Shown piece after piece: positions 1 through 64,000 of a DNA stretch of 64,000 nt. Every line of letters begins with the position of its first letter. Position 1 is the first letter of the stretch. The position numbers were made by a program, and so were the translations under genes. Source of the DNA: Tubiluchus corallicola (taxonomy: Eukaryota; Priapulida; Priapulimorpha; Priapulimorphida; Tubiluchidae); the NCBI GenBank assembly GCA_030141605.1, contig JAQGDQ010000582.1, positions 1 to 64,000 of the forward strand. Direction: 5' to 3'. The notes under the pieces were generated by a model, which saw only the letters and a program-made list of their open reading frames with translations, was not told where the DNA came from and did no database searches.

Positions 1-955
1 ATTCTGTTGCATGAACGCAGTGATTTGGCAATTTACTGCGCCGGATTTCAGAGTTGAAAGTGTTCCCGAGTTAAGTCATTCGATCGCATTTTTTCGGAAA
101 TTTTCTTAATGGATAATTAATGCCATTTATGGTATATATTAAACTTCTCAATGTCATAGAAATTTGGCAATGATCTGACTCGTTGACTTTTCATGACACT
201 TCAAATATACTATCTATCAAATCACTACTACGTAATCAATGACGCTAAGAGCCTAACATTATAAAAAACGTAAACCTGCCAATAGAAATCCTCCCAATGT
301 ACCAATTCAGAGTTCTAAAGCACGATTTATAGTTCAAGAAAGTTTCTGACATAACAATCAATTATGGATACAAGTTAAATTTTGTTAAACTTCAACAAAG
401 GCTCAGCGAATCCACTAAGACTAGCAATGGCGTCTTTTTGTCACATTCGCGTCGCCGATGAATAGGCGCGGTACCGTGATAAGCATGATCATGAACTGCA
501 GTGTTCGTGTGTGACATCACATCAGCGTTTTATAACAATATTCGCTTATGCAATCGTGCTTGACGCCATTGCACAAGTTGTGGTTAATTTGTGACGTAAG
601 CGATAGCTGTGTTCGGTTGCCGTTAATTAACTTTCCAAGGTAATTATTCAAATAATGGAAACAATTGCTAATTTTTGTAGGCAAGAAGATGTATATTTTG
701 GACAGTAAATTAAAATGAGATAAAGTTTAATCAATGGTCCGCACAAAGTTTGTTTAACTAGAATTGGTCACTATAATGCTGGTGGGTCATGGATGTCAGT
801 CGTATCGAGTTTGAATCAAGAGGTCTATTGCTCGCAAGGCAAAATTTTGTGACCCACCTCCAGTTTTGCTACAAATCTTATAGTTATTAAAAATAACAAT
901 CATTTCATCCATTAAGACCTTGTACCATTAAGACCCTAAGACATCATCCATTAAG
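1..955 (-). repeat. Left arm of a large inverted repeat, cut by the window edge
   Basis: This stretch is the reverse complement, with scattered mismatches and small indels, of about 1558-2563. Position 1 pairs with about 2563, and the innermost match is near 955/1558. The outer part (1 to about 410) carries a LINE endonuclease/ORF2 fragment on the minus strand. The inner part (about 410-955) is non-coding and carries short repeats of a TTAAGACC motif at its inner end. The arm probably continues to the left of the window. Arm identity is high by eye but was not computed. Confidence 0.9.
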
Positions 956-1172
956 ACCCTATTCTTGCCTACTTTTTGCGGCACAGTGGTCTGAGAGAAA
1001 GGCTAGAGATTTTGAGGCTGTCTGAGTGGTGAGTGCAGCACAAAAACGTCGCACAATCGACGCACAAAACGACGCAAAAGAAAGAATATTTTGCAAGAAT
1101 GATAGGGCTTTTTTTAAATTCTGCAGAGTTAAGGGGATATTGGGAAATATTGCCATAATATTTGGACAATTA

Positions 1173-1536
1173 CTACGCCTTTTCGCAGCTCCAGCGGTTT
1201 ATATTGATCGTAAAAAAGTAAAAGGTTAAGTGCACCAGGCAAGCATTTGTTTATACTTGGAAACACCTCGCAGCTCATGCTAGTGTAATTAACAGTTTTA
1301 ACAGCTAGAACGTTACCTAGTTCATTTTTTCTTGTTCCCAAGCAAGATTCTGCTAGTAAATCACTCTACGCACAGGCTAATGCATAATTAAGAAAAGTCC
1401 ATATAAAACAACTGAAGTTACTGAACAGATGCGGCAGACGGCTTTGCTTTACCCAGATGTCACATGACGGTTGTAGTTAAGACGCGTTGCTGCGGTACAC
1501 TTGACCTTTGACCTACAACAACTGTGAAAAGGCTTA
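1173..1536 (+). mobile_element. MITE family A, copy 1, in the spacer of the inverted repeat
   Basis: The left end (ACGCCTTTTCGCAG) and right end (CTGTGAAAAGGCTTA) form diverged terminal inverted repeats. The body matches a second copy at 62249-62625 and a reverse copy at 12578-12855, including the shared stretch around GCAGACGGCTTTGCTTTAC. It has no coding capacity. The superfamily is not clear, and a TA target duplication is likely but not proven. Confidence 0.8.
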
Positions 1537-1557
1537 TTGTTGTAAACTGTAAAGTAA

Positions 1558-2563
1558 CGGAATGATGTCTTAGGGTCTTAATGGTACAAGGTCTTAATGG
1601 ATGAAATGATTGTTATTTTTAATAACTATAAGATTTGTAGCAAAACTGGAGGTGGGTCACAAAATTTTGCCTTGCGAGCAATAGACCTCTTGATTCAAAC
1701 TCGATACGACTGACATCCATGACCCACCAGCATTATAGTGACCAATTCTAGTTAAACAAACTTTGTGCGGACCATTGATTAAACTTTATCTCAATTTAAT
1801 TTGTTTCATTTTCCAAAATATGCATTTTCTTGCCTATGAAAATTAGGAATTTGAATAATTACCTCGGAAAGTTAATTAAGAAATACCGAACAGAGCTACG
1901 TCACAAATTAACCACAGTTTGTGCAACGGCAGGCATATTCCCTGCACGTCAAGCACGTTTGCGCAAGCGAACATTGTTATAAGACGCTGATGTGACGTCA
2001 CGAAAATGAGTTCTAAGTCACCCTGACCTCACAGACGAACACTGCAGTTCGTGATCGTGCTTATCACGGTACCGCGCCTATTTGCCGGCCAAGCGAATAT
2101 GTCAAAAAATCCTGTCTTAGTGGACTCACTGAGCCACGCGCAGCTTTGAAAGTTAAACGAAATTTAACTATCCGAGGTAATTATTATTATGGTCAGAAAC
2201 TTCTTGAACTATGTAAATCGTGCTGTCTTAGAACTCTGAATTGGCATACATTGGGAGATTCTATTGGCAGGTTTACGTTTTATAATGTTAGGGGCTCTAG
2301 CGTCATTGATTACGCTGTTTTTAGTAGTGATTTGATAGATAAAGTAGTGGCATTTGAAGTGTCATGAAAAGTCAACGAGTCAGATCATTGCCAAATTTCT
2401 ATGATATTGAGAAGTTTAATATATGCCAAAAAAAGACATTACTTATCAATTACGAAAATTTCCAGAAAAAATGCGATGGAATGACTTAACTCGGAAACTC
2501 TTTAAAAATGCTCTGAAATCCGGCGTAATAAATTGCCAAATCACTGTGTTCATGCAACAGAAT
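1558..2563 (+). repeat. Right arm of the large inverted repeat
   Basis: This is the partner of 1-955. The inner roughly 570 bases are non-coding. From about 2130 the arm becomes LINE sequence, with reading frames resembling the end of an AP-endonuclease domain (GDSIGRFTFYN, then SSVIDY). The junction between non-LINE and LINE sequence lies at the same place in both arms. That favours an inverted duplication over two separate LINE insertions. Confidence 0.9.
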
Positions 2564-5410
2564 TATAATATAAACGAGAACGAGATTGAAGCGGCTGTAA
2601 ATAACATTAATTCCATTTTGCTTACAGCTGCATCTAAAATAGTTAAAAGAAATGGTCTAAATAAAAATAAACGCTACGCCCAGCAAAAACGCCAGCCAAG
2701 CAAGAATTGGTCTAACAGCCAATGTAAAGCAGCCCCCAACCGACTAAAATACGTACATTTTAAATTGCAAAGCGTCCCATATAATTATAACTTACGAGAG
2801 CTGTGCTTTAAAGAACAGCGGTATTATAAAAAGATCAAGCAGAAAGCACACAGGGAATATCAAGCCCGTGTTATGAAACAACTAACTGAACTGGAAACTG
2901 AAAATCCGAAGGCTTTTTGGAGCCTAATCAAACACCTGAAATATAATCAGAAAGCAGAAAAAACCTTGAACAAGGGTAATGACATTGAACCAATAGTTTG
3001 GGAAGAACATTTTCGAACTTTACTGAATGGTAACGATAGCCATTGGAGAAAAACTAGAAAACTGTCCGAGCATGTTGAAGAAAATTACACTTCTTTTTCT
3101 CGGGTAGATTATAGAATAGCTGATACGTAAATCCTGACAGCTATTAAACAGTTAAAAAATAACAAAACTGCTGGTACAGAAGGTTTAATAAACGAAATGC
3201 TCAAAGCTTCAAGCCAAGTTATGGTTCCTTGTCTTCGTAAATTATTCAATTTGATTTCTTCTGGTTCCTGCTATCCTATCCAGTGGAAGGAAAGCTACAT
3301 CATCACAATATACAAAAGAGGAAATGCAACAGACCCAAACAATTATAGAGGAATCGCCATTTCAAGCAGCTTAAGCAAATTATTTGCGAAAATTTTGAAA
3401 AATAGGTTGCAAAAATTTCTGAGTGATAATAACATTCTCCATAAAAGTCAAAAAGGGTTTAAAAGAGGCTGTCGCACCAATGACCATATGTTTACATTAA
3501 AAACACCAATCGAGAATTTTTTGAAACGAAATCATAAACTTTATTGTTGTTTCGTTGATTTGCGCAAAGACTTTGATTCAGTTTGGAGAATTGGATTGTA
3601 CTATAAATTGCTAAAAAATAATATAGGTGGTTACTTCCTTAAGATTTTGCAAAATATGCACTCTAAAACTAATCACTCCGTCAAACTCGCTGGCGGATTA
3701 GCAGAAGATATACCATCCTCCTTGGATGTTAAGCAAGGGTGTACGTTGAACCCAGATCCCGTCAGTCTAGGCAATTTTGAAACCATCTTCTGAAATTTCT
3801 AAAAGCAATTCTGAAATTGTCTTCTCTATGCAGAGGATAGGGTCTTACTTTCTTGTTCCCAGTCAGGATTGCAACAATGCCTTAATAAGCTGAATAATTA
3901 TTGTAGCGAATGGGCTCTGGAAGTTAACACTAAAAAGACAGAAATTATTGTTTTTAACAAAGCAGGCAGAATTCTATATTAAACTTTACCCATGGGTCTG
4001 ATAAGCTGAAAATAGTCCAATCTTATAAATACTTAGGGGTCGAATTCTTTGCGTCTGGGCTTACAGGCAAAGCTGTACCAAACTAAAAGACAAAGGCCTA
4101 AAGCTTTTTACTGCACGAAAAAGTACATATCTAACTGCGCAGGCCCACATACTATTATGAAATTATGTGAACATACTGTAGAACCTATAATGCTATATGA
4201 CTCTTGTGTATGGCGACTTGGCATTGTTAAAATTAAAAACAATTCCCCGCATGTTCAAACTAAATTTGACAGTATGCCAAGCGAAGAGGCCAATGTTAAA
4301 TTATGCAGATTTCTTTTGAATGTCAATAACAAACCAAGCAAATATGCGACTAGGGCAGAACGTGGCCGTTTCTCCATTTTTATTAAAATAATTAAGGATA
4401 CAATCCGCTACTGGATACATGTTATTAGCCAACCTTATGATAGTTATAAGGTTATGTCATAAGGTATACAACCTTATGTATACCAAGCTTATAACGAAAA
4501 TCGAAACTTAGCTGAAAACTGTTTTGTTGGACTACTTTTGTTAAGTATAGATTATGTGTATATGGCTTTGACCATGTTTGCAATAACCAGACAACGTTTT
4601 CACCTAAGCGACTACTTAATAAATTAGAAGAAAAAATAAAAACTGATTATACCCTATTTTGCAAAGAAGAAATCCATAATGATAACAAACCTGAGGGACA
4701 AAATAACCTGCAAACGTATCAAACCTTCAAAAAACAATTTCAACTAGAAAACTATTTACTTTCTGGTTATTCCAAATACGTTATAACAAAATTTATAAAA
4801 ACTGAGAATCAGCTCTCATACTTTGTGTATTGAAAGGAGGAGGTACGTCAAACCTAAAAAAATCCCAACTGAGAATCGTATATGCTCATACTGTTTAAGA
4901 AATGATATCAAAGACGAATTACACTTTGTTATAAAATGCCCGTATTACAATGATCTTAGAGAAAAATTATATAATCGCATCAATGTAATTAAACCCGAAT
5001 TTTTCCTTATGGGGAATGTTGATAAATTTTTATTCCTGATGGGAAGTAATGATTTAGAAGTATTTGAGGCATTTATTGATTACGTTGAAAAAGCGTTTTT
5101 AAGACATGATGAACAACATACTATGTTATGATCATAGCATTGAAAATGAGGCCTAATGAATGACAATTTATTTTAATTACTGATCATTAAACTTTCCATT
5201 AAAAACTAATATAACTAACAGGAAGATTTAATAATATCTGTTTTATTAGTAATTGTTTTGTTTGTATATAGTGTCGTTATATTTCATAATTGAAATAGTA
5301 TGTATGTCTTCTTTTTCTCTTGTATATTTCAAAATTGAAATTGTGTGCATGTCTTATTTTGTTTTTTGTATTGTATATATTTTTGACACTAATAAATAAA
5401 TAAAATTTTA
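2130..5410 (+). mobile_element. Degenerate LINE (endonuclease end, reverse transcriptase, C-terminal zinc-binding tail)
   Basis: Several frames broken by stops and frameshifts together read as LINE ORF2. The end of the endonuclease is at about 2146-2400 and a linker at 2423-3130. Reverse transcriptase at about 3131-3793 shows NNYRGIAISS, FVDLRKDFDSVW and VKQGC motifs. The YADD-type region follows near 3830 in a shifted frame. A C-terminal C-x2-C...DELHF...CPYY tail lies at about 4823-5131. An A-rich AATAAATAAATAAA tail near 5390-5403 probably marks the 3' end. The 5' part of the endonuclease is missing. It is a non-LTR element of the AP-endonuclease type; the exact clade is uncertain. Confidence 0.9.
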
Positions 5411-5987
5411 ATCGAAGCTTTGATTTAAAAAAAACTGTTGCAGTTTTCAATATTTTAGAGCATAGCTTATTTTGAACTGTGCACACAATCCGTGGATACA
5501 GAATGGCGAATACAGAATTGATTTCACAGTACTGTTTCTATGCGGAAGTCTCCGCAGGACTGAGTTTTTGTCAGCTATAGATGTCTTTGCCCAGCTTCCA
5601 ACCTGTTTGCGAAATGACAACTTCAAACTTGTACTAGTTTTACTTGTAGTTGCTTACACGCATGCGCAGTATCATACGCCTGGTTTACGAAAACGAAAAA
5701 ATTCCAGTTACCCCATACGTACAACTGTACCTAATCGGTTTTAAATCCGTTTATTATTTACATAAATTATTGGTGCCTTTGCCTAGCCAAGGTTTTTACA
5801 GCACTATGAACACTTTGCGATCTTGCTCTGTAGATTGACAAAAATCAGTAAAGATAAAGCGAAAATGTTTTACATCGTAAATGATACATAATTACGACAA
5901 AATACAAGCGCGATGTCAAAGTATTCTTGGAAACAATACATAATTATTGCTCATATTCATGTGCCTGTACAAGAAACTTACAAGAAC
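5411..5987. other. Intergenic, nothing recognised
   Basis: AT-rich sequence after the LINE tail. Short open frames occur, but none has protein-like composition together with splice signals. Confidence 0.5.
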
Positions 5988-6563
5988 AAGGAAAACAGGA
6001 TGTTTTTTCATATACCACCCTGTTTTAAAATGTGGTAAAGAGTATATATTTTAACGTCACTAATAACGCAAAAGCGTTTCTGATAATTAAATAATAGATT
6101 AAAAGCTTAATTAACAGTAGCACAACTATTGATGACATCACAAATGAACATAATTTTCAGCAACACAAGCAATAAATAAGCATGTTGCAAGTGTTTAGAA
6201 AGCGAAAATTAAAGAAATTGAGTGTTATGATAAAACTCTGCAAGTTTCAAGATAAAAATTCAAATTTACCACTGTGTTCATGCATGAACTCTCGAACGTG
6301 GGCATTACATCACAAATGAACAGTTCTGAACCGAGAGGTACAGCAACTAGTTTTTGTGTAAGATGCAGGCACTAGTGCCCATCTAAGTAACAAAAGGTGA
6401 AATGCATGTAACAGCAAAGAACTAACTGCGCGAATGCGAACTTGCGTTTGTGAGATAGTAATTCTTTCACATAAGTCATTCTTGAAAAAATAGGTTCTGT
6501 TTCAATATTTTAAGGAGTAAATTGTTTTAATTTGCAGTTCAAGATTGGGTCCGGTTTTGCTTC
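5988..6563 (+). mobile_element. MITE family B, copy 1
   Basis: The start AGGAAAACAGGATG and the end GGGTCCGGTTTTGCTT match the termini of the family-B copies at 41 kb and 49 kb. Internal blocks such as TTCTGATAATTAAATAATAGAT and the 'antisense' block around GCATGAACTCTCGAACGTG are shared with them. No coding capacity. Confidence 0.85.
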
Positions 6564-7135
6564 AACATAGATGGAATAAATTTACAGATATTACAATGAA
6601 GACGTTGTGAAAAGCAGTAGAAAAGTTTCACTAAGAGTCACAGAAACTCAATGTGAATGTGATAAAGTCAATAAGGCATAAATGCATTTACAATCATTGC
6701 CACTTGCTGACATATTTTGCAAAACACGACTATAAATTAAGTAATTTTCGTGGAAAGATATTTCTTGTAGGAAAAGGTGTGAACAACAGAATTTTGTATG
6801 AAAGCTGGATGAAGGCTGCATAGCTGCCATTATGTTTACTTCTCTATGCAAAAATATTCCAAAACGGCAGCAAAAGAAACACATTGCACCTACAATTTGT
6901 GTGGCAACAGTAGGTCTAGCAAATGTACTGGCATGTTACAGTTATTCTGGCTTCTATTACATCATTATATCATATTATTTCATAGGTGGTGCCACAGCTA
7001 GTGGTAAACATACCAATATGTTATTCAAAGAACGACATACCAATCACTGGTAAAGGTACCATAAACTAGCTAACTAGCATTCTTTAAACTAAATAAAAAA
7101 CCAGAAATTCTTGTCCACAATGACACTTGTACTAT

Positions 7136-7675
7136 TTAAAGGGAAGGTCGGGTCTTCTGGAGAGCTAGACTTATTTCAATGTTCATGAAAAATGCTAGAA
7201 GAATTTAGTAGTAAAACTGCAATAATCACCGGTGTAACTAGTAAAATCACTTTAAAGTCGTGATCACTTTATGGTTGGGCGCTCCCATTTTCAAAGCCTT
7301 TTTTTTCCAATGATGTCATTCATTGATTGAAGAAACGTAGTACATTAGCAATCTTCATCAAAAGTATAATAAGCTTTTGCAGAAAAATTACATAGCTAAT
7401 CTTGGTAGTATTTTTGCATGAACATTAAGTAAACTGCAGAAATCTGAATTAGTTTAAGCAGCATGCCCTAAACCCACAACACTCTCACGAAAAATCACGT
7501 CAGAATTTTCAAGTGAATGGCGGCAACTACCATGCCTGAAAATTTCTATTCAGAGGTAGTATATTTTAAACTTACGCTTTATAGGCAGTTCTCTATAAAT
7601 TTCTTTGTTACATTTTTCCACATGATAATAGTAAAATAAAACCAACATACTGAGTAACTTGTTCTTTCCTTAAAC
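7136..7675 (+). mobile_element. MITE family C, copy 1
   Basis: The element begins TTAAAGGGAAGG and ends CTTTCCTTAA. It shares its body with 11345-12137 and, in reverse, with 24318-24825, for example the blocks around GTAAAATCACTTTAAAGTCG and CATTGATTGAAGAA. TTAA at both edges suggests a TTAA target site. Confidence 0.85.
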
Positions 7676-8104
7676 ATCAACGGATTTACCACACCTATTG
7701 CAACGGTAACTGCCTCTCAAAGACAAATAGAATGCTTCAAATCACCTATCTTTCTAGATGGCAAAAGTCAGAGTTGAAAAAGCCAATTTGTTAACAGATC
7801 TGCTAAATGTGAAACATTCTTAACATTGTGTTCAAAGGTAAACACTAATGTGATTTAACAATATTTAACAACTTATCAAGTGTAAAAAAATAATTATTTC
7901 CATTTTCAACCGTATTGACAAACAGAGCAATAACGATAATAAATTACGTAAACATCAATGGAAGATCTATGCAAAAAAAACAAACACTACTTATAAAAGT
8001 TAACAAGGGAGATCCATGAAAACAGTTAATAACAGCAAAGCGCAAAGTTTAATAACACTGCATATATTAGATATAATTTGTACATGCTAGGAAAAATAAG
8101 TAAG

Positions 8105-8140
8105 AAAAACCTGAGAGAGGAGAGAGAAAGAGAAAGAAAA

Positions 8141-8183
<43 letters not shown>

Positions 8184-8208
8184 GAGAGAGAGAAAGAGAG
8201 AGAGAGTT
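8105..8208. repeat. Imperfect (GA)n microsatellite
   Basis: About 100 bases of GA repeats with AAAGA interruptions. They create a spurious Ser/Leu-rich frame on the minus strand. Confidence 0.95.
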
Positions 8209-8659
8209 ACAAATTATATGGCAGTACAATAATTTGTTATTATATTAGTGTCAGTTGGGATAATCAAAGGTAACCTAACGTAGTACAATTACATAATAAT
8301 ATATAAAATATACACAAAAAGTTAAAAAAGGCAAAAATGGAAAACCACATAAAAATGACTAATTGCATGTGTAATGTGTGTATAGCAAATGAGTTTGCTT
8401 CCTCATTCTTAATCTAAAAACAACACAAAAGTATTTCATTGAAGAATGCTCAATAAAGCAGAAAGGCTAAGAAAGCCTCACTTCTGTCACAAGTTCTCAC
8501 AACTTTAGAGATAATTTCCAACAAAAGACAATGAATTGAACTAAACAAAAAAGAGCACATTAGGGCAACACAGTTTAACAGCTATCTACTGATGGAAGAA
8601 AACTTTCTCCATGTTCCGGGATTCCTTGCTGGCCTCATCATCCTCGAAGATGCCGTATG

Positions 8660-11600
8660 TCAATCAACTGCGCTCTGGTAATACATGAGCCGTAGCTGCC
8701 GAGACTCGCGTCTGAGGGATTCGGCATAGAGCAATATGCTAACAGTAACAAGAAATGACACGATGATGCAGACGATGGCTAGCCATGACCACATCTTGTT
8801 GGGATAGTCCAACGGTAGCGGGCAATTGTACAACAATTCCTGATAGTCCGTGCTGTTCACCGTGTCCCAAACCTGCAACATTTAAAAAAGTACTTACTGG
8901 TTAATACATACTGATTTATTATTTATTACTATATTATTATTATTAATAATATTACTGTTACTATTATATACAGTACTTTTTGGTAGCAGCATAGGCCCTA
9001 TAGCAGTTTAATTTATTAACAGTAGGAAAAGGATACAGTGTTTACAATGTGCAATGAAAACACAAAAAATGACTAAATGAAATAAAAATCAAGTTAGTTA
9101 GTTGAGCTAAACTTTGTGACTATTAATAATTACAAAACTACAGACTAGTGTTCGTTCATACAGTCATGGACAATGAACAGAATGTTATGTTCTGTTGTAG
9201 AGTATCTGAAATCTTGATACAGCATGTCACATTTCTATATGTAGCTAGCAGTAACAATAAAACATTAGGAACTTTTGAGCAGACAGCAGGATTTTTATTA
9301 ATTTTGAATAGGTTGAGCTGTTCATGTTGCTCCCGCGTACTTCGGTCCATCGGTGGCACTTGTCTAAGTGTTTTTTTGGATTGGGGAAACTAATAAGTCG
9401 GACTTCTTTTAACCTTTCTGGGTACCATGGATTTCCCGTGTATTATTATGCATTTCAGGTGCAAATACCCCTGAGGTTGGGAATAAGTTCCAAGTAGCCA
9501 ACAATAGAAACGCAGTCAGAGCCAAAATACTGCGTCTGATTGGCCATTGCGAGGTGGATCCCCGCACATACACACATCCCCGCACAAAGGCACTGTAACA
9601 CACACCAAACCATTTTTAACGCATTGGATATATAATTTTAATTTTCTGTTTAAAATCAAAACACAAAGAAGATGCAATTTTCAAGGAAATACGTAATTGT
9701 TATTTTGTATTTAACATCAAAACACAATAAAAAGTTTTTCTCGATGACACTCTTTACCAGAAAAAAAATGTAAAATAGGTTGATTGTTCTTCTAAATAGT
9801 CTTAATTGTTTTTCTAAATAGTCTTACCAACAGACATGATGGAACGCCCTCATAACAAGAAGCGAAGACATCGAAAATTGCCTTTGCAATATATAATCAT
9901 CAGTAGGCCTATTGCTTGGCAATGGTGTCTAGACAATCGTATGACAAGAATATATTATAATAATTAGATGTGGAGCAATTTAATCCTTACTTCAATCAGT
10001 GAACCTTGACAAATGAGTTGCGTAAATGCACACTCATTTCAAAAACACGGGAGGCAGGTTGGTCAGATACAGTAATGATTCCATTGTTGAAAATGCACAA
10101 ATTTTGAAAAATGTCCTCGGGGAACTGTTGCTCCCTTTGTGCCCCTAAAAGCTATGCCACTGGCGTTACTGGTTTTGTTGGAACTCATTAGCATCGTAAA
10201 GATTTACTATACAACCAAAAACGAATACTATTACTCACTGTAGACAAGATCACGTTAAATATCTGATGCAAGTCCTCAGATGAGAGATGACCCGTATTCA
10301 TACTAATGCTTTGATTAAAAACTCTTGCATATTCATTGCTCTCGATGCCACCAGATATTCCATCGTGCCATGTTTTATATGCCTCTGAAACAAAACACAA
10401 TTATTATTGCAAACATTAACTCCTTCAGAACCACGCCGCCCAAAATAGCTCTTAACCTATGACTTTTCTGCTACTGTATGAGCACAGAAATAACTAAATG
10501 ATTAAAAATTAGGAACTGGGAAAATCTCGACTATCCGATCATGCTATTTGTTTAAATATTTATAAGTGATTTAACTGGATAAAATTAAAAAAACACGCCT
10601 TCTTCAGGCACTCCAACTTAGCCTATTGAGTAGTTTAGTCTGGCACGCACTTGCTTGATTGTACACACTACTTTATTGATCACCTGCTTGCTACAGCCCA
10701 AAAGAACTGTCTGCTCCACATAGTTCCAGGAAAAGTTAACCATTAGCCAAGGACAAATTAAGGTCGTTTAATTTTTTAAGAGGAATCTCTGATAAAAAAT
10801 AGAGTAGACTTAAAATAGTGTATCGCAGCACTGTGTCTGCATAGTTGAAATTTTCTGCTTTAACAGATTTCACACAAGTGATACTATACATTGTCGCAGT
10901 GTAAACACTTCAGTTATTGAAAGCTTTCTTCCATTTTTTTTGTCAAAAATAGATTTTTAATACGTCTAATCATCTGTAACGTAAGCAAACATTATGTAAG
11001 GAATAGAAACTAGTTGTTTAGTGAGAGCAGTTTTTCGTGAACCTACACAAAATGCAGCAAACTCTTATGGTCCTGAAGGAGTTAATGAACTAAGGCTTCA
11101 CTGATAAGTATACTAAAGTCCAAAAAGCAGTAAAAAACGATTCCTGTCAAAAGCTAACATTATTGAACTATAATAAATCAATCTTTTTACCTAAATTTTA
11201 ACTATTCTAATCTATATATGCTCGTAATTTAGATGGTTTAATAAGTAACAAAATTTCTCAAAGGAATTTGTATTTTTCTTTTTTGGTAATGAACTAACTC
11301 ACTAACTTTCATAAGTTACTTTCAAGCACTACACACACATTCAAATTAAAAAAAAGGCCAAATCCTCTGGAGAGTTTGACTTATTTTAATGCTCGCGAAA
11401 AATGTTACAAGGATTTATTAATAGTACCGCAATAAGCACCTCATGTGATTAGTAAAATCACTTTAAAAGTCGCGATCACTTCACCCATGGGCGCTCCGAT
11501 TTTGAACACATTGATGTATAAGTAAACCGAGCGAAGACAGCCGCTACTGCAGTACAAGAAAATTATTTGGAGAAGCTTATACGTAATTCACGTCGTACTT

Positions 11601-12534
11601 TTTTGCATGATTTGTGTACATAAATAGAATAGCAAAGCAAAGCGATTTCATACAGTTCGGAAGAAATAGCGATGCTTTAAAAAAAATCAATGCGGTAATG
11701 ATACTCCTTCCTAGAGTAATATCGACACGACAATAATAAAAACAAATTTTTCTTACCGACAACAATCGCTTCCAATGATGTCATTTGTCTTCGAAGAAAG
11801 GTAGCAAAAGTATAAGTTTTTACAAAAAAAAACGATAGCAAATTTTGTCATATTTTTGCAAGAATCTTAGGTAAGCTGTAGAAGTTTGAATTACATGTAG
11901 TTTAAGCAGCGCGGGCTTACGCAAAGTCACGATGCACTTACGAAAAGTCACGAAGTCTCCCAGTTATCTCTTAATTTTCGGATGAATGGCAGGAACCACC
12001 ATTTCTATTCAGACGTAGTATGTTTTAAACTTATGCTTTATAGGCAGTTTGCGCAAATATCTTTGTTATATTTTTTTAGTTTAAAAGATAACAGTAAAAT
12101 AAACACAACATGCTCAGTGACTTGTTCTTTCCTTTAAATAGCATATATGAATAATTATAAACAGATAAATAATATATTATCAATTTGCATTTAGAGAGGA
12201 AAGAAATTTAATGACATTAATTTAATGGGTGAGTTAACGTTACCTTTTAACAGTATTTCCAAAATTTTTGTAAAATATACAAAAACAGCGCAAGAGAAAA
12301 TAATAGTAAAGAAGTGCAAATGCAATATATGAAAATTCGAAAGCAAGCTAAAAATGTACTTATATCTGTAAAATACATTACCTAAATGACTTATAATACT
12401 AGTGAGGTTATACACGGCTTGAACAAGTTGATCAGAGAAGAACAGCAAATTATTCTGCCAACAGTCATCATCCAAACCCGTAACACGGCACACTTTTCTA
12501 AAAAGCATCGGAATAAAATTATTAACCGTGTACC
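8660..12534 (-). CDS. C-terminal part of a glycosylated single-pass membrane protein (three exons), possibly OSTM1-like
   Basis: Three minus-strand exons join in frame: 12534-12382 (acceptor CTCAAG, donor GTAATG), 10384-10239 (acceptor TTTGTTTCAG, donor GTGAGT) and 8872-8660 (acceptor GTTGCAG, stop TGA). They give 170 residues. The luminal part has N-glycosylation sequons (NLT, NQS, NST). One hydrophobic segment of about 22 residues (AIVCIIVSFLVTVSILLY) follows, then a short basic tail of about 20 residues. The spacing V-x-D-x-x-N-x-T, about ten residues, N-C-x-x-P just before the membrane segment resembles what I recall of OSTM1, a lysosomal partner of ClC-7. The CxxC motifs of that family are not seen in these exons, so the name is tentative. 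Upstream exons were not found; they should lie between 12.6 and 14.8 kb. A family G element occupies most of the second intron and a family C element sits in the first part of it. Confidence 0.6.
8882..10238. other. Intron sequence of the membrane-protein gene, no recognised element
   Basis: AT-rich. A short run of TATTATTATTA repeats lies near 8930-8960. Apparent frames at 9148-9393 and 9409-9603 lack splice signals or family features and are taken as chance. Confidence 0.5.
10416..11085. mobile_element. DNA-transposon derivative, family G, with TTAA ends
   Basis: The left end TTAACTCCTTCAGAACCA and the right end TGGTCCTGAAGGAGTTAA form a terminal inverted repeat of about 18 bases. TTAA at both outer edges is consistent with a piggyBac-type target. 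It encodes no protein. On the minus strand its edge lies about 31 bases before the exon that starts at 10384, so it may contribute to that exon's branch region. Confidence 0.75.
11345..12137 (+). mobile_element. MITE family C, copy 2 (long form)
   Basis: The ends and body match copy 1 (7136-7675) and copy 3 (24318-24825). About 250 extra bases at roughly 11508-11765 are absent from the other copies. Either this is the fuller form or something inserted here. The right end is TTCTTTCCTTTAA. Confidence 0.8.
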
Positions 12535-12577
12535 CTTGAGAAATCAAAATAAGTCAGTTAAACACGATGTAATACAG

Positions 12578-12855
12578 TAAGCCTTTTTGCAGTTTCATTG
12601 CGTGCATGCGCAGTTGCTGCAGGTTAAAGATTAAGTGTACCACAGCAATGCGTCTTAACTACAACCGTCATGTGAAGTGTGTGTGTGTGTGTGTAAAGCA
12701 AAGCCGTCTGCTGAATCAGTTTAGTAACTTCAGTTGTTTTATGTGGACTTTACTTAATCATGCATTAGTCTGGGTGTAGAGTGATTTACTAGCAGGATTT
12801 TGCTTGGAAACAAGAAAAAATGAACTAGGCAACATTCTAGATAGCTGTTAAAAGA
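12578..12855 (-). mobile_element. MITE family A, copy 2 (reverse, one end lost)
   Basis: It starts TAAGCCTTTTTGCAG and then runs as the reverse complement of copies 1 and 3. A (GT)n expansion lies at about 12680-12694. The far terminus fades out in a TG-rich stretch near 12855. Confidence 0.75.
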
Positions 12856-13059
12856 ATGTGTGTGGGAGTGTGAATGCATGCACGTATATGTGTGCATGTG
12901 TACAAATAAAGCTAATATTCAATATTAGTGTTTAATTACAGACGACTATTTGCTTATCTATAAGATTCAGTTTTAGTAACACATCACAAGAAGTTATTGT
13001 CAAATGTGCAAAGCGCAATACGGCCCAGTTAAAAAGCAACTACGTAGTGAAAGGGTTAA

Positions 13060-13640
13060 TTAATTGCTACATCTGATTAACCTGCCTAAAGCTTATTCTT
13101 GTTTATTTTGCTTTACTTATCGTTTTGTTATTGATTTTTTGCATTATTTGCTTTGCATGGTTTAATTATTTTGCAGCTTCATTAAGCTGGCCAAAAACTG
13201 TTTTGTGACAGGAAAATTAGATTGCAAGCATATAACTGACATATTTTGCTTTAATTGTTGTTTTGATATTGCTTTTTTTTCAATATTTGCTATGCATGGC
13301 TTATTTTACAGATTGATTAACTGATCAAAAATATTTTGCGATAAATTTGTAATCAAGCATGTAATTAAATTTAATGCCGGTCCTGTTTATTTCATTTCGC
13401 TTTTGTTTCAAATTATGTTGCTTTTTTTATTTGCATTGCATGGTTTAGTTCTTGCTGATTAATGAATTATTGTTCATAATTTAATATTTCATTGCATAAA
13501 TTGTTATCATAATCATTATTACACTGGAGGCAGTTCTATTTTGTTTTGTTTAAAAGCTCTTTATGTTTTGTTACTGTAGATAATTAGCTTTGCATGATTT
13601 ATTTGCTTGAGTAAGTCCATTATTATATTTTGCTTTTACG
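13060..13640. repeat. Four very diverged T-rich tandem repeats, period about 140-150 bases
   Basis: Each unit contains a T-rich block with TTTTGCTTT followed by a GCATGGTTTA/GCATGGCTTA-like block. The TTTTGCTTT-type blocks begin near 13107, 13244, 13390 and 13540. Divergence is high, so the array is old. No coding potential is seen. Confidence 0.5.
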
Positions 13641-14835
13641 TTTTTTCCTGTCTACTTGAAAATCATGAATTACTTTACAGCTCTACCTTGATTTGGTCAC
13701 TTGAAATTCTACTGCTTCGTTTTATTTTATTTGATTTCATAAGAAGCATGCTTCACTTGTAATCTTAATATCTTCACAGAATAAGGATGGTTTGACTTGA
13801 TGACTGCTTTTGCTCTTTCACCATCCTTTTTCCACAATTAAGCAACTTATTATTGTACTAATTTATGATGTTAGGACATAATACTATGGAAATAAACTAT
13901 ATCTGAATCTGTGTTTCATAACTAGCAGCCATTTAAGTCTACAGCACTGAACACACTGCAGTACTTAATGATTTGAACTTAAAATGACACTTTTTTTGTT
14001 GTTGCATAAATTACTTACTTCAGTAACATTTTTGTCATTTGAAATAAGTTATCATATCTTCTAATAAATGGATTATACTTATTGAATCGTTGGAAAAAAG
14101 TATCGTGTCGCCCAATTTTTGTTAACAACCCCAAACAGTTTGTTTAAGACTCTGTGTATTTGATATTATTATACCTATTATTACAGTTCACAGTAACATA
14201 CATAGTAAGAATTCAAGCAGAGTTTAGCATTAACAGTTCTTATACGTCGTCTGAAGTAAGTTGCACGTGAACACTAATAGTAATACCCTAAAACTATGGA
14301 TCAATCGTAAGAGAATGGCAAAAGAAAAAATACGTACGAGCAAACAGGTGTGTAAGCGCTACACATTATAACCAGTGATAAAAGCAACAATAAAATGACT
14401 AGACTTGAATCAAAAGGATTAGCGAAAGACTTCCTGCAGATCTCAACTCTAGGAAACATTGCTGTTATTAAGTTCAGAAGTAATCATTCACAAGCATTGA
14501 TGGCTCGTATGCTGCCACTACATGTGTTACGTATTTTGCGTAAAATACTTGATTAAAAGGGCAAAAATGCAAATTATCGTTGTTTCATCACAAACCATGC
14601 ATCAAACTGCAGCCATGTTTGTTTACATCTACCAGGCGCAACCTACCAAACCAACTAAAGAAAATAAAAAAATATAAACAGAAAGAATAGGAAACAACAG
14701 ACATAGTAAGAAAGTAGAAAATCCTGAAAGAGTTTTGCTCGTCACTAGAAAAATGTTGGGATATTGTTAATTAATTATAATTGCTTTTTCAATTATTTGT
14801 GTCCGTGGAAGGTCGTCAGCAAAAAGAAACGAGCC

Positions 14836-17800
14836 ATGGCGACGAATGTTTGTAGCCAAGTTTTGCAACGTAAAATGCAAAGGTATTTTAGTTTAATTTT
14901 ATAAAAATGTTAGGCTATGAGAGAATTGTTACAGCTTACAGGCTGTAGCAAAGAGCTAGGCTATGAAATATCTTTATGTCAGTACTATTTGTGTTGGGCG
15001 CCAAGTAACCCACTAGACTGGACTACATTCAGGGGTGATCGTGACTTCATTACTGCAGTTCAAGATGCGATTCTGACTCAACACATAGACGCGCCAACGC
15101 GTGGATCAAACATACTTGACTTAGTCCTCTCAACCGATCCACTTCTTATTTTACATGCTGAGGTCCGCGAATGCCTTGGAATGTCAGATCATGCAATCAT
15201 TACATGGTGTACACTTTGCAACTCAATGATTTACTCCAGTGCAAAACCAAAATATAACTACTTTAAAACAGACCACATGGCAATAGCCGGCAAATTCCTT
15301 GCAGTCCTTTGGAGTCACCTGATGGTAGACCTGAATACTGATGGCTGTTGGCAACTACTTTTAAACAGGCTTAAATGTTTTATCTCGCTGCGTACTCCAC
15401 ACTACACACCTCAGTCTAAATCCAAGCCACAGTGATTTAACAAGCAGTGTGAATAAGCAATCAGGTAAAAACGTAAAGCCTACATAAAATATACTACAAT
15501 ATTACAGCAATGATCCTTATGACCATGAAACATATGCTAGACAACAGCCGTCCACTCAATGAACAATTTGTAATGCAAAAAGACAATTTGAGGACATACC
15601 TCACGACTCCAGATCGTTTTGGAAGTATTTGAATCAATCACGTGTAAACAAGCCAGTGGTTGGACCACTTATATACAATAACGGAAGTACTACCACTGAT
15701 CCTGGTAAAATGGCAGATCTGCTCAATGCACAGTTATGCAGGGTATATACCAGGGAAGATTTATCTGTGATGCCAACTATAGAATCTAAGACACTGGATA
15801 CACTGGAGGATATTAACTTGCACCAACATTTAGTCCACAAAGCTTCTCCAGGACCTGATCAGACACATCCTTTTTTTAATCAAGACCTATGCATTAGCTA
15901 AACCATTATTGCTACTTTACAAGAAATCATTTGAAAGTGGAATTGTACTTGATGACTGTCAAGAAAAGTCCAATTCACAAAAAGGGACCAAGAAGTTTAC
16001 CTGCAAATTATAGACCATTGCTATCAGTAGTATTATTTGCAAAGTCCTAGAGAGGCTAATAATAAGCCAAATTATACAGGTCTAGACTTCCAACAACTAA
16101 TCAGTTCATCACAGCATGGTTTCCTAAAGGACAGATCTGTCACAAGTAACCTTCTGGTATTTTTTTAATTTGTTTTCTCCAAGCTTGAACAAGGAATGCG
16201 TGTTGACTTAGCTAAAGCCTTCGACAAAATTCCTCATGCCAAACTGATGATCAAACTTTGATATAGCAGGAAAGTTACTTGAGTGGATTGGTAGTGGCTG
16301 ACTAATCGTATCCAGTACATAGAGATCCAGAGTGAGGCATCGGTTACATCTTCTGTTCTGTCTGGGGTCCTGCAAAGGAGTGTGCTGGGCTCTTTGAAGT
16401 TCCTATTGTGCATCGATGACATAGACCATGATCTAACTTCCAACATTCTGTTGTTTGCTGATGACACAAAATTGGCACAATCTGTACCTGAAATCTTCAA
16501 ATTCAGGAACTTCAGTAGGGCCTTGACAATATCTCTCAATGGTCACACACTTGGCAAATCGAGTTTAATACTCAAGATTCCAAATGCAAAACTCTTCATG
16601 TTGGTAGAAACAACAGACAGGTTTAGTACACATTCAACAGTGATAGTTGACCCAATGTAGATAAGATGACTGACTTAGGACTATTAACCGATGACGCACT
16701 GAATTTCCTTAGCCACATTACAAGCAAAGCTAAAAATGCAACCAAATCCTCAGTATGATAGCTAAAACCATTACATCCCGCAATGCAAAAGTCATACTTC
16801 CTCTTTACAAGACATTGGTACGACCACATCTGGAATGTCTTAGCCAAGTATGGAACCCGCACTTTATCAAAGATATGAATCAACTCGAAAGAGTACAAGA
16901 GGGTACAGTCAACATGATTGAAGGACACAACGGCTGACATTACGATCAGAAACTAAGAAACCTGCAACTGTACAGACTCTCTGCAAGAAGGCGTAGAGAC
17001 AGGCTCATAGAACATAATAAGTACTATTTGATCAAATGATCGGCACAGCATGCTATGTACATGAATTTATAGTAGAACTGAATTGTGATGGCTTATTCGA
17101 TAATGTTCTGTACATTACACCATACATTATCGACAGTAATGGTTTTTCACTTAGTCTTGTGACAAAAAACAATGGCTAACTTTATCAGCAAGTTTTCTCA
17201 AGGTTATGTTTTCAGTGTGTAGCGTGCACCTCAACTTCAATGTGTGTTATCTCAGCTTAGAAATAACATAGAGCGATGAGCTTGGTATGAAAATGATCCT
17301 CATGAAATGGAGATTCAGGATATGTGAATAACTAGAAAAGCCTAATTGCTGACTTATGGACGATTTTGCTATACAGACACACATGTGATAAATGGATCAC
17401 TGACTGTAAACTACTTTATAAAAGAAAATGACCAATTAATAATCCAACGCTTGGCAATTGATTCGATATATTCCAAAATGTTTATGCGAATGTGTATATT
17501 GTGTCTGCAGTTTCTAGTCACTTGCCTGAAAAACCCCTGTGTTTATGTGTTACATGGAACAATATTGGCTGTAATGGCATGTAAAATACTTACTGTGAAA
17601 TTAAGTTATAAGGATCACCGACTGTAAACTACTTTTTAAAAGAAAATGACCAATTAATAATCCGACACCTGGCAATTGATTCGATACTTTGCAAAATGTT
17701 TATGCGAATATATATTGTGTCTGCAGTTTCTAGTCACTTGCCTGAAAACCCCTATGTTTATGTGCTACACGGAACAATATTGGCAGTAATGGCATGTAAA

Positions 17801-20800
17801 ATACTTACTGTGAAATTGTGTTATAAGCTTTTTTTGAGCTATGTTAGTGGTCTGGTCGAGTGTCGTTATTCTAGCTCAGTGTCTTGGATTCGAGTCTACT
17901 GCCTTCTTTTGCAATACATTCTGGTAGATAAACTTTTCTGAATGCTTTTACATTACAGGTTGTTCTGCCGATCACTACTACAACGCACTTTGTCTACCAG
18001 ATGCTCAAAATTCACTAGCTGTGAGCCTTTTCAAATGGCACATCTATCTAGTCTGGCACACAGAAGATGTCTTTTAAGTCCCCAAACTTCGCTTACTCGG
18101 ATTTTGACCTTGAGCTTTGCTCAACAAAGTGAGTTACAAACACTTGGGTACCGTATAACATTACTTCTAAGTCATTTTATGTATATGATCTTTTATATAC
18201 TCTGCAAGCCATGATACAGCGGCCAACTTAAGGTAGATATAGTCGTGGCTGGATTGGAAACTAGCTCTGGGATGGAGCCTTGGAATGTTATCAAAGAGCC
18301 TAAGCCGTGCTCAGATCATGCATGCCTGCTGTTAGAAGGAAGATTCGTTGGGGTAAGTATGGCAGATATTAACCTGTCCAGAAACAATTTTCTGGTGGCC
18401 GTCATCCATATACCAAGGAGGCTTAGTATTGCCAAATTTAATTGTGTAATGTGACATGCAGCATCTCTTCAATTGCAACAATACATCAGGTTTCATTAAA
18501 TGACATGAGTTGCAAAATTTTATATATTATATATACTGAATATTGCAAAAAGCTAATTTTATTTCCAAAATCTATTATTCATTTTTTTAGCTTACAACTT
18601 ATATATTGCTAATGATGACGGTTTTTTTATTTACCAGCATGTCAAAACAACTTTTTCCTGAATGAATTGTACCTTCAATTTACACTGTGCTGGTATAATT
18701 TCAAGCATTTCAACCGTTTGTTCGATCGACCTTCTAACTGAGAACTTCGAAATTAATCATAGCTGATTTATATGTTGTCATTGATAAAGAAATTGCTGAT
18801 TTGAATATTTTATCATTTTAGGTCAGTCGATGTTTATTCAAACTCAGGAAACTCCCAATCCCAACAGCATAAAGTTTTATCCCGGCTGTGAAGTGCTTGA
18901 ACAGGGAACTATTGATTTTCCGAACGCTACAGCTGCCCACAGTTCATTTTTAGCAAGGTAAACACATTCAGTTGTTATCCTAAAATGTCTGCATAGCTGA
19001 CGTACATGCATATGCTAAAGCACAAGCATATTTTATATGGATATTTTAACTCGCTACTAAAGTTATGAACTTCAGTGGCATAGTACTTGTGAAACGGTTT
19101 CTAGCCTAGTTCCTCTTGCAAATCAGTCTTACAGACTTGAGAAAGTGAGACGGTGTGGAGCTTTTCTAACCTCATTTGTGTCACTATGACTATGTGAACA
19201 TGCCCTAAATGTTTTAGTTTCACACCGATTTTCACCAATGTGAACAGATGCAAAAGTTGTGGAACAAGTAAGAACAGCATTCCCTTATGGAGTTATTGAT
19301 GCTTAAATATGTCATGCAGAAGTTGTAGAAGCCTTTAAAAATGGAGATTGTTCGAGCCCATAGTCTTTGTCTCCTAGCTGATAAATGTGTAACTGATAGA
19401 CAGAGAATACTGCCTAGTAAGAATATTTAATAGCTGTTGAACACTAGATTGCAATGACCGCAGGATACTGAGATTTCAATGCAAAATCGTATCCACTAGT
19501 GGGCGGATGGTGTCATTGCAAGAGTTAGATGTGCATTGGTGGTGCGCGGAGTTCTATCTCCTATCCCAATGCATGTCTGTATTCAGATCAATCTATGTAG
19601 TCTATACGTCTTCAACATTGTTAAGCAATCTTCATATTTTCCGAACTCTGTTAACTTCTGGTTGCAGCAGACCAAGAATTTTGTAGCAAAACTTCTACTA
19701 AGCACTCCATGTGCTTGTTATTTTTCCAAACATTGAATTTCCAATTAATACAGGCTGGACTCAAAAAAACTAAACTTTTTTTTAAAACAGGGTCATAGAG
19801 CCAAGAATTGGTGCCCAGTTTAACATTTAAGTTAGAAACATTTTAGCACTTGCCTGCTAATTTTTGCTAAGAAAGTCTTAAAAGCAAATATTTTATGCTT
19901 CAAACATTTGTCATGAAGCCAATAAAAATAAAAAAACAAATTATCTGCATTATTGTGTGTCTGCATTGCATTGATTTTCGTATGATTATATTGACAATAA
20001 AGCTATCGTTGGCTGAAAAAAGTAATTGAAATGTCAAAAACATATCGAACAGTTTTTTTAAAGTAAGTAAAAACAAATCTCTAAGAATAAATTATAGTTT
20101 TTTTGTTTCTTTAGAAAATTTGAATTTTTTTATTTAAACTAAATTAAAATCCCCAAATTTTGCATTTTTTATTTAAAACTTAGTATCATTCATAATACAT
20201 GCTGATATAATGCATCTGTTTTTAAGGTAAAAACTTTTACTCCAATACAAAGAGAAATAAATATTTATGAAATGAATTTTGTAAAAGGGCTGTCTTTTTG
20301 CCCACATGATATAATTGCCAGGGATGTTAGTAAAAGCATTAGCTGTATAACAGTTCTAACATTACTCTAGGATATGTCATAGTTTTAACTATGTATTGTG
20401 CATTTCTTGTATGTATTTTTTCATTTCTACTTGTAATTTTAGGCAGCTGTTTAAAATAGATGGCGTCAAGTCGGTGTTTTTTGGCCAGGACTTCATTACC
20501 GTCACAAGGGTATGTATGTAAGGGCTACACTCAACTTTTCTTATATTTTTACTTTACATGATCCAGTCTTTCCCTCGGGTTTCTTATCTGTGGAATTCTC
20601 TCACAGAAAATTGCTTCCCTTTTATTACAACTTCAACAAAGAAAAACAGCAACAGGTGTAGTTTCTCATTAGTAAATTTGATATAAGCTTTCTGTTTTCC
20701 TGCATTTGCTTAATCATATTTTTCACTGCAGCCTTGAGCGAACACTGTTCTCTCTGAATGTATTTGAATAAAAAAATGCAGCTGGTTTGGTGAACCATTG

Positions 20801-23800
20801 CTCTGTTACTATGTTAAACTACAGCTTGATTCTATATCCCTTGTCTAAATGTAATTGTGCATTACTGATTTTTTTGCTTGTAAATATTTGCGACTTTGCT
20901 TGGATGTTAGTTGTTCCAGGACTGTTACAGGAAATTCTACAAGGACATTGTGGCAGTTACAAATATTTTTTATCACTTCCACTCGTTTACTTCCATGCAT
21001 TTTTTTTTGATGAAATAGGGTTCTTCACATATTGCCCCGGAGTAATCATGTCTGTGGTGTGAACCTGAAGATTTGTCTGTTTAAATCAGTTTGAGAATCA
21101 AATGTACTGTCAATGGCAATATACACCATTTTTTATACAGGGTGTTCGGAAAGTCACTGTACACTTTTCTAATCATGTTTTTTTTATATTTCAGTTTTTG
21201 ATCCTTACAATATAAGAAGGATGCAAGCCTGTACTGATGCTAACAGTGTCACTTTCAACATTGTTTATAATTGTCATTCATATTTACCTCCTGTATTCTA
21301 TTTTCAAACATGTCTGTTAATAAACGTATAAGTGCACAGTGACTTTCTGAACACCCTGTATTTTAGACAAGGTCATTTAATGTTTCATTTTCTCGTTTGT
21401 TTAAAGCTTGACGATGATTTTGACTGGAAAGTTATGAAGCCAGAAATATTTGCGACAATAATGGATTTCTTCGCATCCGGTCTGCCAGTTCTGACCGAGT
21501 CGAATCCTTCGGCAGAAACTTACGTTGACCCCGACGACAGTGAAACCGTGCAGATGATTAAAGAGCTGTTGGACACTCGGATTCGTCCGACCGTTCAAGA
21601 AGACGGAGGGGACATTGTTTATGTGGTATTTTTTTTTAGAAGTTTTAAGCATGAATTTAGTTAACAGATTGATTCTTGAACCTGTTTTGCATTTGGCACT
21701 GGGGAAATTGCTTATAGACAGCCATCAAAGCACAATAAGCCAATTCAAAAAAGGTTATTTCAAAAATTTTTGGAAAAATTTTTACAAACATCGATTTAGA
21801 CAGCGATTTAAAGTTAATTTGTTTAAAAAATAGAAGGAAATACAAGTTGCTTTTAATATATAATTGCTTTTGTATGAAAGCAAATATAATTGCTTTTGTA
21901 TAACAAGTTAATTAAGTTGCGGCCATTTGACTTTGCCATCCGACCGCATAATTTGCATAATAAACTAATAGCCACTCCAAAACCTTACCAGCCATTGAAA
22001 TACAAGCTGCTATATTTGGCACTGAAGACAATACCTGGAGAATATAAGTCTATTTCTTTACAATTAGTATGCATTTATTTGTGGTGTGTTATTATGTGCA
22101 AAGTTGCTAGCATTCTGTGGTTTTTTTAATTTGGAATGATTTCACAGTTTGATCAGACTAGCAGTTATTATTATTTTTGCAGCATGAGACAGTAACCTGG
22201 CTGTTAGATACATGTAGTACAGCAATTTCTGTACTTTTCACTTACTAATAATCAGTATGCTGTCAGACTTTGTCTTTCAATCAGTGCCAAATTCATTGCA
22301 AATTCAGTGCCTGAATAAACCAGCAAGTGTGCCCTATAATTATGTGCTCAGCTACTGACTGGGGATGCTTGCCGTCACTTCAATAGCTCACTGGACCATC
22401 ATTATAATTAGCTACATCCAGCACAGGGCAGACTCACCTGCAGGTAGCTGTTACATTCCTGTACAAGTTTCATAACACCTTAGCGCATTTGAACAGAGCT
22501 CTGTCAAATTTACAACTTAGAGTGATTTGAATACTTTCTGCAAATTCTTGTGTAGAAAAGAATGCCCTTTTGTGTTGAACAGTTTCAGATAGAAGCTATC
22601 ATTTGGAAACTAAAAGGCCAAAATTTTGTGAAAATTTTACAGACTTTTTGTATTATCCTGTTAATTGCTTAACTAAATAAAAAGGTCAAAGCACTTTATG
22701 TACAGTGTTGGAAAGAAAATTTAATTCTCTTTCAGAAAATATGTAGTTTTGCACTAGTATCCCATGCAGTAAAACCATTATGGGCATTTTTGTAGGGAGA
22801 TGTCAAAACTAGACAAATATTCATCATCGTGAAAGAGTCAATTAATTAATTATACAAAACCGTTTATTTTAACTCATATTTCCTTCTATTTTTTAAAGAA
22901 ATTAACTTTAAATCACTGTCTATTTCAATAAATCCATCTGTAGGTGCCGCCATACTTAGTGCACATACACACACAACGTCTTGCGTGTAGGGGCATCGTA
23001 GGGGTCTGACTTGCATTCAGTTTGTCACACGATTAATTCACTAGAATGTAAATACTAGTAAAACCTCTGAAAAATGCTACCGAAAATTATCCGAAATTTC
23101 GGCTACGAAACTTAATAAATTTTGCCGAAAGTGCAAAAAACTGAAAATTTCGTTTCGGTAACATCCCTAATTGTAAGAAACCTTTTTATTTTGTGCTTCT
23201 GCAGTTAAAAGTCGTTTTTTATAAAGATGTCTTTTTCTCTACAGGGTTTTGAGCCAGAATCAGGCATAGTAAAACTAAAGATGCAAGGTTCGTGTACAAG
23301 CTGTCCCAGTTCTACCGTGACGCTGAAGAACGGAGTTCAGAACATGCTGCAGTTCTATATTCCAGAAGTGACAGGTGTAGAACAGGTACTAACTAATACC
23401 TAAGCACATTAGATTAACCCTACGACTCCATGTGCACATAATGCGTGATCTGTGATCAGCAATGTATGACGCATGTTGGCTGTTTCCATGTGTCCATAAG
23501 CGCTATACATATTAACAAAACCCACGGCGCTGTTTCCTCCATTTTTTGTCGCTATTCATGAAAATTGCAAGCAGTAATTTTTGCAAACCATGTCTCTGTC
23601 AAAATTTAACCGTGATAATTACAGCTGCACCATTAGCTTATTATTGTACTATTAGGCTAAAAAATTCAAAAGAAAGCACATGTTTTGGGTGCACAACATT
23701 TTGCAGAGGAGAGAACAATACGGCATGTATCATCATCTAGTGAAAAAACTGTAGTTAGGTGCACAACACATAACTACATGCTTCTTCCACCTCTCAAAAA

Positions 23801-24169
23801 CTGAAATAGAAAAGGGTGTTATTGTTTATATCTCCCTAACTCTTTTCATGTATTTGTTAAAGTCAGAGATTCTGAATATTGAGCACTCGTTTAATCTTGG
23901 TGATCATTGTCCATAGAAATGAAAATTTTTAGTGGATTTTATTTTTATTAACTAGTACATTTGTTTATTTCCCATTGTATTTTTACCAAAACCGTTGTCA
24001 GAAACATGTATGGAGCTATCAATGCCCTTGTTAACAGCCTACACAATATTGTATCGTTTAACTGCAGGTTGAAGATGAATTAGAGTCATTGACACAGACT
24101 GAATTTGACAAGCTAGAAAAGAAGCTGCATGAGGATGACATACTGGCACCAGAACCATCAAGGAAGTGA
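14836..24169 (+). CDS. NFU1: NFU1, mitochondrial iron-sulfur cluster scaffold (7 exons, complete)
   Basis: Exons: 14836-14882, 17959-18128, 18822-18957, 20443-20509, 21407-21625, 23245-23385, 24068-24169. Lengths sum to 882 bases (293 residues plus stop) and all junction phases agree. The start ATGG has G at -3. Residues 1-75 are Arg/Ser/Leu-rich with almost no acidic residues, as expected for a mitochondrial presequence. The Nfu N-terminal domain runs from about 76 ([13 protein letters not shown]) to 160. The NifU-type domain spans about 190-258 with the cluster-binding pair C230-T-S-C233. A charged C-terminal tail of about 35 residues is longer than the human one. NFU1 receives or assembles a 4Fe-4S cluster and passes it to targets such as lipoyl synthase in the matrix. 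The last codon of exon 5 (Val) relies on a GTATTT donor. Introns carry a LINE, a tandem duplication and a MITE. Confidence 0.95.
14900..17035 (+). mobile_element. Decayed CR1-like LINE in NFU1 intron 1
   Basis: Broken frames read in order. An endonuclease end lies at about 14950-15260 with [15 protein letters not shown] and MSDHAI. A linker follows at 15629-15900 ([16 protein letters not shown]). Reverse transcriptase fragments are NYRPL near 16007, QHGF near 16113, [10 protein letters not shown] near 16210 and FADDTKLA near 16456. The tail at 16755-17020 has [15 protein letters not shown] and [13 protein letters not shown]. Frameshifts and stops are many, so the copy is dead. The motif set fits the CR1/jockey group. 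Confidence 0.9.
17394..17830 (+). repeat. Tandem duplication, two copies of about 218 bases
   Basis: The unit starting GGATCACTGACTGTAAACTA at 17394 recurs at 17612 with a few per cent mismatch and small indels. Both copies sit in NFU1 intron 1, ending about 130 bases before exon 2. Confidence 0.9.
17838..17920 (+). other. tRNA-like promoter boxes (possible SINE remnant)
   Basis: TGGTCTGGTCGAG, followed about 30 bases later by GGATTCGAGTC, resembles diverged A and B boxes of a tRNA. The sequence does not fold into an evident complete tRNA, and no second copy was seen in the window. It lies immediately before NFU1 exon 2. Confidence 0.2.
19750..20300 (+). repeat. Old dispersed repeat, family H, copy 1 (NFU1 intron 3)
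   Basis: The 3' part, around CCAATACAAAGAGAAATAAA and GCTGTCTTTTTGCCC, matches 30820-30895 (CCATTGCAAAGAGAAATAAA, GCTTTTTGTCCC). Weaker upstream similarity can be followed by eye. Highly AT-rich, no coding potential. Confidence 0.5.
21138..21358. mobile_element. Tc1/mariner-type MITE in NFU1 intron 4
   Basis: CAGGGTGTTCGGAAAGTCAC at the left and GTGACTTTCTGAACACCCTG at the right form a terminal inverted repeat of about 27 bases. TA dinucleotides lie at 21136-21137 and 21359-21360. The 221-base size, TA duplication and TIR type fit a non-autonomous Tc1/mariner element. It ends 48 bases before exon 5. Confidence 0.9.
22793..23170. mobile_element. Probable hAT-like MITE remnant in NFU1 intron 5
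   Basis: The right end, reading in reverse TAGGGATGTTACCGAAACG, is of a widespread hAT TIR type. The proposed left end TAGGGAGATGTCAAAAC is only loosely similar. No 8-base target duplication could be matched, so the left boundary is unsure. Confidence 0.35.
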
Positions 24170-24317
24170 AGTATTTTCAAGTAAAAGACTTTTCTGTGAA
24201 GAGAAGAGGAAATTGCTTCTTTTGTCGAAATGTCAGTCGGTTAAAATGTGAATTGAGTTTAAGTATTCACCAAGTGCTGAACTACAGAGTTAAAAAGCTG
24301 GTGACGTATCATTGCTA

Positions 24318-24825
24318 TTAAAGGAAAGAAAAAGTCATTCAGTATGTTGGGTTTATTTTACTGTTATCACTTGAACTTAGAAGAATATAGCAAAGAAATT
24401 TGCAAAAAAACTTTCTATAGAGCATAGTGGTTGCTGCCATTCGTTTGAAAATTATGAAATTATGATGTAACTGGGAGACTTCGCGAGTTTTCGTAAGCGC
24501 TTTGTGGTTTTCTGTGAGCCAGCGACTAAACTAATTCAAACTTCTGCAGCTTACCGAATATTCACGCAAAAATATTATGAAATTTGCGACCCGATTTTTT
24601 TGTAAAGATTGACAGCTCACCACTTTTCTTCAAAACAAATGACGTCATTGGAAGAAGAATTGGCATTGAAAATGGGAGCTCCCAAACATGAAGTGGTTAT
24701 GACTTAAAAGTGATTTTACTAATTACAGGAGACACTTGTCACACTTTTATTATTAAATCCTTGTAACATTTTTTGCGAACATTGAAATAATCCTCACATC
24801 CTAGAAACCTTAGCCTTTCCTTTAA
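24318..24825 (-). mobile_element. MITE family C, copy 3, just after the NFU1 stop codon
   Basis: Reverse orientation relative to copies 1 and 2. TTAA lies at both edges (24318-24321 and 24822-24825), with inverted ends TTAAAGGAAAG and CTTTCCTTTAA. It begins 149 bases after the NFU1 stop and so is probably transcribed in the 3' UTR. Confidence 0.85.
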
Positions 24826-25039
24826 ATGTTAAGTTCAAATTTGTTACATATGTCGACAGTTACTAGATTGTTGTATAAATGTACCAGTTTATCATCCTCT
24901 AATGCAGATTTTTGTAAAATGTTTTGTTTGCTACAAAGTGTAGTTTAACAAACGTAAATGGTATGTTGTTTCTGGTATATCTATAACTTATCGCGTTTGA
25001 TATTTTGTTTACAATAGATATTGATAGATTTGTAGTGTA

Positions 25040-25045
25040 AATAAA
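25040..25045 (+). terminator. Candidate polyadenylation signal for NFU1
   Basis: AATAAA in TGTAAATAAAGATG lies about 870 bases after the NFU1 stop, beyond the family C element. Other weaker AT-rich hexamers are present, so this is only a candidate. Confidence 0.3.
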
Positions 25046-25323
25046 GATGTTAACAATCAACTTTTGTGACATCACAACATAACTAAGATATCATTTAATG
25101 TTTTAACAAAGTTTGCCTTAGAAAAATTATATTTTATTCTGTTTTGCATATTTTAAAGTGTAAATAAGAGTGTCCATTATAGTATCTAGAAAACTGTTCA
25201 GCAATTTTTTTATTTGACAGATTTTCACATAATTTGATTCAGCAAAATTGATAGTGTCAAGGTGTCAGCAAATGTTCAATTTTTATTGAATTAATTTTTG
25301 ATTAGAATTTAAATCAGGAGTCC

Positions 25324-25960
25324 TTAAAGGAAGACATGATGATGAAGACATGAATACCCCATTTTCAAATACGGTAAAAAGCACACATTTTAACACCAAT
25401 AATACTACAAAAGTGTTTGTGATAATTAAATAATAGATTAAAATCTTAATTAATGGCAGGCAAGCCCAACTATGGATGACATCACAAACTAACATAATTT
25501 TCAACAGCAAAAATATTCCACGAGCGTGTTGCACGTGTTTGTGAAAACAAAAATTGAAGTACAGTGCTACTGTAAGATATTCAGTGTGTTGTACTAGAAC
25601 TAGGCAAGTTTTAAGATGAAAATTTAAATTTCATATTTAACGCTGCACTCACGCATGAGCTATCGAATGCGTGTAGTTCGTCACAAGCTAACACATCTAA
25701 ACTGGAAGGTATGGCACCTGTTTTTTGTGTAACGCATTTCTGAAATGCAGGCGCTAGTTAGTGCTAACAAAGTGCTATCTAACTAACAAATGGCGAAATG
25801 CATGTAACAGTGTCGAACTAGTGGTGTGAACGTGAAATTGTGTCTATGTGGTAATAATTCCTTCACGTAAGTCATTTTTGAAAAAATAGTATGTTCCCTT
25901 TCGATATTTTAAAGAGTAGATCGTTTTGACCTACAGTTTAAGATTGGGTCCGGTTTTCTG
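25324..25960 (+). mobile_element. MITE family B, copy 2
   Basis: It starts TTAAAGGAAGACATGATG and ends GGGTCCGGTTTTC. The body aligns throughout with the other family B copies, including the ATTCCACGAGCGTGTTGCACG block. Confidence 0.85.
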
Positions 25961-28960
25961 AATATTCTGAATATTTCTGAAGATTGAGTTCTGAATATAA
26001 TGCACTCGAACTTACCACACCTCTGAATGAGAATACACAAATGAGCAAACATCAATCAACCAGCGGGGCTCACGACTCCGTTTTGTCGTCGCATATTGAC
26101 TGGCTGCTGCTCTGTAACAGAATCAGCTCCCAAACAAACGTGAAAATTGCATTGAAAATACTGTGAGGGATAAAGTCAAGATTTCTCCAGCCGTACAAGA
26201 TTTCTGCTATTAAATTTGTTTAGCAATAGTACAGAGACATTATAGTGGTGCAACATTGTGCTTGACTAATGGTAATACTGACGTATAGTGCCTGGAAAAG
26301 TTGGAAAGTTAGATTTGTAAATTTGTTCAACGCAAAAAAGCTTAAATAAACCTGCCCCTGCCCAGCTTGGGAACCAACATGAGCTGAACCCGTTTACTCA
26401 TTCTAAACTATCCCGTAAATGTCTTTTTACAGTGTGTATCCTCTAAATGTCAGTGTGTATCCCCTAAATACGCACAAAGCAAAGATGGTTTCTTTTTTCT
26501 TCTAGTATTAAAAATAATGGAAAGTGAAGGATAAAACGTTTGTAGTTGATCACAATCAAAGGCCTCCTCACAGCAGCAGTTGGTTATGTCCATTCATTTT
26601 GTTTTGTTTTTATATGGCATCTGTCCGTGCAAAATACTAATCTCTTCCCTACCCGAAATAATTTATTGTCCAGACTATACAACCCAAATATGGAGATGGG
26701 TGATCGATCGATAGTAGCTGGTCAAGGTTTATGGGTCAAGGCCGCTGAATGGCAGAAGTGAATATCACGAAATCGTGGGGAAGTATTCACTTTCATGTTC
26801 TCTTTACAGGAATAAGAGATAAATGAAAACACGATGGTGAGAAGCGACTACCACAAGGCCCTTTTAACAGTGAGGAAAGGAAAGCAAAGGGCGCAAGGAA
26901 AAATGACGCACGGAATTGATGTCATTTCTGAATTTTCTCGAAGTCCCATGCAGCAAGAAAGTTCATTTCACAGTGAAACCGCGCCGTTTTTCCTCGCGTC
27001 CAGTTAGCTGCAATTACTTTACCAGTTTTATACTGCATAACCATGTCCAAATTAAGTTATTCTTGCCGTATTTCTTATATACAAAGTACAATTAATAATA
27101 ATAGATAATGTAATGTCAGACCTGTTTGCTTTTTAGTAAAGTTCTACTAGCCACTTCAAAGTTTGAAAATATACATATATATATAGAATCAATATATGCA
27201 TGCGTTATTTTTCTTTTTCACGAATATAGCCATGTTGCATTAGTAAAACATAAAATCGTCAGTCTGTTAAAAGAGAGATTAAATCTTGTGATTTTATGCC
27301 GAGATCTGTTAATTGTTGTTCGTTAAATAAGTAAGAGCTATTTGAGTAGTTTAATTTAAGACTGAATTCCGGGAGGCTTCCTCACGAAAATGGGACGTTC
27401 AGTATTTCTGCGGCAAAGTTCCTCACGAGGAGGACACATAGCTTATAGCTGGCGGCACCGCGCGTCCTCACTGAGAATTGCCGTATAAAACAATGTGTTC
27501 CATTTTCGCGAGAAATGCGGCAAGGAATTTCTCCTCGAGGCATTTTGCTGGGCGTCATCGCTGTGAAATGGACCCCTAACTTGGTGTCTCCGCGGTTCAC
27601 GAGGGGTTGGTACACAAGTGCGGTCTGATGATGATAAGTGCCTGCGTGTGTTGGTGAACTTCATAAAGTCCTAACAGCCACTCCATCCATCTGCTGATCA
27701 GGCGCAGTGTCGCTTATGTATTTAGTATTCCATTAGTAATATTTAGTAGGAAATAGACCCCTAGTATATTTTCAAGTTTGGCTTATGTGTGTTAAATAAA
27801 TTTCTTCTGTTAACAAAGCAATGCGATATTTTTTTACTCAATATTAAAACTAAAATGCTCATAAAAAGTTATTGTTATTAATAATCAATAATTACATGCA
27901 GGCCAGCTAGCAGGGTGTGAGACTCGATATAATATAGATACTGTAATCATTTTCCACTTTTAGTATCACGTCTTCTGGATTTTTCTCATAACTTTTTTGA
28001 TAAGTAAGTAATTTTTTGCGAAATTGCTTGTAAGATTGTCTTCCAAAACTTGGTTTATATTAAATTTCATTTTATTAATATTATTAACACTTGGATCATC
28101 ATAATAAAAATGTCTGAAATTTTCTTAAAAAATCTGAAATTATCGTATTTGCAGTGCTTGATAATGGAAATTGTAACATGCATTACACTACATGAAAACT
28201 GTACATGGAAGTATAATACTGTTATTGAATTATTGTTAATCATGGCACTTTCTAGAATAAAAAAGAAATCACGGTAATCACTGCCATTTCTTGCTTTCAA
28301 TTCTTTATCAAAGTTCGTAGTGTGAACTTTATTGTTGTTTACCTGTTGAAAGTGGCCTGCAGTTCACACACCTGTACATATTTATAACAATTTGCTTTGT
28401 CGGGCGTAAAAACATGAATCGGGAAAATAATTTCATGAGCAAACGGAGCAGAATGAAACTGATAAATCAGCACATTGTGTTCCGATTTGCCTCTTAGCGA
28501 CAACACGGCCTGACTAGCCAGCTATTACAGCTGCTACTGCTTCTTCTATCTATTTAATTAGAGCGTGGTACACCTGACACCTCTACCCTCCACCCCCTTC
28601 CCGCCCGCAGGTGACAAAACACTGTGTAACGTATGACAAGCCGTCGGATGCTGCTCAATTACGGTTATTTTATTATCTATTGTCATCGGGCGAACAATGA
28701 GCTGTGTTAAACTATGCTACACCTGTTTCCACGTGCAAGCTGTAATGAAGAGGCGAATTACTCGGATAATGTGATGAAAAATGACACCAGGAAATCCCCA
28801 TGTTAACAGCTTAATCACGTTTGTGTTTAAATAGTAATAAATAAAGTTCCAGTTACACATTACCGACAATTAGCATGAACATTGAACAATTTTTCTCTTT
28901 TTAATTAATTATTATTAGATAATATAAAACACATTGATAATGCAGTAGCTGTATGATTCG
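25961..28960. other. Intergenic, no gene recognised
   Basis: Mostly AT-rich. A patch of higher GC and CpG at about 27365-27640 stands out (TTCCTCACGA motifs on both strands), but no protein family or splice pattern could be read there. Short frames on both strands look like chance. Confidence 0.5.
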
Positions 28961-28969
28961 AATTCAGGT

Positions 28970-29480
28970 AATAAAGTCACGGGTAAAAAAGCCACATGTT
29001 AGAAAGTCATAGGTACAAAAGTCACAGGAAAAAAGAACTAACCCTAACACTAGCCAAAATTAATTGTGCGTTTTCTCCTGACCAAAATAGTGACTTTTCC
29101 CCTGTGACCTTTTTCCTGTGACATTTTTCATGTAACTTTTTTCCTAGGCAAAATTGTGGTTTTTTTCTGTGACTTCTTTCTTGTGGCTGTTTTCCTGTGA
29201 CTTTTTTCCTAGCCAAAATTGTGGCTTTTTTCTGTGACTTCTTTCTTGTGACTTTTTTCCTAGCCAAAATTGTGACTTTTTTTCCATGACTTTTTCCATG
29301 TAACTTTTTTCCTAGCCAAAATTGTGGCTTTTTTCTGTGACTTCTTTCTTGTGACTTTTTTCCTAGCCAAAATTGTGATTTTTTTCCTGTGACTTTTTTC
29401 AAGTAACTTTTTTTATAGCCAAAATTATGACTTTTTTCTGTAACGTTTTCCTGTGACTTTTTTCATGTAACTTTATCACC
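28970..29480 (-). repeat. Compound minisatellite built on AAAGTCACAGG / CCTAGCCAAAATTGTG
   Basis: On the plus strand TGTGACTTTTTTCC-like words alternate with CCTAGCCAAAATTGTG, giving short units of 13-20 bases inside a longer irregular period of roughly 65-120. The minus strand stays open for about 126 codons as Lys-rich repeats (KVTGKK, ILARKK) with no ATG at the start. It is taken as repeat, not gene. Confidence 0.85.
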
Positions 29481-29776
29481 AGTCACCGTAGGTTTCGCAT
29501 GACAGATAGCTTTAGGTTGCTGTTTTAAAAACGCCGGGGAAAATTTTCACTACTACAGGAATAATTTAATATTCAGTATTGTAACATTTATTTTGTTAAA
29601 ATAACCAAAATAAAGAAATTGAAAAGTTACGCCGATTCAAAACGCTTCTGTGTGAAAGTTTCAACTGAACAAAAACTAAGAAATTACAAAAAAGTCATTA
29701 AATATCTATAACACGTGACCCCAGCCAATTCTATCTGTTTACATGTAAGTCTAGTTTCTTCGTTAAGACGATTTAC

Positions 29777-30208
29777 TTAAAGCAAAACTGGACCTAATCT
29801 TAACCTACAGGTCACAACAATCTATTCTTTAAAATATTGAAAGGGAATATACTATTTTTTCAAAAATGACTTACATGAAGGAATTATTATCACACAAACA
29901 CAACTTCGCATTTCGCCATTCGCTAGTTAGACGGGTACTAGCGCCTGCATTTCGCCATTCGCTAGTTAGACGGGTACAAGCGCCTGCATTTCGCCATTCG
30001 CTAGTTAGACGGGTACTAGCGCCTGCATTTCGCCATTCGCTAGTTAGACGGGTACAAGCGCCTGCATTTCGCCATTCGCTAGTTAGACGGGTACTAGCGC
30101 ATGCATTTCGGTAAAGCAGTGCACAAAAACAGGTGCTGTACTTCTCAGTTCAGATGTGTTAGTTTGTGACGAACACTCGTTCGGAAAATCGTCCTATGCT
30201 GCTTTAAA
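29777..30208 (-). mobile_element. MITE family B, copy 3 (internally deleted, with expanded internal minisatellite)
   Basis: The right terminus of the family (AAAGCAAAACTGGACC) is at the left, and the opposite terminus (TCGTCCTATGCTGCTTTAAA) follows directly after the GTGACGAACACTCGTTCG block. The middle third of the family is therefore missing while both ends are kept. It contains the 39-base tandem array at 29909-30108. Confidence 0.8.
29909..30108 (+). repeat. 39-base minisatellite, five units, inside a MITE
   Basis: Units start at 29909, 29948, 29987, 30026 and 30065 with the word CATTTCGCCATTCG, and a sixth partial unit starts at 30104. TACTAGCG and TACAAGCG variants alternate, which suggests the array grew by copying pairs of units. 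The single-unit sequence is present once in the other family B copies. Period 39 keeps a 13-residue frame open. Confidence 0.95.
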
Positions 30209-30419
30209 CAATGTATACAAAATACCGTTTTCAGCCTTGTACAAAAGTATATATTTAGTATTGCTTACCTATCTGTTAGTCCTATAAATTTACTGCTTCG
30301 TTATTACAGTCCTTTTGCACTGTTTCAGATTTTGCACTGTTTTTGTGTGTCCAGTACTCGGGGTGGTTTGGAGACAAAAAGGTAAGCACCAGAAAACCGA
30401 GAATTTTGTCAAATTTGTA

Positions 30420-30895
30420 TATAAATTTAACAGGGTAAGCTAGATTTCACCTAAGACTTATCTTTTAAGCACTTAACCACAAATTTTTGCTGTGAAAGTC
30501 CAATAAATAAACACCTTAGGTTTGATAATGTCATCTGGTTCTTAAAAATGAAAAAATTAAATATCACTATAATTGCATGTCTTTATAGTACTGATATTAG
30601 TGTAAAAATATGATTGTATTTTTAATAAAACTGTTGATCAATTCAGATCGCAATTTAGAAAAGTAATTCAAGTGTCAGAAAAACATAAAGAGCAGTTTTA
30701 AGGTAGTAAAAACACACTTAAGGGATAAATATTTCTTGTTTCTTCAAAAAGTTCAACTTTTTTATGTAAATCGCATTGAAATTTTCGTATTTTGTATGTA
30801 TTTATTTTCTTTATTTTCACCACAAAAAGTTTATTCCATTGCAAAGAGAAATAAATTTCTAACGATTTTTAAAAGGTTTTGCTTTTTGTCCCTTC
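30420..30895 (+). repeat. Old dispersed repeat, family H, copy 2
   Basis: Diverged match to 19750-20300, best at its 3' end (GCAAAGAGAAATAAA and CTTTTTGTCCC). No terminal repeats recognised. Confidence 0.5.
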
Positions 30896-31026
30896 GACAA
30901 ATAGACGTGACGACTGCCGCTTAATGTGTGAACTTCTTGATCAAATTACGACTTCCGCAAGGAACGTCGTCTGTTTCACTGCGAAGGACATTATTATCTG
31001 CTTAGTAAACTGTCAAGTCTTAATAC

Positions 31027-31653
31027 TTAAAAGAAGACAGGATGACTTTTTTCATATACTATTCCACTTTCAAGTACGTACGGTAAAAAGCATACATTTT
31101 AACACCAATAATACTGCAAAAGCGTTTCTGATTATTAAATAATCGGATAACATCTTAATTAACGGCGGGCGAGCCCAACTAGTGATGACATCACAAACTA
31201 ACATAATTTTCAACACTGAAACTATTCCACGAGCGTGTTGCGCGTGTTTGCAAAACCGAAAATACAGGTACAGCATTTACTGTAAGAGGTTCAGTGCGTT
31301 GTACTAAAACTCGGCAAGTTTTGAGATAAAAATTCAAATTTCAAATTTACTACTGTGCTCACGCATGAGCTGGTGTTTGAGCTGTCGAACGTGAATACTA
31401 CGTCACAAACTAATACATCTGAAATGAGAGGGACAGCACCTGTATTTTTTGTGCAACGCGTTTCCAAAATGCAGGTGTTAGTGCTCGTCTAACTAGGAAA
31501 TGGCGAAATGCATGTAACAGCGAAGAACTAGCCGCATGCTGCATATTCTTTCACATAAGTGATTCTTGAAAATATAGTATGTTTCCTTTCCATATTTTAA
31601 AGAGTAGATTGTTTTGACCTACAGTTTAAGATTGTGTTCAGTTTTGCTTTAAT
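31027..31653 (+). mobile_element. MITE family B, copy 4
   Basis: TTAAAAGAAGACAGGATG at the start and CAGTTTTGCTTTAA at the end. The body aligns with copies at 25 kb and 41 kb, including GATGACATCACAAACTAACA. Confidence 0.85.
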
Positions 31654-32654
31654 GTCCTTAGATAATCCTAATCTATATTAACAACATTGGGCCAATCAAC
31701 AAACCAAACAAAAAGCATTGGCTCTCGAGTGCAATGTAAATAAGATAAACTGTTTAGCCTATTAGCAATTCATACGTATCGATCAAGCTATCAAAATATT
31801 AACTTCAGCAGTAATCCTATATATACAGGTAAAACTAAATGTATAGACTACTAAAAAATAAAGCCAACTCCTAACTACTTATAAACGCCATGTAAAACAA
31901 TGAATCAAGTGATAGATAAGAAGACCAATGGGTTGCGGGGTATTAAACTGAGGGACCTGCGGGCGCAGGGTCAACAAACAGAATGTTTATCAAAAGTTAA
32001 CTTTTGCTAACACTAACCTTGCCAGTCATTATTATGCGGTTTTACGAATTTTCTAGAGCTGCTTAACCTCTCATAAAGTGAATTCACCCTCGATAGTTTT
32101 ATTTCCTGCCAAACTGTTGAAAATGAACAATGTTTACGCCTTGTGAAGTTTGATAAACCTGTACGGTGTAATTCGCGTACAAATCACATTTTATCAGCTT
32201 TGTGAACGTTTGTCATTATCATCAAAGTCACTATTGCGTGGAACCTCTTAAACTCGTATCTGTGGTTTAACCAACTCGCTCCCGTAAATCTCTAATGTTA
32301 TCTGCAATTAAGTCAAGCGTCTCCTGATCTGTTCCACCAGCCAGCCGGCAGGTTGGCGTGCCATCCTGCCAGTCATTGGGGGAGGTCATGGACTCTGTCA
32401 ACCGTTACTCCTGACAACGTTGGATGCGTTTTCTGGATCCCCGCGTTCACACTTTTGTGTCTACCTTTATGTGCTGCGCTGGGCCCTGATTCATCGCTGA
32501 TAGCGTATGTGAACAATTTTGTATGGGACAGGCAGGGTTTAATAGAAAGATTAGGGTGGAGAAAATTGGATGGTTCAGTTTTTGGTAGTGTTCTTGCTTG
32601 CAGATAAATTTCATCTGTAGTACGAGAGAGAGCTCTCCTGAGAGTTGTCATCAT
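31654..32654. other. Intergenic, no gene recognised
   Basis: The part at about 32310-32610 is less AT-rich and has open frames on both strands, but neither shows a recognisable family, an ATG start or paired splice sites. Confidence 0.45.
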
Positions 32655-32856
32655 TAACAGAGAAAAATGTAATGTCTTTATAGTCTCAAAGATTATAATA
32701 TTTATTCAGTAGCTTTCGCCCTAGTGGGTCTCATCAGCTGAACACCCTCTGGTTACCAACACTTTCTGTTCAGCTGATGAGGCCCGCTAGGCCGAAAGCT
32801 ACTGAATAAATATTATAATGTTTGAGACTATAAAGACATTACATTTTTCTCTGTTA
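32655..32856. mobile_element. Fold-back element: near-perfect hairpin with 90-base arms
   Basis: The left arm 32655-32744 (TAACAGAGAAAAATG...CAGCTGAACA) is almost the exact reverse complement of 32767-32856, with a 22-base loop. The inner word AGCTTTCGCCCT...TCATCAGCTG resembles the arms of the element at 45231-46226. TAACAG/CTGTTA edges are compatible with a TA target. Confidence 0.9.
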
Positions 32857-32961
32857 CATCTGCAATAGTTGACATTTGGGGACTTGAAGAGATTCAAAAT
32901 TTGAAGACAACTCGGCGGCGGAAGGAGACAATTGTGGCAGTTAAGGTTTGTCTGTGTCGGT

Positions 32962-33151
32962 GACAAACTTCCGTCTTGATTCAACGAGATATTATAAGCC
33001 TGAAAATCGAACTTTTTTATTCAATTCGGCAACTCGGTGCCCCATTTTGTGGAATTCACGTCAAAAGTGGAGAAAATGCGGGTGAATTGTACAGAGCTTT
33101 ATTCAAAGCTATTGCCAAGTTGGTAAACGTGGTCTGCCAGAGTTTGTTTGA
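32962..33151 (+). other. Possible orphan exon ending in a consensus donor
   Basis: An open frame reading LGAPFCGIHVKSGENAGELY and on to CQSLFE ends exactly at GAA|GTAAGT. It looks more protein-like than its surroundings. No convincing acceptor or ATG was found upstream, and the product is not recognised. Confidence 0.25.
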
Positions 33152-33309
33152 AGTAAGTGCATTGATTTTCTAAAATTGGAATCATAATTAAGATTCAATT
33201 GTACATAGCAGTATAATAGAATTAGCAGATTTATAGTCACTGTCTACGTCCAAGTAAAAATCATAATTGTAATAAATTTTTCACATTTATAATATTGACT
33301 CTATAATAC

Positions 33310-33560
33310 CATATATGTTCGATATCTTTCACCAGACGGCACTATATACAAAAATGTTGCGTCATATAGCAGTTATAGGTTTACTTACTAGAAATCTCCC
33401 ATGCGGTAACAAAGACCACTATAAAATGGTATGGGGCTAATAAACATCTTTGTAAAATTATTCTTATAAAGTTCTACTCCTTCGGGAAGGTGTTTTAATC
33501 AGAGGTTTTGTCTAACTGGCCCCGCATTGTACCCACATCGAAGTCCGCACATTTACGTTA
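33310..33560 (+). repeat. Dispersed repeat family D, copy 1
   Basis: It shares a long direct match with 35484-35745: CAGTTATAGGTTTACTTACT, CTATAAAATGGT, AGTTCTACTCCTTC and TTTTGTCTAACT in the same order. Divergence is about 15-20 per cent by eye. No coding capacity. Confidence 0.8.
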
Positions 33561-34710
33561 ATAGACTTTTGCTGAACTTCTTTGTAGTTAGCAGAACAAA
33601 AGATAGAATAATTGTTGTGTCAACAAGACAGAGGGTAAACATCTCTGGTTTCAACAAAATTGTGTTGTCGTGTGCAAATGTTTTTACTTTTCCACTGTTG
33701 TTGTTTTGTCAAGATTTATAAATACCAGAAAGAAGTTAATTTATAGAGGCACTTTTTTCAAGAGTTTCAAGAGTTTATTCAACACTTCAAAGTATTTATT
33801 ATTAAAACAACACACTACTTTAATTTATAACTGCTGAAAAGCATGTCCAAACTGGGACTTATTAACAAAAGAAAGATTATCTGTGTACCCTAAAAAGCCT
33901 TCTCTTAATGTGCAAAGTAGTTCAATTCCTTTAACTTTATTTTCAAACACTTAGCTATCTGTTATTTCTTTTCTACAGGCCTGTTTATTCATTACTTTGA
34001 CTTTTTTGTAAATACCTAATTAGTACGTAATTTTCTATACTGTAGGCTTAGCCTGTATAAATTGGTTGTTGTTTGTATAGTGTACCACTGGTGATTGCTG
34101 TCGAAACGTTTGGACATGTTTTTTATTTTTTTTAATCAGTTTTAAATAAAAGTTTTAATAAACGTTCTGTTGTTTTAATAATCATGTCTAGAAAGAAATT
34201 TTAGAAATTGACGAAGAGTTTTTCAATGAAAAGTTCATTTGCATAAGCTAGTTGTGTTTTAATTTCAATAATGAGTAAGAGACTTTGGCAGAAATTAACT
34301 GAAGATATGGATGCCAACGTATTGCATGATCTAGGATTAAGAATTATTCAATAGATACGTAAACTGTAACATAGACCTTTTTCATATGGCATTAAATAAC
34401 TGATGTAATGCCACAGATGTCAGACTAGCACAATTTAAGTAGATTTAATTAACAGACTACCACAATTTAATTAAAAAAACGAAAAATTTTTCTGACATGA
34501 TAAATTCGGAAGTCTTAATTCGTTAATAGAAATCAATTACATGCTATGAAAAAACTGTATGTAAAACAGGAAAGAAACACGGATGACCCTCTTTTTTCCA
34601 CAGAGCGTACATTTAATTGAGGTTTTAACACGATGTTATTATTTACCCCATAGAGCGTATTTCCTCTTAGCCTGGGTAGTTGAACTGAATGTCCAACAAC
34701 GTAAAACTGT
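33561..34710. other. Intergenic, nothing recognised
   Basis: AT-rich sequence between the first family D copy and the 55-base minisatellite. No gene or element boundaries seen. Confidence 0.5.
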
Positions 34711-35483
34711 TCCAGCAATTTCTAGATCTACAGTAGGTATCTGTCAACGTATGTATTGCTACTGTTTTAGCAGTTTCTAGATCTACAATAGGTATCTATC
34801 AACGTATGTATTGCTACTGTTCTAGCAGTTTCTAGATCTACAGTAGGTATCTATCAACGTATGTATTGCTACTGTTCTGCCAGTTCCTAGATCTACAGCA
34901 GGTATCTATCAACGTATGTATTGCTACTGTTCTGCCAGTTCCTAGATCTACAGCAGGTATCTATCAACGTATGTATTGCTACTGTTCTAGTAGTTTCTAG
35001 ATCTACAGCAGGTATCTATCAAACGTATGTGTTGCTACTGTTCTAGCGGTTTCCAGATCTACAGCAGGTAGCTATCAAACGTATGTATTGCTACTGTTCC
35101 AGCAATTTCTAGATCTACAGTAGGTATCTATCAAACGTATGTATTGCTACTGTTCTAGCAGTTTCTAGATCTACAGCAGGTATCTATCATATGAATGTAT
35201 TTCTACTGTTCCAGCAATTTCTAGATCTACAGTAGGTATCTATCAAACGTATGTATTGCTACTGTTCTAGCAGTTTCTAGATCTACAGCAGGTATGTATC
35301 AAACGTATGTGTTGCTACTGTCCTAGCAGTTTCTAGATCTACAACAGGTATCTATCAAATGAATGTATTTCTACTGTTCTAGCCATTTCTAGATTTACAG
35401 CAGATATCTATCAAACGTATGTATTGCTACTGTTCCAGCAAATTTCAAGATCTGCCGCAGGTATCTATCGAACATATATAAAT
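34711..35483 (+). repeat. Minisatellite, unit about 55-56 bases, about 14 copies
   Basis: Each unit contains TTTCTAGATCTACAG, then AGGTATCTATCAA, then CGTATGTATTGCTACTG. Units with TCAACG are 55 bases and units with TCAAACG are 56. Divergence rises toward the right edge, where the array runs directly into family D copy 2. The word AGATCT recurs in nearly every unit. Confidence 0.95.
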
Positions 35484-35745
35484 TGCTACTATCTTCCACG
35501 AGACGGACAGTCGCCGCACGTAAGATGCCTGGCACTCTGTGCAAATATTGTCGCGTCGTATAACAGTTATAGGTTTGCTTACTACCAATCTGTACTGTAA
35601 AAAGCCCTATAAAATGGTGTGGCGCTAATAAAAATCTCTCTCAAATTATTCTTACAAAGTTCTACTCCTCCCGGAACGTGTTTTAATTAAAGATTTTGTC
35701 TAACTAGCGAATCATTTAACCCGCATCTGAGTACGCACACTTCGA
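35484..35745 (+). repeat. Dispersed repeat family D, copy 2
   Basis: Direct match to 33310-33560. The minisatellite is attached to its left side here but not in copy 1. Confidence 0.8.
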
Positions 35746-36425
35746 ATAGCCACTCTAGACTAGTTGGTCTCAATATAGCTTAAGCCCATTTCAAACAGCG
35801 AACGAAATTTACCGGACATGCGGTTTTGGCCTGGTAAAGTTTCTACAAAGATATAATTCCATATCTATGATTTATCAGAAAGAAAGACTTCATTTCACAC
35901 AAAAGGCGCGCGTTCAGCAAAAGCACTGATATTTTTCTGATGTAAAAAAGACGAAAATATAAATGCGAATATGAAGTATCTTTCTAGCAGAGATTCCATG
36001 GGATGAGGACACAAAGAAACCGGTCAGCTTAGTATCTTTTTTTATGAGTTCGGTGCACTGCTGGCTAGAATGCAGCAAGCAGCAGTGGGGGTGACCTCAT
36101 GTAGGTGGTGGTGGAGGAACCGGTATTTACGTAATTAGTAAGAACGCTTATCCAAAATCCTTATCCTTCACGAATGGTATAAATAGTCGTAAATAAAACC
36201 GCTAAGAAGCAACTTTTCGGATGGCCATCCACTCTTACACTGACAAGGCTCGTTGTCGCTCTCAGCTTCGGTTGTTAAGCGCACACCATTTAGTTCTTCC
36301 ACTCAGCCAATTGTATTTCATGAAAGCAATGTGGAAGCAAGAATTCATGCTGCCTCTGTTTAATCAACGCCTAATATTTTAAATTATAGTAAAGAAATCT
36401 TAATCATTTCTAAGTTCTCCTGCTC

Positions 36426-36617
36426 CTAAAATCGGATTCGATTGTAGTTGTTGAACACCTCTACTATCCAAGTCGCTTCCGGTTTGTCAGGTGGGTGTGT
36501 TTGCAAGGTTTTAAAGGCTTCTTCTACTTTTATTTCGCTTGGTAATCTGACGAGGTGTCCTAACCTTAATCTTCGGAGCTTGACTTCTGAACTCCAAGAA
36601 ATTTCGTTCTCGTACAT
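36426..36617 (-). mobile_element. LINE C-terminal fragment
   Basis: The minus-strand frame contains KLRRLRLGHLVRLPSE and PPDKPEATWIVEVFNN. This matches the pattern LRRLRWLGHVxRMP...GRPxxxWxxxV found at the C-terminus of RTE/CR1-type reverse transcriptase ORFs. The stretch is too short for a clade call. Confidence 0.6.
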
Positions 36618-36659
36618 GTATATTGTTCTTCATTTTTGACTATGAATGGTTACCTTATT

Positions 36660-36995
36660 TTTAAAGGACGACAGGATGATTTTTCAGATTTCAACTTTAC
36701 CGCTGTGCTCGCGCATGAGCTGTCGAACGTGTGTAGTTCGTCACAAACTAAGACATCTGAACTGAGAGGTACAGCACCTGTTTTTTTGCGAAATGCAGGC
36801 ACTAGTGCCCGTCTAACTAGTGAATGGCAAAATGCATGTAACAGTGAAGAACTAGTGGCGCGAACGTGAAATTGTGTTTGTGTGGTAATAATTCTTTCAC
36901 GTAAGTCATTTTTGACAAAATTGTATGTTTCCTTCCAATATTTTAAAAAGTAGGTTGTTTTGACTTACAGTTTATAATGACTGGTTTTGCTTTAA
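36660..36995 (+). mobile_element. MITE family B, copy 5 (internally deleted)
   Basis: The start TTAAAGGACGACAGGATG jumps straight to the TCAACTTTACCGCTGTGC block, missing about 250 bases, then continues to the CTGGTTTTGCTTTAA terminus. Confidence 0.85.
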
Positions 36996-38150
36996 AAGTT
37001 TCCGAAGTTGAGTAGTTATGCCACGTTTTAGTCTGTTTTTCTTGAACAACCATGTTACACTCTGTACATAAATATGCTGGCTACAGAACCTATGTTACAA
37101 TTTATTTATTAAGAACATTTATAAAATATAAATTATTTTATAAAAGATGAGACTGGCAGGCTATGTTAGCTCTTAAGCCAATCTATCTTATGAAGTGGCA
37201 AAATTAAAATACATCAGTTTACGTAGGATGAAATTCACATTACATTAAAAAAGCGATGAAATAAAAAATCAACAAAATATATACAAAGTGTAAATTTATC
37301 AAAATTGGGAGAAATCACTGAACTAAAGTAAAAATGTTACAGAAAAATCTATTAAATTTGCAACATTTTAACAAATAGGTTTCGGCTTGTTATACTAGCC
37401 GGTATGTACGTTAGTTTTTACATAATGTATGCATTAAATAACTGAAATCTAATTTGAGTAATTCAGTGTTTCAAACGTATGGTTGCTTGTAATTTCTATT
37501 CATATAATTATTCTCAGTTTTTAGTACAGCACTCGTGTATTTACAACTTTTTTATGACCGCAATAATTATTATATTTCTTTGTTTTTGACTGACTTACTT
37601 GAAGGTTTCTTTTTATTAATTGTTTCTGAAAAGAAAAACAAAGAATGTTATCGACATGCAAAAAATCGATATTATTTAACCTTTGATTTATTTGTGAAAT
37701 ATGTGAAATAAATTACAAGCAAAATTAAAATTTATCTATTAGATTTACTTAGTAGCAATTAACACACGTAGTCCTATCTTCTAATCATTCAAGTAAATGA
37801 ATTCGAATAATTTTTTGCAACATGTAAGACATTTTCTTATTTAAGCCCGTGAATTTTTTCCCATGTAATGAAAATCGCCTTTACGTTCAGGCCCATCTAC
37901 GTAGTAGCTACCGTAACGACGCTGATTAACCCTTTGACCCCGTCTTCTAGTTAATCTATTATCTGTTCTACATTTATTACAGAACAGCAGCTCTACTATT
38001 CATTGACGATAGCCTGTCTATATGGTTGAGAATGCAAGTGATAAGCAATAATGATTGTGATGTTTTGGAAAGTCATATTTGTACATTATTGATACATAAT
38101 AAGCAAACAAGGTGTAGCCAAAAATGAACACATTTCCAAAGAAGAAACCA
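36996..38150. other. Intergenic, nothing recognised
   Basis: AT-rich, with no element ends or protein-like frames seen. Confidence 0.5.
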
Positions 38151-38230
38151 GAGGTAAAGAAAGTGAGAGTAAGGAGCAGAACGGGAGAGGGAGAAAAGAA
38201 ATAGTGTGAGGGAGAAAGGGAGACAGACAA

Positions 38231-38514
<284 letters not shown>

Positions 38515-38832
38515 CTGACGGAAAGAGAGAAAGTGAAAAAGAAGGCAGCAAAGGAGATAATGAGAGGTGTATCATAAAGATAAAGTAACAGCAGATAAAG
38601 TAAGATTAACTAAAATTACATATCTATCCAGTCAAACTTTAAGTACTGCTTCCAGTTATAGCAAGTGCTAAAGTTTCCACTATAATAAGAGTTTTAACAG
38701 AAATACGTTCAACCACCGTTAAACAGAAACACATTCGTTCAACTGATAATGAGCAGACTACTGAATAAGATTTGAATAACAAGGAGAATGTGAGGTAGCA
38801 CGACAAATGCGGGTAACGTAGCTAGTTTGCAG

Positions 38833-39495
38833 TTATTTGCAAGCCACAAAGCAAGTTGTCGAATTGTCGACAATCACTTCTTCTTTCAGCTTCTTTTCAC
38901 CACAGACTGACCCAGCTGGTTCACAGGAATGAGCGAAACTGTAATGTCCGGTTTGAGTACCGCAAGGTTTGCATTGTAGTCGACGCCAATCGCCCCATTT
39001 TCCGATAGCAGGAGGACCCGCAGAGGCATCCGTGACGTGTGGTTCAACCAAGACAACGGGTTCGCTATCTCCACACACTTTGTTGATACATGTAGTTGGC
39101 TTGGACTCTTGTAATCCTTTCCCCTGACAGGCGACAAGGTTCCTAGGACAGAGGTACTCAGTGCAGTTTTGTTCGTCACTGCCATCATCACAATGTAGCT
39201 TCCCATCACATCTGAATCTCTCCCAGTAGCACTGTCGTTTATTTGTGCAAGTGTAAAAATTATCTCTACACCAGGAAGACGTGCAGTTCTTGATCAGGAT
39301 GTAGCCGATCTGGTTACATTGTTGGTAATCGCTGCAAGAGAAGACGTCTGTCATGCACTGGACTTTCACACCAGGGTACTGGTCTAAGCACTCGTAGCAA
39401 TTCGATGAGCCAGCTGAAGTCTCTTGGCAGTGTTTCTGTCCTAGCCATGAGGAGATAAGCGCTGCAAAGACGATAAAGTTTCCAAGTTTTTCCAT
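38833..39495 (-). CDS. Secreted protein with one LDLa domain and a TSP1-like C-terminal region
   Basis: A single uninterrupted frame of 220 residues starts at ATGG with G at -3. Two codons for Asn and Asp precede this ATG in frame after a TTG, but no earlier ATG is used. Residues 1-19 form a signal peptide (FIVFAALISSWLG core). A cysteine-rich region follows (C33, C36, C47, C54, C60, C71). The LDL-receptor class A domain covers about 76-111, with Cys at 76, 83, 89, 96, 102, 111 and the calcium motif CDDGSDEQNC. Residues 167-200 (WGDWRRLQCKPCG) look like a short thrombospondin type 1 repeat. There is no membrane segment, so it is probably secreted. The function is not known. The coding frame has no intron, unlike the neighbouring genes. 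It could also be one exon of a larger gene, but it has its own signal peptide and stop. Confidence 0.8.
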   Translation of the reverse strand: MEKLGNFIVFAALISSWLGQKHCQETSAGSSNCYECLDQYPGVKVQCMTDVFSCSDYQQCNQIGYILIKNCTSSWCRDNFYTCTNKRQCYWERFRCDGKLHCDDGSDEQNCTEYLCPRNLVACQGKGLQESKPTTCINKVCGDSEPVVLVEPHVTDASAGPPAIGKWGDWRRLQCKPCGTQTGHYSFAHSCEPAGSVCGEKKLKEEVIVDNSTTCFVACK

Positions 39496-40154
39496 GTCGT
39501 TTTCCAATCAGCTAAAAGTTTGTGAAGTTGAGGCGCTATATCATTTTTACCACTGAGTAAGACGCCAGAAATTAAAGCTATAATTTTATTATTATAATCT
39601 GGATAGCCGTTCTACGCTGTCCCCAAATCAGTTCACTGCTACGTTGGAACAAATTATAAATCAGAAAAACTTAGAACGGAAGGACAGTTGGTGTAAAACT
39701 ATTGTGTCTGCCATTGTTTCGGTTTTTCGAAAATTTGAGGCTTACCGGGCTTTTTCCAGCTATGTTAACTTGCCAAGTAACTTGCAAACTTGTTCATGCT
39801 AGAAAGCAAAACTTCCTGAGAGTTAATCTCCAACGCTGACACATTTTTCTCTAGCTCTTTTTGAAACTATGCATTAAATGCGACTCGAGAGTCACTCATT
39901 TAAAAATGTCGTTTTATTGTACGAAAGCGCAACTTATTCTTTTACCTTTATAAATCTAAAAGGCGGTAACCAAAAACAGCACAGCAATGATACGAAATTC
40001 TTTCGCAACAAAGCTTCTCTGTTGAGAGCAAAATAAAATTCTTTGTTCAGAATTAGAACTATAATCTCTAACATCTAGAGAAAGACATAGGAAACCAAAA
40101 AAGCAAAATATGAAATATGTAATGTTACTTAATTTACGTGAGCAAATTCGTAGT

Positions 40155-40162
40155 CTCTCTCC

Positions 40163-40226
<64 letters not shown>

Positions 40227-40260
40227 CTCTTTCTCTCTCTCTCTCTTTCCCCCTCTCTCT

Positions 40261-40297
<37 letters not shown>

Positions 40298-40410
40298 TCT
40301 CTCGCTTTCTCTTTCTCCTCCACCTTTCTCATCTCCTCCGTCTCTCCCTCTCTCATCGTCTTTTCTCTCTTTAACTCATTCTCTCTCTGTTCTCCTTTCT
40401 CTCAGGCATC
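40155..40410. repeat. Imperfect (CT)n microsatellite
   Basis: Polypyrimidine tract of CT and CTTT units. The Ser/Leu-rich and Arg/Glu-rich frames over it are artefacts. Confidence 0.97.
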
Positions 40411-40961
40411 TCACTCACTTCTCTAGTTCTGATCTTTTCCATAACCAAGTGACATGTAGGAGTTTGCGACGTTTTTTGTTCACTCTACTGACCTATTCCT
40501 GCAAAACCACCATCATTGCTCATTCTGCCCAGTCCAGGCTGCTCCAATAATCTCACACTTCTTCAACAGTGCGTCTCTTTGTATGAAAATCACTAGCATT
40601 TATCCCGTATTTACTTTTATAATGTAGCAGACAGTGGTTCTTCTGTGAGGGAATGTTTGTTCCCGACTCATACAAAACTAGGGATACGTCTTTTCGTCAC
40701 AAAAATCCTGTTTTGCCACTAATCTTTCACTGCAGTGTAGCATCTAATTGAAAACCTACCTACCTGGAAACCTGACACGGGTAAAAGCCCCGGCTAATTA
40801 TCGGCTCATATAAAGGGAAACTGGCTTAAATCTGTACCTGCTATTTCAGATCACTCTTATCAGTTTACTTTCACTTTCGGAAAGCACAAGCATCGCATTA
40901 TTTAAAAAAAAGATGCACCTGTGTCATAAAATCACGTGCTATAATCACAAATCTATAGTTA

Positions 40962-41582
40962 GTGCAAAACAGGACGCTTTTCATATTCTAACCCATTTTG
41001 AAGTACGGTAAAAAGCATACATTTTAACACATATAATAATGCCAAAGCATTTCTGATAATTAAATAATTGGTTAAAAACTTAATTAACGGTGGGCGGTCG
41101 AACTAGTGATGACGTCACAAACGAACACTATTTTCAACAGCACAAACATTCCATGAACGTGTTGAACGTGTTTGCGAAAGTGAAAATTGAAGTACAGTGC
41201 TACTGCACAACATTCAGTGTGATATACAAAACTCGGCAAATTTTAAGATAAAAACTCAAATTTCAAATTAACCGCTATCCTCACGCATGAGCTCTCGAAC
41301 GTGTGTATTACGTCAGAAACGAACACATCTAAACTGTGAGGTACAGCACCTGTTTTTTATGCAACGCGCTTCCGAAATGCAGGCGCTAGTGCCCGTCTAA
41401 CTAACAAATGCAGAAATGCATGCAACAGCGAAGAACTAGCCGCGGGAACACGAAATTACTTTAGTGTGGTAATAATTCTCTCACGTAGGTCATTCTTTAA
41501 AAAATAGTATGTTCCTTTTCAATATTTTAAAGACTAGATTATTCTGACCTACTGTTTAGGACTGGGTCCGGTTTTCCTTTAA
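40962..41582 (+). mobile_element. MITE family B, copy 6
   Basis: It starts AGTGCAAAACAGGACG and ends GGGTCCGGTTTTCCTTTAA. Full-length body with the GATGACGTCACAAACGAACA block. Confidence 0.9.
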
Positions 41583-41739
41583 CTTTCTGAAGCAGTCCAT
41601 ACTTACTTGGCTCAGCATTTATATGGTATCCATACAATTATTAAACAAATTATTACATATTTAGCTCATTATAATTCGTTGATAGCTATTAATTTTAACA
41701 CTTTTATATAATTATTAGATAAGAAAAGCCTATAGATAC

Positions 41740-42280
41740 TGGGGGTGACCATTCTCTATCAGAAAGCGAATTCGAATCAAACTTTTGACTTCCGAACTCG
41801 AGTCAAACCTAATTTCACGATTTCGAATCCGAATCGAATTCGGATAATGCGTATTGCTTGACTTTGTTCTACAGTAAAAACACTAAAAATTATCATAAAA
41901 AAACAAGAAGCGGCAGATTGCTCACGTCGATGGATTTCACGCAAAACGATTTCAATGGAACATCTCTAATTCTGAAAGATACTTCATCTTAGAGAGTAGC
42001 TAAGGACTAAAGCGTTTGGCAGCAGGAGATTAGCAGTGTTATGTCCTTTGACGAATGGACACATAATATGATATGAACGATGATAAAAGCACTAATATTT
42101 GTTTAAAAATTGTGCAAAGAATTCGCATTAAATTGTTATGTTTGCATGCCTTTTCAAACGCTTTAATGATAAAGAACGTACAAAGTTGAAATCTTGACAT
42201 ATTCGAATCTATAATTTTTGGTTCGAATGGTATGCGAATTAAAAAACTCGTTCGAACTCGAATGCTCGATGCTCACTCCT
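41740..42280. mobile_element. hAT-type MITE with 8-base target duplication
   Basis: ATAGATAC at 41732-41739 is repeated at 42281-42288. The inner ends are TGGGGGTGACCA on the left and GCTCACTCCTA on the right, a short imperfect inverted repeat. Sub-terminal GAATTCGAATC/TTCGAACTCGAAT words are inverted relative to each other. It is 541 bases long with no transposase. Confidence 0.88.
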
Positions 42281-42785
42281 AATAGATACGGGCTAAAATG
42301 GTTCGTTGTACATTAATCAATTATTATACAGAAATTTTTTTAAAAGAAGTTGGCCAAAATGCATTTGGTGAAAGTAATAGACATTTTTGCAGGAACAAGC
42401 TAACCTGTACGTTTCGAAATATTGCTGCCAACAAGCTGAAGAACAATGATCATGACAGTGAGATATCAGTTGCTGGGGCTCAGTACGAAAGACATACAGA
42501 CATACAGACTGATTTTTAATACATCAACCATCGCAACACTGTAGTCAATGTAGTGTATGTGTTTGACAAAGTTTTGCTGGTTGCTCGGTTACTTGGGTCT
42601 TCTTAGTCTTGTTTTAATCAGGAGAAAAGAGTTTAAGTAGTTTCACAGCTAATAAATCATACATGAGTGCACTGTTTGCGAAGGCATGCAGCACTAGATA
42701 ATGTGCTACCTCTGCATTAATGTTGCTAACACAGCTAAAGGCAATGCTTTTTGGAACAGACAAAGAGAGGTATGTGAATTACAAC

Positions 42786-43109
42786 AAAGAAATTTGTCTA
42801 GACATCCTGCATGTTCATGTTCATGTTTACGTTCATGTTGCTGTTATGGTAGTCGTTATTGTTGTCATCGTCATTGTCGTTGTCATTGTCAATGTCATTT
42901 TTGTTTTTGTTGTTGTTGTTGCTGCTGTTATTGTTGTTGTTGTTGTTGTTCTTGTTGTTGCTGCTGCTGCTGCTGCTGTTGCTGTTGCTGTTGCTTTTGC
43001 TGCTGCTGCTACTGCTACTGTTATTGTTGTTGTTGTAGTCGTCGTCGTCGCGACATCGTCGTCGTCAATAATTATAATAATGACGACGACGACATCGCCG
43101 TCGTCATTA

Positions 43110-43140
<31 letters not shown>
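42786..43140. repeat. Triplet-rich tract (GTT/GCT/GTC/GAC/ATT) with an internal hairpin
   Basis: The tract runs from GTTCATGTT words through (GTT)n, (GCT)n and (GTC)n, then (GAC)n and finally (ATT)n/(TTTA)n. Around 43036-43104 the GTCGTCGTC and GACGACGAC runs are inverted and could pair. Poly-Cys and poly-Val frames are artefacts. Confidence 0.92.
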
Positions 43141-43689
43141 TTTTATTTCAGCCTTGTAAAGTTCATAAAACAAAAAATAATAATGAGACAAGTAAAAACA
43201 TACAGTGTTAGTTTACAGAAACATAGTAAGCTTACGTACAAGAAAATGTTAATTTAGGCACTCTAACTGTTGTTATGTAAAGAGAGACCTCTATTAGTGG
43301 AAATTGTAATTTCTTGTTTTAAAATGTCAATATTTTTCTGTGGCTAGCATGCAGTTTGTTCCGGGTTCGAATCTCATAGGAACAAAAAGTTTTGCAGGTT
43401 CTCTAACTTGCGCGTTTATGATTACAAAAAACACAAACGCAGTTATCACAGGTACTGGCTTGCTAAAGTTTCTTTGTCAACTATTTATATAAAAGCGGTT
43501 GCTTATAATTCAATTTTTCTGTAATTAGTAAATTAATTGTAAGAATTAAACTTTTCATGACTTACATTCACACTGCTACTCTTTTCTGCAGCGTAAGTTA
43601 CCTCTTGCCTCGTCCAAAGCGCAATTTGTATAAAATAGAAATCTATATAATAGTTATTCATGTAGAAGCTAAAGTGGTACTGCTGTTTC

Positions 43690-44150
43690 ACATTCATTTT
43701 GGAGTATTGTACTCCAACTTGGAATCCTTATTTACTAAAAGATCTTGATTTGGTTCAAAATGTTCAGCGGTATTTTTAGCTCGCAGATTATTCGCTACGT
43801 GCATCATGGCCGTATGTCATTCACTGACCGATTACCATTTATAAATCTTGAGCCACTTGAACTTCGTCGAATACACTGTGATTTGACAATGTGTTATTCC
43901 ATACACAGTGCTACAGACAAAGATGTATTTTTTAGCAAAGCACCTTTATCTAATGTAACCAGGAATCACCGCTTGAAGTTACAGCCCACTCTTTGCCCAC
44001 TTGATTGTATTACAAACTTTTCTTAAACAGAATAATTAGAATTTGGAATGAACTTCGTGAGTTTATCGGCGGTGCCTCCTTGATCTGTCCACAGAGTAGC
44101 AAACGTTTTAACAAAACATTTAAAAGATTTAAACCTTAATAGTCATTCAT
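43690..44150 (+). mobile_element. LINE 3'-end fragment
   Basis: Read over shifting frames: GVLYS/ILEYCTPTWNPYLLKDLD near 43700, then LPFINLEPLELRRIHCDLTM and KAPLSNVTRNHRLKLQ. This is the usual order at the C-terminus of CR1/L2-like ORF2. Stops and frameshifts show it is dead. Confidence 0.75.
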
Positions 44151-45230
44151 CTTTTCACAGACATATGTAAGTAGCCTTGGCTGTTTGTGCTGTTAACCGT
44201 ATTCTTTTAACTAGCCAATTTCATCTGCAAAATTTATATCTGTGCTGTACATACATTTTATCTTGGTTTCGTATTTTATACTTTCTTGTAAATATTTTTA
44301 ATACATTTTAATAAGGATTGCGTATTAAAACGTAATTTTATAAATCAGCCACTACCAACACAAATCAAGCTTGTTCATTTACCGTTGACGTAATAGTAAT
44401 ACTTATTACAACCAACAATTTGATTTATGTGACGTTCTCTAGATAATTATATCAAGTTATGAAGGCAAAAAGCGACAGACACGTGTGCAATCGTTTATCA
44501 TGAGCATATCGATGGTAGTCATGGTGAACCTTTACACAGCGCCCATGTTTTATGCATTTATGTGATGTAGAGAGTGCTGTAAAAGGTGCCCTAACCTCTC
44601 ACTTATCTTACAGTGAGAGTAAGAATCTTGAATATAATTGTTAGTAAACACTGACATAATGTGTTATTCATTGTATTCGCGGACTGGTGTATTTTCATTA
44701 TGCGAGCCACTTTGTGGTTTGAGCAGTACTGTATATGTGTCCTTTCAGTCAAAACTCATACGAGAGATACAAGACTTCGCGGAGTGAAGATAACAGCTTG
44801 GCTTAATTCATGGAAATCTGGTGAAGTGATTATTACAACTAGAGGGGCACCTTGCTGTTATTACATGATCACTGCAAACTGTCAAACTTTGGCCAGAGAT
44901 GGACCAAACTTCATGTTTCTCGTCTTCTGGACAGATTAAGACGAGTCGTTGAACATGGGTGATCCATTGCCGTTATAGTTACCGTAACGTTGTGGAACAA
45001 TTGTCTAATTATCTAAACAGTGTTGTGTTAAGTGAGCAAATGTAAATTTTTAATACTCTCCGAGTTAAACTAGATGCTACTTGTCCTAATAGTCTTATTT
45101 TCAGACCTTTCAGCAAAGTTAGACCTCTTACGCCTATTGCACGCATTGGCCGGGAAAAATTTTAGTCAAGAAATTTCCTCTCCTAATCATAATCCTAATC
45201 CTAATCCTAAGTCACGGTGCCCTTCAAATG
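44151..45230. other. Intergenic, nothing recognised apart from a short CCTAAT run
   Basis: Four tandem TCCTAA-like hexamers lie at about 45179-45210. They resemble a telomere-like word but are too few to call. The frame at 44661-44939 has no family features. Confidence 0.4.
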
Positions 45231-46226
45231 TCAAAAACTTTTACTTTTCCAGAAGCTTTCGCCCTTCACGGACTTTGTCAGCTGTAAGGGAGATACAATA
45301 ACAAAAATCATAAAAACCATTTATAGGCGTTTATAAAGCAGGTAGGTCAGTTTTGGTTGTTTTCAAGATCTAGGCCATACAATTTCAGGGATATTTGTCA
45401 GCAGTTTCATTTTGATTTTGGTTTCTTAACTAGTAATTGTAATATTTCTTCTAATTTAGTTTTAAATACAGTTTATTAAAGGAAAACCGGACCCAATCTT
45501 AATCTGTAGGTCAAAACAATCTACTGTGAATTATTGAAAGGAAACATACTATTTTTTTCAAGAATGACTTACGTGAAAGAATTATTACCACACAAACACA
45601 ATTTCGCGTTCGACCCACTAGTTCTTCGCTGTTACATGCATTTCGCCATTAGCTAGTTAGACGGGCACTGGCACCTGCATTTCGGAAACGCATGGCACAA
45701 AAAATAGGTGTTGTCCCTCTCAGTTCAGGTGTGTTAATTTGTGAATTCACACGTTCGACAGCTCATGCATGAGCACAGCGGTAAATTTAAAATTTGAATT
45801 CTTATATTAAAACTTGTTTAGTTTTAGTACAACACACTGAATATCTTACAGTGGCATTGTACTTCAATTTTCGCTTTCGCAAACACGTGCAACACGCTTG
45901 TGGAATATTTTTGATGTTGAAAATTGTGTTAGTTTGTGATGTCAACACCAATTTGGTTCACCCGGCATTAATTAAGTTTTTAATTTGCTACGTAATTATC
46001 AGAAACGCTTTTGCAGTATTAATTATCTTAGAATGTATACTTTTTACTTGAAAATGGGGTAGTATATCCTGTCTTCCTTTAATGAATTTTGTATCTCTTA
46101 TTTTAATGTCATTGTATACTTGCACTTTACATGTAGTTTTATCTGTAATTTTTATGATTTTTATTATTGTATCTTTACCTTACAGTCCGCGAAGGACGAA
46201 CTCTCCTGGAAAAATGAATGTTTTTG
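45231..46226. mobile_element. Fold-back type element, family E, interrupted by a family B MITE
   Basis: The left arm 45231-45315 and right arm 46148-46226 are inverted copies: TTTCCAGAAGCTTTCGCCCTTCACGGAC and AGATACAATAACAAAAATCAT on one side, their complements on the other. The interior is split by the family B copy at 45476-46082. The arm core is related to the hairpin at 32655-32856. Confidence 0.75.
45476..46082 (-). mobile_element. MITE family B, copy 7, nested in family E
   Basis: TTAA|AGGAAAACCGGACCC at the left and GTCTTCCT|TTAA at the right, so TTAA is present at both edges as a likely target duplication. The full-length body is in reverse orientation. Confidence 0.9.
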
Positions 46227-48033
46227 AGATTTAAGGGGCACTTTGTTTTCTTTATGATTACGACCATGGCAAGTAGCAGAAGAGTACTATATTATTTTCA
46301 AACAAATTTCCTCTCAATTAAGACAGCAGTAGTTAGACCAGCAAACACTAGACACTACTACAGGCTGGTCAGCACCACTTCCGCTAAAATGGCAAATACG
46401 CTATCGAAAAAAGTCAATTTGTTCGGCGTCACAACAAATTTACTTCGTAGTAACAGTTAATATAAACAGGTTTAATGTCTGTATAATTAATGTGCATATG
46501 TTAGAACTGTTAGAATGGTCTACAGCTTTTCATCTGCCTGGCTTTTTATTAGCAATTAAAGATTACTTACGGTAAATAGAAATTTCTTATAAAAGCTTTC
46601 GATTTTTCTTAAACACTTTTCTTAAAAACGCTACGTACTAATCCTACAATGTCATTCCAGACATTTAAAACATAATTACAGAGACGCTGAACGTTGAGCA
46701 CGCCACCTGGTGAAGACTAGCGCCTACCTAGCCCTGATTACTCTTATGATGAGATTACTATGTGTTTTCTGATAGCTATAACACGTGATCGATGCAGTGA
46801 GCCAATCTGATATCTATAATTAAATTCTTACACTGCATTAACAGTACCCGCTGGCTTCATGCGAATGCTACAGAGATTCAGGTGCGAATGGTAACATCGT
46901 GCATCAGTGTGTGCTATGTTACGTGGCTTCAAGGTTCAGTTTTACTCTGCAGTCTAGTGGAAGCCAAATATTTAATAATAAAAAGAAGCTGTGTGTTTTA
47001 TGCATCGTTACAATTGCTATAAACAAAGAACTGTACTATCGAGAATAGTCAAAAGGTTGTTAAAAGTAAGAGTTCAAGATGGTGACGTCACGAAGTGTCA
47101 TTTGAGTAACAAGTGAAGCCATTTGTGCCTTAATGAATCATCTGAACAGGTATCAACAGGTGAAACATGGGATGCTGTCCTGCAAAGTACTGTAGCTCAT
47201 GGGATTTAGGTAACTGTTATTAGTTTAATATCATTCAATAACAAATGTGTAGATTTCGATACCAGTGTCGCTCACGTGATAGATTACACGAAACATATGG
47301 CGCCACATGTTGCTAAGAGGCAGGTATCAGTTGCAAATTTTGCAAGCCAGTAGTTTTTTCTTGCAACTTTGCTGGGTAGGCCCTGAGGTTCTCCTTTTTC
47401 TGGGTTTCATTCTAAAAAGTATTTTCCATCGGCAAAGGTTGCAAGGTTCAAACGACTAGCTTTAATTGCGTTCATTTGGATGAGATACATTGTCTATGTC
47501 TATCAATGACGCGATTATTTTGAGGCTTGAGCTTACGCCATTATCCAAAAATGGAGCTCATTTTCTATCTAGGTCCTTGAGAAACGTCCGGAAATTTTTC
47601 TCTAGAATCGTATCAAACAAATGTGTCAAGTAGATTCCCAATACCCCCACCTCCTCGGCATCCCACTCCTTCCGACTGAACTAGAAAGACTTTCAAATAC
47701 TGGGACAAAATAAGGCAAACATGGGTGACGGTCTAACAGCGGCACTCGTAACTCTATAACTCTTTTCATCTGTCCAGAAGGACCAGTCTAACAAGACCTG
47801 AAACTGCACAGTTCCAATTATTACCACATTTTCTCGCTTCAACCTTAGCAATCGGAGCAATTGGTTTAAAAATAGAATGAATTAGATCACCATTGCAGAT
47901 TTAGCATTATCCTGCCGAGAATGGATTAACATCTGAGATCATGGATGATAGTTTACATGTTATTGGTCCAGTTGTGCACCACACTTGATCTTATAATTCA
48001 ATAACAAACCTATAAGTAAATGCCTAGATTTTA
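46227..48033. other. No gene recognised
   Basis: AT-rich sequence upstream of the first espin-like exon seen. The N-terminal (ankyrin) exons expected for this family were not found here. Frames are short and not protein-like. Confidence 0.45.
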
Positions 48034-48650
48034 TTAAAGGAAAACCGGACCCAGTCCTAAACTGTAGGTCAGAATAATCTACTCTTTAAAATATTGAAAC
48101 GGAACATACTATTTTTTAAAGAATGACTTACGTGAGAGAATTTTTACCACACTAAAGTAATTTCGTGTTCCCGCGCCTAGTTCTTCGCTGTTTCATGCAT
48201 TTCGGCATTTGTTAGTTAGACGGGCACTAGCGCCTGCATTTCGGGAACGCATTGCATAAAAAACAGGTGCTGTACCTCACAGTTCAGATGTGTTCGTTTC
48301 TTACGTAATACACACGTTCGAGAGCTCATGCGTGAGGATAGCGGTTAATTTGAAATTTGAGTTTTTATCTTAAAATTTGCCGAGTTTTGTATATCACACT
48401 GAATGTTGTGCAGTAGCACTGTACTTCACTTTTCGCTTTCGCAAACACGTTCATGGAATGTTTGTGCTGTTGAAAATTATGTTCGTTTATGACGTCATCA
48501 CTAGTTCGAACGCCTACCGTTAACTAAGTTTCTAACCTATTGTTTAATTGTCAGAAATGCCTTGGCATTATTATATGTGTTAAAATTGATACATTTTACG
48601 GTACTTCAAAATGGGGTAGGATATGGAAAATCAGCCTGTTTTGCTTTATT
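48034..48650 (-). mobile_element. MITE family B, copy 8
   Basis: It starts TTAAAGGAAAACCGGACCC and ends CAGCCTGTTTTGCTTTA. Reverse orientation and full length; very close in sequence to copy 6. Confidence 0.9.
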
Positions 48651-48686
48651 TACATTAAAGCGAGATTAAATGCTTTAAAAATTTAC

Positions 48687-49019
48687 TTACAATAGCGATG
48701 TGTATAACAAACTCAGCGGGGTAGAACGCATATAACGCATTGTTATCAGTTTGTTGTTTGGGTCTCCTTTATCAAGATCAGTGAGACTTTTGCTTGGAAA
48801 GTAATGGAATTTTGTTGGTTTATTTGATATTTGCATAGCGGCTTTTGCATTTTCTAGTAACTCGATAAAGGTTTTTGATAAATTATAAACATGTATGTAT
48901 ACCAAAAAAATTTCGAGAGATACAAAAGTTTTGGCAAACCCAGGAATTGAACTTGTAGTCAAGTTGAGATTCCAAACAGATGGAAGCGTATTTCTGAATG
49001 TTATTGGCAACATGCGCAT
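48687..49019 (-). other. Open frame of 110 codons, unrecognised
   Basis: An ATG-started frame lies between two family B MITEs. It contains SLTDLDKGDPNNKLITMRYM, which looks somewhat protein-like, but there is no known domain, signal or splice evidence. It may be part of a transposon. Confidence 0.2.
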
Positions 49020-49107
49020 TGATCACTCATTACATTGATACACAATTAGCTGTCTTTAAAATTATCATAAGGTAATAGAATAGAGAAAATGATAAATTAA
49101 AGATAAG

Positions 49108-49670
49108 TTAAAGCAAAACAGGATGATTTTTCATATCCTACCCCATTTTGAAGTACGGAAAATGCATACGTTTAAACTAATATAATAATGTCAAAGCAGT
49201 TCTGATAATTAAATAATAGATTAAAATTTTAATTAACGGCGGCTGAACTCAACTATTTATGACAAACGAACATAATTTTCAACAGCCAAATCATTCCATG
49301 AGCGTGTTGCACGTGTTTGCGAAAGCGAAAATTGAAGTACAGTGCTACCGCAAGATATTCAGTGTGTTGTACTAAAACTCGGCAAGTTCAAATTTCAAAT
49401 TTACCGCTGTGCTCACGCATGAGCTGTCGAACGTGTGTAGTTCGTCACAAACTAACACATCTGAACATGCAACGCGCTTCCGAAATGCTGGCGCTAGTGC
49501 TCCTCTAACTGTCAAGTGGCTAAATGCATGTAACAGCGAAGAGCTAGCCGCGGAAACGGAAATAATTCTTTCACGTCAGCCATTCTTTAAAAAATAGTAT
49601 ATTTGCTTTCAATATTTTAAAGAGTAGATTGTTTTGACCTAGTTTAGGACTGAGTCCGGTTTTCCTATAA
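49108..49670 (+). mobile_element. MITE family B, copy 9
   Basis: It starts TTAAAGCAAAACAGGATG and ends GAGTCCGGTTTTCCTATAA. Small internal deletions relative to copy 6. Confidence 0.9.
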
Positions 49671-50457
49671 ACAGTGTATCGATTAAATAGCTTCTTGCGT
49701 AAGTGCTATTAAATAAGCACACATCTCCATTTTTAAGTAGGCAGAATTGTAGCATGTCATCTTATCGGCTTGTGCCAACAAACTTTATCATCTAACAAAA
49801 TCGTAAATATGTCATGTTGGTTAGACTTTGTGACCTATCTAACAATATCGCAGGAGTGTCGTGATAGGATTTCATATTTTTCAATACGTTCTAACTATTT
49901 TTGCGCCAACAAAAATAGCAGTCAAACAAAAGTTGCTGTACTTCAAAGGATTTTGTTGGCGATTTTTGTTAAAAGTTGGCCGACATTGTGCGCTACTGTC
50001 CTTGCGCAATTTTATATTTTCGTTTTCATCGACTTTTTATAGTCCGAGATTGTTTAGCTATTTGCTTATTGTAAGACCTGTTTGGGCTTAGGGATGTATA
50101 TAAGTATCCTGGCATGGATGTAAAGTTTCCAGGTTTTTCGTGTGTATTTTTCATACCATCACTCGCTATTAACAGAAAGAGAAAGCATAACAAAAGAGAG
50201 CCGAGTTTTACATGATTCTAACCGGTTCTACAAATAGAGATCCCTAGTGTAATTATGCTCATCATTTTTCAACATAACAAGAGCAGGTAGATAATAGACC
50301 TAATTAAATTAGTGACATTCCAGTATGTGTTAATGTAACCTGAACGCAATACACCATCCACAGGAAGCAAGCCTAGGGACAGGTGGGAAAATGCGTTCAC
50401 AGCTGAACTGTAGATTACACTCTTACTGTTAAACTTTAAATTTTATTTATGTTTTGT

Positions 50458-50990
50458 TCTAGTGGTTGTCTGGCTGGCTGGCTGGTTTGTTGGTTGGTTG
50501 GTTAGCTGGTTGACTGGCTGGCTGTGGTTGGTTGGTTGGCTGGCCGGTTGGTTAGGTAGTTGACTGGTTTGTTAGGTTGGCTGGTTAGTTGATTGCTTAG
50601 TTTACTGGTCGGTCGGTCAGTAGTTTGTAAATTGATTGGTAAGTTTATTAATTAGTTGACTGTTTGGTAAATGGACCTACTTGGTTGTTAGTTTGTTGGT
50701 TGGCTGGCTGGTTGGATGGTTGGGTAGTCGGCTGGTTTGTTAGGTGGGCAGTTTGTTGGTTGGTTCATTGTCTGGTTGGTTGGTTGGTTAGTGATTTGTT
50801 GGTTGACTGGTTTATTGACTAGTAGCTGGCTGCTTAGTAAACAGACCTAGTATTTGGTTGTTGGTTTGCTGGTAGGCTGGCTGGTTGGTTGGTTCGTTAT
50901 CTTACATTATATAGTACATCTAGTTGGCTGGTTAATTTGTTGGCTGTTTGGTAAACGGACCTAGCACTTGGTTGTTGATTGTTCAGTTGA
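50458..50990. repeat. Imperfect GGTT/GGCT tetranucleotide tract
   Basis: Long run of TTGG, CTGG and TTGT words with irregular insertions. No coding potential. It lies just upstream of the first espin-like exon seen. Confidence 0.9.
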
Positions 50991-51242
50991 AGGGTTAAAT
51001 AACCGACAGGTCACTTCCATGATCTACAAACCAACCAGTTACTGGACTGACTGATTTAATGACTAAATACAAAGTTTTGTTCCCACATCCTTCCTTTTTC
51101 GAGTATGTTAGTTTATGTAATGTATTGAGCAGAAAATGGACTGGACACAGAAAATAAAGGGCTTTTCCTCAAACAGGAGCAAGAGCTTTTTCATACTTAG
51201 TGTTAATGTGTGTTGTTAAGTGTTGATTGCTTTTACTTTCAG

Positions 51243-54200
51243 CAGATATACAACCATTAAAAGAGCCAAGATTGACTCATTTGAGGACCATCAGATCAAG
51301 TCCACGCATAAACTATTCAATAGATGCTTCTTCAAAAGAGATTCTAGATCAGAATCGGAATGGTGTCATAAGTAAAACTGGAAGCAATTACATTGGTAAT
51401 ACATGTTGTCATCAATGTTGTTTTGCAAATTATGATGATAGAATCATATCAAGATTTTAAAACTGATCTTTAAGTTTTTCTACCATTTGAATTAATGTAC
51501 TTGTGTTTCTGTTCATTTACAGTTTGTTTGTCTTTCCATCCATTCATTAAATCACTCGTGCTTTCAATTATATGTGACTGTATTCTTTCATTGATTAATT
51601 TATTCATTCATTCACTTTATTTGTGTATGCACACAATCATTCACTACTCATCCTTTCCCATCCTCCCACTTACTCACCCACCCTCTGGTTTATTTGAGTG
51701 CATGTACACGTACCGTCTATCCATTTTTCAATGTATTCATTTAGTAATTTACCTATGTATTCAGCCATTCATTCATTTGGTCGTTTTGTTATTCATTCAC
51801 TCATTTATTCTTTCAGTCAATCAATCACTCTTTATAAGTTATGCATTCATTCAACCACTCATTTAGTCTAATCAAACACGGGTAGAATAAACATGTTGAT
51901 ATGGCTATGTTTATCAATGAACTACACAATGTTTTGATTTTCAAAATTTAAAATAAGTTGAGTCACCTCTGTTTTGACACTTTTGTAGGTATACCTTATG
52001 ATTCCAAACAAACTGGATCTTTGAATATTCCTGCCAGTTACAAACGTCTGGAAGAACTTCTTTCAACAACCAGAGTAAACTTTTGGGACCAAGATTCTGT
52101 GAGCTGGGAGATTGGAAACAAATGGAAAACATTATCTGTGCTTCCAAACTGGTATCTTGCAAATGGTTCAAACTTAACCACTTTGCAGTTGAGAACTAGA
52201 CGTTGGTTCAGAAATTCTCCCAGTGAATTCTACACATTGTCACAAGCTTGCCAGAGAAATTCTGTTGAGTCTTGTAGGAGAAATTCTTCAGAAACACAAA
52301 AGTGTCCAAAGTCATTGAGATTAATTACAGGTGATGCTAATAATGTTGATCGTTCTGCTCGAGAGGACAAGCCTTCTGACAAGCCTGTTTCACAGGGTAA
52401 GCCTAATCCAATAATTGTGCTCCAAGAACCAAATACACATGTTAATCTTCCGCTACTAAGTGATAGTTTCAAAAGTGCCAGTGAAACTCACCTAGATACA
52501 GACATGGATCCTATTTTTGCTGTCTTGCAAAATACAAGGCATAAAGTCAAGCGTTCTGACAGCCGATCATATGCCAGGTCTTTGAGAAAGACTGGAAGAC
52601 TGAATCAGGGAATTCTTTCTATTAAAGCAGAAGTTCACGGCCAGAAGGGTAAGTCCTTTCAAGCTGCTGACGAATGCAATGTCATAGAAAGTTCAAAACA
52701 TAAAACTGTATTTCACACATATGCCAGTGGAATGTTTAAGCATTTGCAACCTAATGGTATTGCAAACAGCAGAAGTCAGACTGATCAGTCTAGTCAAACT
52801 AACAATAGATGTAATAATAATGTTGATGAAAGATATAGTGCATATAAACCATATCCTCAACAAGAAAGTAAATATGGCGACAGTAGTAACAATAAGCTGC
52901 TGGCAAAGGTGATCCAGTCAAACTCAACGAATAACAAAAAGGAAGAATTGAAGTTACCCTGTTATTTAGAGCCAAGTCCAAATGAAAAGGAACGACGGGC
53001 TAGTGGTTCCTCTCAAATTAGCGGTGATTCCGGTATATCAAATGGTGATGACAACAACATGACTAGCAGAGTTGCTAGAGTTACAGAAAAACTAAAAGCA
53101 AAAGAAAGTACCAGACAGGATTCATCCTCTCACCCCAACACATCTGTTTGTCGGAACAGCTGCGCCAAACAATCTTATTACGAAACCATATATCCTGAGA
53201 AAACATATCTTTTAAAAGAATTTGACTCTGCCAAAGACAAAAGAATTTCACAGACAGATCAAGCTATTGAGAACAGTTCGTATGTTACCAGTGAAAACTT
53301 AAAAGAGGCAGAAAGGCAAAAAAAGTGTAACTGCTGTGGACACAGTGTGGGAGAGCAGAGAACCCTAAGTCGGGAAAGTTCTTGTTCAAGTATAGGTGCT
53401 TTACTCAACTTTAGCTGTGATTCTGAACAATTTCACGTAAATTTGGGTTCAAAGGAAGAGTTTCAATCAGCCAGAAAATGTTTTGATCATGTTCCAAAAT
53501 GCTGTCATGACAATGGAGAGAAGGTGCAAGAGATGGATGCAAAATCACTGGAAGCAGACAGTACAGTTCTAAACAATGGGCAATGTGATATACTAAGATT
53601 TAATAAATTATCATTAAATACAGATGATGTTAATGAAATGCCTTCCAAAGAAGAAAAAGCTGTGCTTAAAAGTCCAAAAATAGAAAGTGATGACACACAC
53701 CCAGATCGTCCGAAAGGATGGTATGGAGTTGAAGCCACTACACCAACTACTACACCACTGCCAAATCATCGAATATCAGTGTATGAAAATGAAGCCATAA
53801 GAAAAGAAATAGAGGCCCGCAAAGTTATTGAATCTGAATCAAGTAGCTCTAATGAAGGAAATGGCAATACGTCACCTGATTACTCGAGGAAAGATGTCGT
53901 TGCAAAGCAAAGCAAACACGAAGCTGAGGTGTCAGTGAAACAGTTTGCACTTGGAGGGATCGGAAAAGTTAATACACTAGTAAAGCAGCAAAGAGAGATG
54001 ATCACTGATGAGTTGAAGTTCAAACTAATGCAAAGACAGTCCTCACAAACCAATGATGCTGCTACTAGTAAACAAGTTGACATCTCCAGAGAGAACATTC
54101 CTGATCACAAACCTTATACAACAAAGGCAGAGCAGCGCTCATTCAATGTTGATTATGAAACTGAATCTGACAGACTAGAAGAAGCAGAACAGGATGACAC

Positions 54201-57200
54201 TGAGGTTATACCAACAACAGTTATAGAAGAATTGTTTGACATTGAGGATAATCCTCGTGATTTTATCAATGTAAGTATCTTCCTTTTCAAATATTATGTT
54301 ATAAGACTACTATTTCTCAACATTTAATAAATATCCTGTCTGTTCAGAGAATAAGCAAATTCAGTGTACTTACAGATGATATTTGACATGTTGACAAAGT
54401 GAATCTTATTTATATTTTTTAGGAACCACTGGATGGTGAAAAGACAATTGCGGATGATGGTCATGTGGTTGATACATTATCAGCGAGTTCTGAGAACACA
54501 CCATTCTGTGCGCCTCCTCCGGTGCCGCCGCCACCACCACCACCAAGCCCTCCTCTGTCACGACCACCAAGTGGAACTTCCATCAGCATAAAGTCAGTGT
54601 CACCCTCCTCAACTGTGCGTTCTGATAAATGGTATCAGCTACCAGAACATACGAAAAAAGCTGCTCCATTCGTGACAACAGAAGCAATTAAAAGCGTGAC
54701 CTTGAGAAAGGCCACCTTGAAAAATAATGGTGAGTTCAAAATTATTTTTTTAAATTTTAATGTGGACAAATTAAGAGAGAAATGTGGAAAAATTAACTTT
54801 AATGTATTGCGTTCAACATGACTGCAGTGATTATTAGGTCTTTTTTTACTTGTGTGAAATGCGACCTTATATGTTCTTATTGTTTATGCGGTTGTTAAGC
54901 TTTCTGGAACAATAATTATTTGAACCATAATGATAAATCTTCACTGTTTTTTTCTATAATGTATGACTTGGGTTAGGCTATTCATTTATTGAGAGACTTG
55001 TAATCTTCGATCATGGCAGTCAAGTGCATGATTTCTGTGTGAGAAAAAATTGCCGAAATACCTCAATTAAAACAGGGATAATATCAAAATTGCAGATCAT
55101 TAAGGTCAAAATAGGTAAAAAGGGTCACAATTTAAAGTGTGCAGCAAAATGTAGCAATGAGGTGATAGGCTTTTATTAATGAAGTCCTTGGAAAGAAAAC
55201 ACACACTGACACAACAAGTTCAAGGTCAACTACTTGAAAATGTAATATTCTTTCTCCTGTGTGGTACACATCATTATTATGTTAAGTCAAAAGAATGCGA
55301 AAAAAATGTGGCTGACTCGGGCTGCAATGGAGATTACTGAAGGTCTCTTTGCCCATGATACATACAGAGCTGGATTACCCTGTAGGCTAACATGGGCTGC
55401 AGCCTAGGGCTTCTCAAGCTTGTGTGCCCATACTTTGCGTTACTAACTTTAAAAAAGGAGGCCAAGAAGTCTGAAAATTCAATTTTTGTGGCTCCTCGAT
55501 TGAGATAAAGGATTCCTGTTTTATCAGAAGCCTTTTATTTGAGACAAAGGGCCCCTTTTTGTTGAAGCCCACAGTTATGCATTTGTTGCAAAAATATATC
55601 ACAAGTAAAAAATATTCGAAACAAGTGCGAGCAAATTAGAGGGTGGCTCCGTGTAAGGGGGCCCAAAATTTCATTAGACTAGGGACTCAACGGGTCATAA
55701 TCTGGCTCTGGATACATACAAGAGTAAAGTCTTAAGTCAGTGGCATCAAATGGCAGTAAAAAGTTAACTTACTTAGTCACTAACAGATATAGGCAGTATA
55801 GAGAAATTTGATATATTCATTAAGATTAGCCGTGACTCCAGGAAAAAGACGTGCATATAAGGAGGGCTGGTTCTATGTAGTTGGATGCTCTAGGCAAAAG
55901 TGTTTTTAGTGCTCACTCCTCAATGGTCAACCCCTTCCCCCACAGTCCCCACCAAGCTCCCAATGTTAATTTTTTCTTGTATAATATTATAATATAGTGT
56001 AATGGTATCTGTATGTTAGGCTTAAAAAAGTATTATAGTGTTTTAATTAAGTGTTGTTAATTATCTATCTACAACATGTGCTGGTTCAATTTGAAATTGA
56101 ATTTATGACTGCGGACTGGAATTTTAAATTTGTTTTATGACCCTAGTGTACTCTATTTGCCTCGTCATCCTTTTTATCTTTCGTTTCCTGTATTCCGCCC
56201 TGAACGTTTCATCGATTCTTATAGGTGTATCTGCCATAGTGTAAAAATTGTAAGATGTTTTTATTAAACCTTCTAATAGAAATTGTGGGCAAAAGCAGGG
56301 CAAAGCGTCTTTAAAATCTTTGCGTCATGTCTGCGCGAAATGACGTAATCTTAGGAAGCCAGACAAAGGAAAAGTATAATGTGTTTTGCTATGGTAAGAC
56401 ACTTGCTGGCATCAATGAAATACTTTTGACAAGAAAACAACGCAACTTGTTCTTTTTATTTAATTAGTGTTGTGCACTTAAGGAATGACACATGCATTAT
56501 ACTTTTACTTAAACTACACACAAAATTTGGCGCTCTAGGCAACTGTTTTAACTTCGTTTTTATTTAAAGCGTAAAATACAAATACAAATATGATAAAGCA
56601 ATGGATTTTGTAAATACAGTAGTCATTACTTGTATTTTAAAAAAAATTTCACATATATATTCGACTATCTGTTGAAATCCACTAAAAATACAAACTCATA
56701 CACGTCCCCCCGTTATTAACAATTAGCAAAGATAATTAGAAATTACTTAATTCAAGACACATAACCTATGTGTGATTATACAGCCACGTTCAACTAACTC
56801 AGTGGTTATTACTGTCATTCAACAAGTCTGACACATTGGTATCAATTACAGGCCTAACTACCATCTATGGCACATTGTATGCCAGTGACCCTTTGCACCA
56901 CATAGAGTGCACGTGCTGTGAAATGCAGGGCACTGTTTGACTGGGTGACTCTTGCCACACCGAACACAATCTTGAGTCATTTTTTGGCAGCCCTTTTCTC
57001 CGGGATTAACCATGGGTTTATTTTTACCACGTGCACTAGATGGTTTTGCATTGGCAAATTTATCTTTTGCACCGCTGGCTGCGTTGCCTTCTTGTATGGA
57101 GTCTTGATTTCGTTTGGCAGATTCCAGACTCTGACACAATGTGACTGCATCATCAAGAGTTATGTTGGGCGTCGCCAAAAGTTTCTGGACAGTTTCCTTA

Positions 57201-58955
57201 TCTCGAAGACCTGTGACAATTCTATCTCGAATCAACGAGTCATGTAGATCTCCAAACGCGCATGACTTAGCCAACTGTCTCAATTCACATAAATATTCGC
57301 TGAAAGACTCGCCTTTCTGCTGTGATCGTAAGAAAAATGTGCGCCGCTCGATTACCAGATTGACAAGACCACAGACATGTTCCTCTAGCTTACGCAAAAT
57401 TCCAGCAACATTATGTTTTTGATCTGCTGCTAGCCCAAGATTCTCAATGGTTCTGAGTGTATCATCACTCACATTGACAATTAGTGCATCGTATTGAGTT
57501 TGCTCAGTGTGATCTGCAAGACCAGATAGCCTAAAATATGCGTCCCACTTTACTTTCCACGTACGAAATGCTTCTGCTCTATGTACGGATAAGTCTAACA
57601 ATGTCGGCCGTGCTATAGCAGCTGAACGTAAGTCAAATCTCGGCTCTGCATTATCAACATTACCAACATCACCTTTATTAATATTAGCGCCCGCCATTCC
57701 AGCTATTCTAAATTAATTGTGAACTTATCTCACTGGTAGATTCAGGAAGCTTTAGTCCTGTTATGACGAACAACACACAAATGGTATTGTGTATACTTTG
57801 CAAATGGTATGATCAAATTTTTCACCGATCAAAGTTTAGCACAACTCGTTCAATACTGATTTGCACGTGCTACAAAAGACCAAAGTCCCTTTGAATCTTA
57901 CATCCTGTCGACTGCGCCATCTTTTAACTTCGTTTTTATTTAAAACGTAAAATGCAAATATAATAAAGCAAAGGATTTTGTAAATATAGTAGTCATTACT
58001 TGTATTTTAAAAAAAATTGTTCACGTATGTATTCGACCATTTTTTGATATATATCCACTGAAAATACAAACTAACACAGCAACTGCCTAGTTTGTAGTGT
58101 TACAGCCAACCCTGCAAATAATGTGGCACCATGTCACAAGAGAACGTAGAAGGTCATGATGCAGTTGACACGGGTCACGTACCAATAAGTAATCACCCAG
58201 AATTATGAAGTTCGGTTAAAATTATATAATTGTTACTCAATCCTGTTTCATTAATTAGGCGCGACAATAAAAATAGCTACAAATTGTCACAGTTCAGTGC
58301 ACAAAACCTTGAATATTTCAAATTTACCTGCAGCAGATTCACTGCACGATAAAAGATATTGGAAGTCCTAAAAACTGGATACATCGACTATAGGTTATTG
58401 CGGACAAATAATTAATAATATTGTTGGTCTGTTTATGCAGACATATATTTAATAATCTATATTTATTCTCGTGTATTGACTGTTCAAACAGACAATTTAG
58501 CGCGCCTAGATTCAGGCACGTCAACAGGGGTGGGGTGAGGGAGCGGAGGGGGCTAGGGGGCTTGATTCCATGCCCTTTTTGTTCTTCATGTCGAAAGTTC
58601 ACTTTAGAAAGAATAAAAAAATTTTGACAGAAGAAAATTATCACTTGGTTTAGACTATTTTTTCTAATAAAACTGAAGTACTATTCAAAAAGTGTGAATG
58701 GTAGTAGGAACCCACCGCCTTCTTTTTGCAGGGGGCCCACAAATTATGAATGTAGGTAGAAATAGTACAGATAAATATATCGCAATAAAAAGGACAGCCG
58801 TGACATTTTTCAATTTTTCCATTATTTGCCATTTTTCATATGCTTTTTTCTTTTTTTGTTTAAATATTATTATTAACTGTAATATTTTCATCTTGCCTTT
58901 TAACGTGTCCGTAACCCTATGTATATTAGTTGCGCCGACTAAAATATGCAGCCAC

Positions 58956-59023
<68 letters not shown>

Positions 59024-61620
59024 CATCATTCTTGAAACAAATTAAAGGAAAACTCAACACAAAAAGAAAACTACTATTATATAAAACCATGGTCTTGCCC
59101 CACTTAACCTATGGCTGCCACCTACTTTCAAATATCTCTAAAACTTCTCGAAACAGGTTAGAAGTGGCCCAAAATTACGCTTGAAACGCCTCATTCACAA
59201 CAAGAGCAAAGTACTCAGACACAGCAAACAGAGGAAGAACTAAAAACACACACTGTAGAATCGAGTTTCCAATATCATTAACCAGTTTCCTTTATAAATG
59301 ATTAAATGATTTAATGCCAGCTTTCAGTGCCAATCAGATTCCATTTACAGTCGAAAAAACGTAAACCAAGGAACACACAGCACTAAACAAATAAACACAA
59401 ATAATATATATGGACACAATTCTGTCTGCATAGCGGCAATAAATACATGGAATGTAATTGTAAAATATAATTGTAAAATCTGCAGTGAGTCTACAAATAA
59501 TTAAAAAATGAACTGAAAAATACTGTACTAGCCTTCAAAAAAACTAATATGAAAAGATCAAATCGTAACTTATTGTTATCATCAACGTTTACCCAGTAGT
59601 GTGTAGTCAGTGGCAGATCAAAAACCTCTCATACATTTACATCACATCAACAAACTAAAACCCACTACACACAAAAAATTCAAGTCACCAACACAACACA
59701 CCAATCAAGCACCCAATTTCAATTTCATACGTTTAATATTTTACAAAAAACTGTTTTGCTAATTTTGTAGATATGTCTTATGTAGATATGTAATTAATTA
59801 CAACCTCACTTGTGCTTTCAATTGTATATACAGTAAAGACAGGGCACGGGAGTTTTATGGGAGTCCTAATTCTTTCTTGTTGAGCCTTACGCTTTCTAAA
59901 GTCTGTGCACGTCTCTGCCTAGATTTGTACTTAGTCAGCTGATTTACTGTTTAGTAACTGGCCTTTGTACCTTCAAAAAGTACGCTGATAGCCTCGATGA
60001 TAATAAACTCATCAATGAGGAAGTTTAAGTAGCTTAAGTACAAAGTGTGCGCCACGTTTAGACAGACTGAAGGCACATTAAAGACTGCCATTCGTTCATA
60101 AACTTTTGGGACGTTTCCAGTACATCGTTCTCAAGGAATCCGCGTGCCCAGTGACTTCAAAATTACTTCTAATGAACTAAATTAGTGAGCGCAAAACAAA
60201 TGTTTGCCGGAACCTAAATTACTCACACGGAGAGCAAAGGTTGTTTACGGGCTCTGCAGTTGTGTTCGAGTTCAATTTTTTCGGGTCTTGATTGTAGAAC
60301 AATTTACTTTTAACGTGAAGCAATTACTCGTGTTGGAAAATTACCGAATGATAACAGGTGGAAAATTGTTGTTTCAGAAAACAGAAGCTAAATTTTCGAG
60401 TTATTGTGTTGTGTTATTGTTGTTATTATTATTGTTTGCGCTACATTCATTGTCTACATCAGTTCTGTAAAAGTGTGCAATTAATCAGTTCCAGTAGCAC
60501 AGTTCTTTCCTCACTCTTGCACATCAGTAGCTTCGAGTGTTTTAACTCTAGTGTTTAAATAATCATTAAATTCAACTAGAAAGCCAATATGGCTGGTGCA
60601 AATGAAACTTCTCGGGAAAACTTGGGTAAGAAATGTTATAATGAATTGGTGATGATCGTGATGCTGGTGATGACAAAAATGATGACGATGAGAATGGTGG
60701 TGATGATGATGATGATGAAAATGATGAGGAACATGATAATTGTGATGATGACAAAGAATATGACTATATATGATGATGATGATGATGGTAATGACAACTC
60801 TTATGATGATCACTATTTTGACAACAACGATTGCATCTGTGATGGCAGCGATGACGATTGTGATAATGGTGATGATGATGATGATGATGATGATACTTTT
60901 AAAACCGATGGTGAAGATGAACATCATAATGATAATGATGTCGGCGGTAGCGACAGCGATAATGACATTAGTTACCGTGGATTTCGCATTTTGTCTATTT
61001 TCTGTTTCACTGTATTTCTGTTGTAGCTGAGTGAACCAAAAGTGAAAATTGAACGTTAGCATGAGTACTTTACCCAGCAAAGATGATTGATCACATTTGT
61101 TTGTTTTATTTAGATAATGGCATGAACCAAGTCCCTAATCTTGATCTAATAAACGAACTCAAGCTCAAGTCTGGAGTACCGATCAGTCAATTAAAAGAGG
61201 ATCAGATTAAACGGAACAAAGCAATGGTGGGTTTGAGACTCAGAGATCCTGCTAGTGCGCTTATCATTTCTCACCCGTGTTCACCTTAGCTTATTAAAAT
61301 TAATAAAGTTGAAGCGATCGTTTAAACTGTAATGCACTTGAAACCAAGAGATTCGTTATTAGGGCCTTTCAATGTTTCATCTCTTCAAGTGATGCAAACT
61401 TTTCATTACAATTTTTAAACGACAGTATAGCTCTTGACCTTTACTGAGAACTTGCTGGTTAAATCATGTACAATGTTTTGTACTGGATAAAACAAAATTA
61501 GTCCTTTAACTGAAAACTAGGATGACAAAAAGAAGAGATGACTTTTAGCATCTTCAGCTTAAAACCTCTTTCTGGTTAATGCATCTTTTAAGGACAGCCT
61601 CACTCCTATCTGCTTCCCTC

Positions 61621-61656
<36 letters not shown>

Positions 61657-62046
61657 CCCACCGTATCTCCTCCCCTCTCTCTCTCTTTCGCTTTTCTCTT
61701 TCTTTCTCTCTCTTTCTACTTCTGCATTTTTATTCACTGTTTTTCTTTCACTCTCTCTGTTTCTTTCTCTTTCTTTTCTTTTGCTTTCTCTCTTTCAAAG
61801 TAAAAAATCCTTCTCTCTTCCTGCCTGCCATGCCTCAATTCTATCTCTCTCATAATGTCTTGTATTTTTCAGCATTCTACAGAGAACATTGATCCAATTG
61901 ATCTGAGTGATTTTACGATGGAGAAGTTTCTGGACAAAGTACCTGAAGTGACAAAAGACGGGCACTCAATTCCTCCCTGGAAGCGACAAATGATGGCGAG
62001 AAAAGAAGCAGAACGAGCAAAGAATGCTGAAGAAGAACGACGCAAG
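51243..62046 (+). CDS. Espin/forked-like actin-bundling protein (five exons, both ends incomplete)
   Basis: Exons 51243-51395, 51989-54270, 54423-54729, 61114-61226 and 61873-62046 join with matching phases (1, 0, 1, 0) and give about 1,010 residues. Exon 2 is a 2.28-kb Ser/Asn/Lys-rich, probably disordered segment. Exon 3 carries a proline-rich run (PPPVPPPPPPPSPPL) of the kind that binds SH3 domains or profilin. Exon 5 carries the family's signature: P-x4-D-G-x2-IPPWKRQMMARK followed by a charged helix ending EEERRK. In espin this motif opens the C-terminal actin-bundling module of hair-cell and brush-border bundles; in flies the relative is forked. The N-terminal ankyrin repeats and the last part of the bundling module are not in view. 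The exon 5 donor (AAG|GTGCAC) is weak, and no phase-0 continuation was found before 64000. The 6.4-kb intron after exon 3 holds the LTR element. Confidence 0.8.
51500..51870. repeat. Imperfect ATTC/CATT tetranucleotide tract (espin-like intron)
   Basis: Repeated TTCATTCATT, CACTCATT and similar words. The 123-codon frame over it (Ile/His/Ser-rich) is an artefact. Confidence 0.9.
55365..55710. mobile_element. hAT-type MITE with perfect 8-base target duplication
   Basis: GATACATA at 55357-55364 is repeated at 55711-55718. The inner ends CAGAGCTGGATTA and TAATCTGGCTCTG are inverted. 346 bases, no transposase. It lies in the large espin-like intron. Confidence 0.93.
56544..58078 (-). mobile_element. 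Gag-only LTR retrotransposon, 1535 bases, with 5-base target duplication
   Basis: Two direct repeats of 159 bases, 56544-56702 and 57920-58078, are flanked by GCAAC at 56539-56543 and 58079-58083. On the minus strand the right copy is the 5' LTR and starts TGTTAGTTTG. Directly next to it lies a primer-binding site, TGGCGCAGTCGACAGGAT, resembling the complement of a tRNA-Ser 3' end, as in Mag-type Ty3/gypsy elements. A short polypurine tract (GGGGGGACG) sits next to the 3' LTR. The interior codes only for gag. The LTRs differ at a modest number of sites, so the insertion is not brand new. Confidence 0.93.
56858..57697 (-). CDS. Gag-like protein with two zinc knuckles
   Basis: 279 residues, intact, ATG to TAG, between the two LTRs on the element's coding strand. 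Residues about 30-200 match the retrotransposon gag pattern (a W-x5-Y motif near 50, EEH..., FSEYLCELRQLAKSC, then LRDRIVTGL-like RDRIVTGLRD). The C-terminus has CVRCGKSHPVKQC (C-x2-C-x3-H-x4-C) and CTLCGAKGHWHTMC (C-x2-C-x4-H-x4-C), zinc knuckles that bind nucleic acid. No protease, reverse transcriptase or integrase follows; only about 155 bases separate the stop from the 3' LTR. Gag would have to work with polymerase supplied by another element, or act alone. Confidence 0.92.
   Translation of the reverse strand: MAGANINKGDVGNVDNAEPRFDLRSAAIARPTLLDLSVHRAEAFRTWKVKWDAYFRLSGLADHTEQTQYDALIVNVSDDTLRTIENLGLAADQKHNVAGILRKLEEHVCGLVNLVIERRTFFLRSQQKGESFSEYLCELRQLAKSCAFGDLHDSLIRDRIVTGLRDKETVQKLLATPNITLDDAVTLCQSLESAKRNQDSIQEGNAASGAKDKFANAKPSSARGKNKPMVNPGEKGCQKMTQDCVRCGKSHPVKQCPAFHSTCTLCGAKGHWHTMCHRW
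58956..59022. repeat. (TA)n microsatellite
   Basis: About 33 uninterrupted TA units directly upstream of a LINE fragment. Confidence 0.98.
59030..59500 (+). mobile_element. LINE C-terminal fragment
   Basis: KTMVLPHLTYGCHLLSNISK, then RLEVAQNYALKRLI (with a frameshift), then a later AINTWN motif near 59440-59455. This is the order seen after the reverse transcriptase in jockey/L2-like elements. Stops show it is dead. Confidence 0.7.
60589..60625 (+). CDS. Candidate alternative first exon of the espin-like gene
   Basis: ATGGCTGGTGCAAATGAAAC opens a 12-codon frame (MAGANETSRENL) that ends at a strong donor, G|GTAAGA, in phase 1. The next exon, 61114-61226, is entered in phase 1, so splicing gives GAT and continues in frame into DNGMNQVPNL and the WKRQ module. 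Sequence before it (60200-60588) is less AT-rich, as for a promoter. Vertebrate espin is known to make short isoforms from internal starts. This exon is inferred from the sequence only. Confidence 0.5.
60640..60965. repeat. Imperfect GAT/ATG triplet tract
   Basis: GATGATGATG runs broken by variant triplets. Met/Asp-rich and His-rich frames are artefacts. It lies in the intron just after the candidate alternative first exon. Confidence 0.95.
61620..61800. repeat. CT-rich microsatellite before the WKRQ exon
   Basis: C11, then (CT)n, then mixed CTTT words. It ends about 70 bases upstream of the acceptor at 61872 and provides a very long polypyrimidine stretch. Confidence 0.95.
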
Positions 62047-62248
62047 GTGCACACTAATTATTACACTTATCTCAACAGTTTATTTTTGAAATATATTTGT
62101 ACAGTATTAGAATAAGGAGTTTAGGTACGTGATAGGTAAAGCAAAAGGAATGTAATTATTAGCAGTATGACATTATGACTCTTATGCATTGCTCTCCAAT
62201 CTTCCACATTTGCTTACAGAGCCTGTCAGTAATAGTATTTTGACACAA

Positions 62249-62625
62249 TAAGCCTTTTCACAGTTCCAGCGGTTGATGATATCGTGAAAAGGTCAAAGGT
62301 TAAGTGTACCAGACAATGCATTTGTGTATACTTGGCAATGCCCCGCAGTCCATGCTATTGAAATAGTAAGAGTTTTAACAGCTAGCCAGATTGTTGTTCT
62401 TGTTCCCAAGCAAGATCCTGCTAGTAAATCACTGTATGCACAGACTAATGCATAGTTAAGTAACATCCATATAAAACAACTGAAGTTACTGAACAAACGT
62501 GGCAGACGGCTTTGCTTTACCAACAGTTCACATGATGGTAGTGGTTACGATGCATTGCTGTGGTACACTTAATCTTTCACCTGCAACAACTGCACGTGTG
62601 CACAACGAAACTGTGAAAAGGCTTA
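62249..62625 (+). mobile_element. MITE family A, copy 3 (best preserved)
   Basis: Perfect 15-base inverted ends TAAGCCTTTTCACAG and CTGTGAAAAGGCTTA. The body matches copy 1 at 1173-1536 along its length. Confidence 0.9.
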
Positions 62626-62834
62626 GTCTTTAGTGTTAGTTAGCAGTTAGCAATTCAAGTGATGAGGCCATTGATGCACAGTGCATGTCTGTAGTTGGTT
62701 CAGGAATTCGTGGAAGGACTTGGAAAAGGTGTCTAGGTTTTGCTGATGATCGATTAGGAATAATGAAAAAATTTCGTTCTACTTTTCTCTTTCTCTCTCC
62801 CTCGCCTCTCTATTTATGTCTATTCTCTGGTCCT

Positions 62835-63630
62835 AGTGACCTCAAAGAGAACTCGGTGTCTAAGAGTGAACTAGACACTCTACTGAAAGCACATCTGAAT
62901 AGGCCTGTATCTGCTAGTGCTCCAGACTCAGTTTCATCGCAAAAGAAAAGCTGTGCAGAAGCAGCTAAACAGTTGTGATGAGAACTTCCAACTCTTAAAT
63001 TCAGGCAAACAGCGCTCGGGCGAGAAAGATGTTGCTGCTTTAAATGAAAGTGACGGATGCGTTGAAGTCAAAAAGCGCCGACGTCCACGGCTCGGGCAAA
63101 GCAACAGCCTTAAGTGATCACGAGATCAGCGACTGGAAGTTTGCTTCTCAAAACGAGTAAACCGCTTCGTAGAATATTCGCGACGCGTTTAGACCAGGAC
63201 ACGCAAGCGTCAGAAATTCAACGTTTCATAGATGAGTCGTGTGACATTTTCCGTTAGTGTTGAGCAGCTCAAGACTAATTATAACACGTACTTTTCTTTT
63301 GTTATTAGCTGCCACGGTACTGATGAGTACAATGAAATTATGAGCGCCGAATTATAGCCAGCAGGAACCTTAGTGAAACCATATTACGCACCAAAAATAG
63401 CAAAGAACAAAACTACTTTATCACAAACATTAACGCAAGAATCAAGACTGCCTTCTACCGGTAGTTCTAAACCGTCTTTATCCACTCACAGTGAAGGGCA
63501 AAGTGACAAACTCATCCATCATGTAACAGGTGGCGGTACCACTAACAGTTCAACTTATCTACCCAATGATGAGCTACAACTACAGCCAACTAGCGACTCT
63601 CAAGATAGCGAGCTATAATTGCAACTCTGT
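62835..63630 (+). mobile_element. Possible LINE ORF1 region, broken
   Basis: A string of protein-like pieces in different frames (KKRRRPRLGQSNSLK at about 63075-63114, SDHEISDWKFASQNE just after, and a Ser/Thr-rich piece at 63373-63618) precedes the LINE endonuclease. The first piece, beginning SDLKENSVSKSELDTLL after TCCTAG at 62835, could instead be a host exon, but its phase does not fit the espin-like exon before it (phase-0 reading gives an immediate TGA). Confidence 0.4.
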
Positions 63631-64000
63631 TATACATCCCGAGTCTCAATATGTTATTCGGGAATTGTGCAATTCATGCGATGTAATACTTCTGCAAGAA
63701 ACAATGTTGCCAAAGCAGGAACTGGGATATCTGTCGTGCATTCACCCAGATTTCTACGGTCAAGGTGTTTTCGCCAACCGACTTATCAGTTGGAATGGTG
63801 GAAGAAAGACCACAAGGTGGACTGGCAATTCTGTGGAAGAAAAGCCTACCTGTTACTAGCAGACTTCTCACACTTGATGACGTTTACAGGTTTATGGGCA
63901 TATCCTTCTCAATTCCTGGGAAACTTATGCCACTCGTATTGCTTAATGCTTATTTCCCCTATGAAGCAGATTGTAATATTGATGAATTTAGGCCTTGTCT
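63600..64000 (+). mobile_element. LINE endonuclease domain, cut by the window end
   Basis: LKIASYNCNSV...CDVILLQETMLPKQEL is the start of an AP-endonuclease fold (N of YNCN, E of LLQET). After a frameshift near 63815 it continues with GGLAILWKKSLPV and NAYFPYEADCN, the next conserved blocks. The element continues past 64000. Confidence 0.85.

Follow-up and report, generated by a model that had tools for sequence, protein, structure and literature searches.

How did a LINE truncated at one and the same base come to stand in both arms of a large inverted duplication at the tip of a contig? We analyzed positions 1 to 64,000 (forward strand) of contig JAQGDQ010000582.1 (C1219, 135,960 bp) from the Tubiluchus corallicola assembly GCA_030141605.1 (343.5 Mb in 2344 contigs), a 64,000-nucleotide stretch referred to below as the window. 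Because the window and the contig begin at the same base, the left arm is incomplete, stopping where the contig does. An earlier note, made from the sequence alone, had described two arms that switch from non-LINE to LINE sequence at the same point, in mirror orientation, around a spacer of about 600 bases containing a MITE, and alignment bore out this description. Inverted copies at 1-947 and 1562-2563 matched at 81.4% identity over 1040 columns with gaps counted (BLAST; E-value of 2.5e-292 in a whole-genome search), with 822 of 917 ungapped sites identical, and their inner 241 bp (707-947 on the minus strand and 1562-1802 on the plus strand) were 100% complementary. The arms are thus inverted around a single-copy spacer of 614 bp (948-1561, plus strand), which holds a high-copy MITE-like repeat at 1174-1545 with imperfect terminal inverted repeats GCCTTTTCRCAG, placed from its genome matches with ends judged by eye (41 of the 45 matches listed fall within window positions 1156-1545). 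The switch to LINE sequence lies at a homologous point in each arm, near 2188 on the right and around 360-370 on the left, the left arm comprising a LINE part that the contig end cuts short (1-365, minus strand) and a MITE part (366-761, minus strand).

It was not rare for dispersed repeats of 150 bp or more to stand as inverted pairs less than 3 kb apart: the window has two further such pairs, and of the 21 other loci scanned 3 had them, so that an inverted pair alone is unremarkable. A dispersed repeat of about 600 bp has at least seven copies in the window (5988-6565, 25355-25958, 31030-31652, 40964-41583, 45476-46067, 48034-48648 and 49109-49688), and 48034-48648 and 49109-49670 form an inverted pair. 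An open frame on the minus strand at 38833-39507 encodes an LDL-receptor class A domain (PF00057) and is possibly a host gene exon. Another minus-strand frame, at 56858-57697, has C-terminal cysteine-rich motifs resembling, by eye, the zinc knuckle of a retroelement gag, and gave no Pfam match at an E-value of 0.1. Rfam at the gathering threshold and ARAGORN returned nothing in the window.

The non-LINE sequence in each arm belongs to a dispersed repeat that we take, from general knowledge, to be a MITE of a TTAA-type transposon, just as we take the inserted element to be a LINE. Among the 17 copies from the loci compared, 12 started with TTAAAGG, 8 kept a CCTTTAA 3' end and 6 had both; the fuller ends read TTAAAGGAAAACCGGACGATTG and CAATCATCCGGTTTTCCTTTAA, and contig C1646 carries a near-intact copy. 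The family is thus one of dispersed copies with TTAA ends and terminal inverted repeats. For the same reason we dropped a reading of the non-LINE part as a SINE; the segment at 5406-5492 turned out to be the remainder of the MITE. In the right arm, the MITE starts with TTAA at 1748 (the final 55 bp of the inner 241 bp being its 5' end), runs to 2188 on the plus strand, is broken by the LINE at 2189-5405 (plus strand) and continues at 5406-5492 (plus strand), where its terminal inverted repeat is degraded.

By sequence comparison, the LINE is truncated at its 5' end, begins within the endonuclease domain, has an interrupted reverse transcriptase and ends in AATAAATAAATAAAA. It carries a reverse transcriptase domain (PF00078, E-value 7.8e-12) and is split between two open frames, 2423-3130 and 3197-3793. 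Its relative on contig C2107 (locus L011) extends upstream of the junction with endonuclease-like sequence, where PF03372 matched with an E-value of 0.00043, and PF14529 matched directly past the junction with an E-value of 0.021; both matches are weak and below the curated cut-offs, and the junction-spanning piece of this relative had no endonuclease-family Pfam match. By these comparisons, the LINE inserted into a pre-existing MITE and was not, as the earlier note had proposed for one of its readings, a piece captured by the arms.

We then considered whether the junction could be where LINEs of one family normally begin, the non-coding part being their leader, an outcome that the earlier note had itself envisaged. 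A search with window positions 1980-2580 as query gave 2182 candidates, of which 40 were scored. Only three of the 40 crossed the junction, namely the right arm, the left arm and contig C2095, all representing the same locus. The 29 MITE-only matches all stopped at 2186-2189 and the eight LINE-only matches started at 2177-2186, six of these eight being identical copies over 3354 bp. Sharing of the junction by both arms and C2095 is what a leader would predict; the separate ends of the MITE-only and LINE-only matches, the endonuclease-like sequence upstream in the L011 LINE and the resumption of the MITE after the LINE all speak against it. The junction was not the 5' end of independent LINE copies, and since the truncation falls within the LINE's endonuclease region, we regard a leader as exceedingly improbable.

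Three LINE bases (in AACT, ATTGG and CATGA) are common to the left arm, the right arm and C2095 and differ in L011 and L020; at AACT and ATTGG, L049 differs as well. Because these bases are unlike those of other copies, one insertion best explains the three junctions in the alignments. The claim that two independent truncations are not involved therefore holds: LINE and MITE form one nested insertion, with at least three shared LINE bases absent from the other copies compared. Six other contigs of 0.8-1.8 Mb (C2107, C2074, C2072, C1974, C1831 and C1752; loci L004-L008 and L011-L013) have one LINE copy in common, identical over 3354 bp in 6 of 6; L011, L012 and L013 are identical over 9.57-9.86 kb, with ends beyond the stretches compared. 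This copy may reflect a very recent large duplication, a mobile unit or redundancy.

Contig C2095 has the arm only once. Against C2095:122001-132000, window positions 1-1573 matched in reversed orientation (88.8% with gaps) and 1590-7066 matched forwards (93.2% with gaps). The order on C2095 is flank X, spacer, 241 bp, MITE with LINE, flank Y, and flank X joins the spacer directly in continuous sequence, giving arm and spacer once beside a flank as in an unrearranged counterpart. The spacer of the window agrees with that of C2095 at 559 of 588 ungapped sites and is inverted relative to its orientation beside the single arm. The two contigs also correspond further inwards, in a comparison that was read over 1590-7066 plus two short samples: 4293 of 4441 ungapped sites were identical over 2562-7061 (96.7%, with 94-98% per 250 bases), C2095:138001-138500 corresponded to 12710-13196 at 94.8%, and 19802-20601 was matched without gaps, at 99.25%, by the final 800 bases of C2095. 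Window positions 23000-24000 had no second near-identical copy among the 40 matches scored of 550 candidates (the best other match being partial, at 85%), and the overlap therefore seems limited to the contig ends. From these stretches, the ends of C2095 and C1219 appear to share an overlap of about 19 kb. C1219 departs from C2095 in its first 1561 bases, at the tip; within this tip, 430-1561 is 95.9% identical to C2095 (1045 of 1090 ungapped sites).

This single-armed counterpart bears on two readings in which the structure is itself a mobile element. The earlier note had suggested the arms of a giant fold-back transposon that captured a LINE piece, and long inverted arms do flank a spacer here. 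Fold-back (FB) transposons should appear as several copies with shared arm termini and target-site duplications. We found the full structure only in C1219 among the scored matches, with no second arm-spacer-arm copy; its sole relative, C2095, is single-armed in a continuous flank with flank X directly joined to the spacer, the last 396 bases of X had no other match among 40 scored of 3285 candidates, and neither element ends nor a target-site duplication can be defined. We therefore give this reading practically no weight. In the second reading, a composite DNA transposon, a LINE-bearing MITE would have moved twice and landed head to head, in line with a dispersed MITE that has TTAA and inverted terminal repeats, with the LINE in both copies and with arms diverged by about 10%. 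It is nonetheless very improbable, as the mirror runs 186 bp past the MITE end into identical non-MITE sequence, no other MITE with the LINE was present among the 40 scored of 2182 candidates, and the closest match of the left MITE is the C2095 MITE (382 of 403 ungapped sites), which belongs to the same locus.

The breakpoint can be read by comparing the two contigs. C2095 reads GTAACGGAATGA/ACTCC at the spacer side (reverse strand) and TTAATGG/ATGATGTC at the inner arm end, the slash marking the breakpoint, and the window has GTAACGGAATGATGTC, where the two are joined at ATGA. This microhomology of 4 nt lies at 1562-1565 and is weak evidence taken alone. Fold-back geometry by itself cannot tell an in vivo duplication from a library chimera.

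Outside their inner part, the arms are mosaics. Taking as informative the MITE sites at which C2095 and C1646 differ, the right arm was C2095-like before 1803 (8 of 10 sites, the other 2 being C1646-like) and nearer to the ectopic copy C1646 at 1803-2188 (42 of 48 sites, with 5 C2095-like and 1 private). The right arm matches C1646 at 403 of 429 ungapped sites, so that the source may have been a copy other than C1646. In the left arm, the LINE at 193-312 resembled its right-arm counterpart (7 of 8 informative sites, 1 private) and the LINE at 17-153 resembled that of C2107 (L011-like at 15 of 16 sites, right-arm-like at 1). A tree of the MITE copies (20 rows, C1646 left out) grouped the left arm with C2095 at 100/100 and placed the right arm elsewhere, with no well-supported close partner. 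The left arm also has a noisy patch at the junction (206-425), with seven indel events private to this arm between 206 and 362 (that at 362 lying at the alignment edge) and an identity to C2095 of 0.81 at 226-300 and 0.68 at 301-375; the spacer at 1051-1125 likewise had an identity of 0.82.

The foreign patches make the arms differ despite the identical inner 241 bp. Judged from the informative sites, they may stem from ectopic gene conversion, or else from the assembly having taken in the wrong copies of the repeats. Dispersed repeats are well established to undergo ectopic conversion; our literature search on ectopic conversion and MITEs found no paper. We also considered the idea that recombination between the arms had flipped the spacer and so caused the mosaic, and abandoned it once C1646 had pointed to a likely type of source for the MITE tract of the right arm.

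Fold-backs and redundant sequence were also seen on other contigs, in loci that were chosen by similarity to the arms and so prove existence and give no rate. On C1102 (70,230 bp; L017, L018, L052 and L053), a 9.8-kb stretch has an inverted counterpart at 99.0% identity, the axis of the mirror lying no more than about 12 bp from the midpoint of the contig, and the first and last 500 bases were 100% identical in inverted orientation; from these two 9.8-kb stretches and two 500-base ends, C1102 seems to be palindromic from end to end. C1227 (L020) has a 1053-bp inverted copy at 100% near its end (2958-4010 and 8210-9262), a LINE piece included, and C1677 (L016) and C1338 (L022) share 9813 bases at 100% identity in inverted orientation. 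By these comparisons, fold-back and redundant contigs exist in the assembly. No inverted pair was found at the end of C640 (L015), and no fold-back in the last 800 bases of C2095. Runs of 2400 and 1800 N, either gaps or withheld sequence, open two of the loci compared.

Because the fold-back is known only at the tip of a contig overlapping C2095, in an assembly with a palindrome-like contig, we lean towards an artefact, whether a chimeric read, a chimeric clone or a faulty contig end. Its start at contig base 1, the palindrome-like C1102 and the inverted copy in C1227 favour this reading. Against it, the arms differ outside the 241 bp, where a plain artefactual copy would be expected to be identical, the left tip at 430-1561 is 95.9% like C2095 and not identical to it, and two other contig ends (C640 and C2095) have no fold-back. 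An artefact requires either a second local error, namely the use of a wrong copy of the repeat, or the presence of more than two haplotypes, and a real heterozygous rearrangement would likewise break the contig here. Of the fold-back duplication proposed in the earlier note, the geometry stands, with arm, unduplicated spacer, arm and microhomology. An event in vivo is not favoured, and an assembly artefact, which that note had recognized as a danger to its reading, is live and slightly favoured from the contig-tip position and from C1102.

A real heterozygous fold-back inverted duplication is possible, if less probable. Here, a break at the boundary of X and the spacer would have been resected, folded at ATGA and copied, with later ectopic conversion giving the right arm its C1646-like MITE and the left arm its L011-like LINE end. 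The inner 241 bp are identical, the foreign patches end near the MITE/LINE boundary, the 96.7% between C2095 and the window over 2562-7061 is compatible with two haplotypes, and conversion among dispersed repeats is the established process already mentioned. The geometry and microhomology also resemble those described for human fold-back duplications in the available part of PMC3907307. Weighing against it are its occurrence at a contig tip only with the flank past the left arm missing, the private indels of the left arm, the other fold-back or palindromic contigs, and a 614-bp spacer slightly under the human range given there (PMC3907307). It is rather doubtful that a real, recent fold-back acquired the C1646-like MITE and L011-like LINE patches by template switching within the same repair event; were this so, the arms would capture replication-based repair in the act of moving from one repeat to another.

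Under the favoured artefactual origin, the course of events may be pictured as follows. The locus holds an ordinary nest, a LINE 5'-truncated in the endonuclease domain within a TTAA-flanked MITE, single on C2095, whose end C1219 overlaps. DNA synthesis through arm and spacer would have switched to the opposite strand, primed at the ATGA match, and the arm would thereby have been copied again in mirror around the unduplicated spacer, producing the first 1561 bases of C1219. The nest, the single-armed counterpart, the breakpoint, the mosaics and, over the stretches compared, the overlap are seen in the sequence itself; which way the event ran, and that it arose in vitro or during assembly, we infer. 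As read from the alignments, the shared LINE truncation is a single event seen twice, through the nest plus the fold-back. The locus is thus a caution that a striking mirror at a contig end can be explained by one nested insertion and a fold-back, and palindromic and redundant contigs in this assembly would imitate inverted duplications. If the fold-back is real, its identical inner arms and repeat patches would illustrate, on a small scale, how fold-back repair primed by microhomology proceeds in a genome rich in repeats.

Among known systems, the nest corresponds to a 5'-truncated LINE within a TTAA MITE, having an endonuclease/reverse transcriptase LINE that is truncated, has an AATAAAT-type end and lies inside an inverted-repeat MITE; LINE-in-MITE nesting is a common kind, and we found no difference from the present case. 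Human fold-back inverted duplications, as far as described in the available part of PMC3907307, share with our locus the inverted arms, unduplicated spacer, short inverted microhomology and unrearranged counterpart; they have spacers of 766-70,466 bp and microhomology of 2-8 bp in 13 junctions, whereas the present arm is at least 947 bp, lies at a contig tip only, has a 614-bp spacer and is paired in mosaic arms. Strand-displacement amplification yields inverted chimeras of like form with priming matches of 2-21 nt (PMC1855051), and nanopore ligation libraries contain inverted-repeat chimeras at 0.18-7.33% (PMC13141652). In the portions of these two sources available to us, such chimeras resemble the present structure in having an inverted copy, an unduplicated stretch between the copies and a match of a few nucleotides, and the fold-back described here, like them, is placed at a contig end (PMC1855051, PMC13141652); compared with these chimeras, the present arms are not identical throughout.
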